DNA of 64,000 bases from Filimonas lacunae (GTDB taxonomy: Bacteria > Bacteroidota > Bacteroidia > Chitinophagales > Chitinophagaceae): NCBI RefSeq assembly GCF_002355595.1, contig NZ_AP017422.1, forward strand, positions 4,278,001-4,342,000. Reading direction: 5' to 3'. The translations under genes and the position numbers were made by a program. This document shows, in pieces, positions 1 to 64,000 of the stretch; positions within the stretch are counted from its first letter, which is position 1, and the number at the start of each line of letters is the position of its first letter. The notes beneath the pieces were generated by a model. It was given only the letters and a program-made list of their open reading frames with translations, made no database searches and was not told the origin of the DNA.

Positions 1-474
1 AAAGCCATCTACTACCAACGGATCGCTACCGAGCGATCTGTTCCCGAACAGGACGTGGTATACATAATTATAACTTCCAAGATTACCACTTAAAACAGTA
101 GTATTAGAAGAAGTCAGATCCCGTGTTCCCGTACTGCTTTCCGTGCCAGCAAAGTGACCGTATAGTTTTACATTGGGCACCAGGATAAATGATTTGAAAT
201 TGTCGACAGAAGAACTACCGCCTATCTTAGTTGTAGGGGTATAGGTACCCGCGGCCACCCATATTTCCTTCACTAAGCCGGGAGTAGTAGCGTTCACCAG
301 CCGGGCGCCTTCCAAAGCGGGGCCCAGTTCGGCTATGGCGTTACCCCAGCTACTGCCGGATAAATTGCCGGATCCGCCCTTTTTTACATACAGTACGCCA
401 TTGGCATCGGGCGTTTGAGCAAAACCGGCGGTGATAAATACACTTGATAATATATAGAGTAATAAATGTTTCAT
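1..474 (-). CDS. Secreted beta-helix/MBG-type giant adhesin, N-terminal part only (runs off the window)
   Basis: An open frame of 158 codons starts at the ATG at 474 and reaches the left edge without a stop. It begins with a signal peptide (MKHLLLYILSSVFITAGFAQ). The next residues, TPDANGVLYVKKGGSG, closely match residues 22-37 of the 2073-residue protein at 1789-8010. Similarity continues through SSWGNAIAELG, KEIWVAAGTYTP and VKLYGHFAGTE, which are typical of right-handed beta-helix, polymorphic-outer-membrane-type repeats. It lies 55 nt downstream of a porP/sprF gene, exactly as its paralogue does, so it is probably the type IX-secreted partner of that protein. Whether it also has MBG repeats and a gliding-type C-terminus cannot be seen here. 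Confidence 0.85.
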   Translation of the reverse strand, partial: MKHLLLYILSSVFITAGFAQTPDANGVLYVKKGGSGNLSGSSWGNAIAELGPALEGARLVNATTPGLVKEIWVAAGTYTPTTKIGGSSSVDNFKSFILVPNVKLYGHFAGTESSTGTRDLTSSNTTVLSGNLGSYNYVYHVLFGNRSLGSDPLVVDGF

Positions 475-529
475 TTGTAACAGCTTGGGTTATCAATTAA
501 AAGGGCTGGGAACAAGACAACGCCTGTTC

Positions 530-1540
530 TTAATAATTCACCACACCGCTTCCGGCGCTGGTGGGATTATGTACTTTGCCCATTTTCCACACAAACGATA
601 ATTCCAGGCTTTGCACGTTGGCGTAATTCTTCACCCCGGATTGCACAAAATCGTAGGTAAAACCACCTAACCAACGCTTAGCTTCCAGTCCGAAATAAGG
701 ATAAAAGGCGTCTCCAAAACGCTCCCATGCCCCCAGGTTTACACTACGCAGCAACTCATCGCCCACACTTATTTTATATACACCACCTAAGGTGTAAATG
801 CTGTTACCGCCCTGCATTTCGCCCAGTACGCTGATATGAATGGAATTATTCACCCCTGTTTTAAACCAGCCGCCCGCCTGCAAAGTGGTTTTGCGTGGCA
901 CGTTATACGTAGTGTTTTCATACACCCCTTCTTTGGGTTTGGCTGCATGAAACAAAGCTGCTCCGGCATTCAAACCATAGGTTTCGGTAGTATACCGGTA
1001 GGTAATACCCGCGCTTACATCCACATAATTGTTTTTGGCAATGGCAATGGCATCGTTTGCCGGTATATCGCGCTGGAAGCCCATGCTGCCCAGTTGCGAT
1101 TGAAACTTAAACCGGGTAGGATCGAGTATGCGGTTGGCATAAGTGCCCGTGAGCCCCGCTCCTATGGTGTGACGGCCTGCTTTATCCAACGTGATATGAT
1201 AAGCGGCCGTTAAAGAGAAATAGTTATTTTTTAAAATACCGCCGTTACTCTGATCGCTGATGACCATACCACCCAGGCCCCAATAGTTGCCTGCGTTGTC
1301 AGCAGAACCCAGCCTTTTTTCCAAAGCGGCAGTTACCGTGTAATATGGCTTAATAGATTCGCCCCACCACTGTGAGCGCATGTTAATACCACCCCGCCAG
1401 TCCTCTATACCCTGACCTGCTAATGCCGGGTTTAGTGACATAGGAGAAGTAAAATACTGTGAAAAGTGTGGGTCTTGCGCCATCAGGGCTGAGCTGAGGA
1501 GAAGGGTGCACCACAAAAGCCTGAACTTTCGTTGTTTCAT
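530..1540 (-). CDS. PorP/SprF family type IX secretion outer-membrane protein (copy 1)
   Basis: 336 residues from the ATG at 1540. An upstream in-frame ATG at 1552 exists, but the 1540 start matches the paralogue at 8070-9080 and gives a clean signal peptide (MKQRKFRLL...SSALMAQ). The mature start DPHFSQYFTSPMSLNPALAG is the hallmark of the PorP/SprF family, a predicted 14-strand outer-membrane barrel. SprF-like members are needed to export proteins with type B (gliding) C-terminal domains through the type IX secretion system. The two copies in this window are nearly identical along the whole barrel and differ mainly in the last ~10 residues after KMGK. It is followed 55 nt later by a giant adhesin gene, probably co-transcribed. 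Function is by family; the substrate pairing is inferred from position. Confidence 0.92.
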   Translation of the reverse strand: MKQRKFRLLWCTLLLSSALMAQDPHFSQYFTSPMSLNPALAGQGIEDWRGGINMRSQWWGESIKPYYTVTAALEKRLGSADNAGNYWGLGGMVISDQSNGGILKNNYFSLTAAYHITLDKAGRHTIGAGLTGTYANRILDPTRFKFQSQLGSMGFQRDIPANDAIAIAKNNYVDVSAGITYRYTTETYGLNAGAALFHAAKPKEGVYENTTYNVPRKTTLQAGGWFKTGVNNSIHISVLGEMQGGNSIYTLGGVYKISVGDELLRSVNLGAWERFGDAFYPYFGLEAKRWLGGFTYDFVQSGVKNYANVQSLELSFVWKMGKVHNPTSAGSGVVNY

Positions 1541-1608
1541 TGAGTTGTACATTTTTTAAAAGCAGAATCAAGTTGAATTAGGGTGGTGCAACTCACAGGC
1601 AAAGCGGC

Positions 1609-1670
1609 GCAATTTAATGCATATAGGCGTACTTTTCGAATGACTACAGGAAAATACCTGTTTTCCGGTA
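1609..1670 (-). promoter_or_regulatory. Putative promoter/upstream region of porP copy 1, with palindrome
   Basis: This stretch matches the region upstream of porP copy 2 (9144-9204). The match covers a palindrome-like TACCTGTTTTCCGGTA at 1655-1670 (one mismatched pair), a TTCGAA at about 1635, and the sequence just upstream of the leader. The -7 element is weaker than in copy 2: TTAAATTGCG replaces TTAACTTTGCG on the minus strand. The distance from palindrome to -7 region is the same in both copies, about 49 bp. Confidence 0.5.
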
Positions 1671-1726
1671 TAAAAAGCTAAGCCTCCTCCTTTCTTACAA
1701 TCCTTCCGGAAATGGTTAGTGTATAT

Positions 1727-1770
1727 AAAAAAGAAGCTGTTTCCTTTTTGATTAGGAAACAGCTTCTTTT
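1727..1770 (-). terminator. Terminator of the 2073-residue adhesin gene
   Basis: A perfect 16-bp inverted repeat (AAAAGAAGCTGTTTCC at 1729-1744 with GGAAACAGCTTCTTTT at 1755-1770) encloses a 10-nt loop. On the minus strand it ends in a T-run. It lies 18 nt past the stop codon at 1789 and separates the two porP-adhesin cassettes. Confidence 0.85.
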
Positions 1771-1788
1771 ATCCTTACATCATTCAAA

Positions 1789-4700
1789 CTATCGGAGCAA
1801 CGTAACAGAACCTTGCCTGTGGAAGACATTACCATTGGCATCCACAGCTTCTGCCGCCCACACATAGGTAGCCAGCGGTTGCAGTTCGCCATTCACACGG
1901 CCATCCCATCCCTGTGCAGGATCAGATGATTCAAATACCTTTTTACCCCAGCGATTAAATACGCGGAAAAAACGCAATTGGATATTACCCCGCAGGTTGG
2001 CAAGTAACAGATCGTTTTGTCCATCGCCGTTAGGAGTAAACACATTGGGAACTAATACATCATTGGCAATAAAAGCAGTTACCAGCAAAGTATCAACTGT
2101 AACACAACCAGACGGGAAATCCATTTGTATGGAGTATTCCTGGTTTTCCTTCACTGTAACTACAGGATTGTAAATAGCTGTGTTAGACAAGCCAGTACCT
2201 GGCAACCAGGTATAGCTGGCATTGGTGAAAGAACGTGCAGCCAACTGTGTAGGCAAGTAAGCAGTGGTGTTTACCGTTGCCAAACGTACAGGAGCAACAG
2301 AAGCTTCTATAGCTATGTTTTTAGTAACCGTAGTTGCCAATACAGGACATGCTGTTGGTATTATTGTTAAGGCGGCAGTATAATTACCTGCCGCAGCATA
2401 AGTAAACTGTGTATTAGCGGCTGTGCTGGTTTGCCCATCACCACTATTCCACGTGTAGGTTACCGTTCCGCTGGTGCTCGCATCCGATGCATTGGTAAAG
2501 GCAACCGGTGTACCCGCACACCAGGTATCAAAGCTGAACGCTGGTGAGGGAGCCAGTAAACGGATAAGGGTAATGCTGTTGGTTGCGCTGTTTACACAAC
2601 CGTACATGTCTGTGATTTTTGCGGTATAAGAACCCGTTTTTGCAGCATCCAGCTGAGCAGTAGATTGACCCGTAATTACTAAATTATCCAGATACCATTC
2701 GTAAGTGTAATTACCCGAGGCGGTTAATGTCAGTGTATCGTTGCTTCCACACAGTACCGTACCTTCTACGGCACTGATAGTGCTTACCGGCAACGCATGA
2801 ACCGTTAAGGTGCCATTGGCATAAGAAATAGTGTAGTTATCACCTGCAGCACCCGATGGCTCAATAGTGTAACCACCTGCTACCGACTGAGCATTGGCAA
2901 TGCTGGCAGCGGTTGCTTCTGATACAAGCACGGCTTTGGTTTCATTATTTACAAAACCATTGTAACTGATGCGGAACACCGGGTTGGTGATACCATAACA
3001 GCGGGCGGTATCATTGGCGGTTGCCATCAAAGCGGCTTTGTTTACTGTAAGCTTACCATTTGTATAGCTGATACTATAGTTATCTGCGTTTAAACCGGAA
3101 GGAATGATGGCATAGTCGCCACTGTTTACAGATCCCTGTGCCGAACCGCCGTAGCTGACAGTACCGGTTAACACAGTAGCGTCTTCGTTATTTACAAAAC
3201 CAGAATAGGTTACTCCATTGCCATTGTTAAAGGTAAGGCCATCGTAAGTTTTTACCGTATCGCGGGCAGTTACCTCTAAAACCGCCTTATTGATAGTAAG
3301 CGTACCATCAGCATAAACGATGCTATAGTTTTCAGCCACCAGTCCACCGGGCACAATCGTATATGTGTTTACGTTGGTAGCACCTTGTGATGTGCCGGTG
3401 TAAGTAACTGCGCCGGTTAAAGCGGCGGTAGAGTCTTCATTGTTTACAAAACCACTGTAGCTAACACCGTTGCCGTTGCTGAATGTCACTCCATCATATA
3501 CTTTAGTACTGTCTTTAGCTGTAACAGTTAAAGCAGCTTTGCCCACGGTTAAAGTACCTTTTGCATAAGTGATAGCATAGTTGGCGGCTGATAATCCACC
3601 GGGTATGATATCGTAGCTGTTTACGTTAATGGCTCCCTGCGAGTTACCGTTATAGAATACCGCTCCGGTTAAAGCAGCAGTGGAATCTTCGCTATGTACA
3701 AAACCACTGTAGACAAGGCCGTTGCCACCAGCAAACGCATTACCATCGTATACTTTGGCAGAATCGGTTGCGGTGATGGTTAAAGCAGCTTTATCAATGG
3801 TTAAAGTATCGTTGACATAGCTGATATCGTAGTTACCCGAAGTATAGCCACCCGGTGTAATGACATATTTTCCAGCATTTACGGCATTTTGAGAAGTACC
3901 GGAATAACTTAAAGTGCCCCCTAATACAGAGGCATTATCGCCTGTGGCAAAACCGGTATAGTTTACTCCATTACCACCGGTAAAGGCTGTGCCATCATAT
4001 GTTTTAGTAGAATCTTTAGCAGTAACGGTTAATCCTGCTTTGTTAATATCCAGGCTGCCACTATGATAAGTGATGCTATAGTTGGCGGCAGTTAAACCAG
4101 CAGGGATAATGGTATAATTACCACTATTTACAGCACCTTGTGAAGTGCCACTGTAGGTTACTGCACCGGCTAAAGCGGCAGCAGAATCTTCATTATTTAC
4201 AAAACCACTGTAGGTAACGCCATTACCATTGCTAAATGCAGCGCCATTATACGTTTTTACCGAATCACGGGCGGTAACGTCCAATGGTGCCTTGGTAATA
4301 GAAAGCGCTCCATTAGCAAAGGTGATGGTATAGTTATTGGCCACCAATCCACCAGGAATAATGGTATATGTGTTTACGTTTTTAGACCCTTGTGAAGTAC
4401 CAGCGTAAGTAATCGCACCGGTTAAAGCAGCAGTAGAATCTTCATTATTTACAAAACCACTGTAGCTAACACCATTCCCATTGCTAAAGGCCAGGCCATC
4501 ATACACTTTAGTGCTGTCTTTGGCTGTAATAGTTAAAGCAGCTTTGCCCACGGTTAAAGTACCTTTTGCATAAGTGATAGCATAATTGGTAGCAGACAAT
4601 CCACCCGGTATAATGTCGTAGCTGCCAGCATTGATGGCTCCCTGCGAATTACCGGTATAGGTTACCAGGCCTTTTAATACCTGTGTAGAATCTTCGCTAT

Positions 4701-7700
4701 TTACAAAGCCTGTGTAAGCAAGGCCATTGCCACCGGTAAAAGCGCCCCCATCATAGGTTTTGATAAAATCATTAGCAGTGACTGTTAAGGGGGCTTTTGT
4801 AATAGTAAGATTATTACTATAAAAAGTAATGTTATAATTGGCAGCAGTCAATCCTGAAGGTGTAAGGGAATATGGTCCATAATTAATAGCCCCTTGCGAA
4901 GTGCCGCTGTATATTAACGCCCCGGTTAAAGCAGCTGTGGAATCTTCATTGTTCACGAATCCACTATAGGTTACACCGTTGCCACCACTGAAGGCAATAC
5001 CGTCATAAGTTTTTACCAGAGAACTGGCAGTAATGCTCAACGCCGCCTTGTTGACAGTAAGCATTCCTGACTGGTAGGTGATAGTATAATTCTGTGCTGT
5101 TAAATTACCTGGCGTAATAACATATGTGCCTGCATTTTTAGCACCTTGCGCCGATCCGGTATATGTTACTGTACCAGCTAGTGCCTGTGTAGCATCTTCA
5201 TTATTGACAAACCCGTTATAAGTAATCCCATTCCCTCCGCTGAAAGTGGCACCACTATATACAAAGGCAGTATCTACGGCGGTAACCGTTAAAGCCGCTT
5301 TGTTAACAGTAACTGTAAAAGTAGCATTGGTAGCCGCTGCATATGTGGCATTACCTGCCTGGCTGGCTGTAATGGTTGCTACGCCTGCCTTTTTAATAGT
5401 GAGTTTAGATTTATTACCATCAGCAGCATCTATAAATGGTTGCACAATGCTGTTATCAGAAGATTGCAGCGTTACCGCCAGTCCTGACGAAGCAAAAGCC
5501 ACTGGCGCAAAAGCAGTATCACCATAGGTTTTTACAGTATCCGCTACCGTAATGTATTGTCCTGGCAGACCCTGGTGTTCCAATGCTCCCAAATCAATGT
5601 TACCACCCGATGCATAATTATATATGCGTGCATTTCCTGCCAGGTCGATAGTTGCAGCATCTACACCGGCATACAAGGCATTGCTGCCTTTATTCATTAC
5701 AGGACTTATACTTTGCAATGCATAATTACCCGCAGTAGAAGGTGCATTAGCATATGGGGCGGGTGTAACAAATAAGGGGTCTGTTGCACCATCTATAATA
5801 TTATTAGCAGCATCTGCATTTATTCCCTGCACCAGGCTATAAACAACAGTGTTGGGATCAGAACCGCCTGTGCTGATAATACCATGACTATTACCATACA
5901 CAATACTATTTGTTACAGCAATGTTGGCTGATTGCGTATAAATAACGCCATTAAAGCTGGAGTTGCCGCTGATTACCGAATTGAGAAAAGAAACAGTATT
6001 ACCCGTGTTACTGGCTATAACTGCAGCACCTCCGTTAACGTCGGCCTTATTACCCGTAATCTGTACGTTTTTAAATACAGGAGCAACAGAGGATGTCAGA
6101 TACATGGCACCGCCATTCACTAAAGCACGGTTGCCACTAAATATCACCCTGTCAAAAACAGAGTTATTGCCGGAATGCACGAAAATGGCGCCGCCATAGT
6201 TGGCAGTATTATTTTTAAATACCACATCCTGAATGGAAGAATTGACTCCCAGGTATAACATAAGCGCCCCTCCATTGGTGGCTGTGTTGGATATAAATTC
6301 AATATTGGCCAATACCGGAGAAGTTGATACCAATTGCATTGCACCACCATAAGCTCCGAGTAACCCAGTACCATTTACTGTTAAGTTCCCATACCTGTTG
6401 GCATTTCCTTCAGTAATAGTAAAACCATTCAGTTCGGCAGAGCCTGCTGCACTTACCATAGCTACTACGTGATAAACATTGTCTGTATTAGAGTTAGGCG
6501 TACCCAGGTCGCCACTTAAAATACTTTTATTGCCGGTAAGCGAAAGATTGCGGTTAGCCAGAGACGTTTCTGATCCGGCAAAGCCTCCGTATATTTTTAC
6601 ATCCTGCAACAGCAGAAAAGTTTTATCCCTGCTATCTGCAGAAGTAACGGGAGTATATTGCGGATAATAGGTGCCGCCTGCTACCCATATCTGTTTTACC
6701 TTACCTGCAACAACAGCATTAATGTCCCTGGCATCATTTAATGCATCACCGAGTTCGCCCATAGCGTTTGCCCAGCTATCGCCTGCACCTGTGGCCCCCT
6801 TTTTTACATATATAATACCATCGGCATTAATGCCCCTGCCTTCAATGGCCCCCATATCAATAACACCACCTGACGCATAATTATATACCCGAACGCCACC
6901 TGCCAGATCGGTAGTAAAGGCACTAACCCCTGCATATAAGCTGTTGCTGCCCATATCTATCACTGGGCTGTATTTTTGAAGCGAATAATCACCATTAGTG
7001 AAAGGAGCGGAACTGTAAGAAGGTGCATTTACAAAATAAGGATTAGTACCCGCCATGTTGTGATTAGTGGCATTTGCCGCACCTCCTTGCAACATACTGT
7101 ATTGCATAGTGTAACTTCCACTGATAGTCCATACAGGCTGTGAACTTCCATTACCATAAATAATACTGTTGTAGAATAAAGGGGTAGCACTGGATAACGC
7201 AAAAGCACCTCCCCAACCTGCTGCGTTATTACCAGCGAGGACCACATTGGTAAATACTGGTGAAGAAGAATAAGCAAACATCGCCCCTCCATTACCCGTA
7301 CCGGAAATATCGGCAGTATTACCGCTGATGATACTGTTGGTAATACTAGGATTAGAACTGTACCCCATATATACGCCTGCCCCGGCAGTAGCTTTATTGC
7401 CACAAATAATTACATTGCTGATAGCAGGTGAAGAGGCATGAAAAACGAAACCTCCACCGGCAATCCGCATCACTGCATTGCCGTTGATGGTTAAGGTATT
7501 GGTTTCGCTGCCCGTTGTCGTACATCCCTTCATAATGGTAACACCATCTACCACTGCTGTACCCATATCACCGGAAGCTATAAGTACGTGATAAGCATTA
7601 TCTGTGTAATCGTCAGCCGTACCAAAATCACCGCTTAATATCGTTTTATTACTGGTGAGCGACAAGCTACGGTTGGTCAATGAAGTTTCTGTTCCGGTAA

Positions 7701-8010
7701 AACCACCATACAATTTCACATCTTTCACCAAAACAAAAGCCTTGTCCCTGTTATCCGTGCTGGCAAAATCAGCAGCATATAAAGGATAGTAGGTGCCCCC
7801 GGCTACCCATATTTGTTTGACGGTACCTGCGGTAGCATCCTTCGCAGCTTTTAAAGCATCGGCCAGTTCGCTTAAAGCATTGCCCCAGCTGCTGCCATTG
7901 CCGCCGACCCCTTTTTTAACATATAAAATACCATTGACATCAGGAGTTTGGGAATAGGAAACCTGAAGAAAGGCAAAACAGAAAACAACAATGTATATAA
8001 AATTCTTCAT
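1789..8010 (-). CDS. Giant secreted adhesin: two beta-helix domains, ten MBG repeats, Ig/PKD-like domains, gliding-type C-terminal domain
   Basis: 2073 residues. Order of parts: signal peptide (1-20, ending VSYSQ); a right-handed beta-helix domain (about 24-390) rich in short N-x-A-x-x-G-G-A motifs; a second copy (about 397-815) that restarts with NADGIIYVKKGATG; a linker; ten MBG-type repeats of about 84 residues (about 905-1737), each with KTYDG, GNGV-YSGFVNNED, TSQGA and NY-ITY motifs; an Ig-like segment (about 1740-1815); a PKD-like segment (about 1818-1905, YTWNSGDGQTS); and a terminal domain (about 1983-2073) with NVFTPNGDGQNDLL and FNRWGKKVFES. The last is the gliding-motility/type B C-terminal domain, which is known to send proteins through the type IX secretion system with a SprF-like helper. 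The porP/sprF gene 59 nt upstream fits that role. A surface-attachment function is inferred. Confidence 0.9.
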   Translation of the reverse strand: MKNFIYIVVFCFAFLQVSYSQTPDVNGILYVKKGVGGNGSSWGNALSELADALKAAKDATAGTVKQIWVAGGTYYPLYAADFASTDNRDKAFVLVKDVKLYGGFTGTETSLTNRSLSLTSNKTILSGDFGTADDYTDNAYHVLIASGDMGTAVVDGVTIMKGCTTTGSETNTLTINGNAVMRIAGGGFVFHASSPAISNVIICGNKATAGAGVYMGYSSNPSITNSIISGNTADISGTGNGGAMFAYSSSPVFTNVVLAGNNAAGWGGAFALSSATPLFYNSIIYGNGSSQPVWTISGSYTMQYSMLQGGAANATNHNMAGTNPYFVNAPSYSSAPFTNGDYSLQKYSPVIDMGSNSLYAGVSAFTTDLAGGVRVYNYASGGVIDMGAIEGRGINADGIIYVKKGATGAGDSWANAMGELGDALNDARDINAVVAGKVKQIWVAGGTYYPQYTPVTSADSRDKTFLLLQDVKIYGGFAGSETSLANRNLSLTGNKSILSGDLGTPNSNTDNVYHVVAMVSAAGSAELNGFTITEGNANRYGNLTVNGTGLLGAYGGAMQLVSTSPVLANIEFISNTATNGGALMLYLGVNSSIQDVVFKNNTANYGGAIFVHSGNNSVFDRVIFSGNRALVNGGAMYLTSSVAPVFKNVQITGNKADVNGGAAVIASNTGNTVSFLNSVISGNSSFNGVIYTQSANIAVTNSIVYGNSHGIISTGGSDPNTVVYSLVQGINADAANNIIDGATDPLFVTPAPYANAPSTAGNYALQSISPVMNKGSNALYAGVDAATIDLAGNARIYNYASGGNIDLGALEHQGLPGQYITVADTVKTYGDTAFAPVAFASSGLAVTLQSSDNSIVQPFIDAADGNKSKLTIKKAGVATITASQAGNATYAAATNATFTVTVNKAALTVTAVDTAFVYSGATFSGGNGITYNGFVNNEDATQALAGTVTYTGSAQGAKNAGTYVITPGNLTAQNYTITYQSGMLTVNKAALSITASSLVKTYDGIAFSGGNGVTYSGFVNNEDSTAALTGALIYSGTSQGAINYGPYSLTPSGLTAANYNITFYSNNLTITKAPLTVTANDFIKTYDGGAFTGGNGLAYTGFVNSEDSTQVLKGLVTYTGNSQGAINAGSYDIIPGGLSATNYAITYAKGTLTVGKAALTITAKDSTKVYDGLAFSNGNGVSYSGFVNNEDSTAALTGAITYAGTSQGSKNVNTYTIIPGGLVANNYTITFANGALSITKAPLDVTARDSVKTYNGAAFSNGNGVTYSGFVNNEDSAAALAGAVTYSGTSQGAVNSGNYTIIPAGLTAANYSITYHSGSLDINKAGLTVTAKDSTKTYDGTAFTGGNGVNYTGFATGDNASVLGGTLSYSGTSQNAVNAGKYVITPGGYTSGNYDISYVNDTLTIDKAALTITATDSAKVYDGNAFAGGNGLVYSGFVHSEDSTAALTGAVFYNGNSQGAINVNSYDIIPGGLSAANYAITYAKGTLTVGKAALTVTAKDSTKVYDGVTFSNGNGVSYSGFVNNEDSTAALTGAVTYTGTSQGATNVNTYTIVPGGLVAENYSIVYADGTLTINKAVLEVTARDTVKTYDGLTFNNGNGVTYSGFVNNEDATVLTGTVSYGGSAQGSVNSGDYAIIPSGLNADNYSISYTNGKLTVNKAALMATANDTARCYGITNPVFRISYNGFVNNETKAVLVSEATAASIANAQSVAGGYTIEPSGAAGDNYTISYANGTLTVHALPVSTISAVEGTVLCGSNDTLTLTASGNYTYEWYLDNLVITGQSTAQLDAAKTGSYTAKITDMYGCVNSATNSITLIRLLAPSPAFSFDTWCAGTPVAFTNASDASTSGTVTYTWNSGDGQTSTAANTQFTYAAAGNYTAALTIIPTACPVLATTVTKNIAIEASVAPVRLATVNTTAYLPTQLAARSFTNASYTWLPGTGLSNTAIYNPVVTVKENQEYSIQMDFPSGCVTVDTLLVTAFIANDVLVPNVFTPNGDGQNDLLLANLRGNIQLRFFRVFNRWGKKVFESSDPAQGWDGRVNGELQPLATYVWAAEAVDANGNVFHRQGSVTLLR
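2797..5297 (-). repeat. Ten tandem ~252-bp MBG-encoding repeats with a 1005-bp higher-order period
   Basis: Unit starts on the minus strand fall near 5297, 5046, 4794, 4542, 4291, 4039, 3789, 3537, 3286 and 3035. Units 3, 4 and 5 are most like units 7, 8 and 9 respectively. For example, the string gcccacggttaaagtacctt occurs at 3541 and again at 4546, exactly 1005 bp apart. Unit 10 is divergent and lacks the GGNG segment. The repeats are coding and in frame. Confidence 0.9.
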
Positions 8011-8069
8011 TACTTATTTGTACTTAGGTAGAGGTTAAATAGCATTATGGGAATGAGAAACTGTATGGG

Positions 8070-9080
8070 TTAATAAAGAAACCCGGCGGAAGATGCATTG
8101 CTTCCAGTCCCCGCCTTACCCATTTTCCATACAAACGACAATTCCAGGCTTTGCACGCTGGCATAATTTTTAACTCCAGACTGTACAAAATCATAGGTAA
8201 AACCACCCAGCCAGCGCTGACCTTCCAATCCGAAATAAGGATAAAAGGCATCTCCGAAACGTTCCCATGCACCCAGGTTTACACTACGCAACAGTTCGTC
8301 ACCTACACTCAATTTATATACACCGCCAATAGTGTAAATGCTGTTGCCGCCCTGCATTTCGCCCAGCGCGCTGATATGAATGGAATTATTCACCCCTGCT
8401 TTAAACCAGCCACCAGCCTGCAAAGTAGTTTTGCGTGGCACCTGATAAGTAGTGTTTTCATATACTCCTTCTTTAGGTTTGGCGACATGAAACAAAGCAG
8501 CCCCGGCATGTAAACCATAAGTTTCGGTGGCATATTGATAAGACAGACCGGCACTTACATCGAAATAATTGTTTTTGGCAATAGCAATAGGGTCGTTAGC
8601 TGGTATATCGCGTTGAAAGCCCATGCTACCCAATTGCGACTGAAACTTAAACCGGGTAGGATCCAGTATACGATTAGCATAGGTACCGGTAAGTCCTGCT
8701 GCCAAAGCGTGACGCCCTGCTTTATCTAAGGTGATATGATAAGCGGCTGTTAAAGAGAAGTAATTATTCTTGAGAATACCTCCATTAGACTGATCACTGA
8801 TAACCATTCCACCTATACCCCAATAGTTGCCTTTGCTTTCCCGCGATCCCAGTCTTTTTTCCAGAGCGGCGGTTACCGTGTAATAAGGTTTCACCGACTC
8901 TCCCCACCACTGCGAACGCATATTAATGCTACCCCGCCAGTCCTCTACAGACTTACCTGTTAAAGCAGGATTTACCGACATGGGGGAAGTAAAATACTGG
9001 GAAAAATGTGGGTCTTGCGCCATCAGAGCTGAACTGAGGCTAAGGATGCACCCCAAAAGCATACACTTTCGTTGAATCAT
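8070..9080 (-). CDS. PorP/SprF family type IX secretion outer-membrane protein (copy 2)
   Basis: 336 residues from the ATG at 9080. A longer in-frame reading from 9158 is rejected because that ATG lies upstream of the predicted -7 element (9144-9151). The signal peptide ends SSALMAQ and the mature protein begins DPHFSQYFTSPMSVNPALTG, as in copy 1. The body is almost the same as copy 1 through SFVWKMGK, after which the tails differ. It is the first gene of the cassette whose second gene (59 nt downstream) encodes the 2073-residue adhesin with a gliding-type C-terminal domain. SprF-like proteins are known partners for export of such substrates, so each copy probably serves its own neighbour. 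Specificity of pairing is inference. Confidence 0.93.
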   Translation of the reverse strand: MIQRKCMLLGCILSLSSALMAQDPHFSQYFTSPMSVNPALTGKSVEDWRGSINMRSQWWGESVKPYYTVTAALEKRLGSRESKGNYWGIGGMVISDQSNGGILKNNYFSLTAAYHITLDKAGRHALAAGLTGTYANRILDPTRFKFQSQLGSMGFQRDIPANDPIAIAKNNYFDVSAGLSYQYATETYGLHAGAALFHVAKPKEGVYENTTYQVPRKTTLQAGGWFKAGVNNSIHISALGEMQGGNSIYTIGGVYKLSVGDELLRSVNLGAWERFGDAFYPYFGLEGQRWLGGFTYDFVQSGVKNYASVQSLELSFVWKMGKAGTGSNASSAGFLY

Positions 9081-9143
9081 TGGATTGGTCAATTTTTTAA
9101 AGGCTGTGAAAAGTATGTGGAGTAGATCATAGGCGAAGCGGCG

Positions 9144-9204
9144 CAAAGTTAATAACATATTGCCTTTTTTTCGAATCAGTATAGAAAATACCTGTTTTCA
9201 GGTA
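9144..9204 (-). promoter_or_regulatory. Promoter of porP copy 2, with upstream 16-bp palindrome
   Basis: On the minus strand TAACTTTG (9144-9151) fits the Bacteroidota -7 consensus TAnnTTTG and gives a leader of about 60 nt before the ATG at 9080. A perfect palindrome-type element, TACCTGTTTTCAGGTA (9189-9204, 6-bp arms and 4-nt centre), lies about 49 bp upstream of the -7 element. The same arrangement is kept upstream of porP copy 1. Confidence 0.65.
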
Positions 9205-9237
9205 GTAATGCAGTTAGAAGTGATAAAAAAGTATACT

Positions 9238-9272
9238 AAAAAAGGCCCTGGTAAACGTACCAGGGCCTTTTT
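9238..9272 (-). terminator. Terminator after the LuxE-like gene
   Basis: The stem GGCCCTGGTA (9244-9253) pairs with TACCAGGGCC (9258-9267) across a 4-nt loop and is flanked by A- and T-runs. It lies 20 nt past the stop at 9292, so it ends the minus-strand LuxE-like gene. The flanking runs would allow action in both directions. Confidence 0.85.
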
Positions 9273-9291
9273 GCATTTTTCTTACAAAAAT

Positions 9292-10272
9292 TTATATCAT
9301 CAACAAACTGCAACCACGAATATCGCTGGCATCCATTCTTCCTTTTACTTCAAAACTGCCATCTTCATACACAATGCCCACATCATCGGTAGCAATAAAA
9401 GCACAGCTATCCCGATTGGCCAGGTCTATAATATTAATTACCCCCCTTCCAGAGGTTTTTACATGCAGCGGATCTTCTTCATCTCTTACCAGCACTTTCA
9501 TCCAGGGTTGGCACACATAACGGCCTTCTCCTTTGGAATAAGCCTGACTTAATAGTTCTGTCATACCGTATTCAGAGTGTACCTGTTTTACCCCCAGGCG
9601 TTCTGTCAGGTAGCCATGTACTTCCTCGCGGGTTAATTCACGCCTGCGCCCTTTCATTCCTCCGGTTTCCATTACCACGGTATGCTGCAGCTGCATGGTA
9701 TGGGCTTCGGCAAAATCCAGCAAGCCAAAGGTTACCCCTATCAGCAGTGTTTTCTGACCGCGGGCTTCCAGAGTTTGCAGGGTTTGATACAGCTTATCAT
9801 ACTCATACAAATAAAAGCCACTTTCGGGTATCTGCGATATGTCAATAAAGCGGTTTACCATGTGTACCAGTGAAGAGTTTTTACGCTCCAGGTAAGCAGG
9901 TAGCAAGCCAATAACACACCAGTCCTGAATAGCGCCATACTCCCGTTCAAAAGCTACAATAGTGCTTTCCTCGTATAAACTCACCTCTTTTACCAGGTGG
10001 CGGCTATTCACCGTTTGCGTGGTGCCACTGCTTTCAAACACCACTTCCGGCTCAAAACTGCCACAAACCACCTCATGTGTTTTAAAGAAGGACACCGGTA
10101 AAAAAGGGATTTGCGTTATCGCCTGTATATCATTCGGATGGATACCCAGAATAGAACACCATTGCTGGTACACGGGGTTCTGATTATATTGCCTGATACA
10201 AAGTGCTAAAGCAGCATCAGACAATTGAAGGGTATCTGTAAATATGTTATTTGTTTTATCTAAATTTGGCAT
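9292..10272 (-). CDS. LuxE/PaaK-like acyl-protein synthetase (ANL adenylating superfamily)
   Basis: 326 residues from the ATG at 10272. A TATTTTTG -7 element sits 20 nt upstream of this start, which favours it over the longer reading from 10347. Visible motifs are FESSGTTQ (SSGTT at residues 81-85, the phosphate-binding loop type), ETGGMKGRRREL (about 202-213) and HSEYGMTELLSQAY (YGMTE at 235-239). These place it with the short LuxE/phenylacetate-CoA-ligase-like branch of acyl-activating enzymes. It would activate an acyl group as an adenylate. Substrate and acceptor are unknown, and neither LuxC nor another fatty-acid gene is nearby. Its start codon overlaps that region of the divergent lipoprotein gene. 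Confidence 0.75.
   Translation of the reverse strand: MPNLDKTNNIFTDTLQLSDAALALCIRQYNQNPVYQQWCSILGIHPNDIQAITQIPFLPVSFFKTHEVVCGSFEPEVVFESSGTTQTVNSRHLVKEVSLYEESTIVAFEREYGAIQDWCVIGLLPAYLERKNSSLVHMVNRFIDISQIPESGFYLYEYDKLYQTLQTLEARGQKTLLIGVTFGLLDFAEAHTMQLQHTVVMETGGMKGRRRELTREEVHGYLTERLGVKQVHSEYGMTELLSQAYSKGEGRYVCQPWMKVLVRDEEDPLHVKTSGRGVINIIDLANRDSCAFIATDDVGIVYEDGSFEVKGRMDASDIRGCSLLMI
10261..10268 (+). promoter_or_regulatory. -7 element for the lipoprotein gene
   Basis: TAAATTTG matches TAnnTTTG and lies 17 nt before the chosen ATG at 10286. It lies inside the first codons of the divergent LuxE-like gene. No clear -33 TTTG at the usual spacing was found. Confidence 0.45.
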
Positions 10273-10285
10273 GAAAGTCAGGAAA

Positions 10286-10729
10286 ATGAAAGCAAAAATA
10301 TTGATAGTTGGGGTTATAATAAGTGGAATAGTAGTAATAGCCTGCAAAAAGGATGCTTATACCACCAAACCGCAGTTGAAATACAAGTCGGAAAACTCCC
10401 GTTTTGTTACCACGGCAAGCACCCTCACCTTTACGCTGGAAGTGACTGACAAAGAAGGCGACATTGTAGAAGACACCATATGGGCCAGTAAACATTCCCT
10501 GCATTGCTCGGCACCGGACGACGATCCATATCCCTATTTAATACCCAGTACACTGCCTCAGACAAAAGACCTGAAAGCAGATATTGAATTTACCTTTAGT
10601 ACTGCTCCTAAATGTGCTTTAGGGTTGGGTAATAATGATGACGACAGTTGCTATTTCAAGTTCTGGATTATTGATAAAGCCAGAAATGTGAGCGACACCG
10701 TTTCGTCTCCTTTGATAATTATACGCTAA
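10286..10729 (+). CDS. Small lipoprotein of unknown function
   Basis: 147 residues from the ATG at 10286. Other in-frame starts lie at 10244 and 10271, but the first falls upstream of the likely -7 element (10261-10268) and the second almost abuts it. The N-terminus MKAKILIVGVIISGIVVIAC is a classic lipoprotein signal with a VIAC lipobox, followed by KKDAYTTKP. The remainder is predicted beta-rich (FVTTASTLTFTLEVTDKEGD) and has three further Cys residues. It ends in a typical strand, VSSPLIIIR. The pattern suggests an Ig-like domain anchored in a membrane. No family was recognised. It has its own terminator. Confidence 0.75.
   Translation: MKAKILIVGVIISGIVVIACKKDAYTTKPQLKYKSENSRFVTTASTLTFTLEVTDKEGDIVEDTIWASKHSLHCSAPDDDPYPYLIPSTLPQTKDLKADIEFTFSTAPKCALGLGNNDDDSCYFKFWIIDKARNVSDTVSSPLIIIR
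10293..10300 (-). promoter_or_regulatory. -7 element for the LuxE-like gene
   Basis: The minus strand reads TATTTTTG, a match to TAnnTTTG, 20 nt upstream of the ATG at 10272. It lies within the signal-peptide codons of the divergent lipoprotein gene, so the two promoters overlap each other's coding sequence. Confidence 0.45.
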
Positions 10730-10751
10730 TTTTAGACTGAATTGAATATTG

Positions 10752-10779
10752 TACTGCGGCAAGTCCGCAGTATTTTTTT
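10752..10779 (+). terminator. Terminator after the lipoprotein gene
   Basis: The stem TACTGCGG (10752-10759) pairs with CCGCAGTA (10765-10772) across a 5-nt loop, followed by a run of T. It starts 22 nt after the stop codon. Confidence 0.85.
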
Positions 10780-10808
10780 ATATTCTGTACCGAATAAACA
10801 GATAAGCT

Positions 10809-11927
10809 ATGGCAAAAGAAAAAAAAGACGCTACCAAAGAGAAAAGTGTGCTTACCGAAAAATCGCTCCAATTTTTTAAAACTTATATCAACAACGCATC
10901 TCCGGTAGGCTTTGAAAGCAGCGGCCAGAAGTTATGGCTGCAATACCTGAAACCTTATATTGATACTCATTTTACCGACCCTTATGGCACTGCTGTGGGA
11001 GTTATTAACCCCGACGCTCCTTTTAAAGTAGTGATCGAAGCGCATGCGGATGAAATAAGCTGGTTTGTAAACTATATTAACGACCAGGGCCTTATATACC
11101 TGAAACGCAACGGCGGCGTTGACCACCAGATTGCACCTGGTAAAAGAGTATGGATACATGGCAAAAAAGGACCGGTGAAAGCTGTGTTTGGATGGCCTGC
11201 TATTCACACCCGATTAAGCAATAACGATAACAAGGAACCACAGCCTAAAGTGGAAAACCTGTTTTTAGATACCGGCGCCCGCAACAAAAAAGAGGTGGAA
11301 GACCTGGGTATACATATAGGTTCGGTAGTAACGTATGAAGAAGGCTTTGACGAGCTGGCATACGACTATTACATTGGCCGTGCCTTTGACAACCGCGTAG
11401 GTGGTTATATGATTGCTGAGGTAGCACGCCTGTTAAAAGAGAATAAGAAAAAACTGCCGTATGCACTGTATATAGTGAATGCCGTGCAGGAAGAGATAGG
11501 TTTGCGTGGTGCAGAAATGATAGCCAGACGCATTAAGCCGAATGTGGCTATTGTTACTGACGTAACCCACGACACCAACACGCCGATGGTAAACAAAATT
11601 GTGGAAGGTGATATTATGTGTGGCAAGGGCCCATCGTTAGCTTACGGACCAGCCGTACATAACAAGTTGCTGGACCTGGTGCAGGATGTGGCTAAAGACG
11701 CCAATATACCTGTGCAGCTGCGTTCGTTAAGCCGCAGCACCGGTACAGATACCGACAGCTTCGCTTATGCCAACGACGGATGCCCTTCGGTGCTTATATC
11801 TATTCCTTTACGTTATATGCACACTACCGTAGAAATGCTGCATAAGCGTGACATAGAAAACACCATACAGCTGATGTATGAAACATTACTGACGCTTACA
11901 CCTAAAACCAACCTCAGTTACTTTTAA
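10809..11927 (+). CDS. M42 family metallopeptidase (glutamyl aminopeptidase/FrvX type)
   Basis: 372 residues, cytosolic, with no signal peptide. M42 enzymes are dinuclear metal aminopeptidases that form tetrahedral dodecamers and trim short peptides. All expected ligand and catalytic positions are visible: H79 and D81 in EAHADEISW, the bridging D194 in RAFDNRVGG, the E228-E229 pair in VQEEIGLRGA, D251 in TDVTHDTNT, and H338 in LRYMHTTVEML. TGTDTDSFAY (about 311-320) is the usual region before the last ligand. Length is normal for the family. The charged lead (AKEKKDATKEKS) is a short extension. It is flanked by terminators on both sides and so is probably transcribed alone. Confidence 0.93.
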   Translation: MAKEKKDATKEKSVLTEKSLQFFKTYINNASPVGFESSGQKLWLQYLKPYIDTHFTDPYGTAVGVINPDAPFKVVIEAHADEISWFVNYINDQGLIYLKRNGGVDHQIAPGKRVWIHGKKGPVKAVFGWPAIHTRLSNNDNKEPQPKVENLFLDTGARNKKEVEDLGIHIGSVVTYEEGFDELAYDYYIGRAFDNRVGGYMIAEVARLLKENKKKLPYALYIVNAVQEEIGLRGAEMIARRIKPNVAIVTDVTHDTNTPMVNKIVEGDIMCGKGPSLAYGPAVHNKLLDLVQDVAKDANIPVQLRSLSRSTGTDTDSFAYANDGCPSVLISIPLRYMHTTVEMLHKRDIENTIQLMYETLLTLTPKTNLSYF

Positions 11928-11948
11928 CTGACTACATACACACATAGC

Positions 11949-12016
11949 AAAAGGCCTTCTTTGCATTTCAACAAGCCGTTTACACAGCTTAAAGAAATAT
12001 AAAGAAGGCCTTTTTT
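11949..12016 (+). terminator. Possible terminator after the M42 peptidase gene
   Basis: AAAAGGCCTTCTTT (11949-11962) can pair with AAAGAAGGCCTTTT (12001-12014), which is followed by more T. The loop is long, about 38 nt, so the call is less certain than for compact hairpins. Confidence 0.5.
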
Positions 12017-12129
12017 ATTAAACTTTGTTTAAATAACAATCCTCGTTGTATAAATGCCGCTTAAAATACACGAGCTTAACTAACTACGTAGTAGCAAATA
12101 AATAGCTTTATACTGTTAAAGTCAATGCT

Positions 12130-12528
12130 ATGGATACATTACCCGCTACACGCAAACGCATATTAATAATAGAGGACGATGGTGACGAGTGCGATTTGAT
12201 GGCACAGCATTTTAGTCCCTATTTTGACATCACCGGCTTTGCAGACAACTATGATAAATTAATAGGTTTGCTTCAGCCTAACCATTTGCCACAGATCATT
12301 CTTACCAATTTAAACCTGCCCCGCAAAAATGGGCTGGAAATTTTACAGGAACTAAAAGGCAATAAAGCCTACCAGCAAATTCCCGTTATTATTATGTCTG
12401 TTTCGTTCCCTGATTTTTTAAAAATACAGGCAATGCAGCTGGGTGCGAGTGCGTGCGTAGATAAGCCGGAACTATACAACCATTACGAAACATTTTGCAA
12501 AAACATTTACCAGTTAACCCTTCAGTAA
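12130..12528 (+). CDS. Stand-alone response-regulator receiver protein lacking the phosphoacceptor aspartate
   Basis: 132 residues, one CheY-like receiver domain and no output domain. The acidic pocket is present (IIEDDGDE, E15-D16-D17), as are the signalling Ser (IIMSVS, S90) and the conserved Lys before Pro (VDKP, K112). Where the phosphorylated Asp should be, the sequence reads ILTNLNLPRKNG, so residue 60 is Asn (codon aat) instead of Asp in the usual LLDxxLP. The protein therefore cannot be phosphorylated in the standard way and is probably a pseudo-receiver, acting by binding alone. No histidine kinase lies next to it. The end of the gene overlaps the convergent minus-strand gene by 15 bp. 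Confidence 0.85.
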   Translation: MDTLPATRKRILIIEDDGDECDLMAQHFSPYFDITGFADNYDKLIGLLQPNHLPQIILTNLNLPRKNGLEILQELKGNKAYQQIPVIIMSVSFPDFLKIQAMQLGASACVDKPELYNHYETFCKNIYQLTLQ

Positions 12529-12837
12529 CGCCTGGCTTCCCTTACTTTGTTGCAACAGCAATTGCTGAGGTTGAAAGCTGAGGATAGAATTTAACTGTTG
12601 AATGATGTTTAATGAAGCTTCAATAGCAACACCCAGTTCTTTAGCGCGGCCGGTTTCGCCTTTAAACGCTTCGTGCCATGCTTTCCCTAACTTATCAGCT
12701 ACCGGAAACACTTCTGTTAAAGTTCCGTTTGCCAAACGAATGACGAACTGCTTAAAGTTGGCACATTTAGTAGTTACTGGAAGCTCTGCCCCCTGGTAGT
12801 GAATGGTAAACTCTCTTGGTAGATTTTCGGGATTCAT
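12514..12837 (-). CDS. Conserved-looking small cytosolic protein of unknown function
   Basis: 107 residues from the ATG at 12837. A longer frame from 12915 uses a TTG start and has no support. The sequence opens MNPENLPREFTIHYQGAEL and has a mixed alpha/beta first half (PVTTKCANFKQFVIRLANGT) and a helical Gln/Leu-rich second half (NIIQQLNSILSFQPQQLLLQ). No signal peptide or membrane segment is seen and no family was recognised. It is convergent with, and overlaps by 15 bp, the pseudo-receiver gene. Between its start and 13055 lies a ~215-bp divergent intergenic region with no recognised element beyond short AT-rich palindromes. Confidence 0.6.
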   Translation of the reverse strand: MNPENLPREFTIHYQGAELPVTTKCANFKQFVIRLANGTLTEVFPVADKLGKAWHEAFKGETGRAKELGVAIEASLNIIQQLNSILSFQPQQLLLQQSKGSQALLKG

Positions 12838-13054
12838 AGATCTGTACGATTGTTTTAATTGTATGTATAATAATGCGAGAGATGCTGATAATATAAAAAA
12901 ACCATGCCAGCACAAGCAGGACTAAACATATTTGCGTAATTCGAAACTGTCTGCTATATTTACGTAAATCCACTCCTACGATTTAGCCAATCACAAATTC
13001 CAATCTCCTCCGGAAACCAGTAAATATATTTATTCACTGTTATTGGACTGCTAT

Positions 13055-13552
13055 ATGCTGCAAACACCCTTAACCGGTATTTATTACCGTATGAAAGAGA
13101 ATGCTGTTGTTACCTGTGACTTTCATAACTTCCAAGCCACACTTACCAATAAACGTTTGATAATCAACCGTCAGGAACAGTCAGAGAGTATTATGCTTTC
13201 CGCTATACGTGCAGTTACTATTTATGATGATTACGAACAATACCGCGTTCGCAAAACAGCTTTTATACATCGCAGAAAACGGTTGCACCGGGTAGTGGGC
13301 GCTATTACATTAGCAGCTGCGGGCATCGCTTTATTTCCCGCTTTTTGGTTTATAAGCTTTATGATAGGTGCTATAACAGGCTATGTGCTGAGTAGTTTTT
13401 TACCCATAAAAACTTCGGGTGTTGCCATGCCTTCCCTACTATTAATTATACAATCCACACAAACAAAAGAATATGCCTTTGACCAGGTCAAAGGCATGAG
13501 TATTAATAATATTGCGAAGTTTATGCTGTGTATGGAAGAAGCCCTTACCTAA
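13055..13552 (+). CDS. Two-TM membrane protein with PH-like features, unknown function
   Basis: 165 residues from the ATG at 13055; the reading can be extended to a TTG at 13043, but ATG is preferred. A soluble N-terminal part (about 10-65: VTCDFHNFQATLTNKRLIIN, then SESIMLSAIRAVTIYDDYE) looks like the beta-strand pattern of bacterial PH-type domains. Two membrane segments follow (about 80-125: VVGAITLAAAGIALFPAFWF and FMIGAITGYVLSSFL). A final strand-rich part (LLLIIQSTQTKEYAF) would complete a split PH-like fold. That assignment is tentative. The gene overlaps the convergent MATE gene by 4 bp. Confidence 0.6.
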   Translation: MLQTPLTGIYYRMKENAVVTCDFHNFQATLTNKRLIINRQEQSESIMLSAIRAVTIYDDYEQYRVRKTAFIHRRKRLHRVVGAITLAAAGIALFPAFWFISFMIGAITGYVLSSFLPIKTSGVAMPSLLLIIQSTQTKEYAFDQVKGMSINNIAKFMLCMEEALT

Positions 13553-14961
13553 ACTTTTACCAGCTTCCATTTGCCACGCATAAAGAACACTAACGCCAGC
13601 ACTGTAATAAGGCTTTCGGCAGCAGGGATGGCTATAAACACCCCTGTTGCACCCAGGCTGGTATGTTGCGACAAAGTGAACGCCAGTGGTATCTGAACCA
13701 ACCAGAACCCCACTATATTAATAATAGTAGGCGTGCGGGTATCACCTGCACCATTTAAGGCACTGATCAGCACCATTCCCACCCCATAGAACAGATAGCC
13801 CATGCTCACAATGCTAAGCGCATGAATAGCAGTAGCTTCTGCCTGTATATCTTTATTAATAAAGCGAACAATAGCTGGTCCGCAAGTCCGGAAAAAAGCA
13901 GTCACCAGCAACATAAACACGCCGTTAATAATAGCTGCCTTCCACACACTTTGCTCTGCCCGCTTTGGTTGTTGTGCGCCCAGGTTTTGCCCCACCAGGG
14001 TGGCGGCTGCATTGCTTAGCCCCCAGGCTGGCAGCAGAAAAAACATAAGGATGCGTAACGACACCTGGTAACCTGCCAATACAGCTTCGCCCGAACCGGC
14101 TACCAGCCGGGCCAGTAGTATCCAGCTGGCAGAACCTATTAAAAACTGCAGGGTGCCCGTGTAAGCAATGCTTATTACAGATTTGATTAAGGCCCCATCC
14201 GGCAAAAAATACTGTTTTTTCATCCTCAGCTGCCCTTTTCCCCTGGCCAGATGCCAGCATTGGTACAATACGCCCGTACCACGTCCAATGGTGGTAGCGA
14301 TAGCCGCTCCGGTTAATCCTAATTGCGGAAAAGGCCCCCAGCCATTGATAAGCATAGGGCATAATATAATGTTTAACAGGTTGGCCAACCACAAACTCTT
14401 CATGGCAATAGCGGCATTACCCGCCCCGCGGAATATACCATTAATTAAAAACAGCAGCATAATAACCAGGTTGCCACCAAACAGCACACGCGCATACGGT
14501 GTACCTTCCTGTATAATAGCACTACCCGCCCCCATCATACGTAATATATCCCCGGCCCGGCAAATACCTGCCACACTTACCAGCAAACTAATAACGGATG
14601 CCACCAATATAGATTGAGCCCCCGATCGGGCTGCCGCATCGGGATCTTTTTCACCAATACGACGCGCTACAATAGCAGTAGCGGCCATGCTTAACCCTAC
14701 TGCCACAGAATAAATAAGAGTAGAAACAGACTCTACCAGCCCCACCGTGGCCACAGCGGCATTACCCAGTTTGCCCACAAAGAAAATATCCACCACTGCA
14801 AAAACCGATTCCATCATCATTTCCAGTATCATGGGAATGGCTAACAGAAATACAGCCCTGGTAATATTTCCCTGGGTAAAATCCTGTTCGCCCCCACGGA
14901 TAGATAATTGAATAAAATTCACGATACGCTCCAGGCGTGTACGAGCACTACTAGTTGTCAT
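13549..14961 (-). CDS. MATE family multidrug/cation antiporter
   Basis: 470 residues with about 12 hydrophobic segments in two related halves, the length and layout of MATE (NorM/DinF-like) exporters. These use a Na+ or H+ gradient to expel cationic drugs or metabolites. The N-terminus GNITRAVFLLAIPMILEMMMESVFAVVDIF is the usual first helix region of the family. The motifs VGKLGNAAVATVGLVES and NAAATLVGQNLGAQQP (second half, about 310-325) are characteristic. No regulator is adjacent on the same strand. The divergent TetR gene 264 bp away controls its own downstream RND operon but could also act here. Substrate unknown. Confidence 0.92.
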   Translation of the reverse strand: MTTSSARTRLERIVNFIQLSIRGGEQDFTQGNITRAVFLLAIPMILEMMMESVFAVVDIFFVGKLGNAAVATVGLVESVSTLIYSVAVGLSMAATAIVARRIGEKDPDAAARSGAQSILVASVISLLVSVAGICRAGDILRMMGAGSAIIQEGTPYARVLFGGNLVIMLLFLINGIFRGAGNAAIAMKSLWLANLLNIILCPMLINGWGPFPQLGLTGAAIATTIGRGTGVLYQCWHLARGKGQLRMKKQYFLPDGALIKSVISIAYTGTLQFLIGSASWILLARLVAGSGEAVLAGYQVSLRILMFFLLPAWGLSNAAATLVGQNLGAQQPKRAEQSVWKAAIINGVFMLLVTAFFRTCGPAIVRFINKDIQAEATAIHALSIVSMGYLFYGVGMVLISALNGAGDTRTPTIINIVGFWLVQIPLAFTLSQHTSLGATGVFIAIPAAESLITVLALVFFMRGKWKLVKV

Positions 14962-15195
14962 TTGTATAAAAGAGTTCAGTTACAATAAAAGGATTACTTA
15001 CAGCCCTGAATGGCTGTAACAGAAAAAAACGGCGAGAGTCGCTTCTTCGTTAGTTACAGAAGAAGCTGTTTAGAAAATGGTCTTCATACCACAATTGTAT
15101 TTGCTATAAAAATCACTGCCCTGGCAAGCAAACCTGTAAGCAGTGCAACAAAGTAAAAACAATAAAACGGGGTGCGGAAAAGAAAATTATTTTTT

Positions 15196-15237
15196 CATGT
15201 TAACAGTGTAAAGTAAGTTTGTGTCATGGTAACAGTC
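15196..15237 (+). promoter_or_regulatory. Promoter with 13-bp direct repeats, upstream of the tetR gene
   Basis: TAAGTTTG (15214-15221) fits the -7 consensus TAnnTTTG. It is bracketed by two near-identical 13-mers, CATGTTAACAGTG (15196-15208) and CATGGTAACAGTC (15225-15237), 29 bp apart. The second copy covers the first ATG of the regulator gene. This is a candidate autoregulatory site. The rest of 14962-15195 holds only small hairpins, such as TTACAGCC/GGCTGTAA at 14998-15019. Confidence 0.5.
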
Positions 15238-15861
15238 AGGAAGATGGAGAATCCGCGTGAGGAGTCAAAAAAGAAAATCCTGGAAGCAGCCCGCGAGTTG
15301 TTTTTAAAGGATGGATTTGAGGCCACTTCTATGCGAAAAATAGCTTCAGCGGTAGGATTCAGTCCTACAGCCATTTATTTATACTACAAAGATAAAAGCG
15401 ATATTATGCATGACCTTCATTGTGAAGGTTTTATGAAGCTTAACGATCGTTTTAGTGTATTAGTACATGTAGACGATCCTTTTGAGCGTTTAAAAGCGAT
15501 GGGCCGCATCTATTTACAGTTTGCACAAGAGAACAGCGACTTTTACCGACTGATGTTTATTTTAAAAGAACCACTCGAATTCATTGAAAATCATGAAGAT
15601 CATGAAGAATGGGAAGAAGGTTCCACAGCTTTTAATACGTTGGTGGCCAATATAGAAGACTGTATGGCACATGGCTATTTTAAAAAACAGGAACCACGGG
15701 CCACCGCCTTACTGGTATGGTCGGCCATACATGGTTTGTGTACGTTAAAGCTTACTGGCCACCTGGACCATGTAGCCTGTAGTCATAAGTTGCTGTTGCA
15801 ACCCGAACTAGCTTTGGAGCAGGCATTTCAAAGCTTAATTACCATGATGAGTTATCAATAA
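15226..15861 (+). CDS. TetR family transcriptional regulator, probable repressor of the adjacent RND efflux operon
   Basis: 211 residues as read from 15226. The second in-frame ATG at 15244 (MENPREESKKK) may be the real start, because the first begins only 5 nt after the -7 element and lies within a direct repeat. The N-terminal helix-turn-helix is clear: ILEAARELFLKDGF, ATSMRKIASAVGFSPTAIYL and YYKDKSDIMHDL (about 18-65). The C-terminal ligand domain includes a TetR_C-type region with DFYRLMFI. The gene is 32 nt upstream of, and on the same strand as, the TolC-adaptor-RND genes. It is probably co-transcribed with them and senses a substrate of the pump. Confidence 0.9.
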   Translation: MVTVRKMENPREESKKKILEAARELFLKDGFEATSMRKIASAVGFSPTAIYLYYKDKSDIMHDLHCEGFMKLNDRFSVLVHVDDPFERLKAMGRIYLQFAQENSDFYRLMFILKEPLEFIENHEDHEEWEEGSTAFNTLVANIEDCMAHGYFKKQEPRATALLVWSAIHGLCTLKLTGHLDHVACSHKLLLQPELALEQAFQSLITMMSYQ

Positions 15862-15893
15862 TTTTTTTACCCACCAACTTAACACCGTTAACG

Positions 15894-17264
15894 ATGAAAG
15901 CAGTTATTCTCTCACTAGCCCTTTCTCTACCGGCGTTTTTTGCAACTACCACCCAGGCACAAACTACCGTGCTCGATAAGTATATCCAGGAAGGATTTGA
16001 GCACAACCTGGTGTTGCAGCAAAAAAATATATCGCTGGACAAAGCGATGTATTCCCTTAAAAACGCGCAAAGTCTGTACCTGCCCACGGTCAATTTTATG
16101 TTCGACTACCAGACGGCAGACGGAGGACGTAACATTCCCCTCCCCCTGGGCGATTTATTGAACGGTGTATATTCTACGCTGAATCAGTTAACCGCCAGTA
16201 ATAGTTTTCCCCAGTTGAAAAACGAAAGCATTAACTTTTTGCCCAAGAACTTTTACGATGGCAAAATCCGCACAACCATCCCCATCATCAACACCGACAT
16301 TGGCTACAACAAACAGATCCAGCAACAACAGGTAACCTTGCAGGAATATGAAGTAGAAGTGTATAAGCGGGAACTGGTAAAAAGCATTAAAACCGCCTAT
16401 TTCAACTACCTGATGGCTGCACAGGCTGTAGGTATTTACCAGGCTTCGCTGCAAATGGCGCAGGAAAGCAAAAGGGTAAATGAAAAGTTGCTGGAAAATG
16501 GCAAGGGATTACCTGCTTACGTGCTGCGCTCGGAAAGCGAAACCGAGAATATCAATGCCCAGATAAGCGAAGCACAGCAACAGACACAAAATGCCCGCCT
16601 GTACTTTAACGCTCTCCTCAACCGGGAAGCCACTGCTGAAATAGATAACAGTTACGATACAGAAGCACAATTACAACAAGCCACACAGCAACTGGGCGAT
16701 TCGCTGGTGAACAGCGCCCGCGAAGAAATTAAACAGGTGCAGCAGCTGATTACCCTTAACCAAACCGTGGTGAAAATGAACCAGCAGTACCGGGTGCCCA
16801 AGCTTAACGGCTTTTTAGACCTTGGTTCTCAATCGCAGGACTGGAAATTTAACGGGCAAAGCCGCTATTATATGGCCGGCGTTTCGTTAAGCGTTCCATT
16901 ATATGCCGGTAACCGCAACAACCTTAAAATAAAGCAAAGCCAGCTGGATGTAAAAAATGCAGAAGTGAACAAAGCCCTGCTACTACAGCAAATATCTGTA
17001 AGCACCGGCATGGCACGCAACAACCTGTATAGTGCCTGGCGCACCTGCCAGGCTACGCTGAAACAGCAGGAAGCCGCCGCCACTTATTTCCGCTTAATTG
17101 ACAAAGGCTATAAAGCCGGCACCAATACTTTTATAGAAACCGTTGACGCGCGCAGCCAGCTTACCCATGCCCAACTGGCCATTACCCTTAACCGGTATAA
17201 AGTGCTGATTGCCGCCGCCTCGCTGGAAAGAGAAAATGCATCCTATCCCATCAACAATAAATAA
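15894..17264 (+). CDS. TolC family outer-membrane efflux channel
   Basis: 456 residues with a signal peptide (MKAVILSLALSLPAFFATTTQAQ). TolC-type proteins form trimeric channels through the outer membrane that join an RND or ABC pump. The sequence has the family's two long helical repeats with heptad-rich segments (LLENGKGLPAYVLRSESETE and the matching LIDKGYKAGTNTFIETVDA near 405-425). The SLSVPLYAGNRNN motif near the middle of the second half is the usual SLP-LF/Y-G-N strand motif. It is 8 nt upstream of the adaptor gene and forms the outer part of the tripartite pump encoded here. Confidence 0.93.
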   Translation: MKAVILSLALSLPAFFATTTQAQTTVLDKYIQEGFEHNLVLQQKNISLDKAMYSLKNAQSLYLPTVNFMFDYQTADGGRNIPLPLGDLLNGVYSTLNQLTASNSFPQLKNESINFLPKNFYDGKIRTTIPIINTDIGYNKQIQQQQVTLQEYEVEVYKRELVKSIKTAYFNYLMAAQAVGIYQASLQMAQESKRVNEKLLENGKGLPAYVLRSESETENINAQISEAQQQTQNARLYFNALLNREATAEIDNSYDTEAQLQQATQQLGDSLVNSAREEIKQVQQLITLNQTVVKMNQQYRVPKLNGFLDLGSQSQDWKFNGQSRYYMAGVSLSVPLYAGNRNNLKIKQSQLDVKNAEVNKALLLQQISVSTGMARNNLYSAWRTCQATLKQQEAAATYFRLIDKGYKAGTNTFIETVDARSQLTHAQLAITLNRYKVLIAAASLERENASYPINNK

Positions 17265-17272
17265 ACGTATTT

Positions 17273-18328
17273 ATGAAATCAACCATACTCTCATTGGCAG
17301 CCATCGCACTGGTGGCAGGCAGCTGTCATAATAACCAGCCTGTGGCCAACACCTCCATAGGGCAAGACACCATTCCTGTGAAAGTGATGCAGCTGGAAAA
17401 AGCAGACAGTCGCCAGCAGGTATTTGCCACAGGGCAGTTTACCACCGATGATGAAACCAGCCTTTCTTTTAAAAACGGGGGTATTATCGATCGCATTTAT
17501 GTAAAAGAAGGCGATGCGGTGAACAAAGGTCAGTTATTAGCCACCCTGCACCTGGCCGAAATTAATGCACAGGCAGAGCAGGCTACCTTATCTGTACAAA
17601 AAGCAGAGCGTGACTATAACCGCGCCAGCGCTTTATACAAAGACAGTGTAGCCACCCTGGAACAAATGCAGAACGCGAAAACAGCGCTGGATGTAGCCCG
17701 CCAGCAATTAACCGCTATTCGCTTTAACCAAAGCTATTCGGAAATTAAAGCACCTTCCAGTGGATTTGTCCTGCGCAAGTTTGTGAATGAAGGCCAGGTT
17801 ACAGGCCCCGGTACGCCTGTGTTAATGGTAAACGGCGCCGGCAAAGGCAGCTGGTTACTGAAGGTAGGAGTAAGCGATCGTCAATGGGCAGCCATACAGG
17901 CAGGCGATAAAGCCACTATTGAAACAGACGCTTTACCAGGGCAAACCATTGCAGCTGTAGTTTCTAAAAAACCAGAAGGCGTTGACCCCGCCAGCGGAAC
18001 CTTTATTATACAATTGCAATTACAGCAAAAACCTACTGCTATTGCATCGGGCTTATTTGGTAAAGCCACCATTACGCCATCGCATGCCGTAAATGGCTGG
18101 ACCATCCCTTATGATGCGCTGCTGGACGGCGATCAAAACCAGGGGTATGTATTTATTACCAACGATAATAAAACCGCCACCAAAGTAAAAGTAACACTGG
18201 GAGGAATAGACAATAACAAAGTACTGGTAACCGGTGGGCTGGATAGCGTGAAGGCCATCATCATTTCCGGTAACGCTTACCTCAACGATCACTCTCCTAT
18301 CCTCATTCAAAATACAACCCACCCATGA
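17273..18328 (+). CDS. RND efflux periplasmic adaptor (HlyD/MFP family) lipoprotein
   Basis: 351 residues. The N-terminus MKSTILSLAAIALVAGSC has a lipobox ending at C18, so it is probably lipid-anchored to the inner membrane. The lipoyl-type half-domains (GGIIDRIYVKEGDAVNKGQL and the returning APSSGFVLRKFVNEGQ) flank a short helical hairpin (about 100-150). A beta-barrel and membrane-proximal domain follow. This is the AcrA/MexA architecture: it couples the inner-membrane pump to the TolC channel. Its last codons overlap the first ATG of the pump gene by 4 nt (ATGA), indicating coupled translation. Confidence 0.92.
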   Translation: MKSTILSLAAIALVAGSCHNNQPVANTSIGQDTIPVKVMQLEKADSRQQVFATGQFTTDDETSLSFKNGGIIDRIYVKEGDAVNKGQLLATLHLAEINAQAEQATLSVQKAERDYNRASALYKDSVATLEQMQNAKTALDVARQQLTAIRFNQSYSEIKAPSSGFVLRKFVNEGQVTGPGTPVLMVNGAGKGSWLLKVGVSDRQWAAIQAGDKATIETDALPGQTIAAVVSKKPEGVDPASGTFIIQLQLQQKPTAIASGLFGKATITPSHAVNGWTIPYDALLDGDQNQGYVFITNDNKTATKVKVTLGGIDNNKVLVTGGLDSVKAIIISGNAYLNDHSPILIQNTTHP

Positions 18329-21300
18329 GAATATCAGCATATGCGGTAAAGAACTATCAGTTTACCCTTATTATGGTACTGATGGTGATAGCATTGGGCG
18401 TTACTACGGTAATGAACATGCCCCGCTCGGAAGACCCCGATTTAAAAGCACCTAACTTTCCGGTGATTGTGATTTATCCCGGCACCAGTCCTAAAGACAT
18501 GGAAGAGCTGGTGGTAAAGCCTTTAGAAAAACGCATTTACGGCCTGGACGATATCAAACGTATACGCAGCACCATTAGCGATGGCCTGGCCGTACTTACG
18601 GTAGAATATAAATACAGCAGCAATGTAGATGACAAATACCAGGAACTGGTACGCGAAACCAATGCCGCCCGCAGTTACCTGCCGCAAGACATTTATAAGA
18701 TAGATGTGCAGCAGGCCGATCCTTCCAACGTAAACATCCTGCAAATTGGCCTTGTATCGGACAACGCTTCCCGCGACAAGCTGAAACAGGCAGCGGAAGA
18801 CCTGCAGGACAACCTGGAGAAGATAAAGCAATTGAAGAATGTAGAGATTGTAGGGCTGCCCAGCCGCATTATACGTGTAGATCTGCAACTGGAAAGAATG
18901 GCACAACTGCACATTCCGCTTACCTATGCAGCCAACGCTTTACAAAGCGAAATAGCCAACATCCCGGGCGGCAGTGTAAACCAGGGCAATAAATCATTTA
19001 ACATTAAAACCAATGGCAACTACCAGAACATTGAAGAGATAAAGAACACCGTGGTATATACCAGCAATGGTAAAAACATTTTTCTGAAAGATGTAGCCAA
19101 TGTGTATTTCGACTATACTCCGGAAACCGATATTACCCGCTTAAACGGTCACCGTTGTGTGTTTGTAGTAGCTGCCCAAAAAACAGGCGAAAACATTACA
19201 CAGGTACAAAAAGCTTACCTGCCCGTTATTGAGCAGTTTAAACAAACACTGCCGTCTAACATTGACCTGCAATTACAGTTTGACCAGGCCGATAACGTAA
19301 ACCGCCGCCTGGGCGGGCTGGGCGAAGACTTTTTAATAGCCATTGGCCTGGTGTTATTAACCCTGCTGCCACTGGGCACCCGCGCATCGCTGGTGGTGAT
19401 GATCTCTATCCCTTTATCGCTGGCTATAGGCATTGTACTGATTCATGTGCTGGGGTATAGTTTAAATCAGCTAAGTATTGTGGGCCTGGTAGTGGCACTG
19501 GGGTTGCTGGTAGATGATAGCATTGTGGTAGTAGAAAACATTGAACGCTGGCTGCGCGAAGGGCATTCGCGCCTGGAAGCTACTCTAAAAGCCACCACCC
19601 AGATAGGCACCGCAGTAATTGGTTGTACTGCCACTCTTATCATTGCCTTTATGCCCCTGATGTTTTTACCTGAAGCATCCGGCGATTTCATCCGCAGTTT
19701 GCCTATAGCAGTGATCAGCGCCGTATTGGCATCTATGGTGGTATCGTTAACCGTGGTACCTTTCTTAGCCAGCAAAATGCTGAAAGCACATGCACATACA
19801 GAAGGCAATCTGTTTATGCGCGGCCTGCAGAAAGTGATACACGGCAGCTATTCTAAACTGCTGGACAAAGCCCTGCACCGCCCCTGGGTTACTATTGGTG
19901 TAGCGCTGGTGATATTTGTAGCATCGCTGAAACTGATGGGTGTGGTAGGTGCAAGCTTATTCCCCGCATCGGAGAAGCCTCAGTTTTTGATTGATATTTC
20001 TGCCCCTCAGCAATCGAGCCTGTATTACACCGATTCTATTGCCAAACAAATAGAGAAAGAACTGAAGCAAATGCCGGAGGTAAAATACTTTGCCACCAAC
20101 GTAGGTAAAGGCAACCCACGCATTTACTATAACGTGTTCACCCAAAACGAACGTACTGATTTTGCGGAGCTGTTTGTGCAACTGGACCCGGAAACACGCA
20201 CAGATAAAAAGCTGGCGATCATAGAGAAGCTACGCAAAAAATGGACACCTTATCCCGGCGCCAAAGTGGAGGTAAAAGACTTTGAGCAAGGCGAACCTAT
20301 TATTTCTCCCGTAGAGGTACGCCTGCAAGGCGATAACTTGGATACCCTGCGCATGCTGGCCGGGCAGGTAGAAGCCATGCTCATCCGCACACCAGGCACA
20401 TTGTACACCAATAACCCTGTACGTAATTTAAAAACAGATATCCGCGTACAGATTAATAAAGACAAAGCCCAGGCGTTGGGTGTGCCTACTGTGAATATTG
20501 GCCGCACCGTGCGTATGGCTATTGCCGGGTTAAACGTGGGTACTTTTACCAACCCCGATTCGGATGGCGATGACTATGCCATTGTGCTTACCACGCCCCA
20601 CCCTTCTTATCCCGATCTGACTATATTCGACAACCTGTATGTAAACAATGCTACGGGACAGAGTGTGCCTTTAACCCAACTGGCCACCCTGCGACTGGAA
20701 ACTTCTCCTTTACGCATTAACCACCATAACAAAAACAGAATTGTAAGTGTAAACTCCTTTGTTCAGAAAGGCTACTTAAACGACCGTGTGATACAAAGCG
20801 TAATACAGCAAATGGACAAAATGAAATTACCTGCTGGCTATACTTACCAGATGGGGGGCGAAATAGAAAGTCGGAACCAATCCTTTGGCGGATTTGGCAG
20901 CATTATTATGGTAACACTGTTCCTCTTCATTGCCGTGCTGATACTGGAATTCAAAACCTTTAAAAGCACACTGATTGTATTATCTGTAATTCCGCTGGGC
21001 ATTGTAGGCGCCGTGCTGGCATTGCTGATCACCGGTAACTCTATGTCATTCGTAGCCACCATAGGTATTGTGGCACTGGCAGGTATTGAAGTAAAAAACA
21101 CCATATTGCTGGTAGATTTCACCAACCAGCTACGCCGCGAAGGCATGGGCTTAATGGAAGCCATTGAACAGGCTGGTGAAATACGTTTCTTACCTATCAT
21201 CTTAACAACGCTTACAGCAATAGGTGGTTTATTACCTATCGCGTTATCCAGCAACCCGCTGATATCGCCACTAGCTATTGTTATGATAGGCGGGTTAATC

Positions 21301-21396
21301 AGTTCTACATTGCTGTCGCGTATTGTTACGCCGGTGGTGTACAAGCTAATGCCACCAGCTATTGAGCCAGAGAAGAAAGAAGATGAAGTGTTATAG
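18325..21396 (+). CDS. RND family efflux pump, inner-membrane transporter
   Basis: 1023 residues, the normal size for RND exporters of the AcrB/MexB-like superfamily, which use the proton gradient to expel lipophilic compounds. It starts with one TM helix (YQFTLIMVLMVIALGVTTV) and the usual MPRSEDPDLKAPNFPVIVIYPG, then the first large periplasmic loop. The TM4 motif GLVVALGLLVDDSIVVVEN carries the paired Asp residues of the proton relay. The second half repeats the plan, with GIVALAGIEVKNTILLVDF at about 910-930. It overlaps the adaptor gene by 4 nt and is followed by a strong terminator. The TetR gene at the head of the operon probably regulates it. Substrate unknown. Confidence 0.95.
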   Translation: MRISAYAVKNYQFTLIMVLMVIALGVTTVMNMPRSEDPDLKAPNFPVIVIYPGTSPKDMEELVVKPLEKRIYGLDDIKRIRSTISDGLAVLTVEYKYSSNVDDKYQELVRETNAARSYLPQDIYKIDVQQADPSNVNILQIGLVSDNASRDKLKQAAEDLQDNLEKIKQLKNVEIVGLPSRIIRVDLQLERMAQLHIPLTYAANALQSEIANIPGGSVNQGNKSFNIKTNGNYQNIEEIKNTVVYTSNGKNIFLKDVANVYFDYTPETDITRLNGHRCVFVVAAQKTGENITQVQKAYLPVIEQFKQTLPSNIDLQLQFDQADNVNRRLGGLGEDFLIAIGLVLLTLLPLGTRASLVVMISIPLSLAIGIVLIHVLGYSLNQLSIVGLVVALGLLVDDSIVVVENIERWLREGHSRLEATLKATTQIGTAVIGCTATLIIAFMPLMFLPEASGDFIRSLPIAVISAVLASMVVSLTVVPFLASKMLKAHAHTEGNLFMRGLQKVIHGSYSKLLDKALHRPWVTIGVALVIFVASLKLMGVVGASLFPASEKPQFLIDISAPQQSSLYYTDSIAKQIEKELKQMPEVKYFATNVGKGNPRIYYNVFTQNERTDFAELFVQLDPETRTDKKLAIIEKLRKKWTPYPGAKVEVKDFEQGEPIISPVEVRLQGDNLDTLRMLAGQVEAMLIRTPGTLYTNNPVRNLKTDIRVQINKDKAQALGVPTVNIGRTVRMAIAGLNVGTFTNPDSDGDDYAIVLTTPHPSYPDLTIFDNLYVNNATGQSVPLTQLATLRLETSPLRINHHNKNRIVSVNSFVQKGYLNDRVIQSVIQQMDKMKLPAGYTYQMGGEIESRNQSFGGFGSIIMVTLFLFIAVLILEFKTFKSTLIVLSVIPLGIVGAVLALLITGNSMSFVATIGIVALAGIEVKNTILLVDFTNQLRREGMGLMEAIEQAGEIRFLPIILTTLTAIGGLLPIALSSNPLISPLAIVMIGGLISSTLLSRIVTPVVYKLMPPAIEPEKKEDEVL

Positions 21397-21406
21397 TTAT
21401 CTATAC

Positions 21407-21453
21407 AAAAGCAAAGAGCCGACTTTCAATTGTAAAGTCGGCTCTTTGCTTTT
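21407..21453 (+). terminator. Strong terminator after the RND operon
   Basis: A perfect 19-bp inverted repeat (21408-21426 with 21434-21452, core GCAAAGAGCCGACTTT) closes a 7-nt loop and ends in T. With A-rich and T-rich ends it could also stop minus-strand transcripts from the convergent gene ending at 21523. Confidence 0.9.
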
Positions 21454-21522
21454 ACTATGTAACCAGCTATACAACCTATATAATGCCACTATTTTTATAA
21501 GATATACCTTGTTTATAAAAAG

Positions 21523-22248
21523 TTATTCCTGCACCTCTATTTCCATCAGATCTTCAAACCTTGTTTTTACTACATACTTCAAAAAGTCATCCAGGCTCAC
21601 TACGGGAGCATTTTCTTCACCAGGCGGCACGAATGTTGAAAATACATCCATAACATACACACCCTCATCCTGTAAATGTAGTTTTACAGATAACCCTGCC
21701 ACCTGCTTTTGAAGTGTTACAGTTTCTTTGCGCTGATACCCTTCTGCCACCGGACAAAAAGGAAGCCCAAATAAAAGGCGGGAACTTAAAGCACGCCCCA
21801 GTTCAGGCAATGATAAAGCGCTTTTGATAGTAACTGTACCTTGCAACCTGGTAAATGCTTTACCAGGATCTTCTTCGTGCAGCGGCGATATCTGCAAATC
21901 CGGTATTTCTTTTAAAGCCTCTTGTATCAGATAATACCAATAGCCGTTTAGCCCATGGGGGTTGCATAAAAATTCATCATGATCTGGTATTTGCGATCGG
22001 GAGTAAAAACTTATTGAAAAGCCGGGATCTTCCGCTGTGTTGCTATTTCCCATTAACAGGAAAAACATATCCAGAAATTTATGTTCAATAAATATAGCAG
22101 GCACCTCGTCACGAAGATGCTCATCCTCCCCTCCAAAGGGTAAGCCTCCCATTAACTTTTCGCTAAATATAGTCCCAAGCTGCGCCAGGGTATAGCCAGT
22201 ATGAAATACGCTGCTGGCAGAAAAGGAAGGAATAATAACAGGTTTCAT
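21523..22248 (-). CDS. Unknown cytosolic protein with an internal duplication
   Basis: 241 residues, no signal peptide and no membrane segment. Two related segments can be seen: LAQLGTIFSEKLMGGLPF (residues 21-38) and LPELGRALSSRLLFGLPF (residues 147-164). Each is followed by 30-40 residues of alternating polar and hydrophobic strands, which suggests two copies of one alpha/beta domain. The intervening part has HDEFLCNPHGLNGYWYYLIQ. No family was recognised. The gene is transcribed toward the RND operon terminator. It is divergent from the secreted protein gene at 22347, with under 100 bp between starts. Confidence 0.65.
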   Translation of the reverse strand: MKPVIIPSFSASSVFHTGYTLAQLGTIFSEKLMGGLPFGGEDEHLRDEVPAIFIEHKFLDMFFLLMGNSNTAEDPGFSISFYSRSQIPDHDEFLCNPHGLNGYWYYLIQEALKEIPDLQISPLHEEDPGKAFTRLQGTVTIKSALSLPELGRALSSRLLFGLPFCPVAEGYQRKETVTLQKQVAGLSVKLHLQDEGVYVMDVFSTFVPPGEENAPVVSLDDFLKYVVKTRFEDLMEIEVQE

Positions 22249-22346
22249 GTCAGGGTTGATAAAAAGGTTGAAATATTAGAATAGCCAATAACAATGTAAT
22301 CTTTTTCTTTATAACTTCCTTTTTTGCAAACCACTTAATGGCCGTT

Positions 22347-23078
22347 ATGAAATCACTGCTACTGGCTACTGCCCTATTTTCAGTTATCTGTGCCCAGGCA
22401 CAACTTTCGTACAATTCGCTGGTGAAGAAGAAATACCAGGAAGCCATGGCGCGGACCAACCAAAAACGGCTGGCCGAAACAGATTCCGTGATAAACCAAT
22501 ACTTAAATAAACCGGATAAAGACAGTACCAAACGTAGTTACACCGGGCTTTGCATTTACACGGATTATGTAATAGATACGTTGAACAAAAAAGAATGGAG
22601 ATATTATAAAAGAGCCGTTCCGGAAGAAGAAATCCCTTTTTACTTGCCTACCACAGGTACCCCCTTTGGTGTAATTGCAGAATTATACAAAGACACGCTT
22701 TGGCTAAACATGCAAACAGTAAACCAGCCGCATTTTAATCACTGGATATTAAAAGGACAGCTTACCTCCCGTTTTTTGGTGTATGAGCGGGGCGAGAAAC
22801 TACAACTGGCGTTGAACGCCCCTAAAACGGATTTTCTGGAAGTACCTTATACCAGCGAGAATATTATTTTAAGCACTACCAACCTGAAAGGCAAAGAGCC
22901 TGTATATGGTAAAGCCGAAGTAGAAACAGCGCCTTTTTATACAGACAACGAAAGCTTTTTAAAAGGATATATGATTACGCGGGTGCGGGCGATGTATTAC
23001 TTTAAGTTTACAGCCATCCCAGCTCCAGCTTCGCTTCCTCACTCATCATTTCCCTCGTCCACTGCGGATCGAAAGTAA
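22347..23078 (+). CDS. Secreted protein of unknown function
   Basis: 243 residues from the ATG at 22347 (alternative 22338). MKSLLLATALFSVICAQAQ is a good signal peptide, so the protein is periplasmic or secreted. The rest is mixed and strand-rich, with basic Lys/Arg stretches (LVKKKYQEAMARTNQKRL) and aromatic motifs (YYKRAVPEEEIPFY). No family was recognised. The last ~23 residues (FTAIPAPASLPHSSFPSSTA...) lie on the strand opposite the well-conserved C-terminus of the DUF59 gene. The natural end may once have been earlier, and this tail may be read-through of lost coding sequence. Confidence 0.6.
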   Translation: MKSLLLATALFSVICAQAQLSYNSLVKKKYQEAMARTNQKRLAETDSVINQYLNKPDKDSTKRSYTGLCIYTDYVIDTLNKKEWRYYKRAVPEEEIPFYLPTTGTPFGVIAELYKDTLWLNMQTVNQPHFNHWILKGQLTSRFLVYERGEKLQLALNAPKTDFLEVPYTSENIILSTTNLKGKEPVYGKAEVETAPFYTDNESFLKGYMITRVRAMYYFKFTAIPAPASLPHSSFPSSTADRK

Positions 23079-23316
23079 TATGCACATGCACATCGCTTAC
23101 GCCTTCCACCGCTTTTACTTTTGTTTCCACTTCCAATACAATATCGCCAGCCACAGGGCAGGCAGGTGCAGTAAGGGTCATGGTTATTTGTACAGCGTTG
23201 TTATCTTTTATGTCAATTTTGTATACCAGGCCCAGCTCCATAATGTTCACCGGAATTTCGGGATCGTATACGGTGCGCAAGGTATCTTCTATCTGATCGC
23301 GTAAAGTAACTTCCAT
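23008..23316 (-). CDS. sufT: MIP18/DUF59 family Fe-S assembly protein (SufT-like)
   Basis: 102 residues, last gene of the suf operon, 11 nt after sufE. The family core is plain: RTVYDPEIPVNIMELGLVYK and TLTAPACPVAGDIVLEVE (Cys in APACP), followed by the amphipathic VHVHITFDPQWTREMMSEEAK and the common C-terminal LGWL. MIP18-family proteins act in Fe-S cluster maturation and delivery, and SufT is needed when demand for clusters is high. The symbol rests on operon position; a PaaD-like relative is excluded by context. Its 3' end overlaps the convergent secreted-protein gene by 71 bp. Confidence 0.85.
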   Translation of the reverse strand: MEVTLRDQIEDTLRTVYDPEIPVNIMELGLVYKIDIKDNNAVQITMTLTAPACPVAGDIVLEVETKVKAVEGVSDVHVHITFDPQWTREMMSEEAKLELGWL

Positions 23317-23327
23317 TGTGTAATGCT

Positions 23328-23753
23328 TTATAACCGCTCCTTTCCCATATAAGCAATGGCATAAGCTTTTATCTGCTTTACCATCGATAATAATCCGTTA
23401 GAGCGGGTGGGTGATAAATGGCTGGTTAAACCTATAGCATTAATAAAATACAAATCGGCTTCAGCTATCTCTTTAGGTGTATGGCCACTTAATACTTTTA
23501 CTACCATGCTAATAAGCCCCTTGGTAATAATAGCATCACTATCGGCAGTAAAATGCAGTAATCCATCTTTGTATTCTGCATGTAACCATACCATGCTTTG
23601 ACAACCTTTAATCAGGTGATCGGCTGTTTTGTATTGATCATCTATTATGGGCAGGTCTTTTCCCAGCTGGATAATATTTTCATATTTATCCATCCAGTCA
23701 GAGAACAGCTCAAACTCTTCTATAATCTCGTCCTGTTTCTCGTTAATCGTCAT
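23328..23753 (-). CDS. sufE: SufE sulfur-transfer protein
   Basis: 141 residues from the ATG at 23753; an extended frame from 23855 would overlap sufS and is rejected. SufE accepts the persulfide from the desulfurase SufS and passes sulfur to the SufBCD scaffold. The acceptor Cys is C51 in HLIKGCQSMVWL, the family signature. SGHTPKEIAEADLYFINAIG and LTSHLSPTRSNGL are also typical. It lies 16 nt after sufS and 11 nt before the DUF59 gene. Length is normal. Confidence 0.93.
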   Translation of the reverse strand: MTINEKQDEIIEEFELFSDWMDKYENIIQLGKDLPIIDDQYKTADHLIKGCQSMVWLHAEYKDGLLHFTADSDAIITKGLISMVVKVLSGHTPKEIAEADLYFINAIGLTSHLSPTRSNGLLSMVKQIKAYAIAYMGKERL

Positions 23754-23769
23754 AGCTAAATGGGTGTGT

Positions 23770-24996
23770 TTAATCCAGCATAGCGGCCGCTTTTTTAATG
23801 CCTGCCACCAGCATATCCACCTCTTCAAAAGTGTTGTAAAAAGCAAAAGAAGCACGGGCGGTGCCAGGTATTTCTAAAAAGTCCATCACTGGCTGGCAGC
23901 AATGGTGTCCGGTACGAACGGCAATACCTTGTTTATCCAGCAATTCGCCCACATCAAAAGGATGCGTGTTTTTATACAGGAAGGAAATAACACCGGAACG
24001 CTCGGGCGATTCGCCTATAAAACGTAATCCTTCAATTTGAGAAAGTTGTTTCAGTGCATACTGCAGCAATTCCTGCTCAGCCTGCTGAATAGCGGCTAAA
24101 CCTATCCCCTGCACATAATCAATAGCAGCGGCCAGGCCTATAGCGCCAGACATATCAGGTGTACCCGCTTCAAACTTATAAGGTAATTCGTTATAAACCG
24201 TTTTGGCAAAGGTTACGGTTTTGATCATATCACCACCACCCTGGTAAGGCGGCAGCTTATTTAACCATTCTTCTTTACCGTATAAAGCACCGATACCGGT
24301 AGGGCCATATAATTTATGACCGGAGAATACCATAAAGTCAACATCCAGTTCCTGCACATCAACAGGAATATGCTGTATAGCCTGTGCAGCATCTATTAAC
24401 ACCGGTATGCCTTTGGCATGCGCCTGTGCAATAATGTCTCTTACCGGGTTAACGGTACCGAGTGAGTTGCTTACATAGGTGCAGGCTACCAGCTTTACCG
24501 AATCGTCGAGTAAAGCTGATAATGCATCCATTTGTAAAACGCCTTTTGTATCCATAGGAATCACCTTTACAGTGGCTCCTTTTTCTTCGCAGATCATTTG
24601 CCAGGGCACAATGTTGGAGTGGTGCTCCATAGCAGAGATAAGAATACTGTCGCCCGGTTTCAGAAAAGCACGTCCAAAGCAGGAAGCTACCAGGTTAATA
24701 CCATCGGTAGTGCCTTTGGTAAAAATCACCTCGTGCTCGTGCTTTGTATGAATAAAGGAAGCTATCGTTTTACGGGCAGCTTCATATGCTTCTGTTGCCT
24801 GCTGGCTTAACAGGTGCACACCGCGGTGTACATTACTGTTATATTGCTGGTAATAACGGTCTACTGCATCAATAACGCTTTGCGGTTTTTGTGTAGTGGC
24901 GCCATTATCCAGGTACACCAGTTGTTTGCCGTACACTTTTGTGTTCAGTATCGGAAAGTCCTTTCTTATCGCTTCTAAATTCAATGTACCTGACAT
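23770..24996 (-). CDS. sufS: Cysteine desulfurase SufS
   Basis: 408 residues. This is a PLP-dependent group II cysteine desulfurase that takes sulfur from L-cysteine for Fe-S assembly. The PLP lysine is K228 in FSGHKLYGPTG. The cofactor-contact residues AMEHHSNIVPW (122-132) and IDAAQ (201-205) are present. The catalytic loop reads RTGHHCCQP, with C366 at the active position and an extra Cys, C367, where Ala is common. It lies between sufD and sufE with short gaps (26 and 16 nt). Confidence 0.95.
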   Translation of the reverse strand: MSGTLNLEAIRKDFPILNTKVYGKQLVYLDNGATTQKPQSVIDAVDRYYQQYNSNVHRGVHLLSQQATEAYEAARKTIASFIHTKHEHEVIFTKGTTDGINLVASCFGRAFLKPGDSILISAMEHHSNIVPWQMICEEKGATVKVIPMDTKGVLQMDALSALLDDSVKLVACTYVSNSLGTVNPVRDIIAQAHAKGIPVLIDAAQAIQHIPVDVQELDVDFMVFSGHKLYGPTGIGALYGKEEWLNKLPPYQGGGDMIKTVTFAKTVYNELPYKFEAGTPDMSGAIGLAAAIDYVQGIGLAAIQQAEQELLQYALKQLSQIEGLRFIGESPERSGVISFLYKNTHPFDVGELLDKQGIAVRTGHHCCQPVMDFLEIPGTARASFAFYNTFEEVDMLVAGIKKAAAMLD

Positions 24997-25022
24997 ATTA
25001 CTGGTTATTGGAAAACTGCCGG

Positions 25023-26324
25023 TTAGGACAGTTCTGACATCTTCTGATAAATCAACTGACGAACGTGCTCTTTAATAGGCTCGTTCTCTATTTTTTCGGC
25101 CACATCAAACATAAAGGCTTCTACCAGCAGTTTACGTGCTGATTCTTTACCTATGCCACGTGCCTGTAAATAAAATAGTGATTCGGGGTTAAACTGACCA
25201 ATGGTACAACCGTGGCTGCACTTTACATCATCGGCAAAAATTTCCAGCTGCGGCTTGGCATATACCTGTGCTTTATCGCTCAACAACAGGTTGTTGTTTT
25301 GCTGATAAGCATTGGTTTGCTGTGCTTCGCGCTGTACATATACTTTACCGTTAAACACCGCTTTACCGTTTTGCATGATCACACCTTTATAGTGCTCTGT
25401 GCTCTGACAAGCCGGGTGCTTGTGTTCAATAGCGGTGTGATTGTCCGTTAACTGAGTGCCGGCTACCAGGTATAAACCATATAAATGGGTTTCTGTAGCG
25501 GTATCGTCCAGTGTAATTTCCAGGTTGTTACGTAACAGATCGGCACCGGGTAAGCTAAAGGTATAATTGCTATAGCGGCTGGTGCGGTGTTGGGTAACCT
25601 GGGTATGGTGCACATATCTTTCTCCTGCTGCATTGCTCTGGATATGGTAATGGGTACATTGCGCATTTTCCTTTACTACCACCTGAGTTACATTGTTGAT
25701 AAAGATAACCTGCTGCCCATGTACTGCTGCTGCTGTTTCTACAAACACCACATCAGCATTCCGGTTTACCACCATTACCTGGCGTGGCTGTATAAAAGCA
25801 CTGTCGGCAGTGGTATACAAATGGATAATATGTACCGGCTTATCTACTACTGCATTTTTAGGAACTTCTACATAAATACCTTCGGTAAAGAATGCTGTAT
25901 TTAAAGAAGTAAAGGCGTTACCGCCTGTATGATCCGGAAAATGTGCAGTAAACTCTTCTGTACCAATAATGGGCTGTAAAGCTTTTACGGTAAGGTTTTC
26001 AGCTGCAGGTAATGCAGATAAAGCAGTGTTCAGCACACCGTTTACTACTACCAGCTTATAAGCATCCAGCCCTTCAATAGCGGCTTTATGAATAGCCTGC
26101 TGCAGAACGTTTTCGTCAACAACAGGTGTGGTTAAATTGAAATCAACGTCCAGATAAGGAACCAGACTTGTAAAACGCCAGTCTTCTTCCTTCACGGACG
26201 GAAAGCCTTTGGCCTTGAAGGCGGCGAACGCTTCTTCCCGCAGGGGAACGCGCTCTGCTGCATTGCGAGCTTCGAATGCAGCGGCCAGTTTATTATATAA
26301 AGGTGTAGCTACCTGGTTTGTCAT
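25023..26324 (-). CDS. sufD: SufD, Fe-S scaffold subunit
   Basis: 433 residues. SufD pairs with SufB and the SufC ATPase to form the scaffold on which clusters are built. The C-terminal beta-helix core has the family signature DDVKCSHGCTIGQFNPESLFYLQARGI (about residues 363-389), including the conserved Cys and His. The N-terminal helical region (AFEARNAAERVPLREEAFAAFKAKGFP) is normal. It starts 5 nt after sufC and is followed by sufS after 26 nt. Confidence 0.94.
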   Translation of the reverse strand: MTNQVATPLYNKLAAAFEARNAAERVPLREEAFAAFKAKGFPSVKEEDWRFTSLVPYLDVDFNLTTPVVDENVLQQAIHKAAIEGLDAYKLVVVNGVLNTALSALPAAENLTVKALQPIIGTEEFTAHFPDHTGGNAFTSLNTAFFTEGIYVEVPKNAVVDKPVHIIHLYTTADSAFIQPRQVMVVNRNADVVFVETAAAVHGQQVIFINNVTQVVVKENAQCTHYHIQSNAAGERYVHHTQVTQHRTSRYSNYTFSLPGADLLRNNLEITLDDTATETHLYGLYLVAGTQLTDNHTAIEHKHPACQSTEHYKGVIMQNGKAVFNGKVYVQREAQQTNAYQQNNNLLLSDKAQVYAKPQLEIFADDVKCSHGCTIGQFNPESLFYLQARGIGKESARKLLVEAFMFDVAEKIENEPIKEHVRQLIYQKMSELS

Positions 26325-26329
26325 AATAT

Positions 26330-27100
<771 letters not shown>

Positions 27101-27116
27101 TGTCCTCATTCTTTGT

Positions 27117-28565
27117 TTAGCCTACACTTCCTTCCAGTGTAAGTGATAATAATTTTTGTGCTTCTACGGCAAATTCCATAGGCAGTTGGTTCAATACCTC
27201 TTTCGCATAACCATTTACAATAAGGGCTATCGCTTTTTCCTGGTCAATACCACGCGCTTTTAAATAAAACACCTGGTCTTCGCCAATTTTAGAGGTAGTG
27301 GCCTCGTGCTCCAGCATAGCTGTGTTGTTCTTGCTTTCGATATAGGGGAAGGTGTGCGCGCCGCAATCATTACCTATTAACAGTGAATCACACTGGGTAA
27401 AATTACGCGCGTTATCGGCCTTGCTTCCTATTTGCACTAATCCACGATAACTGTTCTGGCCCTGGCCGGCAGAAATACCTTTGGATACTATGCGGCTTTT
27501 GGTGTTGGGGCCAATATGGTGAATTTTGGTGCCGGTATCGGCAACCTGTTTGTTGTTGGTAACGGCTACAGAGTAGAATTCGCCTTCTGAGGCATTGCCC
27601 TGCAGTAATACGCTGGGGTATTTCCAGGTAATGGCAGAACCGGTTTCTACCTGTGTCCAGGATATTTTAGAGCGGTCGCCACGGCAGGCACCACGCTTGG
27701 TTACGAAGTTGTAAATACCTCCCTTACCTTCTTTATCACCGGGATACCAGTTTTGCACAGTGGAATACTTGATTTCCGCATCCTTCAGGGCAATCAATTC
27801 CACCACTGCTGCGTGCAGCTGGTTTTCGTCGCGCTGCGGGGCAGTGCATCCTTCGAGATAACTTACATAACTGCCTTCATCGGCAATAATTAAAGTACGC
27901 TCGAACTGACCCGTGTTTTGCGCGTTGATACGGAAGTAGGTAGATAATTCCATCGGGCAACGTACGCCTTTAGGAATATACACGAACGATCCGTCGGAGA
28001 ATACGGCTGTGTTCAGCGAAGCAAACAGGTTATCAGAGAAAGGCACTACCGTGCCCAGGTACTGCTTTACCAGGTCGGGGTGATTTTGCACCGCTTCGCT
28101 GATAGAACAGAAAATAATTCCCAGTTCTTCCAGTTGCTTTTTATACGTTGTAGTTACAGACACACTGTCAAACACCACATCTACCGCCACACCAGCCAGT
28201 GCTTTCTGCTCTGATAAGGGGATGCCCAGCTTTTCGAAAGTGCGTAATAATTCAGGATCTACCTCATCCAGACTGCTATACTTAGGCTGAGTTTTAGGTG
28301 CCGCGTAATAACTCATCTTCTGGTAATCCAGTTCCTGGGGAAGGGTAAAGTTTTGCCATTGGGGCATTTCCTGCTTCAAAAAGGACTTATAACCTTTTAA
28401 ACGCCATTCTAATAACCATTCAGGCTCATTTTTCTTCGCAGAAATGAACCGAACAGTATCTTCACTCAGGCCGGCAGGAACAATTTCCATGTCAATATCC
28501 GTAACAAAACCGTACTCATACTCCCGTTCTGTTAGTTCATCCAATATATTGCTATCATTGTCCAT
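27117..28565 (-). CDS. sufB: SufB, Fe-S scaffold subunit
   Basis: 482 residues from the ATG at 28565 ([11 protein letters not shown]). The next upstream ATG at 28580 lies on the far side of a -7-like TACCTTTA and is rejected. This is the first gene of the suf operon. Family motifs include [45 protein letters not shown] (a Cys in the cluster-assembly region), [17 protein letters not shown] and the C-terminal [20 protein letters not shown]. The gene order B-C-D-S-E-T with 5-26 nt gaps points to one transcript. Confidence 0.96.
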
Positions 28566-28569
28566 TATG

Positions 28570-28577
28570 TAAAGGTA
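28570..28577 (-). promoter_or_regulatory. -7-like element of the suf operon
   Basis: The minus strand reads TACCTTTA, one base off TAnnTTTG, five bases before the sufB ATG at 28565. It supports that start and implies a very short leader. Confidence 0.4.
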
Positions 28578-28697
28578 CATCCGGAATATATGTAAACGAA
28601 AAAAAGCGGGCTGCTAAAAACAGATGTTGCCTATCCTTACGGGTATTTTAAGCTTTTGTTTGTTAGTTTTTGAGAAAATAACCCATGATTACTAATG

Positions 28698-28733
28698 AAA
28701 AACGTCAGACGAATGAATTCATCTGACGTTTTT
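28698..28733 (-). terminator. Terminator after the 53-residue lipoprotein gene
   Basis: AAAAACGTCAGA (28698-28709) pairs with TCTGACGTTTTT (28722-28733), with an inner ATGAATTCAT palindrome in the loop region. It lies about 27 nt past the stop of the minus-strand gene at 28760 and ends in T on that strand. It also insulates the suf promoter. Confidence 0.8.
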
Positions 28734-28759
28734 CCAGCATTTGTTTCTATATCAGGAAT

Positions 28760-28921
28760 TTATGATTTCCCCCGGTTAAATAACCACAGAATAAAGATTA
28801 CGACCAATATTACCAGGAAAATACCCCACCACATTCCAGCCTTAAAAATACCACCTACCACCTGGCAACTGCTGAACACTGTCAGAGCCGCCACTGTTGC
28901 AATTAAATAGCTTCTTTTCAT
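28760..28921 (-). CDS. 53-residue lipoprotein with one TM-like helix
   Basis: A short gene read from the ATG at 28921 to the TAA at 28760. The product starts MKRSYLIATVAALTVFSSC, a lipoprotein signal with lipobox FSSC (C19). Then come QVVGGIFKAGMWWG, a strongly hydrophobic segment IFLVILVVIFILWLF and a basic end NRGKS. Small membrane lipoproteins of this plan (xVVGxIFKAGxWxG followed by one TM helix) recur in Bacteroidota; this is recalled, not searched. Its function is unknown. Good terminator placement supports it as a real gene. A longer opposite-strand reading across the same bases (28695-28910) has no such features. Confidence 0.75.
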   Translation of the reverse strand: MKRSYLIATVAALTVFSSCQVVGGIFKAGMWWGIFLVILVVIFILWLFNRGKS

Positions 28922-29030
28922 AGAGTTATATTTCATTTGTGAGATAACGTGAATGACCTGGTATAGAAAAACAAAAAGCCTACCAGCACACCCATGCCCT
29001 ATTTCTGTAGTTTGTGCCGCTTTTTAGCCT

Positions 29031-30137
29031 TTAGGATGTGGAAGCGTTTCCCCGGTTAATGGCTTTCAGTACTTTCATCAACACCTGTTCATCCTGCGTA
29101 AGACCGGTGATCTGGTCAGGTTCTTCCAGTTGATCCAGCTGTTTCAGATAATGTGTAAGTTTTTGCTCCTGGTATAACCGGATGAGTCCGGGGTGTACAT
29201 AGTATTTTTTGCATACCGTGCGGGTATTGCCCAGTTTGGCACTTACCTCATCCAGCATACTATTAATATTACGTTTGCCTTCTGTTTCGGACAATACCTC
29301 CCCTGCCGAACATAATGTTTGCAGCGCCAGCAACGATCCTGCCCAGGTGCGGAAATCCTTGGCCGTAAAATCCATTCCGGTGGCTGCCTGTATATAATTA
29401 TTCACCATCCCGGAATCAATACTGTGCCTTTTTCCCTCCTCGTCATAATATTGAAACAATTCCTTACCCGGTATATCCCTGCATTGTTTTACTATTTTGG
29501 CCAGCCTTTTACTTTTCAGCGTGATATCGTGGTCAATGCCTTTTTTGCCGATAAATGAAAAACGCACCTTATCGCCTTCAAACGACACATGTTTATCCTT
29601 GAGCGTGGTAAGCCCATAGGAGCCATTCAGCTTTTCATATTCATTATTCCCTATCCTGATAAACGTACGTTCCATCAGGCTAACTACCGTAGCCAGCACT
29701 TTTGATTCGCACAGCTGCTTTTGTGCAATATCATTTTCCAGCTGTAACCGCAGCGCAGGCAGCGCTTTTCCAAACTCGTACATATGATGGAACTTGGTTT
29801 CGGTACGCACCACCTGCCACATGGCATGATAGCGGTATTGCTTGCGTTTGCGTGCATCCATGCCGGTAGCCTGGATATGTCCGTTAGGCAAAGCGCATAT
29901 CCACACATTTTCCCAGGCCGGCGGAATGGCCAGCTTACGAATACGTTCCAGCTCCTCTTTATTAGTGAGTGGTTTATTGGAAAAGGTGTATCCAAAACCA
30001 TTTCCTTTTTTGTGGCGTGTGATACCCGGTAGCGAATCGCTTACATAAACCAGTTTAACCACCGATGCAGCATCTTTGTAATTGCGGTGTACGGCTAAAA
30101 TAGCTTTATGAGGTAGCTTAATGGCAGCTTCTCCCAT
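29031..30137 (-). CDS. DNA topoisomerase IB
   Basis: 368 residues. Type IB enzymes relax supercoils by forming a 3'-phosphotyrosine link. The N-terminal domain holds the family signature LAIPPAWENVWIC with TGMDARKRKQYRYHAMW (about 69-107). The catalytic domain has R161 (FIRIGN), the K-containing LTTLKDKHV segment, R263 in KDFRTWAGSLLAL and the nucleophile Y313 in CKKYYVHPGLIRLY. The usual Arg/Lys pair and Tyr are all in place. Length is typical of the bacterial poxvirus-like group. It is divergent from the RlpA-like gene, 55 bp away. Confidence 0.93.
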   Translation of the reverse strand: MGEAAIKLPHKAILAVHRNYKDAASVVKLVYVSDSLPGITRHKKGNGFGYTFSNKPLTNKEELERIRKLAIPPAWENVWICALPNGHIQATGMDARKRKQYRYHAMWQVVRTETKFHHMYEFGKALPALRLQLENDIAQKQLCESKVLATVVSLMERTFIRIGNNEYEKLNGSYGLTTLKDKHVSFEGDKVRFSFIGKKGIDHDITLKSKRLAKIVKQCRDIPGKELFQYYDEEGKRHSIDSGMVNNYIQAATGMDFTAKDFRTWAGSLLALQTLCSAGEVLSETEGKRNINSMLDEVSAKLGNTRTVCKKYYVHPGLIRLYQEQKLTHYLKQLDQLEEPDQITGLTQDEQVLMKVLKAINRGNASTS

Positions 30138-30192
30138 GGTGTTTTTTCTGTTAACAGATAAAATATAATGCCAGAAGGATGTATTTTGCGTT

Positions 30193-30639
30193 ATGCGTCA
30201 GAAACCCCTTATCCTTATTAGCGCCTGTACTTGCATTTTGATCTTAACCTCCTGTCACAGGCAAAGTGTTCCGGAAAAAAGTGAATACAGCAAAAGCAAA
30301 CCGGCTAAAACCAAAACCACCACACCCGCCAAAAGCAGCGGCAAGCTGGTAAAAGAAAAAGGCAAAGCCAGTTATTATGGTAACGAATTTGATGGCCGCA
30401 AAACCGCCAGTGGCGAAATATTCCGCCAGAGTAAATTAACAGCCGCCCACCGCACCTTGCCTTTTGGCACCATGGTAACCGTAAAAAACCTGGCCAACGG
30501 CAAATCAGTGACCGTTCGCATTAACGACCGCGGCCCTTATGCCAAAGGCAGGCTTATAGATTTAAGCAAATCTGCTGCACAGGCAATTGATATGGTTAGG
30601 CAGGGCGTGGGCAATGTAGAGATTAGTTATAAGAAGTAA
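30193..30639 (+). CDS. RlpA-like double-psi beta-barrel lipoprotein (septal lytic transglycosylase family)
   Basis: 148 residues. The lipoprotein signal ends LILTSC (C21). A Lys/Ser/Thr-rich linker (about 22-55) leads to the barrel domain. [19 protein letters not shown], the [16 protein letters not shown] strand and [18 protein letters not shown] are the family motifs, with the conserved His and Asp of the presumed active site. RlpA cleaves denuded peptidoglycan glycan at the septum in some bacteria. The SPOR domain found in many RlpA proteins is absent, so septal targeting would need another route. Confidence 0.92.
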
Positions 30640-30666
30640 GTTGTTACATAACCTTGTATGTAAGAT

Positions 30667-31068
30667 CTATTTTATGAAAAACTGCTGATTCTTATATGTC
30701 AATTGAATAAGACCATTTTTTTTGTCCGTGTTCCAACGATTACTCAATGCGAATAAGATAGCCTGTTTTACCACTCCGGGGGAAACTACCAATGGGACAA
30801 AAGGAGGTGGTCTATGGGCTGGATCATCGTTAATATATAGCCATGTATCGTACCACCCAAAATCTACCGAAAGCCTATTTTGCTTCTGCATGGCAGGCCG
30901 GATATCAATAACAGAGGCAAACCTCCAATAGAAGCATTTGCCTTCTACCATTACTTTTCTAAACCCTCTTAACTTTTTAGGAAGTGCCATAGCTTTTTGC
31001 AAAACAAGTGGCCACCTTGCGGGCAGCCATTTTATATTGATAAGTTTACTGTTTAGAATACTATCCAT
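30667..31068 (-). CDS. Unknown basic protein translationally coupled to pcm
   Basis: 133 residues from the ATG at 31068, which overlaps the end of pcm by 8 nt; longer readings use a TTG and are rejected. The sequence is rich in Trp, Lys and Arg (NIKWLPARWPLVLQKAM, GKCFYWRFASVIDIRPAM) and has a Pro-rich stretch (AHRPPPFVPLVVSPG). No signal peptide is seen. No family was recognised. The 8-nt overlap suggests coupled translation with the repair methyltransferase, but a functional link is not shown. Confidence 0.6.
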   Translation of the reverse strand: MDSILNSKLINIKWLPARWPLVLQKAMALPKKLRGFRKVMVEGKCFYWRFASVIDIRPAMQKQNRLSVDFGWYDTWLYINDDPAHRPPPFVPLVVSPGVVKQAILFALSNRWNTDKKNGLIQLTYKNQQFFIK

Positions 31069-31720
31069 TTTTTCCCTGCAACATCGGCACAAAAGAAAAC
31101 AGCTCAAAACTTTCTTCTACACAGGAATTTTCACCAGTTTTAGTAATACGCAACATACGTTGTCCACCATTGGCTTCATCTACCGGAATTACCATCATAC
31201 CTCCTACCTTCATCTGTGCTATCAGCTTCGGGGGAATAAAAGGTGCTGCTGCGGTAATAATTACTTTATCAAACGGGCCGTATGTGGGCAAACCTTCAAA
31301 CCCATCCCCATAAAAAAACTTCAGGTTGGGGTATTTGTTTTTGAAAATATAGTTCTTGTTTTGCTCGTATAGCTTCTTTTGCCTTTCAATGGTGTACACC
31401 CTTGCATTTAAATGTGCCAGCACGGTAGCCTGGTAACAGCTGCCGGTACCTATTTCCAGCACCTTATCCAGCTTTTTAATTTGTAATAACTGGGTTTGGT
31501 AAGCCACAGTGTAAGGTTGCGAAATAGTTTGCCCCTCTCCTATAGGAAAGGCCCTGTCTTCATAAGCAATCTGATCAAATGCAGAATCTAAGAAGTAATG
31601 ACGGGGTATAGTGTTGATGGCATCTAATACATCCTCGTCTGTAATGCCTTTTTCACGTAGCACGTTTATCAATTGGTTCCTTAACCCCTTATGCCTGTAT
31701 AAATCTTCATACTTTCTCAT
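31061..31720 (-). CDS. pcm: Protein-L-isoaspartate O-methyltransferase
   Basis: 219 residues, cytosolic. The enzyme uses S-adenosylmethionine to start repair of isoaspartyl residues in damaged proteins. Family motifs: IPRHYFLD (near 39-46), EGQTISQPYTVAYQTQLL (about 73-90) and the SAM-binding VLEIGTGSCYQATVLAHL. The last has Cys where Gly is usual in GTGSGYQ. FDKVIITAAAPFIPPKL and GGMMVIPVDE follow. A good promoter element is just upstream. It is the first of a two-gene unit with the unknown basic protein. Confidence 0.93.
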   Translation of the reverse strand: MRKYEDLYRHKGLRNQLINVLREKGITDEDVLDAINTIPRHYFLDSAFDQIAYEDRAFPIGEGQTISQPYTVAYQTQLLQIKKLDKVLEIGTGSCYQATVLAHLNARVYTIERQKKLYEQNKNYIFKNKYPNLKFFYGDGFEGLPTYGPFDKVIITAAAPFIPPKLIAQMKVGGMMVIPVDEANGGQRMLRITKTGENSCVEESFELFSFVPMLQGKNG

Positions 31721-31728
31721 ATCTCTTG

Positions 31729-31736
31729 CAAAGGTA
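31729..31736 (-). promoter_or_regulatory. -7 element of pcm
   Basis: The minus strand reads TACCTTTG, an exact TAnnTTTG match, 8 nt upstream of the ATG at 31720. Confidence 0.55.
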
Positions 31737-32070
31737 CAAACGCTGGCCCAGCAATACGAGTACTTACGTAAGATGTTGACAATTAATCAAGTAGTTTATT
31801 TTTTGCCCACAACAGGCAACTGTTGCTTCATTATAACAATAGGAACGGCCTTCTATTCCTTCCACATAATTCACCCAGTTATCCTCATAAATCACCCTGT
31901 TAATACACATATTCTTCGAATATCTCATTTGTAATATGCGAATAGCGCCCTTCTTATAGTTATTTCGCGTAAGATCCAGTGTCTTGCAAGATCAGACCTA
32001 CTTTTCACTGAGTTTCCATTGTGCTACTAACGCTTTGCTAAAAGCCTAAAAATTTTTAAAGGGACTATTG
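31737..32070. other. Gene-free interval before the glycosyltransferase cluster
   Basis: About 330 bp between the divergent pcm and first glycosyltransferase genes. It is AT-rich, has no supported gene, and includes a 10-bp palindrome TCTTGCAAGA (31982-31991). The bases near the plus-strand start contain TAACGCTTTG-like sequence but no clean -7 match. It presumably holds the promoter of the cluster. Confidence 0.5.
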
Positions 32071-33249
32071 ATGAATTGTGCAGAAAGAACAGAATTACGA
32101 GGTATTAAGTATATAGGATTTGCAGAAACCACAGGCTATGGGAATGCAGCACACGCTCTGTTTTCCACTTTGCAAAAAACAAAGATACCTGTTAGTTATT
32201 GCGGCATACAGCCCGGCAATACTGAACAAGGTGGCCAGATAGTACACGAAATAAATGTGGGCAGTTATCATTCTGTCATTGTTCATACCGTTCCTGAATA
32301 TTTCCCATATTGGTTACAAAAAGAAAAACAACGGAACCCACAGGTAAGAGTATGGGGGTATACCACCTGGGAAACAGATAACATTCCAGGCCATTGGAAA
32401 GACATTCTCAATACAATGGACGGCATTTTTGTACCCTGTCACTGGAATAAGAAGGTTTTTCAACAATGCGGAGTATCAGCGCCCATTGAAGTGCTTCCCC
32501 ATATTTCCCAATATCATGGTACAGCCCCTGTTAGCAACATTGCCAACGCTCAACTGGAAGACATACTAAAATCGGCCCGGGGTAAATGCATACTATATAA
32601 TATAGGCGTATGGAGTGAACGTAAAGCTCCTGAACTATTGATACAGGCCTTTTGCGAGGAGTTTACAGCAGCCGACAATATCTGTCTTATTTTGAAAACC
32701 GGCAATGCCGACTGGTCTTCCTATAAAAGAAACTGGCGTACTCTTTTCCGTAAAAGCGTAGGAACAGCAGCTAGGGCCATGACCTCCTCTTTGAAACGTT
32801 ATAAAAACAACGCTGCTATTTTTCATATTACAGATACATTAAGTGAGGAAGATATACAGCATCTGCACCTGCAGGGCTCTTGTTTTGTGTCTCTCGCCCG
32901 GGGCGAAGGTTGGGGCATGGGAGCTTATGAGGCTACCTGGTTTAATAAGCCTGTTATTATTACAGGGTATGGTGGTGTAATGGATTATTTGTCATCTGCT
33001 AATTCATTTCTGGTTAATTACACCCTGTCTCCGGTGCAAACAGCGTTTGGAAACAACTCTTACTCCTCTAGCCAAAGCTGGGCATTAGCCGACATTCAAC
33101 ACGCACGTCGGCTAATGCGCCTTGTTTACGAACAGCCAGCGCTCGCAAGCAGCAAAGGCCTAAGCGCAGGTAAGCAAGTGCAAATACAATTTAATAATAC
33201 AACAATTATCAACCATCTTCTTACCGTACTACATGACCAAAATACCTAA
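32071..33249 (+). CDS. Glycosyltransferase, GT4-like (GT-B fold), first gene of the cluster
   Basis: 392 residues from the ATG at 32071; a TTG three bases upstream is not needed. The second half has the GT-B donor-domain features: IGVWSERKAPELLIQAF (about 178-194) and the ARGEGWGMGAYEATWFNKPV segment (277-296) with the E-x7-E-like pattern seen in GT4 enzymes. The N-terminal half (YIGFAETTGYGNAAHALF) resembles the acceptor domain of enzymes that act on cell-surface glycans. It overlaps the next gene by 17 nt. Donor and acceptor are unknown. Confidence 0.82.
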   Translation: MNCAERTELRGIKYIGFAETTGYGNAAHALFSTLQKTKIPVSYCGIQPGNTEQGGQIVHEINVGSYHSVIVHTVPEYFPYWLQKEKQRNPQVRVWGYTTWETDNIPGHWKDILNTMDGIFVPCHWNKKVFQQCGVSAPIEVLPHISQYHGTAPVSNIANAQLEDILKSARGKCILYNIGVWSERKAPELLIQAFCEEFTAADNICLILKTGNADWSSYKRNWRTLFRKSVGTAARAMTSSLKRYKNNAAIFHITDTLSEEDIQHLHLQGSCFVSLARGEGWGMGAYEATWFNKPVIITGYGGVMDYLSSANSFLVNYTLSPVQTAFGNNSYSSSQSWALADIQHARRLMRLVYEQPALASSKGLSAGKQVQIQFNNTTIINHLLTVLHDQNT

Positions 33250-34174
33250 CATATTCCATTTTGTATTTGGGCTTATTCCTCAGACAGCCCCCCTTCATCT
33301 GATGCACTATTTGTGCCTTGCATCATGCCTGGAAGTAAACAAGCCGGAGAAAATATATTTCCACTATCAGCATTTGCCTTATGGCGAATGGTGGGATAGA
33401 ATAGCTCCCCACATTACGCTGTGTAAAGTAACCAACAGCAACTTCATCGAAACTTTTGAGTATAAGAATAAAGCGGTAGAAATATTCCGATATGCCCATA
33501 TATCAGATATTATCAGGCTGGAAGTATTACTGAAATATGGAGGAGTATATGCGGATATGGATACCTTATTCGTAAAAAAAATACCAGACACGCTTTACCT
33601 GCACGACTGTGTTATGGGAAAAGAGATGGTGAACTGGCAGGAAACGATGGCACAAAAAGCAGGCGGATCATTATGTAATGCTTTTATAATGGCAGCGCCA
33701 CAATCTGTTTTTATTCAGCAATGGTTACAGGAAATTCACCAATACTTTGATGGATCATGGAGTGGGCACTCCACCTTTTTACCTTATATATTAAGCCAGA
33801 AGCCGGAAGCAGCTGTTCATGTAGAACCACAATCTTCCTTTTTTCACTTTGGCTGGAACAAAAAAGGAATTCATAACCTTTTCATGAACCACCCTCTTCA
33901 CCGGGAAGATATATACAGCATGCATTTATGGGCCCATCTCTGGTGGAGTTATAGCCGGACAGACTTTTCCTATTTCAGCCATTTAGAATTAACGCCAGCA
34001 TATGTAGCATTTGCCAACACTACTTATGCCACTATTGCAAAGCAGTTTTTGCCCGGCGACATATTTACTACCCGGCAACAATACGAGCAGGAAAGAAAAC
34101 GCTTTGCCAGAAAACACCTTTGGTTACACACAAAATCCAGATTAAAAAATGCGTTACGCAAAATCACTTTTTAA
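33233..34174 (+). CDS. Glycosyltransferase with DXD motif (GT32-like, GT-A fold)
   Basis: 313 residues, starting within the end of the previous gene (17-nt overlap). IPNIFHFVFG is the usual first strand and RYAHISDIIRLEVLLKYGGV with YADMDT (D108-x-D110) is the GT32/OCH1-like nucleotide-sugar and metal-binding core. It also has the NAFIMAAPQSVF and GHSTFLPY segments typical of this group. The C-terminus (KSRLKNALRKITF) is basic, consistent with membrane association. It overlaps the ABC transporter gene by 26 nt, so these genes are one operon. Confidence 0.87.
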   Translation: MTKIPNIFHFVFGLIPQTAPLHLMHYLCLASCLEVNKPEKIYFHYQHLPYGEWWDRIAPHITLCKVTNSNFIETFEYKNKAVEIFRYAHISDIIRLEVLLKYGGVYADMDTLFVKKIPDTLYLHDCVMGKEMVNWQETMAQKAGGSLCNAFIMAAPQSVFIQQWLQEIHQYFDGSWSGHSTFLPYILSQKPEAAVHVEPQSSFFHFGWNKKGIHNLFMNHPLHREDIYSMHLWAHLWWSYSRTDFSYFSHLELTPAYVAFANTTYATIAKQFLPGDIFTTRQQYEQERKRFARKHLWLHTKSRLKNALRKITF

Positions 34175-35822
34175 TTTCACTGGTGACATATCGTATATCA
34201 CCTCATCCCTGCCTGCCTCTTTAAAAGGGCAATGGAAACATGCTATAGGGTGGATTTGTATTTTGCCATTACTGGATATACTGTCTGCCTATTGGTTATA
34301 TGTACTTATTATAGTACTACAAAACGAACATGTAGTGATAAGGGGCATTACTTTTAACAGGGATAAATTCACTACCATTTTTATTGTTATTGGCGTAATA
34401 ACCGCTCTGCGACAACTTGTTGAATATTTTTCTATTAAAGCCTCCAAACATTTTACCCAACAGGTATTCCAGCTGTTTTCCATGAGACTGCTGGAAAAAT
34501 ACATGCAAATGTCATGGCAAAGTTTTTCTTCGGAGAACCGGTCTGCACGAATGAAAAATGTAACAGAAACCGCTCTTAACTATTCTTACTCATTCCAGAT
34601 TGTACTCAACTTAATAAACGCCTGTTGCACTTTTGTTTTAATTGGCATTGCCATTCTATTTAAAATGCCCTTGCTAATTATAAGCCTGATACTCACATCT
34701 CTTATATCTGTGCTAATATCCAGATTATACCTGAAGCAAAAGCTGTATGATGCCTCAGACAAACACGAAATCTCTCAAAAAAATTTCTTCCAACATGTAT
34801 ATGAACTGTTCAATTTTAACCGGGAAATAAACATATACAAAGCAAACCAGTTTTTTTTAAAACGTACTGGTAACAACCTCGATTCTTTAGGCAAAGCCAA
34901 GGTTGAACTTTCTATTTTGCCACATATTCCCCGCTTAGTACTGGAACTGATAATAACGCTATCCTTAACAGGCATATTACTGTTTATTACACACCAGCAC
35001 GCTTATAGTTATCAAAACCTGATAGCGTCCCTGGCCACCATTGCAGTGCTTACACGTCGGATGTTACCTTCTATTTCCTTGTTCTTATCGTCCTATACAG
35101 AACTTTACGGCAGTAAAATGAATGCGAGAATTGTGCAGGATGAATTAGAAAATGGGGTAGCGCAAAAGCCATTGATGCCTGATGACAATCTCCCTGTCCA
35201 AACCCTAATCAGATTAGACAATATCAGTTTTGGCTATGAATCCGGCCACACACTTATCCATCATTTTTCCTATGACATAAACGTGGGTGACACTGTTGCC
35301 ATTACAGGCCCTACAGGCACAGGCAAAAGTTCATTAATAATGCTATGCGGTGGTATACTGCAACCAACAAAAGGCAACATCTTTATTTCAACAAGCCTGC
35401 ACACAGCAGAAAAAGCAATCACCTATGTGTCTCAGGAAGTATTTCTGCTAAACCAGTCAGTATTAGCCAATATCTGCTTTGGCAATGACAATATGAATGA
35501 ACCACAAGCCTGGGAAGCGTTAAAAATGGCAAAATTGGATGGGTTTATTTCAGGCCTGCCTAATGGCATTTACACCGAGATTGGCGACAATGGCACCCTG
35601 TTCTCCGGAGGCCAAAGACAGCGTCTGAGTATAGCAAGAGCTTTGTACCAGAAGCCGCGGGTATTATTATTGGATGAGGCCACCGCTGCTTTAGACGAAA
35701 CCACAGAAAAAGAAGTAATGACCAATATACTCGCTTATATGTCATCAGGTGCAGTTCTATTTATTACCCATAGAAATCAGACTGCAGAAATGTTTTCAAA
35801 CAAAACTATTACGCTTAATTAA
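34149..35822 (+). CDS. ABC exporter (fused TM and ATPase domains), probable glycan or lipid-linked sugar flippase
   Basis: 557 residues, a half-transporter of the MsbA/PglK-like type. The TM domain (about 30-320) has six hydrophobic segments, beginning GWICILPLLDILSAYWLYVL. The ATPase domain (about 350-557) has Walker A GPTGTGKSS (387-395), the Q-loop (YVSQEVFLLNQS), the signature LFSGGQRQRLSIARA, Walker B VLLLDEATAALD and the switch His in LFITHRNQT. In a glycosyltransferase operon such exporters usually flip lipid-linked oligosaccharides or glycolipids. The gene overlaps the previous one by 26 nt and shares one base with the next (TAATG). Confidence 0.88.
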   Translation: MRYAKSLFNFTGDISYITSSLPASLKGQWKHAIGWICILPLLDILSAYWLYVLIIVLQNEHVVIRGITFNRDKFTTIFIVIGVITALRQLVEYFSIKASKHFTQQVFQLFSMRLLEKYMQMSWQSFSSENRSARMKNVTETALNYSYSFQIVLNLINACCTFVLIGIAILFKMPLLIISLILTSLISVLISRLYLKQKLYDASDKHEISQKNFFQHVYELFNFNREINIYKANQFFLKRTGNNLDSLGKAKVELSILPHIPRLVLELIITLSLTGILLFITHQHAYSYQNLIASLATIAVLTRRMLPSISLFLSSYTELYGSKMNARIVQDELENGVAQKPLMPDDNLPVQTLIRLDNISFGYESGHTLIHHFSYDINVGDTVAITGPTGTGKSSLIMLCGGILQPTKGNIFISTSLHTAEKAITYVSQEVFLLNQSVLANICFGNDNMNEPQAWEALKMAKLDGFISGLPNGIYTEIGDNGTLFSGGQRQRLSIARALYQKPRVLLLDEATAALDETTEKEVMTNILAYMSSGAVLFITHRNQTAEMFSNKTITLN

Positions 35823-37006
35823 TGAAAAGGATACTATTTATCAGTCCTGTTTTACCCGACAATAATGGATCTGGCCGGGAAAAAAGAGCTTATTACTGGT
35901 TGCAAAAACTGCAACACCACTACGAGGTGGATTGGCTGGTGATTACCACACAAAACTTACATACCCCCACAGTACCTCTGAGCAACTATCAACATCACCA
36001 ACTTTCAATACCCTATGCAAGAATCAGTAAAGTGGCACATATGGCTGCTATATGCCTAAGCTTTACCCTGGGCTCGATCAGAGGCTCTTCTTTACTAGGC
36101 TGGTACCCCTTACAAAAACACGATAGGAAACAGCTATACAACTTATATAGTAATCTACGTTATGAAAAAATCATCTGTTTCCGGTTATATCTTAGTGAGT
36201 TTGCACAGTACCTGCAAACAGTTACTCATACTACCAGTATGTGGCTTGACATGGACGATATAGAGTCTGCAACGTGGAATAGTATAGGCAATCTTCTGCT
36301 TAAAAACCGCATATACAAAGCAGGCATTTATCACAAACTGGCTGCGGCACAGTTTTATGTCAATGAACACAAAATGCTGAGACTATTTGACAGAATTTTT
36401 GTTTGTTCACGCAAAGATCAGGAATTGTTAAGCAGCCGCTTTTTAACCTTAGACATTCATATACATGCTAACAAAATAGAAAGCAAACCTATACCCTCCA
36501 TCTCGCCCACGCATGGTCTCACTATGTTATTTGTAGGTACGTTGGGCTACTACCCCAATGAAGAAGCTATTCGCTGGTTTGTAAACCATGTATTCCGTAT
36601 TATGCACCAACGTGATAACAGGTTTGCACTCATAGTGGCAGGCTATGCTCCTTCTGTCTCCTTACATTCCTTCCTTCAACAAACTCCAGGCATTACAGTT
36701 TATGCCAATTGTAACGATCTGGCAAGTGTGTATCAATTAGCCCAACTGGCAGTAACCCCTTTACATGCAGGCGGTGGTACTAAAATAAAAGTACTGGAGG
36801 CTATGCAATACGGCTTACCTGTAATTGCCACACAGGAAGCAGTAAACGGACTTGACCTGGAACCTGGCAAACATTATATTGCTGCAGAAACCAGCAATGA
36901 GTTTATAAAAAGTTGCGAAGCTATATTGTACAACAGCAACAGCTATGAAAAGATGCGGAAAGATGCCTATGCGATTGTAAACAACCAGTATTCCTATACT
37001 TATTAA
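35822..37006 (+). CDS. Glycosyltransferase, GT4-like
   Basis: 394 residues. The start ATG shares its A with the stop of the ABC gene. N-terminal RILFISPVLPDNNGSGREKRAYYWL is typical of GT4-type enzymes. The donor domain shows LFVGTLGYYPNEEAIRWFV and PLHAGGGTKIKVLEAMQYGLPVIAT, with the Gly-rich loop and the EA-x5-PV pattern. The middle (SATWNSIGNLLLKNRIYKAG) is variable. It lies 12 nt before the next glycosyltransferase gene. Substrate unknown; it probably adds one sugar of the exported glycan. Confidence 0.87.
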   Translation: MKRILFISPVLPDNNGSGREKRAYYWLQKLQHHYEVDWLVITTQNLHTPTVPLSNYQHHQLSIPYARISKVAHMAAICLSFTLGSIRGSSLLGWYPLQKHDRKQLYNLYSNLRYEKIICFRLYLSEFAQYLQTVTHTTSMWLDMDDIESATWNSIGNLLLKNRIYKAGIYHKLAAAQFYVNEHKMLRLFDRIFVCSRKDQELLSSRFLTLDIHIHANKIESKPIPSISPTHGLTMLFVGTLGYYPNEEAIRWFVNHVFRIMHQRDNRFALIVAGYAPSVSLHSFLQQTPGITVYANCNDLASVYQLAQLAVTPLHAGGGTKIKVLEAMQYGLPVIATQEAVNGLDLEPGKHYIAAETSNEFIKSCEAILYNSNSYEKMRKDAYAIVNNQYSYTY

Positions 37007-37018
37007 TATTCTACTCTT

Positions 37019-38149
37019 ATGAAAGTATTGATAGATCCTGAAATATTTTTTTACGGCCGTTGCGGAATGGTAAGATATTACAGCCGTCTGATAAAGGAAT
37101 TGAAAAATGAAGGACTGACCATTGACATACCGCTTTTACTTTCAGAAAGTGACTTTATAAATGGTAGCCTGCAGCCATTACAATGGTTTCGAAAAATACC
37201 CGGAGGCAGATATATAACCAACCGACTGAATACTCTTTCGAAAAAAATATATTACCGGAAAATACAGAAGGGGAACTACGATATTCTATTTATCAACTCT
37301 CCTGTCTTTGAAGATCGCTTCCTGGATTATATGCCTGCACATAAACCATTTGCAATGGTAGTGCATGACACCATGCGCTGTGTACTTGGCCCTGATGGTT
37401 TATTTGATCCTTCGGGCAGTAACGCTGACAAGCTGGCTTACCTTACACATCGGGCATCGGGCGTAATTAGCATTTCGCATACCACCTGTAAAGACTTAGC
37501 CGATCTTACAGGGCTTTCAGAGACAGACATTACCACTATTCATACCGGGAACCTGCTAAATACCGAACTGGAAACAAGTAATAACCTGTCTCTTCCCTCC
37601 CAATACCTGTTGTTTGTAGGAGACCGTACAGGTAGAAAAAACTTTAAACTATTCATATCAGCTATTACGGATATACTACAGGCACAACTAGAGTTGCATG
37701 TAGTATGTACCGGACCATGTAATAAATGGGAATACGACATGCTTTGTAAGCTACAGGTGGCTGATAAAGTACAGTTTATAGAAGCAAATGACCAGGTATT
37801 GGTTTCGTTGTATAAAAACGCCAAAGCACTTATTTATCCCTCTATTTATGAAGGATATGGCTTGCCCGTACTGGAAGCCATGTCACTGGGTTGCCCGGTT
37901 ATCACCTCCCGGCTCAGTTCTATTCCAGAGGTAGGTAAAGATGCGGTGATATATATAGATCCTTATCAGAAAATATCCATTGCCACCGCTGTAAACCAGG
38001 TATTACATGCGGAGAAAAGCTGGCTATCAGATTTAACAGACAAGGCCATGCAAATAGCCATGCAACAAACACCTCAAAAAATGGCATCCTTATTTAAAAC
38101 AGCCTTTGAAACAGTTGTACAAAACAGTTATAAGAAATCGAAAGCCTAG
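37019..38149 (+). CDS. Glycosyltransferase, GT4 family
   Basis: 376 residues. The donor-domain hallmarks are VGDRTGRKNFKLFISAI and the classic IYEGYGLPVLEAMSLGCPVITSR motif (E-x7-E) followed by SSIPEVGKDAVIYIDPY. N-terminal MKVLIDPEIFFYGRCGMVRY and the HRASGVISISHTTCKDLADL segment fit the acceptor domain of the mannosyl/rhamnosyl-transferase-like group. This is the last plus-strand gene of the cluster. Its stop overlaps the convergent glycosyltransferase gene by 4 bp. Confidence 0.88.
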   Translation: MKVLIDPEIFFYGRCGMVRYYSRLIKELKNEGLTIDIPLLLSESDFINGSLQPLQWFRKIPGGRYITNRLNTLSKKIYYRKIQKGNYDILFINSPVFEDRFLDYMPAHKPFAMVVHDTMRCVLGPDGLFDPSGSNADKLAYLTHRASGVISISHTTCKDLADLTGLSETDITTIHTGNLLNTELETSNNLSLPSQYLLFVGDRTGRKNFKLFISAITDILQAQLELHVVCTGPCNKWEYDMLCKLQVADKVQFIEANDQVLVSLYKNAKALIYPSIYEGYGLPVLEAMSLGCPVITSRLSSIPEVGKDAVIYIDPYQKISIATAVNQVLHAEKSWLSDLTDKAMQIAMQQTPQKMASLFKTAFETVVQNSYKKSKA

Positions 38150-39366
38150 ACTTTGCTTTTTGCAGCCAGCAACTGCTGATATAGTGCAAAGTAGGCTTTA
38201 TGACATTTATCCAGGCTAAATGAGTGGATAGCCCATTGTGCAGCAAGCGCTCCCCTGCGCCTGCTTTCTTCCAGCTGATGCAGGCTGCTATTTACCCGGA
38301 ATAAAAGATGTTCTTCTTCTCCGGAGGTAAAAATATAGCCCAGTTCCGGCTTCACTACTTCCGGCAAAGCAGTGCTATCTGATGCTATTACACAAACGCC
38401 GCAAGCCATGGCTTCCAGTGGCACCAGGCCAAAAGTTTCTGCTTTAGATGGAAAAACAAGTATATCTACCTTGTTATACAAACAATTCAATTCACTCCTG
38501 TTGCTTATAAAAGGGGTATGATAACAAACAGCCGGATGATCGATAGGATTACCCACTAAGTATAACTGAAATGGCCAGGTAATCTTTTTTATGATATTAG
38601 TAAAAAGGGGAGAAGCCTTACTTTCACCGCTGGCATTAAAGAACAATACCCTGGGTGTATTCCATGTACGGAGCGATTTATTATAAAAGACAGTAGTATC
38701 CACGCCGTTGAAAATCGTCTGCACCTGCAAATTGGGATGAAACACATATGCACTTTTTACCACATGGTGTAACCACTCACTCACAGGAACCATTGTTAGC
38801 CTGCCAGCTATACGTGCATAGATTTTCCTTTTCCAATTCATATCACGCTGTCTGCAATCCACAAAAGGCCTTCGCAACGGGTACAAATAATCAACCGGGG
38901 TTTTACCTATCCCTTTTTGATAATTCAGATTATTGTAAGTATAAAATTCACCACCGGTAACAGCCCACATATCGTGTAAAGTCCAGACAACAATTTTCTC
39001 CCGGGCTATTTTTTCTAATGCCCCAAGATCAAAATAATTACCATGTAAATTATGCAGGTGTATAATATCCGCTTCCTGATAAGCAGCCGAACTCTGTAAT
39101 TTGTGATAAGTGCCATTTAGCTGCTCGCTCAATGAAAACAACTTCTTAAAATCATTCCTGAAACCTAACCGCCAGCACCAGGCATCCAGCTTTTTAAACA
39201 CCTTATCCAACCAATGCCTGGGAAATTCTATTACCTGCGCATGCACCAGACCATTGCCTTTTACCATAAGCGTGGAGCTGACAAATGGATTCTTCAATAA
39301 ATCCATCGCCACCTGTTCCGCTCCTCCGGCCTGTGAATAGGAATTAATGTGTAATACTTTAATCAA
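38146..39366 (-). CDS. Glycosyltransferase, GT4 family (convergent, TTG start)
   Basis: 406 residues. The start is a TTG at 39366. No upstream in-frame ATG exists in the gap, and the first residues (IKVLHINSYSQAGGAEQVAM) are exactly where the family's N-terminus should begin. Donor-domain motifs are FPSKAETFGLVPLEAMACGV and VIASDSTALPEVV. The WTLHDMWAVTGGEFY segment is typical of Bacteroidota enzymes of this group. It is transcribed against the other four glycosyltransferase genes and follows phosphohexomutase on the minus strand, with a hairpin between. Confidence 0.88.
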   Translation of the reverse strand: MIKVLHINSYSQAGGAEQVAMDLLKNPFVSSTLMVKGNGLVHAQVIEFPRHWLDKVFKKLDAWCWRLGFRNDFKKLFSLSEQLNGTYHKLQSSAAYQEADIIHLHNLHGNYFDLGALEKIAREKIVVWTLHDMWAVTGGEFYTYNNLNYQKGIGKTPVDYLYPLRRPFVDCRQRDMNWKRKIYARIAGRLTMVPVSEWLHHVVKSAYVFHPNLQVQTIFNGVDTTVFYNKSLRTWNTPRVLFFNASGESKASPLFTNIIKKITWPFQLYLVGNPIDHPAVCYHTPFISNRSELNCLYNKVDILVFPSKAETFGLVPLEAMACGVCVIASDSTALPEVVKPELGYIFTSGEEEHLLFRVNSSLHQLEESRRRGALAAQWAIHSFSLDKCHKAYFALYQQLLAAKSKV

Positions 39367-39415
39367 GAAAACAATTTGTATAAAGTGGGAAATTCAGGTA
39401 AGGCTTACCTGGAAA

Positions 39416-39443
39416 GATAATGCCCGCCTAAGCGGGCATTATC
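39416..39443 (-). terminator. Terminator after the phosphohexomutase gene
   Basis: GATAATGCCCGC (39416-39427) pairs perfectly with GCGGGCATTATC (39432-39443) across a 4-nt loop. It lies 35 nt past the mutase stop, and the minus strand continues with a short T-rich stretch. Confidence 0.7.
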
Positions 39444-39478
39444 TCTTATAATTTACAGGCTGATGATAAATATCAACA

Positions 39479-41206
39479 CTATTTCAGTTTCATATCAGTA
39501 ATAATGCCTTTGATCCTGTTTTCCAGCTCAGCATAAGTAGCATCAAACTGATCTTTAGCAGCCAGTTTGGTGTTTACGCTGAAATAGAATTTGATTTTAG
39601 GCTCGGTACCTGATGGACGGGCAGAGATTTTAGTACCGTCTTCCAAAATGAACTGTAACACGTTGCTCTTAGGCAAAGTAATATCCCAGCTTTCACCGGT
39701 TTTCAGGTTTTTACCTACCTGCAACTGGTAATCCAGCAACTGTACCACAGGCGAACCATTGATAGCAGCTGGCGGGTTATTACGGTAGCCCTGCATCATT
39801 TCTGCAATCTCTTCCTGTCCGCGCATACCTTTTTTGGTAATGCTGATCAGGTGTTCGAGATAGAAACCATACTGGATATATAATTCAATCAGTTTATCGT
39901 ATAAGGTTCTGCCCTGTTCTTTTTCGTAAGCTGCCATTTCACATAATAAAGCCACCGCAGCAACGGCATCTTTATCACGTACCTGGTCGCCAATCATCAA
40001 ACCAAAGCTTTCTTCACCACCTATTACATAGTTTTCTTTACCTTCTTTCTCTTTCAGTAATTCCGCAATCCACTTAAAGCCGGTAAGTACATTGTAGCAG
40101 GTAATTTCGTTTTGCCTAGCCACTTCGTCGATCATTTCAGAAGTAACAATGGTTTTAATCACCATATCGTTAGGCTGAGCCAGCCCTTTCTTCTTACGTG
40201 CTTCAATCGCATACGCAAAAGCCAGTACAGCGGTTTGGTTACCATTCATGAGTACCCACTCGCCTTTATGGTTTTTAACACCCACCCCTACGCGGTCAGC
40301 ATCCGGATCGGTACCTGCCAGGATATCTGCATCAATACTTTTGGCTTTTTTCAAACCAATGCTCATCGCTTCGCTTTCTTCCGGGTTAGGATAGGCCACG
40401 GTTGGGAAATTACCATCCGGTGTTGCTTGCTCTTCCACAATGCTTACATTGGTAAAACCGTATGCTTTTAACACATCCGGAACCAGGGTAATACCAGTAC
40501 CATGGATAGGCGTATATACAATTTTTAAATCGTGCTGTTTGCTGATCACTTCCGGATATACGCTCAGGCCTTTTACCATTTTGATATATGCCTCGTCGGT
40601 ATCTTTTCCAATGATAGAGATACGGCTTTCACCACCGGTAAATTTCACATCAGCAACGCTGCTGATCGCTTCTACCTCACGGATCACATTTTTATCGTGT
40701 GGAGGTACCAGCTGGCCACCATCGCTCCAATAAGCTTTATAGCCATTGTATTCTTTGGGGTTGTGAGAAGCGGTACAAACCACACCTGCCTGGCAACCCA
40801 GGGTGCGGATAGCAAATGATAATTCAGGAGTTGGGCGCAAGGCTTCAAACAGAAACACCTCAATGCCATTAGCTGCAAACACGTTTGCAGTGGTTTCGGC
40901 AAAGAAACGGCTGTTATTCCGGCTGTCATGGCCAATAGCCACTTTTACCGGCTTATCGCCATAAGTTTTACGCAGGTAATTGGCAAAACCCTGTGTAGCC
41001 ATACCTACCGTGTACTTGTTCATACGGTTAGTGCCTACACCCATAATGCCACGCAAACCACCGGTACCAAATTCCAGGTTACGGTAGAATGCATCAGCCA
41101 GTTCATCAGGGCTGTCTTTTTCCAAACGTTTAATTTCTTCTTTAGTAGCCTCATCATAGCTACCATTCAGCCACTCATTTACTTTAGCTTGTATGCTTGC
41201 GTCCAT
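39479..41206 (-). CDS. Phospho-sugar mutase (phosphoglucomutase/phosphomannomutase, alpha-D-phosphohexomutase family)
   Basis: 575 residues. The enzyme interconverts hexose 1- and 6-phosphates and would supply precursors for nucleotide sugars used by nearby glycosyltransferases. Visible landmarks: FGTGGLRGIMGVGTNRMN (46-63), the phosphoserine S147 in CTASHNPKEYNGYKAYW, the metal loop DPDADRVGVG, the sugar-binding GGEESFG, and the phosphate loop RPSGTEPKIKFYFS near the C-terminus. Size fits the long PGM2-like branch common in Bacteroidota. Whether glucose or mannose is preferred cannot be told. Confidence 0.94.
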   Translation of the reverse strand: MDASIQAKVNEWLNGSYDEATKEEIKRLEKDSPDELADAFYRNLEFGTGGLRGIMGVGTNRMNKYTVGMATQGFANYLRKTYGDKPVKVAIGHDSRNNSRFFAETTANVFAANGIEVFLFEALRPTPELSFAIRTLGCQAGVVCTASHNPKEYNGYKAYWSDGGQLVPPHDKNVIREVEAISSVADVKFTGGESRISIIGKDTDEAYIKMVKGLSVYPEVISKQHDLKIVYTPIHGTGITLVPDVLKAYGFTNVSIVEEQATPDGNFPTVAYPNPEESEAMSIGLKKAKSIDADILAGTDPDADRVGVGVKNHKGEWVLMNGNQTAVLAFAYAIEARKKKGLAQPNDMVIKTIVTSEMIDEVARQNEITCYNVLTGFKWIAELLKEKEGKENYVIGGEESFGLMIGDQVRDKDAVAAVALLCEMAAYEKEQGRTLYDKLIELYIQYGFYLEHLISITKKGMRGQEEIAEMMQGYRNNPPAAINGSPVVQLLDYQLQVGKNLKTGESWDITLPKSNVLQFILEDGTKISARPSGTEPKIKFYFSVNTKLAAKDQFDATYAELENRIKGIITDMKLK

Positions 41207-41304
41207 AAAATATCAGATTACTATTTAAGCGGTGAGCAATTTCACGATTATATTTCAAACGAAAAAACAAATCAGGTGCCGGATACAGGCCCTGTAACCT
41301 CATT

Positions 41305-41802
41305 TTAGAGGTATGCCCCTACAATTTCGCCATTTTCTACCTCTACCTGGATATGATCCTGCTCGGTAGTGGCGATAGATAGTCCTACAAAATCGGCCTT
41401 TATGGGGAAATGTTTATGCATACGTTCTACCAATACCAGCGTTTGAATTCTTTTTGGGAAAAATGCCAGCAACGGTTTTAATGCATATAATAAAGTACGG
41501 CCGCTGTTGGTTACATCGTCCAGAACAATCACGTTTTTTCCATTGAAATCCACTGATTCACTGAGCGTTACCTCTTCCGGATGGTGTTTATCCAGCGTTA
41601 CGGAAATAACCTGCACCGGTGCTTTTAAGTAAGCTTTTACCAGGACGCCCATCTTTTCAGCAAGCACCATTCCACTTTGCCGCACCCCAATCAGCACCAG
41701 TGGCGCTTCATCTTCACTTAAGTGCTCTGCTATTTCCAATGCCATCCGCTGCATCTTTTGCTCAGCAGAAGCCTGGTTTAAAAAATAATTCCTGTTTGAC
41801 AT
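41305..41802 (-). CDS. Phosphoribosyltransferase family protein (PyrR/Hpt-like fold)
   Basis: 165 residues from the ATG at 41802; an in-frame GTG at 41838 is not needed. The PRPP-binding motif VIVLDDVTNSGRTL is clear and the hood-type IGVRQSGMVLAEKM segment is present. Enzymes of this fold attach or remove phosphoribosyl on purine or pyrimidine bases, or act as regulators such as PyrR. The motif has DDVTNSGRT instead of the PyrR-typical DDVLYTGRT. No pyrimidine or purine genes lie close by, so the substrate is open. Confidence 0.82.
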   Translation of the reverse strand: MSNRNYFLNQASAEQKMQRMALEIAEHLSEDEAPLVLIGVRQSGMVLAEKMGVLVKAYLKAPVQVISVTLDKHHPEEVTLSESVDFNGKNVIVLDDVTNSGRTLLYALKPLLAFFPKRIQTLVLVERMHKHFPIKADFVGLSIATTEQDHIQVEVENGEIVGAYL

Positions 41803-41931
41803 CGGCTCTGTTTTTACGGCTGATAATTTTTGCGACACTATACCAGCTATTTACAGGGGCAAAATAAAGCTACAATTCACAAATAGCAAATTACATATTG
41901 TAAAACCAGCAATAACCAGCGGAAAATCAGT

Positions 41932-41939
41932 TACCTTAG
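41932..41939 (+). promoter_or_regulatory. -7-like element upstream of the Fe-S electron-transfer genes
   Basis: TACCTTAG is close to TAnnTTTG (one mismatch). It lies 26 nt before the ATG at 41966. Confidence 0.35.
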
Positions 41940-41965
41940 CGGCTTACACAACAACCAGTTGCCGT

Positions 41966-43282
41966 ATGCACATTATCCAGGAAGCAGCCTTTATTGTGGT
42001 GTTGGCTGTAGCAGGTTATTTATTTAGCAAAAAAGCCCGGCAGATTTACCGAAACATAATGTTGGGCCGTCCCGAAGCATTGACCGATGAACCCGAAAAG
42101 CGTTGGCGCAACCTGTTGCTGCTGGCTTTTGGTCAGAAAAAGATGTTTCGTAATCCCCTAGTAGCTGTACTACACTTTATTGTATACGCCGGGTTTATCA
42201 TCATTAACTTAGAAGTACTGGAAATTCTGCTGGATGGTATTTTAGGCAAACACCGTTTGTTTGCCGAGCCTTTGGGCGGTTTTTACACCTTCCTGATTAA
42301 CTCATTCGAACTGCTGGCGGCGGGCGTATTAATTGCCTGTTCCATCTTCCTGGTTCGCCGGAACATTGTAAAGGTTAAACGCCTGAACAGTAAAGACCTG
42401 ACTGGCTGGCCTAAAAGCGATGCCAACTATATATTAATTACCGAAATAGTGCTGATGTCACTGTTTTTAACCATGAACGCTGCCGACACCCTGTTGCAGC
42501 AACGTGGCTACAGCCATTATGGCGAAGCTGTTACCGGTAATTTTTGGGTTTCTTCTATACTTCAGCCCCTGTTTGCCGGCTTTAGTAGTGGAGCTCTGGA
42601 AGGCTTGGAAAGAACCTGCTGGTGGTTGCACATTCTGGGCATACTGGCATTCCTGAACTATTTACCTTATTCCAAACACCTCCATATTGTTCTGGCATTT
42701 CCTAATGCCTATTTTGCCCGTTTAAAACCGATGGGCCGGATGAAGAATATGCCTGATATTCAGAAAGAGGTGTTATATGCCATGCAGCCTGAACTGGCTC
42801 CTACCGAACCCGCTGAACCACATCGTTTTGGCGCGAGGGATGTAATGGACCTGAGCTGGAAAAACGTACTGGACGCGTACAGCTGTACCGAGTGCGGACG
42901 TTGTACTGCCGCATGCCCTGCCAATATCACAGGCAAAAAGCTAAGCCCACGTAAAATAATGATGGACACGCGCGACCGTGCCGAGGAAATTGGAGAAAAC
43001 ATTAATAAAAACGGCCAGTTTACCGACGACGGAAAGTCACTGGTTCGCGACTATATTACAGAAGAAGAATTACGTGCCTGCACCACCTGTAATGCCTGCG
43101 TGCAGGAATGCCCTGTTAGCATTTCTCCGCTGGACATTATATTACAGTTGCGCCGTTACCTGGTAATGGAAGAAAGCAGCGCTCCTGCTGAATGGAATGG
43201 CATGTTCAGCAACATTGAAAACAACTTCGCACCCTGGAAGTTTTCTCCGGATGATCGCGACAAATGGGTAACGGAGAATTAG
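41966..43282 (+). CDS. Membrane-bound di-cluster 4Fe-4S protein (HdrC/NarI-like electron-transfer subunit)
   Basis: 438 residues. Five hydrophobic helices (about 5-22, 65-92, 107-130, 153-175, 218-250) form a membrane domain of the nitrate-reductase-gamma/HdrE type. Two 4Fe-4S motifs follow on the cytoplasmic side: C307, C310, C313 and C317 in CTECGRCTAACP, and C372, C375, C378 and C382 in CTTCNACVQECP. The next gene encodes the CCG-domain partner, 45 nt downstream. The pair resembles heterodisulfide-reductase-like modules found outside methanogens, which move electrons between quinones and an unknown acceptor. The acceptor cannot be inferred. Confidence 0.85.
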   Translation: MHIIQEAAFIVVLAVAGYLFSKKARQIYRNIMLGRPEALTDEPEKRWRNLLLLAFGQKKMFRNPLVAVLHFIVYAGFIIINLEVLEILLDGILGKHRLFAEPLGGFYTFLINSFELLAAGVLIACSIFLVRRNIVKVKRLNSKDLTGWPKSDANYILITEIVLMSLFLTMNAADTLLQQRGYSHYGEAVTGNFWVSSILQPLFAGFSSGALEGLERTCWWLHILGILAFLNYLPYSKHLHIVLAFPNAYFARLKPMGRMKNMPDIQKEVLYAMQPELAPTEPAEPHRFGARDVMDLSWKNVLDAYSCTECGRCTAACPANITGKKLSPRKIMMDTRDRAEEIGENINKNGQFTDDGKSLVRDYITEEELRACTTCNACVQECPVSISPLDIILQLRRYLVMEESSAPAEWNGMFSNIENNFAPWKFSPDDRDKWVTEN

Positions 43283-43327
43283 TGCTTAACAAGCGTTTTC
43301 ACAATTGACAACTACAAACAAACACAC

Positions 43328-44110
43328 ATGGAAGTAAGATCTGTAGCAGATTATATGAATAGCGGTGAAACTCCGGAACTTCTTTTCTGGGTAGGCTGTG
43401 CAGGCAGCTTTGACCAGCGTGCACAAAAAATAACCAAAGCTTTTGCTACTATATTAAATAAGGTGGGCGTTAAATATGCTATCCTGGGTAAAGAAGAAGC
43501 TTGTACAGGCGATCCTGCCCGCAGATCGGGTAATGAGTTCCTGTTTCAGATGATGGCGTATAACAATATCCAGATTCTGAACGGTTACGGTATTAAAAAG
43601 ATTGTAACCACCTGCCCACACTGCTTTAATATATTAAAGAATGAATATCCTGAGCTGGGTGGCACCTATGAGGTGATACACCACACCACCCTGTTACAGC
43701 AACTAATAAATGAAGGTAAAATTCGCCTGAAAGAAGGCGGTTCGTTCAAAGGCAAGCGTATCACTTTCCACGACAGTTGTTACCTGGGCCGTGCGAATGA
43801 TATTTACGAAGCGCCCCGCCAGGTGCTGGAAGCGCTGGATGGCGAACTGGTGGAGATGAAACGCTGCCGCAGCAATGGTCTTTGTTGCGGTGCTGGTGGC
43901 GCGCAAATGTTTAAGGAAGATGAACCGGGCAACACCCGCATTAACCTGGAACGCACCACCGAAGCCCTGGCTACAGGAGCTAAAATTATTGCCTCCTCCT
44001 GCCCTTTCTGTAACACCATGATGACAGACGGCGTAAAGCTGAACGAAAAAGAAGAGGAAGTAAAAGTATTAGACATAGCAGAAATGATTCAGGAAAGCAT
44101 GGCAGATTAA
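43328..44110 (+). CDS. CCG-domain Fe-S protein (HdrB/GlpC-like), partner of the upstream Fe-S membrane protein
   Basis: 260 residues, soluble. Two CCG-type cysteine regions are visible: the first with C24, C59, C96 and C99 (VGCAGSF, EEACTGDPARRSGNE, TTCPHCF), the second with C151, C186, C187, C225 and C228 (DSCYLGR, LCCGAGGAQMF, SCPFCN). The CCGAGG sequence is the hallmark of the family, which binds an unusual 4Fe-4S cluster at the site of disulfide or hydroxy-acid chemistry. It is co-transcribed with the HdrC-like membrane gene and followed by a terminator. Substrate unknown. Confidence 0.87.
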   Translation: MEVRSVADYMNSGETPELLFWVGCAGSFDQRAQKITKAFATILNKVGVKYAILGKEEACTGDPARRSGNEFLFQMMAYNNIQILNGYGIKKIVTTCPHCFNILKNEYPELGGTYEVIHHTTLLQQLINEGKIRLKEGGSFKGKRITFHDSCYLGRANDIYEAPRQVLEALDGELVEMKRCRSNGLCCGAGGAQMFKEDEPGNTRINLERTTEALATGAKIIASSCPFCNTMMTDGVKLNEKEEEVKVLDIAEMIQESMAD

Positions 44111-44132
44111 CACCTGTTAGGTGCTCTGTTAT

Positions 44133-44169
44133 AAAAAGTCTGGCAACTGACCGTTGTCAGACTTTTTTT
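44133..44169 (+). terminator. Terminator after the Fe-S gene pair
   Basis: AAAAAGTCTGGCAAC pairs with GTTGTCAGACTTTTT (one G-U/T pair) across a 5-nt loop and ends in a T-run. It begins 23 nt after the stop. Confidence 0.88.
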
Positions 44170-44181
44170 ATGCCAACACAT

Positions 44182-44189
44182 TATCTTTG
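44182..44189 (+). promoter_or_regulatory. -7 element of the 170-residue conserved gene
   Basis: TATCTTTG is an exact TAnnTTTG match and lies 5 nt before the ATG at 44194. It supports that start over the in-frame ATG at 44170. Confidence 0.55.
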
Positions 44190-44193
44190 CACT

Positions 44194-44706
44194 ATGAACC
44201 TCAATTACGCACATTTACTTCCGGAAAATTTCGCCCCCTCTTCAAGAGTATGGATTTACCAGTCCAGCCGCCCTTTTACTATGGGGGAAGCACTGGAACT
44301 GGAAGAAATGCTGGAGCAGTTTATAGGAGAGTGGAATACACACGGTACTCCAGTAAAAGGATACGGCAACCTGTTTTTTGCGCAGTTTGTAGTACTGATG
44401 GCCGATGAGACTGCTGCTGGCGTAAGCGGTTGTAGCACCGATAGCTCGGTAAGAGTAATCAAAGCCATTGAAGAGAAATTTAAGGTGAGTATGTTCGACC
44501 GTCAAAGCCTTGCTTTTGTGGTAAAAGATAAAATACAACTGTTACCGCTTTCCCAATTGAAGTATGCAATAGAGAATAATTTTATTAACTACGATACTTT
44601 ATACTTCAACAACCTGGCTGCCACTAAAGAAGAGCTTACCAGCAAATGGATTGTTCCAGCAAAAGAAAGCTGGCTGGCAGCACGTTTACCTAAAACAACA
44701 GTTTAA
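44194..44706 (+). CDS. Bacteroidota-type conserved protein of unknown function (often misnamed 'ABC transporter ATPase')
   Basis: 170 residues from the ATG at 44194, chosen because a perfect -7 element lies between it and the earlier ATG. The protein has no signal peptide and no Walker motifs, so the 'ATPase' name sometimes given to relatives (recalled, not checked) is not supported here. Visible features are RVWIYQSSRPFTMGEALELE, GNLFFAQFVVLMADE, the AGVSGCSTDSSVRVIKAIEE segment and a C-terminal SKWIVPAKESWLAARL. The fold looks alpha/beta. It starts right after the terminator of the Fe-S pair, so it is transcribed alone. Confidence 0.8.
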   Translation: MNLNYAHLLPENFAPSSRVWIYQSSRPFTMGEALELEEMLEQFIGEWNTHGTPVKGYGNLFFAQFVVLMADETAAGVSGCSTDSSVRVIKAIEEKFKVSMFDRQSLAFVVKDKIQLLPLSQLKYAIENNFINYDTLYFNNLAATKEELTSKWIVPAKESWLAARLPKTTV

Positions 44707-44718
44707 ATATTACAACAA

Positions 44719-44763
44719 GACACAATAATGCACGCTCTCGTTGAGAGCGTGCATTATTGTGTC
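44719..44763. repeat. Perfect 21-bp inverted repeat with a 3-nt loop
   Basis: Bases 44719-44739 (GACACAATAATGCACGCTCTC reading in two parts: GACACAATAATG, CACGCTCTC) are exactly complementary to 44743-44763. The structure directly follows the stop of the 170-residue gene by 13 nt. It lacks a T-run on either side, so it is not a textbook terminator but may still stabilise or end the transcript. Confidence 0.85.
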
Positions 44764-44766
44764 TTA

Positions 44767-44820
44767 CAGCAGGTGCTGGGCCGCGAGCAGCACCTGCTGC
44801 GTGCACTCCAGCACCTGCTG
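44767..44820. repeat. GC-rich 12-mer array: one inverted and two direct copies
   Basis: CAGCAGGTGCTG (44767-44778) is the reverse complement of CAGCACCTGCTG, which appears twice (44788-44799 and 44809-44820). The first copy can pair with either of the others. The remaining bases to 45005 hold no supported gene. Confidence 0.8.
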
Positions 44821-45005
44821 GACCACGAGCAGGTTGACACATTACCGCACAGAAACTGTCCGCTTCCGTTACAACGGCACCCCAACACCCCTCACCTATT
44901 AAAACTGGTTATCAACCACTTACAACTGGCATAGCGGTTTGGCATTGCATTGGCCTTATTACTACTGTAAATGCAAAAACAAACATCATTATAAAAATTA
45001 CAATT

Positions 45006-45440
45006 ATGAAAAAGTTTATCATCGCCGCCATCGCTATCATCGCTTTCACTGCCAATACATTTGCAGCAGACACCAACGATAAAACCATCAGCCTGTTTAA
45101 AGCTGCCTACCCTAATGCCACCAATGTACATTACAAATTACTGGGTGAAGTAGTAAGCATCAGTTTTGTAGTAAACAACACCAGTATGCAAGCCTTCTAT
45201 AATAATGATGGCGAGCAGGTTGCCGTTAGCCGGGAAACCAGTATCAATCGTTTGCCTGCACGTGCCATCACAACGCTTAACAGCAAATACCCTGGTTACA
45301 CCACTACTGAGGTAATTGAAATGGAGCATAGCACAGAAGGCACTTCTTATTATGTATCACTGGAAAAGAACAACCAGAAAGTAATTACACAGGTAAGTGT
45401 TGACGGTTCTGTAAGTGTGTTTAAAAAATATAATAAATAA
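45006..45440 (+). CDS. Small secreted PepSY-like/BLIP-like protein
   Basis: 144 residues with signal peptide MKKFIIAAIAIIAFTANTFAA. The mature protein carries a pattern of F-x-x-x-Y-P (SLFKAAYPNATNVHYKL) followed by strands, then LPARAITTLNSKYPGYTTTEV and YYVSLEKNNQKVITQVSVDG. The helix-strand repeat with -KYPG- resembles PepSY-like (DUF2874-type) periplasmic proteins of Bacteroidota. No partner gene is adjacent and the function is unknown. A clean terminator follows. Confidence 0.78.
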   Translation: MKKFIIAAIAIIAFTANTFAADTNDKTISLFKAAYPNATNVHYKLLGEVVSISFVVNNTSMQAFYNNDGEQVAVSRETSINRLPARAITTLNSKYPGYTTTEVIEMEHSTEGTSYYVSLEKNNQKVITQVSVDGSVSVFKKYNK

Positions 45441-45464
45441 CCTTTAACATTCTGTTATAAAAGC

Positions 45465-45494
45465 AAAAGCCCGGAATAAACTCCGGGCTTTTTT
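45465..45494 (+). terminator. Terminator after the PepSY-like gene
   Basis: AAAAGCCCGGA (45465-45475) pairs with TCCGGGCTTTT (45482-45492) across a 6-nt loop and is followed by more T. It may also serve the convergent minus-strand operon ending at 45544. Confidence 0.9.
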
Positions 45495-45543
45495 ATTCAA
45501 CTCAATTTGCCTGCTGAGTAAATAATTCGCTCAACTAATTCAT

Positions 45544-46818
45544 TTACCCTTTCGCTGCCAGCTCAATCATTTCCGATAACTCAGTCACCGCTTCTTCATT
45601 AGTGCCGTTGAAGCCGGTTAAGCGAAAACGGATATAACCATTTTTGTCAATGATAAATTTAGCAGGCACACCATCTACACCGTATTTTTTCACTACTTCA
45701 CAATTGCCTGTCTGCGGGCTCTTTTCGTCCAGTAACACGTTAAAACGGAGGTTCTTTTTTTCCAGATATTCTTTAATAGCTGCAACAGGGGCTTGCGGCG
45801 TATACTCCCAGGTATCAATAAACAGGAACACCACGTTTTTATCAGCCGCATATTTATCCACTGCCATTTGCATAGCCGGAAAAGATGCTTTACAGGGTAC
45901 ACACCAGGTGGCCCAAAAATCAAGCACTACTACTTTACCCTGATATTGCTTCAAATCCACTTCCGTGCCTTCGAGGTTGCGCAGCACAAAAACAGGCGCT
46001 TTCTCTTTCAGGCTGCTTTTGCGTATGCTGTCACTGAAGTCTTTACGGATATTGGCTTTTACTTCTTCCAGGTACGCTTCAAAACCACGTTGCTTGCCGT
46101 CATACAAAGCCGCATAAGCTTCTTTCATTTTACTTTCCACGGCACTACCCGCTGCCCTGGCTTTTATTAAGCCAACATATACCTGTAAGGCCTCTTCATA
46201 ACGCTTACTTTTCAATAGCATATCAGCCTGTAATCTCTGTAAGCCCGCGGCGTTCTTTTTTGAGCAGTACTGCATCTTTGCTGTGAGTATATCTACTGCT
46301 TCGCTATACCGTTGCTGCTTATCCAGGAAACCGGTAAGCAACGTTAAGGAAGATGCCAGTATAGAAGCAGGTGTAATGCCCTCCCCTTCTATTTTTTCTT
46401 TATCAATATAAGGCATGGCTGAGTCGATAGAAAGACGGGCATATTTTTCGGCCAGCACCCATTCGTTGGCATTTTCAAAAGCCCTTGATACTTTAAAATA
46501 ATGACCTGCTTTGGCAGGGCCATATTGTAAGTTGCTCATATACCACTCCACTTTGACAACATTCTTTTCCCAGGCAAACATACTGGCTATAAAAGATCTC
46601 AGGTTATCCAGTGCAGGATAACGGGCAGTATCATTCGCATCCACCTGTACGGTGCGAAATGCTGAATCCATGGCATGGCCGGAGTGAATATTGTAGATGT
46701 TGGCCAGTTGCTGATCAATGGTACTCTCTTTACCCTTTTGTGCCAACACTACTGCCGGACAAGCCGAAGCAATAGCGATAACACGCACCCAACAGGTTAT
46801 AAGTATACTTCTTTGCAT
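45544..46818 (-). CDS. TlpA-like periplasmic thioredoxin with a long helical N-terminal domain
   Basis: 424 residues from the ATG at 46818; the longer reading from 46860 is not needed. MQRSILITCWVRVIAIASACPAVVLAQ acts as a signal peptide. A helical, TPR-like N-terminal region follows (about 35-265, with YFKVSRAFENANEWVLAEKYA and DKQQRYSEAVDIL). The C-terminal thioredoxin domain has the redox pair C306/C309 in FWATWCVPCKASFP and the cis-Pro region VDGVPAKFIID. It is the last gene of the ten-gene SusCD operon, 75 nt after its neighbour. It probably reduces or isomerises disulfides in the periplasm. Confidence 0.88.
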   Translation of the reverse strand: MQRSILITCWVRVIAIASACPAVVLAQKGKESTIDQQLANIYNIHSGHAMDSAFRTVQVDANDTARYPALDNLRSFIASMFAWEKNVVKVEWYMSNLQYGPAKAGHYFKVSRAFENANEWVLAEKYARLSIDSAMPYIDKEKIEGEGITPASILASSLTLLTGFLDKQQRYSEAVDILTAKMQYCSKKNAAGLQRLQADMLLKSKRYEEALQVYVGLIKARAAGSAVESKMKEAYAALYDGKQRGFEAYLEEVKANIRKDFSDSIRKSSLKEKAPVFVLRNLEGTEVDLKQYQGKVVVLDFWATWCVPCKASFPAMQMAVDKYAADKNVVFLFIDTWEYTPQAPVAAIKEYLEKKNLRFNVLLDEKSPQTGNCEVVKKYGVDGVPAKFIIDKNGYIRFRLTGFNGTNEEAVTELSEMIELAAKG

Positions 46819-46893
46819 GATTATATACAGTATTACATAGTAAAGAAACAGCAGCAGCACATAGTATCGCTGCTGCTGTTAAGGGTATAGGGT

Positions 46894-48039
46894 TTAGCTT
46901 TTTTTCAGTATTTCTGCCAGCTTTTGTTCCAGCGCCTCTCCTCTTAAATCTCTTGCTATAATTTTCCCATTGGGGTCGAGCAGGAAGTTAGCAGGTATAG
47001 CTTTGAGGTTATACAGCATAGCAATGGGGCTGCTCCAGCCAGCCAGATCGGAAAGCTGCATCCAGGTTAATCCATCTTTTTCAATAGCGCCCATCCAGCG
47101 GTTTTTGCCATCATCTCCTTCATCAAGTGAAAAACCCAGCACCGTAAAGTTCTGATCTTTAAAACGGTTATAAGCTTTCACCACATTGGGATTTTCGTGC
47201 CTGCAGGGTACACACCAGCTGGCCCAGAAATCGATCAGTACATATTTACCACGAAACTGTTTCAGCGCAATATCTTCCCCATTGGTGTTCTTAGCAGTAA
47301 ACTCAGGAGCCACCGAACCTACATCCAATGCTTTGGCACGCTTTAGCATACGTGCTATTACCTGTCCCTGTGAGGAACTTTTCACAGTTTCGTCCAGCAT
47401 ATCATAAGCTGCAATAGCCAGCTCTGCTTTTGTAGAAGGATCGAAATAAGAACGGATAATCAGCAATGACACCAGTGAACTTTTATGCTTGCCCACAAAA
47501 GCCAGTAATGCTTTATCCCTGTTGGCACTCACGGCTTCGTATTGCGATTTTACCAGGCTCGATTCCAGCGAATCTTCTGTTTTGCTGGCCGTAGCAAACC
47601 TGGCTTCCAAAGCAGCCACCTGTTTATCAAAAGGCTTCAGCATTTCTACCAATTCCTGCTGGTCTATATTCAAGGGCGTACCTCCTACTTTGGCATTTTT
47701 GAGGGAGTCGTTGGTATTTACTTCAATAGTACCGTTTTCGAGATACACAGCCACATGATCGCCCAGGGCAATGTTCTGGGGCATTTTACCTTCGTGCGTT
47801 ACATACAGGTAAGCTTTCTGCGGCGCCTGACTTTGGCCGTTGAAGGTGAATTTACCGTTTACCACATCAACTGTATCAAACACCATGCGACCGGGTATCA
47901 TGCGCATGAGCACCGCTTTATTGTTGGGTGACAGGTTTTTAACATACCCATTCATTTGATAACGTTGCGGGTCTTGTGCATGTGCCAGTAAGGGACAGGC
48001 GGCCGCAGCTGTAAAACATATTTTCAGGAATGTATTCAT
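46894..48039 (-). CDS. Periplasmic TlpA-like thioredoxin with DUF4369-like N-terminus (copy 1)
   Basis: 381 residues with signal peptide ending PLLAHAQ. The N-terminal beta-rich domain (about 28-125) holds VYLENGTIEVNTNDSLKNAK and VGGTPLNIDQQ, a DUF4369-like pattern. The C-terminal AhpC/TSA thioredoxin domain has C276/C279 in FWASWCVPCRHENP and the cis-Pro region LKAIPANFLLD. It is a clear paralogue of the protein at 48958-50085. Proteins of this kind are abundant in Bacteroidota; many have a role in periplasmic thiol redox. It lies 25 nt after the serine protease gene. Confidence 0.9.
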   Translation of the reverse strand: MNTFLKICFTAAAACPLLAHAQDPQRYQMNGYVKNLSPNNKAVLMRMIPGRMVFDTVDVVNGKFTFNGQSQAPQKAYLYVTHEGKMPQNIALGDHVAVYLENGTIEVNTNDSLKNAKVGGTPLNIDQQELVEMLKPFDKQVAALEARFATASKTEDSLESSLVKSQYEAVSANRDKALLAFVGKHKSSLVSLLIIRSYFDPSTKAELAIAAYDMLDETVKSSSQGQVIARMLKRAKALDVGSVAPEFTAKNTNGEDIALKQFRGKYVLIDFWASWCVPCRHENPNVVKAYNRFKDQNFTVLGFSLDEGDDGKNRWMGAIEKDGLTWMQLSDLAGWSSPIAMLYNLKAIPANFLLDPNGKIIARDLRGEALEQKLAEILKKS

Positions 48040-48064
48040 TTCTTTTGCTTTTACTCGTTAATGC

Positions 48065-48952
48065 CTATTGAATCATAGAAAAAAGAGAGCGGGCAGGTAT
48101 AGCCTGCTTTACCACCATTTGTAAGTTCTGCTGCTCACGGGCATAGATAGAATGTGTGCTGGACACTACGCCTATAAGGCTGCCAAATGCATCTACAATA
48201 GGGCCACCACTGGAACCTACTGCATAATCTGCAGTAATATCCATACGCTCTGTATAACCTCCAAACTCACTGTACTTTACATTACGGGCTACCACACCTG
48301 TAGAGAAGTAGTAAGGAAAGCCAGTGGGATGCGACAGAATATTTACATCAGCACCTACCGGGGCATCCTTACCAATAGCAATGCCATTGATTTTAGCTGC
48401 ATGCAGGTTCTTTACAGTAAACAATGCGAGGTCGGCATTTTCATTATAGGTCAGTATCTTGTCTATACCATAGATATTGCCATTCAAATCTGACAGAAAC
48501 AGCGTACTGTCCATTTCATAGAACTTCGCATATTTATCCAGCAATTTGCTAAACACATGGTGATTGGTCACCATTACCCCCTCATCATTCAATGCAAAGG
48601 CGGTAGCATCTACCGCAATACCCTCAATGTTCTCATTCGTCTTTCTGAAAAATTTCCATATCACAAACACCTGGTCGTTCAATTGTTTGGCCACAGCTGT
48701 TCGCGGCAGGCTTTTGGCCGTTTGTGCTTTTTTATAAGGCACCGCAATTTTCTCCGGCTTCAACTCCATATTCTCCTGCCAAAGCTGGGTAAAACCTTTT
48801 ACAAGGCCTTTCTCCATATCGGCACGCACATTCTTATATACATCTTTTTTAAACAGCTCATCATCGTGAAAGCTGAGTGTATCCTGCGCATGCAGGCCGG
48901 TAGTACACATTGCCAGTAATAACCCACCGGCAGCCCCTATCTTACGTAACAT
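48065..48952 (-). CDS. Secreted trypsin-like serine protease
   Basis: 295 residues with signal peptide (MLRKIGAAGGLLLAMCTTGLHAQ). The chymotrypsin/S1-type triad is in place: H132 in VTNHHVFSKL, D174 in NENADLALFTV and S248 in AVGSSGGPIVDAFG. The oxyanion-type GSSGGPI sequence and INILSHPTGFPYYFS-like strand (about 203-217) fit the HtrA/Do-like S1C group, but no PDZ domain is present. The N-terminal ~90 residues are helical. It sits inside the thioredoxin gene run (5 nt after one, 25 nt before the next), which suggests a shared task on periplasmic peptides or proteins. Confidence 0.88.
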   Translation of the reverse strand: MLRKIGAAGGLLLAMCTTGLHAQDTLSFHDDELFKKDVYKNVRADMEKGLVKGFTQLWQENMELKPEKIAVPYKKAQTAKSLPRTAVAKQLNDQVFVIWKFFRKTNENIEGIAVDATAFALNDEGVMVTNHHVFSKLLDKYAKFYEMDSTLFLSDLNGNIYGIDKILTYNENADLALFTVKNLHAAKINGIAIGKDAPVGADVNILSHPTGFPYYFSTGVVARNVKYSEFGGYTERMDITADYAVGSSGGPIVDAFGSLIGVVSSTHSIYAREQQNLQMVVKQAIPARSLFSMIQ

Positions 48953-48957
48953 CCTTC

Positions 48958-50085
48958 TTAGTTTAAAATTTGCGCTAATTGTTTTTCCAGTTCCTGACCG
49001 CGTAAGTTCATAGCCACTATTTTACCTGCAGGGTCTAACAACAGGTTGGTAGGTAATGCAGTTACACCGTACAGCTTGGCCACCGACTCCGTTTCCATAG
49101 CGTTGTCTTTTAAATTGGTCCAGGTGTACTTGTCTTCTGCTACTGCTTTTTTCCAGGCATCGGCACTTTGATCTACTGAAAAACTAATGATCTCAAATTT
49201 TTTGTGTTTGAATTTAGAATAACTGGTAATCAGGTTCGGGCTTTCCTTGCGACATGGACCACACCAGCTTGCCCAAAAGTCGAGCAATACATACTTACCT
49301 CTAAAGTCACTTAAATGCTTTTCAGCACCGAGCATATCTTTCGCCGCAAAATCCGGCGCTACTTTACCTACCGCCAGTTTGTACACGTTCTCTATAGATT
49401 CTTTATATAAAGTACCGGAAGAAGAATTTTTAATATCATCTGATAAAGAATTATACAGGTTAGACGCCAGCTCTACGTTATCAGAAGGATTAAAATTATT
49501 TCTCAGCACATGCATGGCCACCAGCGACCTGGGATGTGACTGAATAAAACCCGCCATCCCTGTTTGTAACATCACATCCATTTGCTTGTAATCGCCAATC
49601 AACTCTTCACGCTTCACCGAATCTGTTTCGGTTTTGTATTTGGCAATAATTTCCGCTTGTAATTCTTTCAGATTACCAATGCTATTCAAATAATCCTGCT
49701 GATCTATATTTAACTGCGAGCCCCCCACTTTAGCATGTTGTAACGAATCGGGCGAAGTAACTTCTATGGTACCGTTTTCCAGGTAAATAGTCAATTGATC
49801 CATAGGCCTGCGCGAATAGGAAGGCTCTCCTCCCTGACGCAGGTAAAGCGTGGTTTTTTGCTGCAATTCAGCTGTACCTGATAAAGTAAACTGATGGTTC
49901 TTCACTTCTGCCGAATCGCCCCTCATGCCATTATTCCTGTATATAATGAATACTTTGGCAGGCTCTGCTACATTCCCCAACTGCCCTTTAATAGTGAATT
50001 CCAGTTTACCACTTTTACCTTGCTGGGCATGCGCCATTCCTCCGCACAAACATGCTGCTGCCAGTAATAATTTGCTACTTTTCAT
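48958..50085 (-). CDS. Periplasmic TlpA-like thioredoxin with DUF4369-like N-terminus (copy 2)
   Basis: 375 residues with signal peptide ending GGMAHAQ. The N-terminal domain repeats the pattern of its paralogue (IYLENGTIEVTSPDSLQHAK and VGGSQLNIDQQ). The C-terminal thioredoxin domain carries C275/C278 in FWASWCGPCRKESP and LYGVTALPTNLLLD with the cis-Pro. A helical linker (about 135-235) joins the two. It follows the short thioredoxin gene by 11 nt and precedes the protease gene by 5 nt. Confidence 0.9.
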   Translation of the reverse strand: MKSSKLLLAAACLCGGMAHAQQGKSGKLEFTIKGQLGNVAEPAKVFIIYRNNGMRGDSAEVKNHQFTLSGTAELQQKTTLYLRQGGEPSYSRRPMDQLTIYLENGTIEVTSPDSLQHAKVGGSQLNIDQQDYLNSIGNLKELQAEIIAKYKTETDSVKREELIGDYKQMDVMLQTGMAGFIQSHPRSLVAMHVLRNNFNPSDNVELASNLYNSLSDDIKNSSSGTLYKESIENVYKLAVGKVAPDFAAKDMLGAEKHLSDFRGKYVLLDFWASWCGPCRKESPNLITSYSKFKHKKFEIISFSVDQSADAWKKAVAEDKYTWTNLKDNAMETESVAKLYGVTALPTNLLLDPAGKIVAMNLRGQELEKQLAQILN

Positions 50086-50096
50086 TTTGCTACCTT

Positions 50097-50618
50097 TTAT
50101 TTCAGTTTATTGAGATACTCCAGCGTTTCTGCATGAGAAGGCCTGGACATAGAATATTGCAATACTTTTCCCTGCTTATCCAGCAGTATAAAGCGGGGTA
50201 TACGGTCAATGTCAAAAGCACGTTCAAAGGTGGTATCAGTGACCACCCATTGTGTACCTTCCGTCATCTGATAACCTTGCAAAGCCCCTATCCACCGGAA
50301 TTTGGTACGATCAATGGAAACACTTAACACCTTCACGGTATTCGCATCCACTTTTCCCATCAGTTCTTTTAAAAAAGGATATTCCTTCCGGCAGGGATAA
50401 CACCACGATGCCCATATATCCAGGTACACATACTTTCCTGCATACTCTTTTAAAGTATGCGCATTGCCGGTAGAATCTTCAAACCGGTAGGCAGCAGCAT
50501 CCAGGCTGGCTACATAGGCGGCAGAATCGCGCCTGGTTTGTTGCTGGGCATGCACCTGCCCGGCAATAACAAACATCAGCAACGTACCAGCCACAAACAT
50601 CTTTGTACTCGTTCTCAT
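50097..50618 (-). CDS. Short periplasmic TlpA-like thioredoxin
   Basis: 173 residues with signal peptide MRTSTKMFVAGTLLMFVIAGQVHAQ. It is one thioredoxin domain with no N-terminal extension. C73/C76 lie in IWASWCYPCRKEYP and the cis-Pro region is DIDRIPRFILLD. It is 20 nt after the lipoprotein gene and 11 nt before the first DUF4369-type thioredoxin. The WCYPC active site differs from the WCxPC of its neighbours in the middle residue, so redox potential may differ. Confidence 0.9.
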   Translation of the reverse strand: MRTSTKMFVAGTLLMFVIAGQVHAQQQTRRDSAAYVASLDAAAYRFEDSTGNAHTLKEYAGKYVYLDIWASWCYPCRKEYPFLKELMGKVDANTVKVLSVSIDRTKFRWIGALQGYQMTEGTQWVVTDTTFERAFDIDRIPRFILLDKQGKVLQYSMSRPSHAETLEYLNKLK

Positions 50619-50638
50619 AATTATTAATGCTGCAAATT

Positions 50639-51661
50639 TTATGGATAAACATAGAAGCTCACCAGCGCAAAGCCGTTGAAAGAGGTGGTAGCCGCCGGTG
50701 GCGCACTGAGCGCATCTGTTGGCTCGCGCACTATTTGCAAACCCAGTAAATAATACTTACCGGTTTCAAACGCTTCATAGTTGGTAAAATTGACTTTAAC
50801 ACTATCACTGCTTAAATAAGCATTAGCAGGTATGGTAGCTTTATTTTTAGCCAGGGAATAAGTACCTGCCGGAAAAGCCTGGTAACTGTAGCCAGTAGAA
50901 GCGCTGAATGCTTTTATCAGCGAATCACTTACATTGGTTACCGCATATACATGCATTTCCTGGCTCTTTAAACGGGTACGGGCAAAGCTGCTGAAGCTTA
51001 ATGATTCCGGACCGGTTATTTTCCCGTTTTCATCTCGGGTAAAGTAGATAGGATAATACAGGCTGCCACTTCTGTTATATGCCCAGTAATAGCTGAAATA
51101 ATCAGCTCCGTTCATATATACATCCACACTGGTAGCAGCCACAAAAAATTTAAAGAACACAATAGAAGTGGCCACCTGCTCGCCTGTGCGGGCAGTAAGG
51201 CGCACCGGCACCAGGTAAGTAGTACTGTCTTTTAGTCTGGTAGCGCTTTTCAGCTTAATAAATAAAGAATCTGTAGCTGTGGTGGCATTAGCGGCAATAG
51301 TAAAAACGCCGTTATAAGATACTTTAAAAGAAGAGGTATCGAAGGAAGGATTAGATTCGGAATACAACGCATTATAAGAAGCTACCAATGAAGGATCAAT
51401 CACTGCATCCACCACTACCTCGTGCGATGCTGCACCCGTAAGTGATACAGCAAAGCCCCTGTAGGTAAGCGTAGTATCTTCATAAGCAATGCCGTTAAGC
51501 CTTACAGCCGAACCGCTTTGCACATAAGAGAATTTATAATTGGATAGCTCCCGGGCCAGGCTGGTAAGCGCATCGTCTTCTTTTTTACAGGCAAACACGG
51601 TAACAGCAGCTACCAGCACCAGTAATAAAGCATATGTATGGGAAGGTCTGTTTGTTTTCAT
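50639..51661 (-). CDS. Surface lipoprotein of the SusE/DUF1735-like type
   Basis: 340 residues. The lipobox is in VAAVTVFACKKED (C25), so the protein is lipid-anchored. Sequence signals include a beta-sandwich N-terminal part (about 75-175: HEVVVDAVIDPSLVASYNAL, SDSSSF-like turns and DSTTYLVPVRLTA) typical of the DUF1735/BT_3987 family found in Sus operons. The C-terminal half has aromatic-rich strands (YYWAYNRSGSLYYPIYF). SusE-like proteins bind substrate at the cell surface. It lies 21 nt after susD and 20 nt before the short thioredoxin gene. Confidence 0.82.
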   Translation of the reverse strand: MKTNRPSHTYALLLVLVAAVTVFACKKEDDALTSLARELSNYKFSYVQSGSAVRLNGIAYEDTTLTYRGFAVSLTGAASHEVVVDAVIDPSLVASYNALYSESNPSFDTSSFKVSYNGVFTIAANATTATDSLFIKLKSATRLKDSTTYLVPVRLTARTGEQVATSIVFFKFFVAATSVDVYMNGADYFSYYWAYNRSGSLYYPIYFTRDENGKITGPESLSFSSFARTRLKSQEMHVYAVTNVSDSLIKAFSASTGYSYQAFPAGTYSLAKNKATIPANAYLSSDSVKVNFTNYEAFETGKYYLLGLQIVREPTDALSAPPAATTSFNGFALVSFYVYP

Positions 51662-51682
51662 GCTATTCAGTTTTTCAGTTCT

Positions 51683-53071
51683 TTACTGTCTTACATTCTG
51701 TGTAATGTTGGGATTATTTGCCAGTATGGTTTGTGTAAATGGCATCACATACCGCGAAGAAAGTGCGGGCAAGGTGGCCAGCACCGTGCTGTCATCCCCT
51801 TTACGTGTTAAATCCACTGCTGTGGCAGCATCCTGGTTCAGGCGTTTGAGATCGAATAACCGCAGGCCACCATGCATAAACAGCTCGCGCCTTCTTTCTG
51901 CCAACACCAGCCGTAACGCTTCTGATGACGTAGAAGCACTTACCGGAACGTAATACCTTACCCGGTTGGTTGCAATGGTATTTACAATATCCACCGCTCC
52001 GGTTATCTCCCCTTTCCTGGCCAGACATTCGGCTTTGGTAAGCAGCACTTCCGGCGTGGACAGGCTAAAGTCTGTAACAATAGTAGTAGCGCCGTTGTAA
52101 GTAGTAGTGCGCATAGCCCCTGCATAGTCAAACCTAAGACTATAACGCATGTCATAATAACCCAGGTAAGCATATAAAGAAGGGCTGTTCCTTACTGAGT
52201 AGTTATTAAACATCTTATAAAATGTTTGCTCATAGGCTATTTTGGCCATCAGTATTTCCGGGTTATTACGCAGATCTACCAGCTGTGTAGGAATAGCATA
52301 GCCGCTGATATAGTTGGTTACTTTGTTTACCAGGGCCAATGAAGAATCGGCATATAACAGTGCTGAATCGTAGTTGTGCATGTATAAGTATGCCCTGGCT
52401 AATAAAGCATAACCTGCGGCCTTACCTGGATGCAGGATATCCTTGCCTGTGCCAGGCAAGTAAGAATTACTTACTGCTGTTCTCAAATCGCTCACCACCT
52501 GCGAATACACTTCCTGTACGGTAGCCCTGTAAGGTAAAGCAGCCGCATTGGGTGCAAGTACCAGTGGTACCGCCAGATCGGTAAAGGAAGAAGTGGTCTG
52601 ATAGGCAGGACCATATATGTTAGCCAGTTGCAGATAATACCAGCTACGGTGTATCAGGCTTTGAGCTATCACCATATTCCTGTTCTGTACGGTATTGGAA
52701 GTATCGGCCGGCGCGCTTGTCACCTTACTCAATATCACATTCATTTGCAGAATGCGGGTATAAGAACCGGAATACATAAAATCTACATCTGCCGCATTCC
52801 ATATGGTGTTCTGCCATAAATAACTGCGGGTATAGCTATTGTCAATGCTGCCACGCATGTTATTGGTCATATAAGTATCATCACTCATCAGGTCGGTAAG
52901 AAAATAGTTACCAATGCCCAGCGAATCGCTGTTCAGCATTTCCTGAAAGTCTGCAATCGTGCTGGGGTTTACCACCTGCGTAGAAGGTGTTACATCTAAA
53001 AACTTACTACACCCTGTAAAAGCAAAGCAGGTAAGTAAAAAAGCTATTTTATAAAGATGCTGTTTCATCAT
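51683..53071 (-). CDS. SusD/RagB family outer-membrane nutrient-binding lipoprotein
   Basis: 462 residues. The lipobox is in LTCFAFTGCSKFLDVTP, and KFLDVTPSTQVV is the usual SusD N-terminus. TPR-like helices follow (about 120-250), including LIHRSWYYLQLANIYGPAYQ and the PGKAAGYALLARAYLYMHNYDSAL segment found in nearly every SusD. The C-terminal end has LTKAECLARKGEITGAVDIVN and RREL-F-HGGLRLFDLKRL. SusD acts as a lid on the partner SusC barrel and binds the substrate. It is 19 nt after susC. Confidence 0.95.
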   Translation of the reverse strand: MMKQHLYKIAFLLTCFAFTGCSKFLDVTPSTQVVNPSTIADFQEMLNSDSLGIGNYFLTDLMSDDTYMTNNMRGSIDNSYTRSYLWQNTIWNAADVDFMYSGSYTRILQMNVILSKVTSAPADTSNTVQNRNMVIAQSLIHRSWYYLQLANIYGPAYQTTSSFTDLAVPLVLAPNAAALPYRATVQEVYSQVVSDLRTAVSNSYLPGTGKDILHPGKAAGYALLARAYLYMHNYDSALLYADSSLALVNKVTNYISGYAIPTQLVDLRNNPEILMAKIAYEQTFYKMFNNYSVRNSPSLYAYLGYYDMRYSLRFDYAGAMRTTTYNGATTIVTDFSLSTPEVLLTKAECLARKGEITGAVDIVNTIATNRVRYYVPVSASTSSEALRLVLAERRRELFMHGGLRLFDLKRLNQDAATAVDLTRKGDDSTVLATLPALSSRYVMPFTQTILANNPNITQNVRQ

Positions 53072-53090
53072 TTACATTTGAGTTAGTGGA

Positions 53091-56000
53091 TTAAAGGCCT
53101 ATCATCAGGCTACAGGAATATTGTTTGGGAATAGGCAGGCCTATAATACCATTGCTGCCTACTACTGCCGGGTCCAGTTTATACTTATTCTTTACCCACA
53201 CAGCCACGTTTTGCATTTGCACGGTAAGCATAACACTATTCAGTTTCAGATGCTGGATCATTTTCTGTGGCACACGCCAGCCTGCCATTATTTCCTGTAA
53301 CCGAACATAGTCGGCCGAGGTAATACTATTGGTAGAGTTGTTGGCAACAAATGCCCGGTAAGTACCTTCTCCATTTGCCGACATAGCAGGCACATCTGTA
53401 TACAGTTCGTCGCCCGGCTTTTTCCAACGGTTCCTGATCAATGCGCTGTTCACCAGCGTTCCGGAAGAGGTAGGAATATACCTTTTCATAACAGCGCCCC
53501 AGCTAAAGGTGAGGGCTGCCCTTGCAAAAAACTGACCCAGCGTTACTTCCTGTATCAGCCCACCGTTCCAGGGAGCTTTTAGCACACCTGCATAGGTAAG
53601 AGAAGAGGTAAGCGTAGCGCTATCCAAGGCAGTTGTTTTTTCCCCTTTGGTATTATAGATCTGTGGGTTACCCTGATTGTCTAATCCCGCCCATTTATAG
53701 GCCCATATGTTAGAGGTACTGTATCCATCCCGGTAAGCAGTAGCATATTGGTTGGTACCTGTAAAACCAGTTCTAGGTACCGATTTGGCGATATTTACAT
53801 TGTAAGCCCCGTTTAACGTAATGGAATAACTTACCTTTTGTGTTTTTACCACGCTGGTTTTTAAAAAGAACTCCACACCCTTGTTTACGATATTACTGTA
53901 GGCAACCTGTGACCCCAAACCGCTGGCTACATCTGAGCTAACAGAAACGGTGCTGTTCAACCCTGAAGTGGTTTTATTGTAGTATCGCAGGTCTACCATG
54001 TACTTATCGTCCTGAATACCTATCCTTGCCCTTACCTCGTAGTTGATATTCTTGGGAGGAAGTACATTAAATGTACTGTTGGTAGCCATGCTGTAGCTAC
54101 CCCCGCTGGAAGCATTGGTACCCATCATTAACCCTAAGCCCTGATAAGGACTTACGTTTTGAACTATCACCTCGGCTTCGAGCGTGGAGATACGTTTAGA
54201 ATGGAAGAAAGATTCTTTGGCAATATTGTACTTGGCTTCACCATTCACCTGCGATTGTCCTTCCGGAGATTTGCTGTAGCTCACTCCCATAGAGAAGAGT
54301 CCATTTCTTAAATTGGCTTTGGCACTGGCACTTACGTAATGAATAGTAGTATCAACTCCGGAAGCACTGCTTAACCCGGTCATTTTTTGTGTATTGTAAG
54401 CTGCCGACAATTCAAACTTTCCCTGTAACAATGCCAGTTTTAGCCGTTGGTACACATTCTGTGAACGTTGGCCCTTTTGCTGGGTAGGCGAAGCGCTGTT
54501 TACCCAGATAGCATAATTGCTCCAATATACCTGCTGATAACGTGCTGCATTATAAATAACCGGTAAGTCAGGCATTTTATTACCTACTACGCCTGTAGAA
54601 AAGCCGATATTATCCAGCCAGCTGTTTAACGGACGCTTTAGCACATCTACCGATCCGTCGATATAATAGTTAGACATCACAGAATACTTTTTATCCTGTC
54701 CGTAATTAGGATTGTATACACTGTTATAAGAACCGGAGAGAGTTACCCTGTTATCATATTTATAGCTGGCCGCCGCGTTCCAGTTTATGTTCCTGGAATT
54801 GGTATTGAGCATATTGGTAGGCACTGCCAGACTGGAAGGATATACTGTAGCGCCCTGGCCGGGAAACAACACATAGTAATTGCTTACCGCAGCATTAGGA
54901 TCGGGCGTGGGTAAAAAAATGGGAGCTCCGGTTTTGGTAATGGTGTTATAACCATACAAGGTATAGGCATCAGGTCTTCTGTAACTAACGCTGGCCGCAC
55001 CTCCACCTATAGCCAGGCTAACCTCGCTTTTACCAAAGGTTCTGCTGTAATCCAGCCCCGTGCGCACGTTCCACTCTTTGTTAATGCTTTTGCCTTGTTT
55101 AAAAATGTTACCATAGGGTACATAAAAGTTAATACCGGTGCTTTTGTACTCACCATACTGGTTATAGGTTTGCCTGGCCAGGCTGGATTCTTTATCATAA
55201 AAATCTTCCGTAGTATTATTCTGTTGCGTATAGTATACCGCAGCGTTCCATTGTATGCCTGGCAACAGTTTCCAGTTGAGGTTAAACCGGGTTTGTCCCT
55301 GGTAGTTTTTAGTAGTGCTTTTGTTAATGAGGGCGTCCTCTAAAATGTTCTCGGCATTATTCTTATATCCCAGCGACATAATTTTAGCATTAGCATCGGG
55401 GTTAAGCGAATAATAATCGTACACATAATTACCACTGTTATCCAGCAACATCTGGTAAGGCTGTAAGCTTAAGCTGCTGGGGTTTAAGTTATAGCCGGCG
55501 CGGGAATGCATACTGGCTACATATACCAGCCAGCTAATGTTCAGCTTATCCTGTAACAGGTTAAAAGAATTGTTGAGGTTAAGGCTAAAGGTTTTATTAT
55601 ATCCTTTCAGGTTGTTGTCCTGGTTATTGCTATAACCACCCATAAAAGAGAATTTATAATTCCTGGTTCCGCCGTTCATCGACAGGTTGTGGCTTTGGCT
55701 AAAAGCATTCTGTTGCAACTGACGCAGCTGTGATTCATTATCCAGTTTCCCTAACGAATCCCAGGATTGCTGAAACGCACCTTTACTAATAAGATTGTTA
55801 TGTAAGCGGGCCAGCAACAACGAAGCAGGCGAATTATGAAAAGAGGTTACCGGATTGTAAGTGTTCTGACTAACAAACATGGAATCGGCCTGTAACATAT
55901 AATCCAGCACATCGGCGGTATTAGGCAGCTGTAGTTTTTCCCTGTTAAACCGGGATGCAGGTGTATAATACAGGTTGGAAGAATAATTCAGCTGTATCTG

Positions 56001-57236
56001 CCCGCTTTTACCTTGTTTGGTGCGAATCATAATAATACCGGTGGTGGCCCTTGGCCCCCATTTTATCAGTTCTTTCGGGTCTTTGATCACCTCCACTGAT
56101 TCTACGTTGTTCATGGGAAAATCGGACGGGAAACCATCTTTAGGAAAACCGTCGATGACCACCAGCATGCTGGTAGCATTGCCGGCAAAAGAATTTACCC
56201 CCCTCAACTCAGGCACCACTGTGGTAGACACACGGGTAACCGTAGTAAGATGATATATATCCGCATTCATCCAGCTGGGAATGTTGCCACTGAGTTTGGC
56301 ATTGATAATTTCCTGCCCGTTAGGATTGCTGCGCAAAAACTGATCTAAGGTCATGTTTGTCCACAACGTACGGGGATTATAAGAAGCAACATTGGTAACG
56401 ATAACGTTGGTAGAAGTAACCGTTTGTAATGTTAACCCCGGAACAGTGCCTTGTAACACCTGTCCCAGGTTCATATAACTTCTGTTGGTAAGATCGATGT
56501 GCGTAGTAGGGTCTTTTCTGCTGGCAACAGATGATACTTTTACATTTTGCAGTAAAGAGCCACCTATAGGTTCCATATGCACAAGCAAAAAGCCTTCCCC
56601 ATCATAACGCAGTTCCATATCGGTAAAGCCCTCTCCCGAAAAGTTGATGATGGTGCCATTGGTGCCGGGTATAGAAAACTCACCCTGGTCGTTGGTATAG
56701 GTATAGAAATAACTTTGATCGTATTGTATCATAACACCTGCCAGTGGCCTGTTCTTATAATCTAATACACGGCCTTTTATCTGCTCCTGGCTTCCGGCCA
56801 CGGGCAACAGGGCATTGATACTACCCGCGTCAGCCTTCCTGGTGCTTTTGGGCGTAACTACTATAGTTTTATTGGCAATGGAATAGTTTACCGGCAGCTT
56901 TTCAAAAAGCCTTTTTAACAGTTTGTCTAATGGTTCTTTTTCGGCTTTGATGGTCACCTTCTTTACATCACGCAGCAACGCCTGGTTGTAGAATACATCG
57001 TAGTCCGATTGTGTTTTAATTTCATCCAACACCCTACTCAACGGCGCATCGGTAATATCCAGTGTTATTTCCTGGGCCGTTACAGTGGCAACCGATACAA
57101 TACATAGCACCAGCAGCAACCATAGCCGCTTGAAGTTGTTTTGTAAAAGAGCACGCAAAAGGCCGTGCCGGCTTACCGTTAAAACCCGGTAAGTTGGGGT
57201 AATAGAATGCCTGTCTCCATTTTGCAGAGTGTACAT
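53091..57236 (-). CDS. SusC/RagA family TonB-dependent outer-membrane receptor with STN domain and a plug insertion
   Basis: 1381 residues from the ATG at 57236; a TTG 24 nt upstream is not needed. An N-terminal extension leads to the signal sequence (37-54: KRLWLLLVLCIVSVATVT). An STN domain (about 57-130) suits a transducer that signals to FecR. Then come a carboxypeptidase-like domain (about 153-222), the plug (about 240-410; ATSMLVVIDGFPKDG and VEVIKDPKELIKWGPRATTGIIMI) and a long beta-barrel. Between LQGTVPGLTL (about 261-270) and RGVNSF (about 345) lie ~70 residues not seen in typical SusC plugs. The gene is 65 nt after fecR and 19 nt before susD. Substrate unknown. Confidence 0.95.
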   Translation of the reverse strand: MYTLQNGDRHSITPTYRVLTVSRHGLLRALLQNNFKRLWLLLVLCIVSVATVTAQEITLDITDAPLSRVLDEIKTQSDYDVFYNQALLRDVKKVTIKAEKEPLDKLLKRLFEKLPVNYSIANKTIVVTPKSTRKADAGSINALLPVAGSQEQIKGRVLDYKNRPLAGVMIQYDQSYFYTYTNDQGEFSIPGTNGTIINFSGEGFTDMELRYDGEGFLLVHMEPIGGSLLQNVKVSSVASRKDPTTHIDLTNRSYMNLGQVLQGTVPGLTLQTVTSTNVIVTNVASYNPRTLWTNMTLDQFLRSNPNGQEIINAKLSGNIPSWMNADIYHLTTVTRVSTTVVPELRGVNSFAGNATSMLVVIDGFPKDGFPSDFPMNNVESVEVIKDPKELIKWGPRATTGIIMIRTKQGKSGQIQLNYSSNLYYTPASRFNREKLQLPNTADVLDYMLQADSMFVSQNTYNPVTSFHNSPASLLLARLHNNLISKGAFQQSWDSLGKLDNESQLRQLQQNAFSQSHNLSMNGGTRNYKFSFMGGYSNNQDNNLKGYNKTFSLNLNNSFNLLQDKLNISWLVYVASMHSRAGYNLNPSSLSLQPYQMLLDNSGNYVYDYYSLNPDANAKIMSLGYKNNAENILEDALINKSTTKNYQGQTRFNLNWKLLPGIQWNAAVYYTQQNNTTEDFYDKESSLARQTYNQYGEYKSTGINFYVPYGNIFKQGKSINKEWNVRTGLDYSRTFGKSEVSLAIGGGAASVSYRRPDAYTLYGYNTITKTGAPIFLPTPDPNAAVSNYYVLFPGQGATVYPSSLAVPTNMLNTNSRNINWNAAASYKYDNRVTLSGSYNSVYNPNYGQDKKYSVMSNYYIDGSVDVLKRPLNSWLDNIGFSTGVVGNKMPDLPVIYNAARYQQVYWSNYAIWVNSASPTQQKGQRSQNVYQRLKLALLQGKFELSAAYNTQKMTGLSSASGVDTTIHYVSASAKANLRNGLFSMGVSYSKSPEGQSQVNGEAKYNIAKESFFHSKRISTLEAEVIVQNVSPYQGLGLMMGTNASSGGSYSMATNSTFNVLPPKNINYEVRARIGIQDDKYMVDLRYYNKTTSGLNSTVSVSSDVASGLGSQVAYSNIVNKGVEFFLKTSVVKTQKVSYSITLNGAYNVNIAKSVPRTGFTGTNQYATAYRDGYSTSNIWAYKWAGLDNQGNPQIYNTKGEKTTALDSATLTSSLTYAGVLKAPWNGGLIQEVTLGQFFARAALTFSWGAVMKRYIPTSSGTLVNSALIRNRWKKPGDELYTDVPAMSANGEGTYRAFVANNSTNSITSADYVRLQEIMAGWRVPQKMIQHLKLNSVMLTVQMQNVAVWVKNKYKLDPAVVGSNGIIGLPIPKQYSCSLMIGL

Positions 57237-57301
57237 AATAAGCAGTTTTGTTTTAATCAATAGAGGGAAGGGACGAACGCAGTTACATAGCTATATCATT
57301 A

Positions 57302-58453
57302 TTATTTCACATAAAGTGTGTTTTCTTTCAGCACACAGTGTATGCCACTGAGAGATAGCACCTTTATTACTTCGGATAAATTCTGGTTCATAGGAGTAGA
57401 ACCGGTAAATACAATATTCCTGTTAACATTATCGGCATACACTACCGTTATACCATACCATCTTTCAATGGACCGCATAATTTCGTCCAGCTTCATGTTA
57501 TCAAATACAAACTTATTCTTCAGCCAGCCCGTTGCATTATCAGCGTCCACCTCCACCACCTTCAACTCCTCTGTACTTCTGGGTTTTATAGCTGCCTGGT
57601 TAGGCTTCAATAACGATTGTTTCCCACCTGCATGCACACTTACACTTCCTTCTATTAACGTAGTGGCAATAGCCGGTTCATCCGCATAAGCATTAATAGT
57701 AAACCGCGTACCTAACACATTCACTTCTACCCCGTCCACTTTTACCATAAAAGGCGCTTTCGCCTGCTGCACAATATCAAAATACGCCTCCCCTTTCAGT
57801 TCCACTAAACGTATCCCTTTTTCAAAGTTCAACGGGTAACGTATTTCAGAGCCTGCATTCAACCACACCTCACTGCCATCAGGCAGTTGCACACGATAAC
57901 GTCTGCCCCTGTTGGTAGTAGCGGTATTATATATGTTACCCACACCTTTACCTTCATAACGCAGCGTTCCATTTTCCTTAATCACTTTTATCCCCTGCTC
58001 CACCGAAACCACACCATCCTGTAACGTATCCAGCAGCAACTTTCTGCCATCATTCATGGTAAGCACCAACCCCGCCTGTCCAGGCTTTTTATCACTCACC
58101 ACATTAGCCAGTTGCGGTACTTTTTTAGACGGGAAAAACAGCACATAGGATAGAATACAAGCCACAATTACCGCAGCCGCACCAGACAGGTAAATAATAG
58201 TAGCACGTTTAACAGAGCGCACCTTTGCTGGTTGGGTGAAACGAACGGCCGGGTCTTCTTTGGCAATCTCCTGCTCTATAGCGCTCAGCACCTGCAAACG
58301 ATGTTGCTCACGATCTTCCGCTATAGCAGCAGGCACCAGCACATCCGCTCCCTGGTTATCGCTATACCAGGCCGCGTATAAATCCATCTCTTCGCGGGTA
58401 ATGGTGCCGTTAAGCCATTTTTTCTCTAAGCTTGTCAGTAATTCTTCATTCAT
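57302..58453 (-). CDS. FecR family anti-sigma factor/signal transducer
   Basis: 383 residues from the ATG at 58453. A cytoplasmic N-terminal part (about 1-80; KKWLNGTITREEMDLYAAWY) binds the sigma factor. One TM helix (84-107; TIIYLSGAAAVIVACILSYV) follows. The periplasmic FecR domain (about 180-275; VQLPDGSEVWLNAGSEIRYP and ELKGEAYFDI) and a DUF4974-type C-terminal domain (about 315-383; NKFVFDNMKLDEIMRSIERW) receive the signal from the SusC STN domain. It sits 54 nt after the sigma gene and 65 nt before susC, the usual order. Confidence 0.95.
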   Translation of the reverse strand: MNEELLTSLEKKWLNGTITREEMDLYAAWYSDNQGADVLVPAAIAEDREQHRLQVLSAIEQEIAKEDPAVRFTQPAKVRSVKRATIIYLSGAAAVIVACILSYVLFFPSKKVPQLANVVSDKKPGQAGLVLTMNDGRKLLLDTLQDGVVSVEQGIKVIKENGTLRYEGKGVGNIYNTATTNRGRRYRVQLPDGSEVWLNAGSEIRYPLNFEKGIRLVELKGEAYFDIVQQAKAPFMVKVDGVEVNVLGTRFTINAYADEPAIATTLIEGSVSVHAGGKQSLLKPNQAAIKPRSTEELKVVEVDADNATGWLKNKFVFDNMKLDEIMRSIERWYGITVVYADNVNRNIVFTGSTPMNQNLSEVIKVLSLSGIHCVLKENTLYVK

Positions 58454-58507
58454 ATTCAACAATAGCAGCTGTTTCTATACCTATAGTCAAAAAAGAAGAA
58501 GGCACCC

Positions 58508-59101
58508 CTATATCATTTCCAATATATTTTTAAAAACAATGTGTAGCGGGCTGAAATATTTCAATTTTTCGCGTAAAACACGCAGTGCCCGGGTGAGATT
58601 GGCTTCCACGGCCTTTTCGGATATATCTAATTGAGAGGCTATTTCTTTGTTGCTGAATCCATCGTGACGACTCATCTGGTACACCAGCCGGCATTTTTCG
58701 GGCAGCCCCGTAACAATGGTTTCCAGCTGTTGCTGCAACTCCTGGAAAGAAAGGGTTTCATGCGCATTGGCAGGCGCCACGAAGGAATCATCGGTGTACT
58801 CTCCGGATTTTTGCCGGGCTTTAGTCCGTTCCAGGCGAGCGTTGATAACTTTATACTTGAGCGCAGCAGCCAGGTATATGTTAGCAGTTTTCTGTATAAC
58901 AATCTTTTCCCTACGGGTCCACACATCAATAAACAGGTTTTGCACTACTTCCTGTGCCAGAAAAACATCGTTCAGTTTATTACTGGCCACTACCAGCAGT
59001 TTTTCCCAATAACGGTTATACAGCTCGGCAAAAGCCCAATGCTTCCCATCCTTTATCTGCGTAAACAGCTCTTCATCAGAATATTCGCGGATGGACTGCA
59101 T
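58508..59101 (-). CDS. ECF sigma-70 factor (Bacteroidota Sus-type)
   Basis: 197 residues. The region-2 helices are in AFAELYNRYWEKLLVVASNK and LAQEVVQNLFIDVWTRRE (about 20-63). Region 4 has LVYQMSRHDGFSNKEIASQL and DISEKAVEANLTRALRVL (about 139-176), a helix-turn-helix. It heads the operon with fecR and susCD, the usual arrangement for a sigma factor released when the outer-membrane receptor binds its substrate. Its own promoter was not identified in the 148-bp upstream gap. Confidence 0.95.
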   Translation of the reverse strand: MQSIREYSDEELFTQIKDGKHWAFAELYNRYWEKLLVVASNKLNDVFLAQEVVQNLFIDVWTRREKIVIQKTANIYLAAALKYKVINARLERTKARQKSGEYTDDSFVAPANAHETLSFQELQQQLETIVTGLPEKCRLVYQMSRHDGFSNKEIASQLDISEKAVEANLTRALRVLREKLKYFSPLHIVFKNILEMI

Positions 59102-59194
59102 GAGTAATTCTACTTATTTGAATGTGTCCCCAAAAAAAGGAATTAAATAGTATTCTACCAAAAGCGGCTGTAAACAGAAAAACAGACATGACAC

Positions 59195-59231
59195 AAAAAT
59201 GCCACCCCATATATATGAGGCGGCATTTTTT
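59195..59231 (-). terminator. Terminator after the glycosidase-like gene
   Basis: AAAAATGCCACCCCAT (59195-59210) faces ATGAGGCGGCATTTTT. The two non-complementary positions read A/C and C/A on the plus strand but G-U wobble pairs on the minus-strand RNA. The hairpin therefore suits a minus-strand transcript ending 19 nt past the stop at 59250, and it separates this gene from the sigma operon. Confidence 0.85.
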
Positions 59232-59249
59232 ATAGTTGAAAACAACATT

Positions 59250-62200
59250 TTATAGCACTACCGACACTGCCATTAAACCAATGACTACATCATTGGTAAG
59301 GGTTTCCAGTTGTAAATGATCCAGTACTTTATGGGGGTCCAGCACCATATCCAGCACCGTAGCGGCACCCCCTTCGATGGCGCGGTTACTGAAACCTTTA
59401 ATGGAACTGTATTTAGGCAGCGTAAAACCCACCTGCCCGGTTTTCAGGTACACACGCAACGGGCGTGGCGTTTGTAAACTAAAAGCTCCCCCGTTATCTT
59501 CATAATCCTGTTCTATCGGACACCAGTTTTCCGGATTCTTCAGGTTCAGCACACCACTGGTGCCATCTTTATAATACACCGTAACCCTGCCATTCACCAA
59601 CTGGCTTTGCATGGGATTGGTGCTGCCTGCCATTAACAGGTATATGTGGCTCCCTTTGCCCGTTAAAGGCACAGTAGCTGTATCAGGATAGTTATCCCAT
59701 TTAGAGGTGTAAATGATGTTATTGGCATTGCTATCGGCCGGTGTAGCAAACACAATCCCCTGTGGCAGCGTGAATCTGTTGCTGCCTCCTGCTGCTTTGC
59801 GCAAACCACTATTATCAATATCGGCCTGTATCAGCGGATAACACCAGTTACCTATACCCTGTACAGGCAATTGCAACGTGGGCGATTGCGGACGTGGTGA
59901 GAGATAATTGTTTTTAAAGATGCGGGTAAGCTTATCATTGAACAATGCCCCCAGCGCCACGGAGCTACTCTTTTGATCCGTGGTTACATTCCAGTTAATT
60001 ATGGTAGTATCCAGCCTGCTGCCATCATCGCCTATCCATTGTATACGATTGGTTCCTGTAATCACAGAGATTGCTGACACATCCACCTTCATCCCTTGCT
60101 TTCCCGCAGGAATACTGATCTTTTGTATAAAGGCACGGCTGCCGTCATTCACCTGCACCGTACCATTTACTGCACCGGATGCTGCATTATACAGGGTAAA
60201 TGCCAATGCATTCACAGGCTGTTGTTTGGTAGCAGCTATGCTTATAGCCTGTTGCTGGTAAAAATCTACCGCATGCCACCATTGCAGCTGGCCTTGTTTT
60301 AATAACAGGAAAAAGGTATGCGCCCCCGGTGTTGCTACCGGCTGTGCCGCCAGGCGATGCGCCTGTAGCTGATGCGTTTGCAATACCTGCTGCGGATCGT
60401 ACACATCCAGTATGGTAGCATTAGCTGTATTACAGGCAAACAGCTGTTGCCCCAAACGGATACTATCATATGCCGGCTTCTCAGGCGCCACTCCTTTCCA
60501 GCGAATGACTACATGCCAGCTTGTAGTGGCAGGCGCGGCTAATTCGATAGCCGGTTGACCTACCTGCACTATTAGCTTCCATTGTACAGGTTTGCCATTA
60601 ATGGTTACCTGCTGCACCTGTGTAAATGGCGCATTCACTACCATTTTCAAATGCAGGGGTTTGGCAAAAGTGGAGGTAATAGTATAATCGTCTGTAGTGC
60701 CTGTTCGCTGAAACTGCAAGCGGGTATCCGGCAATTGTATAGCCGCCTGCTTCCAGGCAGTGGGAAAGCCCGGGTGAATGGTAAGCGTATCGCGCATAGC
60801 ATCGGGCACAATACCAAATAACCCTTCTACCAATGAACGTGCAGCCATACCTATCGGATCTCCAAAATCGCGGTACAACTCTCCTCTTGCAGCATCATAC
60901 TTCGATAACTGCGGAAAACCACCGGGGCTGGCACTCATGTACATCGATTCTATCATAGCACTCCGCCATAAACGGAAAGCGGCGTCAGAACGGTTGCCCT
61001 GCCAGTAAGCCAATGCCGTGTGCAGGTTTTCGGCCAGCGCCACATTGTTCAGCGACCAATCGTAGGGTTGCCAGTTGGTGGTGGCTAACAGGTATAAAGA
61101 AGGAGTAGTTTCTCCCTTTACATGCACGGGCAAATGCGGTATATGTGTATCGATGTAACGTAAGCTCTGGTAAGCCTGAAAAGCATCCGGCACCCTCGAG
61201 TCTATGGCATGATAGATAGTCCATAAAGCCGCAGACGGATGCAGCTGCTGGTTGCCCAATGCATCTTTGTATTCTGCATACCAGCCCTTTTCGGGCATCC
61301 ACAGTTTGGATTGAATAGCCTGATAAATTTTATCTGCTTCCTTTTCATACAAGCTGGCATCTTCCCCTATCACCTTTGCCAGGAAAGCCGCTTCGCGGTT
61401 GGCAAAATAGTTATAAGAAGTAGAATGCGTTACCGCACCACCGCTGTATTGTAAAGCATCACTGGCCCATATGCAGCAATAAGCATCATATAAACCATCA
61501 TTATCCATATCAAAATTACGCTTCTCCCAGGCCAGGTGCCTTTGCAGCAACGGCCACATTTGTTTTACATAAGCCGTATCACCGGTCCAGTTAAAATGAC
61601 GCAGCAACTGATCTACAAACACCAGGTTCATATCGTAGTGATGCGCCCGGAAATCGCCATTGGGATTGCGACAGATATAACCACTACTAAACAGAGACGT
61701 GCCCAGCTTTTCCAGCTGTCGTGCCAGGTGCAGCGCAGTATCGGCTACTACCGGTGCAGTAGCGGGTTCAGTTAACTGAGATAACGCATAGCTGCTAAAG
61801 TGCGCCCTGGCCCTGTCGTGCCTGCCTAAAGGATCGGCTACATACGGGCCACGCCACGCATTTAGTCGCATGCGCCAGGCTACTGCACCATGCAGGTAGG
61901 TAGGGTATTCCCAAATGCCATCTTCCGCCATGCTTAATGCACTGCCAAGCGTATTGATATATGCATCCGGCGTTTTTACCTGTATCCGTTCCGCCAGCGC
62001 TTTGCGCGCCGCTTCTGCTTTATCAAATGCCCCTGCCAGCTCTTCATATGTTTTAACGCCTGCATCAGGTTTTCCAATATAGAAATATCCCTGAAAGCCA
62101 GTAAGGGGTAATGAACCTGCCACGATAGGTGTGCCGGACACCACTGCACTTAAACAAACAGCCGGATTTTCCTGCCTGACAGCATCCGCCATTTTTAACA

Positions 62201-62840
62201 CCGCACTTTTCGGAAATATCGCCTCCACCATAGGTTTCTGCCCTAAGCTGATGCCGGCTTTATTTTCCCAAATAGTTACCTGGTTATCTTTACAATAAGC
62301 AGGTTGCAGATAAAAAGAAGATTCCGGGTCTCCGCCAATATCGCCATCGCGACTAAACTTTTTACCCGTTACCCCACCATAAGCCCAACAAAGTGTAACA
62401 CCAGCAGGCACCTGGTCGGCCTTTATCTGTAACAGCATACCTTCCTTATCTGCCAGCGGTATCACTTTCAGGCTTAGCTTACCTTTACCCAACAGCTTGT
62501 CACTTATTTCGTACAGCATACAGCCAGGACGATATACCGTTGTTACCTCCTGCGCATCCATCAGCCATTTACTTTCGTTACCGTGCATCAGGCCCAAACG
62601 CAAACTACCGCCCATACCGGGCAGATATAAAGCAAATTCAGGCAAATCGCCTGCTTCTACCCTAAAAGCAGTGTTACTTCCATATAAGGCCCGGTTAAAA
62701 CGTTGTTTACCGTTCACTTTTACAAAATCGCTGCCCTGCGGCCGGTAATGCCACTCACTCATCACCTGTTGTTGCTGTGCCCGGGCACTGCCCCAGCACA
62801 ATAACAACCCTATACCTGCTGTAACTATTCTTTTCGGCAT
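59250..62840 (-). CDS. Large secreted (alpha/alpha)6-type glycosidase-like protein (DUF4450-like)
   Basis: 1196 residues from the ATG at 62840 (MPKRIVTAGIGLLLCWGSARAQ, a signal peptide); longer readings from 62864 or 62912 add no such signal. The N-terminal beta-rich part (about 25-290; RPQGSDFVKVNGKQRFNRAL and SRDGDIGGDPESSFYLQPAY) resembles DUF4450 domains. The centre (about 310-720) has helical hairpin features of six-hairpin glycosidases (NLVFVDQLLRHFNWTGDTAY, DMDNDGLYDAYCCIWASDAL). The rest is strand-rich with several sandwich domains. These features fit a large polysaccharide-active enzyme, but the substrate and catalytic residues could not be fixed. It is followed by a terminator, so it is not in the Sus operon transcript. 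Confidence 0.78.
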   Translation of the reverse strand: MPKRIVTAGIGLLLCWGSARAQQQQVMSEWHYRPQGSDFVKVNGKQRFNRALYGSNTAFRVEAGDLPEFALYLPGMGGSLRLGLMHGNESKWLMDAQEVTTVYRPGCMLYEISDKLLGKGKLSLKVIPLADKEGMLLQIKADQVPAGVTLCWAYGGVTGKKFSRDGDIGGDPESSFYLQPAYCKDNQVTIWENKAGISLGQKPMVEAIFPKSAVLKMADAVRQENPAVCLSAVVSGTPIVAGSLPLTGFQGYFYIGKPDAGVKTYEELAGAFDKAEAARKALAERIQVKTPDAYINTLGSALSMAEDGIWEYPTYLHGAVAWRMRLNAWRGPYVADPLGRHDRARAHFSSYALSQLTEPATAPVVADTALHLARQLEKLGTSLFSSGYICRNPNGDFRAHHYDMNLVFVDQLLRHFNWTGDTAYVKQMWPLLQRHLAWEKRNFDMDNDGLYDAYCCIWASDALQYSGGAVTHSTSYNYFANREAAFLAKVIGEDASLYEKEADKIYQAIQSKLWMPEKGWYAEYKDALGNQQLHPSAALWTIYHAIDSRVPDAFQAYQSLRYIDTHIPHLPVHVKGETTPSLYLLATTNWQPYDWSLNNVALAENLHTALAYWQGNRSDAAFRLWRSAMIESMYMSASPGGFPQLSKYDAARGELYRDFGDPIGMAARSLVEGLFGIVPDAMRDTLTIHPGFPTAWKQAAIQLPDTRLQFQRTGTTDDYTITSTFAKPLHLKMVVNAPFTQVQQVTINGKPVQWKLIVQVGQPAIELAAPATTSWHVVIRWKGVAPEKPAYDSIRLGQQLFACNTANATILDVYDPQQVLQTHQLQAHRLAAQPVATPGAHTFFLLLKQGQLQWWHAVDFYQQQAISIAATKQQPVNALAFTLYNAASGAVNGTVQVNDGSRAFIQKISIPAGKQGMKVDVSAISVITGTNRIQWIGDDGSRLDTTIINWNVTTDQKSSSVALGALFNDKLTRIFKNNYLSPRPQSPTLQLPVQGIGNWCYPLIQADIDNSGLRKAAGGSNRFTLPQGIVFATPADSNANNIIYTSKWDNYPDTATVPLTGKGSHIYLLMAGSTNPMQSQLVNGRVTVYYKDGTSGVLNLKNPENWCPIEQDYEDNGGAFSLQTPRPLRVYLKTGQVGFTLPKYSSIKGFSNRAIEGGAATVLDMVLDPHKVLDHLQLETLTNDVVIGLMAVSVVL

Positions 62841-63174
62841 GTTTCCTTTCCTGGTCTGTTGCATATCGTTAAAAAAATTAAAGCTAACAGGGTATACAAC
62901 TATTGGCTGCATCCCTATTAACTTCTTTGACTATAGGTGATTGTGTTTGTTTATTATCCGGGTGATTTTATTTGCTTCAGCAGCTTACTAACACCACCGT
63001 ATGCACACAGCATTAAGGAAGGCAACAGCAAGCAAAAAGAAATAGCATCAACAATCTGAGCAGCGATATTATCAACTACCCGCAAAAAAACTATCCTGTC
63101 TTATCCTGTATTGCACAAAAGAAGGGAATCTTTTGCTTATTGAGCTTACTTATGCTTACAAAGCCATAAAAACT
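62841..63174. other. Gene-free interval upstream of the glycosidase-like gene
   Basis: About 330 bp with no supported gene. The minus strand has TAGCTTTA (62879-62886), close to the -7 consensus, 38 nt upstream of the ATG at 62840. The far end meets the terminator of the beta-barrel gene. No repeat or other structure was noticed. Confidence 0.4.
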
Positions 63175-63214
63175 AAAAACGGCCATCTCACCAGGCCAGG
63201 AGATGGCCGTTTTG
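63175..63214 (-). terminator. Terminator after the small beta-barrel gene
   Basis: AAAACGGCCATCTC (63176-63189) pairs perfectly with GAGATGGCCGTTTT (63200-63213) across a 10-nt loop, with A and T runs on the outside. It begins just past the stop at 63216 and so is nearly fused to the coding end. Confidence 0.88.
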
Positions 63215-63215
63215 T

Positions 63216-63791
63216 TTAAAACACATAAAATATACTTGCCTGTATGGTATTATTCTTAAAATCATTATTCACATTAGAGATATCAAAGTTACCCACCTTC
63301 GATAATCCGTATATATACCTGGCTCCCACGCCTAATCCTATACGTGATTGATACCCTATTCCCCCGGCTGCCGCTATATCTATCTTCTTAGCAAAATCAT
63401 CTTTACTCCAGCCGGCTACTTTTTCATTCGCCTTCATACCAAACTGCGGGCCTGCTTCTACAAAAAAACCAGACTGGGCTCTATACTTCAACAGAAACGG
63501 TATAGAGATGTAATTAAGCTTCAGATCCTGATCGCCCAAAGAGCCCCCTTTTATTTTTGCACCCTGTGTAGAGAATAGAATGTCTTCCTGGATAAGGATA
63601 CGGTCGGTGATTTTAAAAGCCATAGTGAAGCCTGCATGAAAACCATAAAGCGGATCGGTAGGAAAAGAAGCATTGGTAAAATTGCTAACGTTACCCCCTG
63701 CTTTTAATCCAAACTCTAATCGTGAAAACAATCCCTGGCTAAACCCTTTTGTAGCAAACAGGGTTAAAATAATAACGAGTGTTTTTTTCAT
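63216..63791 (-). CDS. Small outer-membrane beta-barrel protein (porin-like, PorT-type)
   Basis: 191 residues from the ATG at 63791 (MKKTLVIILTLFATKGFSQ, a clean signal peptide); the longer reading from 63869 has no such start. The mature part is strand-rich with alternating patterns: RLEFGLKAGGNVSNFTNASF, the GFHAGFTMAFKI strand, YISIPFLLKYRAQSGFFVEAG and the C-terminal Phe (QASIFYVF), as in eight-strand outer-membrane barrels (beta-barrel type 2 family). Function not assignable. A CATCTTTG near-match to the -7 element lies 23 nt upstream. Confidence 0.88.
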   Translation of the reverse strand: MKKTLVIILTLFATKGFSQGLFSRLEFGLKAGGNVSNFTNASFPTDPLYGFHAGFTMAFKITDRILIQEDILFSTQGAKIKGGSLGDQDLKLNYISIPFLLKYRAQSGFFVEAGPQFGMKANEKVAGWSKDDFAKKIDIAAAGGIGYQSRIGLGVGARYIYGLSKVGNFDISNVNNDFKNNTIQASIFYVF

Positions 63792-63814
63792 TGTACGTTT
63801 ATTTAATAGTCGCA

Positions 63815-63822
63815 CAAAGATG
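63815..63822 (-). promoter_or_regulatory. -7-like element of the small beta-barrel gene
   Basis: The minus strand reads CATCTTTG, one base from TAnnTTTG, 23 nt upstream of the ATG at 63791. Confidence 0.35.
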
Positions 63823-63887
63823 CCCACGCAGACAAAAGAAGGAAAGCAGAAACCACCCGGCCGGGACAAAATAGCTCCTGAGTGGAC

Positions 63888-64000
63888 CTAACTATTCGCC
63901 AGCCACTCTAAAAAAGGCGCCACCCGTGCTTTACTAACCGTAATGCGCTCCGGGAAGGCAATGGTAAGGTTCAGCGATAACCTGCGGGAAAAGAAGCTGG
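63888..64000 (-). CDS. C-terminal end of a LytTR-type response regulator (partial)
   Basis: The minus strand from the right edge to the TAG at 63888-63890 reads SFFSRRLSLNLTIAFPERIT followed by VSKARVAPFLEWLANS. The order 'long strand, short turn, ITVS+-A-x-x-F-x-x-WL' is that of the last strands and helix of LytTR DNA-binding domains in Bacteroidota response regulators. Only the last ~36 residues are inside the window, so the receiver domain cannot be checked. Confidence 0.65.
   Translation of the reverse strand, partial: SFFSRRLSLNLTIAFPERITVSKARVAPFLEWLANS

Follow-up and report, generated by a model that had tools for sequence, protein, structure and literature searches.

The ten genes running from 59101 to 45544 on the minus strand of the window (the whole 64,000-nucleotide stretch of Filimonas lacunae DNA that was analysed) join an ECF sigma factor, a FecR protein and a SusCD pair to four thioredoxins and a serine protease, in an order that recurs in other genomes. 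We put at about even the chance that this is a self-regulated SusCD locus encoding a RagAB-like importer, with a proteinaceous ligand that would be reduced and cut in the periplasm. In such a system, a BT_3987-like lipoprotein and SusD would bind the ligand outside the cell and SusC would bring it in, energised by TonB; the STN domain would report SusC occupancy to FecR and the ECF sigma factor, raising operon expression. Once in the periplasm, the cargo would have its disulfides broken, or kept broken, by the four thioredoxins, which the genome's single DsbD would feed, and would be cut by the HtrA-like protease.

Gene products and borders of the operon

All ten open reading frames were confirmed on the minus strand at these coordinates by a check of the ORF list, and each is backed by Pfam matches, which bears out the gene set proposed in the first-pass annotation (ECF sigma/FecR/SusCD, four thioredoxins and a serine protease). 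The intergenic gaps, from gene 1 to gene 10, are 45, 41, 19, 21, 20, 11, 5, 25 and 33 nt. We set the start of gene 10 at its first in-frame ATG (46818; the ORF list has GTG at 46860), with which the last gap becomes 75 nt, and the gap range of 5–75 nt on one strand given earlier is right with this start.

Gene 1 (58508..59101, 197 aa) encodes the ECF sigma factor (Sigma70_r4_2 in Pfam, 5.1e-13; Sig70_bacteroi1, 1.8e-36, its 125.8 bits falling just under the cut-off of 126.4) and gene 2 (57302..58462, 386 aa) a FecR-type anti-sigma factor (FecR, 1.1e-15; FecR_C, 1.2e-17). Gene 3 (53091..57260, 1389 aa) encodes a SusC-type TonB-dependent transporter with an STN signalling domain (1.6e-9), in which both the plug domain (Plug, 7.3e-7) and the barrel of the SusC/RagA family were found (OMP_RagA_SusC, 8.5e-68; at 229.6 bits, under the curated cut-off of 368). 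The components of FecIRA-type transenvelope signalling (ECF sigma factor, FecR and an STN domain on the transporter) are thus all present by Pfam, and import and signalling are predicted from these families. The SusD-type lid lipoprotein gene (gene 4, 51683..53071, 462 aa) adjoins SusC, 19 nt downstream (SusD-like_3, 4.7e-29; SusD_RagB, 2.8e-11; lipobox-like Cys21), and is followed by that of a surface-type lipoprotein (gene 5, 50639..51661, 340 aa; BT_3987-like_N, PF08522, 9.3e-24, in two stretches) whose Cys25 is invariant in 9 aligned proteins; 3 of the 9 homologues carry a long C-terminal extension. Signal peptides and lipoboxes of the operon proteins were read by eye.

The four thioredoxins are a small TlpA/ResA-type protein with WCYPC (gene 6, 50097..50618, 173 aa; Redoxin, 7e-15), two DUF4369-thioredoxins with WCGPC (gene 7, 48958..50085, 375 aa; AhpC-TSA, 4.1e-24; DUF4369, 5.3e-13) and WCVPC (gene 9, 46894..48039, 381 aa; AhpC-TSA, 2.6e-22; DUF4369, 1.5e-14), and a fourth with WCVPC and no DUF4369 match in Pfam (gene 10, 45544..46818; AhpC-TSA, 2.6e-21). 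All four carry WCxxC, as do 97 of 98 thioredoxin-labelled ORFs in the window and loci L031–L124, and belong to the AhpC-TSA/Redoxin/Thioredoxin_8 families; their nearest solved chains are 2lrn, 3fkf and 4nmu. They share the thioredoxin fold and WCxxC with the ResA/TlpA thiol-disulfide oxidoreductases of the DUF4369 type, but differ from ResA/TlpA in the N-terminal DUF4369 domain of genes 7 and 9 and in a best ResA score of 102.5 bits, under the cut-off of 170. Their periplasmic location is predicted from family membership, and the genome contains one DsbD_TM domain. Genes 7 and 9 share 38% identity across 377 aa, confirming that they are DUF4369 paralogues; the suggested growth by duplication also stands, with the gene 7/gene 9 split older than that between the window and L051 (the related locus described below) and with a separate duplication in S. 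mizutaii.

Gene 8 (48065..48952, 295 aa; Trypsin_2, 1.4e-16) has the predicted His-Asp-Ser triad intact as H132, D174 and S248, invariant across 10 aligned proteins, and its AlphaFold model (pLDDT 79) best matched Deg1, DegS and HtrA1 in Foldseek (E from 2.3e-12). The predicted product is an HtrA-like protease domain. It has the trypsin-like domain and triad in common with the HtrA/Deg proteases (Deg1, Deg5, DegS, HtrA1), but differs from them in its 295-aa length, its place among uptake genes and its lack of a PDZ match in Pfam at E up to 0.001, the protein ending after the protease domain.

The claim that no terminator interrupts the genes between sigma and the last thioredoxin proved wrong. 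A 13-bp hairpin flagged as terminator-like (46847..46880, minus strand; ΔG −22.1 kcal/mol, z −5.9, with 0 of 200 shuffles as good) precedes gene 10, and TCTTTACT comes after it; this element is possibly an attenuator or partial terminator. No such hairpin precedes gene 10 in L051, the sole other ten-gene locus found (z −0.06). The 3′ end of the operon is a terminator-like hairpin with a T-rich tail past gene 10 (45465..45492, minus strand; 12-bp stem, ΔG −19.7, z −4.3). Upstream, a glycosidase-like gene with DUF4450 and weak six-hairpin matches (59250–62912) lies on the same strand, 148 nt from sigma. We rejected its inclusion in the predicted operon transcript: a strong hairpin with a T-run intervenes (59185..59245, minus strand; ΔG −22.8, z −5.8), and the next upstream gene is on the other strand in L031, L036 and L042, the three loci that this comparison covers (the L051 stretch begins inside sigma).

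With RagAB of Porphyromonas gingivalis and Bt2261-64 of Bacteroides thetaiotaomicron, the operon shares a TonB-dependent SusC barrel and a SusD lid, a likeness predicted from the genes; it differs in adding, in one gene set, an STN domain with sigma/FecR, four thioredoxins and a protease. Both of these complexes are described with oligopeptide ligands in PMC7782687. Polysaccharide utilisation loci (e.g. levan Bt1762-63) likewise have a SusCD pair and a surface lipoprotein in the position of the glycan-binding protein; the operon, in contrast, has thioredoxins and a protease in place of CAZymes, none of which was found by Pfam among the ten genes, as the first-pass annotation had said of glycan enzymes.

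Recurrence of the gene set

All ten genes recur in unchanged order in L051, a locus of [Flexibacter] sp. ATCC 35208, where the eight that begin with SusC are 54–69% identical to their window counterparts. The F. lacunae genome itself contains a second copy of the core (C1:4109126-4121277), arranged sigma-FecR-SusC-SusD-BT_3987-thioredoxin-double thioredoxin-protease, with SusC at 47%; loci similar to this copy occur in genomes G067 and G234. We then surveyed the protease family across 74 named loci (36 from Bacteroidota, assigned by hand and several from the same or near-identical genomes, and 38 others). Gene maps in this work were made with a mechanical longest-ORF caller; the HMMs behind the family labels were seeded with the window proteins and then refined iteratively on the very loci being labelled. 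A thioredoxin is the same-strand neighbour of the protease in 30 of the 36 Bacteroidota loci, and thioredoxin plus SusC/D lie within 11 kb on either strand in 27; whereas none of the 38 non-Bacteroidota loci has either a thioredoxin neighbour or thioredoxin plus SusC/D. On this difference (27/36 versus 0/38), and on shift tests of SusD and thioredoxin positions in three genomes, we rejected chance neighbourhood. The set and its order recur across genera and families, and the objection that the thioredoxins are unrelated passengers therefore fails.

The gene set is not accidental, though it is sparse. Protease matches at E below 1e-20 occur in only eight of 244 genomes of the family, F. lacunae among them; the two listed genomes of its own genus show no match at all. 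A Chitinophaga polysaccharea locus (L052) has SusCD, lipoprotein and protease with no thioredoxin within 11 kb, and a locus of genome G106 (L209) has SusCD, lipoprotein and thioredoxin with no protease in the 19 kb examined, indicating that neither component is indispensable; L035 and L038 have thioredoxin and protease without SusCD beside them. A SusD search of 348 genomes of the order found 6 at E ≤ 1e-60, a search in which absence means little (four candidates scored per genome). In the five loci it returned outside F. lacunae (L208–L212), a thioredoxin directly follows SusD or SusD plus lipoprotein, and no protease was found within the 19 kb examined. An independent-pairs comparison of thioredoxin with protease had too few differing pairs, and a literature search found no description of such a gene set.

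Companions of SusCD loci across the genome

SusCD systems have been studied mostly as glycan importers. In the F. lacunae genome, 27 of 50 AhpC-TSA domains are encoded on the same strand as a SusD gene and no more than 7 kb downstream of it, against a null of 2.1 ± 1.6 (0/2000 shifts). The same was seen for 23 of the 59 AhpC-TSA matches used (of 69) in G225 (null 4.0, 0/2000; 150 of 198 SusD candidates scored) and for 10 of the 35 used (of 44) in G067 (null 1.0, 2/2000).

At the 22 thioredoxin-positive SusCD loci of F. lacunae, none of the 37 other downstream genes matches a glycoside hydrolase, and nine, spread over 7 loci, are peptidases (2 trypsin-like, 1 S41, 3 Met-zincin, 1 M16 and 2 S9; left out are two alpha/beta hydrolases whose S9 match is secondary, L048:10109 and L043:10585, as well as L142:2935, with Mx1 below cut-off). 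Thioredoxin-negative loci, in contrast, have at least 28 glycoside-hydrolase matches among 140 genes (Fisher p = 0.0015). Glycoside-hydrolase numbers are lower bounds, since the tallies give the 25 commonest families only; each gene is taken to belong to a single family, and peptidases that occur singly may go unseen in the negative set. The 140 remain from 147 downstream genes after removal of six shorter than 150 aa and one 1971 aa long (the positive set retained its short genes), and were scanned at E ≤ 1e-5 as against 0.001 for positive loci. Peptidases without glycoside hydrolases at thioredoxin-bearing loci make a proteinaceous substrate likelier than one made of polysaccharide alone.

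The thioredoxin-positive loci are also phylogenetically confined. In a midpoint-rooted FastTree phylogeny of SusD, which divides into two halves with support 84, they make up 22 of the 42 F. lacunae rows on one side and 0 of 52 on the other (94 of 96 F. lacunae SusD matches mapped); in the thioredoxin-rich half, glycoside hydrolases account for at least 2 of 65 scanned downstream genes. Thioredoxin-negative loci of this same half have peptidases in 8 of 28 genes, suggesting that peptide uptake need not involve disulfides. The earlier idea of uptake, reduction and cutting of a disulfide-bearing peptide or protein fragment is partly supported, as to a proteinaceous substrate and a recurring gene set; that the cargo is a peptide or protein fragment bearing disulfides is what we infer.

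More tentatively, and with odds well short of even, SusCD importers of disulfide-bonded polypeptides may form a broad and phylogenetically separate class in Bacteroidota; in it, periplasmic TlpA-type thioredoxins that reduce the cargo and a trypsin-like, S41, M16, S9 or Met-zincin peptidase that cuts it would replace the glycosidases of polysaccharide loci, and the operon would be among the fullest versions. The tree half concerned holds 42 of the 94 mapped F. lacunae SusD genes, with thioredoxin and peptidase companions common and glycoside hydrolases rare. If these are polypeptide importers with built-in reduction, many uncharacterised transporters would gain a testable substrate class, and over half of the AhpC-TSA-type thioredoxin domains of this genome (the 27 of 50) a likely role.

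Alternative substrates and roles

The lipoprotein type of gene 5 is seen in glycan loci and counts against the proteinaceous-ligand explanation. The substrate could instead be a glycoprotein or glycopeptide, with lipoprotein and SusD holding the sugar, and protease and thioredoxins handling the protein part. The two BT_3987-like_N stretches fit this, as do the nearest folds of gene 5, which come from glycan-type proteins: the AlphaFold model (pLDDT 83) best matched 4dqa, a putative carbohydrate-binding protein (Foldseek, TM 0.29), with the BT_3987 endoglycosidase lower among the matches. Another F. lacunae thioredoxin locus (L161) pairs BT_3987-like_N with F5/8 type C, and passages of PMC6298971 and PMC7768429 describe peptidases as sometimes present in polysaccharide utilisation loci, read as possible glycoprotein loci. 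We nevertheless consider a glycoprotein substrate unlikely, given the absence of a glycosidase from the ten genes and from the 37 downstream genes above; the sole glycosidase-like gene nearby sits behind its hairpin, and other-strand genes take its place in L031, L036 and L042.

Thioredoxins and protease might also serve the envelope and not the cargo, through upkeep or quality control of envelope proteins on induction, or as a redox-switched protease. TlpA/ResA relatives act on envelope proteins, and the HtrA-like fold is known from quality-control proteases. CxxC beyond residue 40 occurs in 26 of 42 related proteases, including all 21 of clade B, which makes a redox switch on the protease possible elsewhere and weakens the cargo reading somewhat; the proteases of the window and L051, however, have no cysteine beyond residue 30. 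With signal peptides read by eye, no mature exported protein of the operon apart from the thioredoxins contains a pair of non-lipid cysteines (gene 5 has its lipid cysteine only, and beyond the signal region SusD and SusC each have a single additional one), leaving no intramolecular disulfide there for the thioredoxins; disulfides within the operon's own products were accordingly rejected as their target. Furthermore, 72 of the 94 mapped SusCD loci have no thioredoxin downstream, indicating that SusCD assembly does not need one. We judge an envelope role improbable.

Uptake of a metal, haem or siderophore under FecIR-type control, with thioredoxins as reductants, would share the sigma-FecR-STN logic of ferric citrate and ferric siderophore systems, but is very improbable: sigma-FecR pairs precede many F. 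lacunae SusCD loci, the ten proteins have no metal-binding family match in Pfam, and the TlpA-family and trypsin-like genes of P. intermedia in the iron-stimulon table excerpted from PMC10434189 are at separate loci. Least probable is detoxification, in which antimicrobial peptides with disulfide bonds would be taken up to be destroyed and not to feed the cell. It fits the same gene content and is not separated by sequence from the proteinaceous-ligand explanation, but would make importing a toxin a first line of defence, which we find unlikely, and the ten proteins have no immunity-type family match (Pfam).

At E up to 1e-5, SusC matched five PDB chains, 8ypt and 8ypu (named as SusC/RagA family), 5t3r, 6zlt and 8aa4, none of them identifiable as P. 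gingivalis RagA; no paper naming 8YPT was found in the literature search. As a separate observation, six of the eight clade A SusC proteins have a cysteine seven residues from the C-terminus, and a SusD cysteine is present in 9 of 9; we considered the two as a possible disulfide.

Layout of the ten-gene operon

Ten open reading frames occupy minus-strand positions 59101 to 45544. Genes 1 and 2 encode an ECF sigma factor and FecR, gene 3 a 1389-aa SusC carrying an STN and a plug domain, gene 4 SusD, and gene 5 a lipoprotein in which BT_3987-like_N is matched in two stretches. Of the four thioredoxins, gene 6 is small and ResA-like, genes 7 and 9 have a DUF4369 domain and gene 10 lacks it; gene 8, between the DUF4369 pair, is the Trypsin_2 protease. 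Intergenic gaps are 5 to 45 nt, with 75 nt before gene 10 if ATG 46818 is its start, and the set closes with a hairpin (45492-45465, minus strand) whose tail is T-rich. The first-pass annotation had described the operon as free of internal terminators, a description we amend, having found a strong hairpin ahead of gene 10 (46880-46847; dG -22.1, z -5.9). Since the tail has no more than a moderate T content, this hairpin could be an attenuator. No hairpin is present at the equivalent spot in L051, the [Flexibacter] sp. ATCC 35208 locus.

Directly upstream of the sigma gene on the same strand, and separated from it by a hairpin with a T-run, is a gene (59250-62912) for a DUF4450 glycosidase-like protein of 1220 aa with weak six-hairpin glycosidase matches. 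Beyond the other end of the operon, an inverted repeat with 20-bp arms around a loop of five bases (44719-44763) adjoins a stretch (about 44760-44850) rich in GCAGGTGCTG-like repeats. The next SusCD locus on the chromosome (L034:3217-14009; C1:4341216-4352008) extends across and past the window end and again has the order sigma-FecR-SusC-SusD-thioredoxin; behind these come genes for a histidine kinase, a LytTR response regulator and an outer-membrane barrel.

Conservation of the gene set

How widely this gene order is kept, a question raised in the first-pass annotation, was addressed by scanning one genome each for 84,980 species for the protease family, which returned 74 loci, 36 of them assigned to Bacteroidota from record titles. 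The identical ten genes occur in identical order in L051, and 27 of the 36 Bacteroidota loci carry both a thioredoxin and SusC or SusD within 11 kb on either strand (thioredoxin 32, SusC or SusD 30); in 30, a thioredoxin is a same-strand neighbour of the protease. Neither thioredoxin nor SusC/D was found in any of the 38 non-Bacteroidota loci, mostly Verrucomicrobia and Planctomycetes. Among the Bacteroidota loci, L052, L053 and L061 have SusC/D and no thioredoxin, L122 has neither, and five (L055, L057, L058, L063, L118) have a thioredoxin and no SusC/D in the stretch examined, upstream flanks being short in four; in L056 the thioredoxin operon runs divergent from the protease.

The eight genes from SusC onward are 54-69% identical between the window and L051, whereas FecR reaches 37% over 274 aa and sigma, its start cut off, 22% over 157 aa (L051:2-1743 against 57302-59101); the regulatory pair therefore seems to have been exchanged, or to evolve much faster. 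In L036 (genome G067) a sigma gene 45% identical to the window's (L036:5567-6175) is found within the cluster, on the other strand, rather than at the head. The spread is sparse: 8 of 244 genomes of the family, including the one containing the window, have a protease match (E below 1e-20), and both of the same-genus genomes listed lack any match. In L035 (G085) and L038 (G147) a thioredoxin adjoins the protease and SusCD is not alongside. In L037 (3800-4289), on a metagenome-assembled contig of G147, the thioredoxin gene beside the protease is broken by an in-frame stop, either a pseudogene or an assembly error.

On the SusD tree, the window and L051 form a fully supported pair within a nine-row clade A, which also holds L031 (the second core copy in the same genome), L036, L042 (G234), L098 (Mucilaginibacter), L106 (Arachidicoccus), L119 (S. 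mizutaii) and L052 (C. polysaccharea). Two cysteines are conserved in clade A: one, in 6 of 8 SusC proteins, lies seven residues before the C-terminus, and the other, in 9 of 9 SusD proteins, sits in the motif AECLAR/AECLSR. Clade B comprises 21 rows from Pedobacter, Chitinophaga, Sphingobacterium and others, with a different SusC of about 1220-1260 aa and the order SusC-SusD-lipoprotein-thioredoxin-thioredoxin-protease. A third background has DUF4843/PKD_2-type neighbours; domain matches confirm these in loci of that SusD group from the window's own genome, and the sizes and order of the genes predict them for L054, L056 and L084. The most parsimonious history on the tree takes 4 changes of the protease and 14 of the thioredoxin. 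The recurrence of the module with different transporters suggests a functional link among its members. In five further loci reached through SusD similarity (L208-L212) SusD is followed by a thioredoxin, but the 19 kb examined contain no protease, so the protease is a frequent but not a fixed member. One of the five, L209 in G106, combines the lipoprotein with a SusC of type A (1377 aa).

The first-pass annotation's suggestion of growth by duplication agrees with the thioredoxin phylogeny. Genes 7 and 9 each group with their own positional counterpart in L051 with full support, which places the duplication before the window/L051 split. A separate thioredoxin duplication occurred in S. mizutaii, and L031 encodes one protein with two thioredoxin domains.

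Active sites and a possible route for the substrate

All four thioredoxins retain WCxxC (CYPC, CGPC, CVPC, CVPC), and the protease keeps H132, D174 and S248, invariant across ten aligned proteins. Its model (pLDDT 79) resembles the protease domains of Deg1, DegS and HtrA1; a domain scan gave no PDZ match. A DsbD transmembrane domain, DsbD being the customary electron source for such thioredoxins, occurs once in the genome.

Alongside these observations of gene content, order, active-site residues and context, we propose the following route. Judging from the families, import would be TonB-dependent, through SusC beneath the SusD lid, with sensing via STN, FecR and sigma. The cargo would be proteinaceous, its disulfides broken by the thioredoxins and its chain cut by the protease in the periplasm. 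RagAB and Bt2261-64 are described as SusCD systems that can hold peptides (PMC7782687). Least secure is the disulfide step, which draws on two points: the window operon offers no other obvious thiol substrate, and thioredoxins are repeatedly paired with peptidases.

A glycoprotein substrate is a live rival to this proposal, since lipoproteins like that of the operon are known from glycan loci. Versions of the module that lack thioredoxins (L052) or the protease (L209) also count against it. The thioredoxins of clade B could instead act on the protease itself: CxxC (CPRC, CPKC, CGNC, CDNC, CYNC) is present in 26 of 42 related proteases, including all 21 of clade B (carriers are L039-L041, L052, L054, L057, L083, L084 and other clade B loci), and precedes the catalytic His in those aligned, possibly as a redox switch or metal site, but the window and L051 proteases have no cysteine past residue 30. 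That the thioredoxins serve intramolecular disulfides in the operon's other exported products is rejected on cysteine counts, with signal peptides judged by eye: the mature protease has none, the lipoprotein has just the one that carries the lipid, and SusD and SusC each have a single further cysteine, too few for such a bond.

Thioredoxins beside SusD across the genome

In the genome containing the window, 27 of the 50 AhpC-TSA domains follow a same-strand SusD at a distance of up to 7 kb, against 2.1 +- 1.6 under circular shifts (0 of 2000 reach 27). Two further genomes show the same pattern: among the matches listed, the counts downstream of SusD were 23 of 59 in G225 (null 4.0; 0 of 2000 shifts) and 10 of 35 in G067 (null 1.0; 2 of 2000). 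By gene chains, 22 of 94 mapped SusD loci of this genome carry a thioredoxin, all in one half of the SusD tree (22 of 42 own rows vs 0 of 52; p = 3e-10; branch support 84, midpoint root).

The other 37 downstream genes of these 22 loci, all scanned, include no glycoside hydrolase; seven loci hold nine peptidases (two trypsin-like, one S41, three Met-zincins, one M16, two S9). The 72 thioredoxin-negative loci contribute 140 downstream genes, of which at least 28 match glycoside-hydrolase families (p = 0.0015 vs the positive loci). Of the 140, 28 come from loci in the thioredoxin-bearing half of the tree; these gave eight peptidase and two glycoside-hydrolase matches among the families listed (25 of 33), so the entire half looks peptide-oriented, with thioredoxins as frequent, not obligatory, partners.

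Searches of an open-access library turned up no account of SusCD operons that combine proteases with TlpA-type thioredoxins. Peptidases in SusCD loci have been noted (PMC7768429), also as a hint of a glycoprotein (PMC6298971), and peptidases were reportedly co-expressed with laminarin use (PMC6246565). A further SusCD locus of the same genome (L142:2935-11873), with two Met-zincins, a DPP-IV-like S9 peptidase and a thioredoxin, is another strong candidate for polypeptide uptake.
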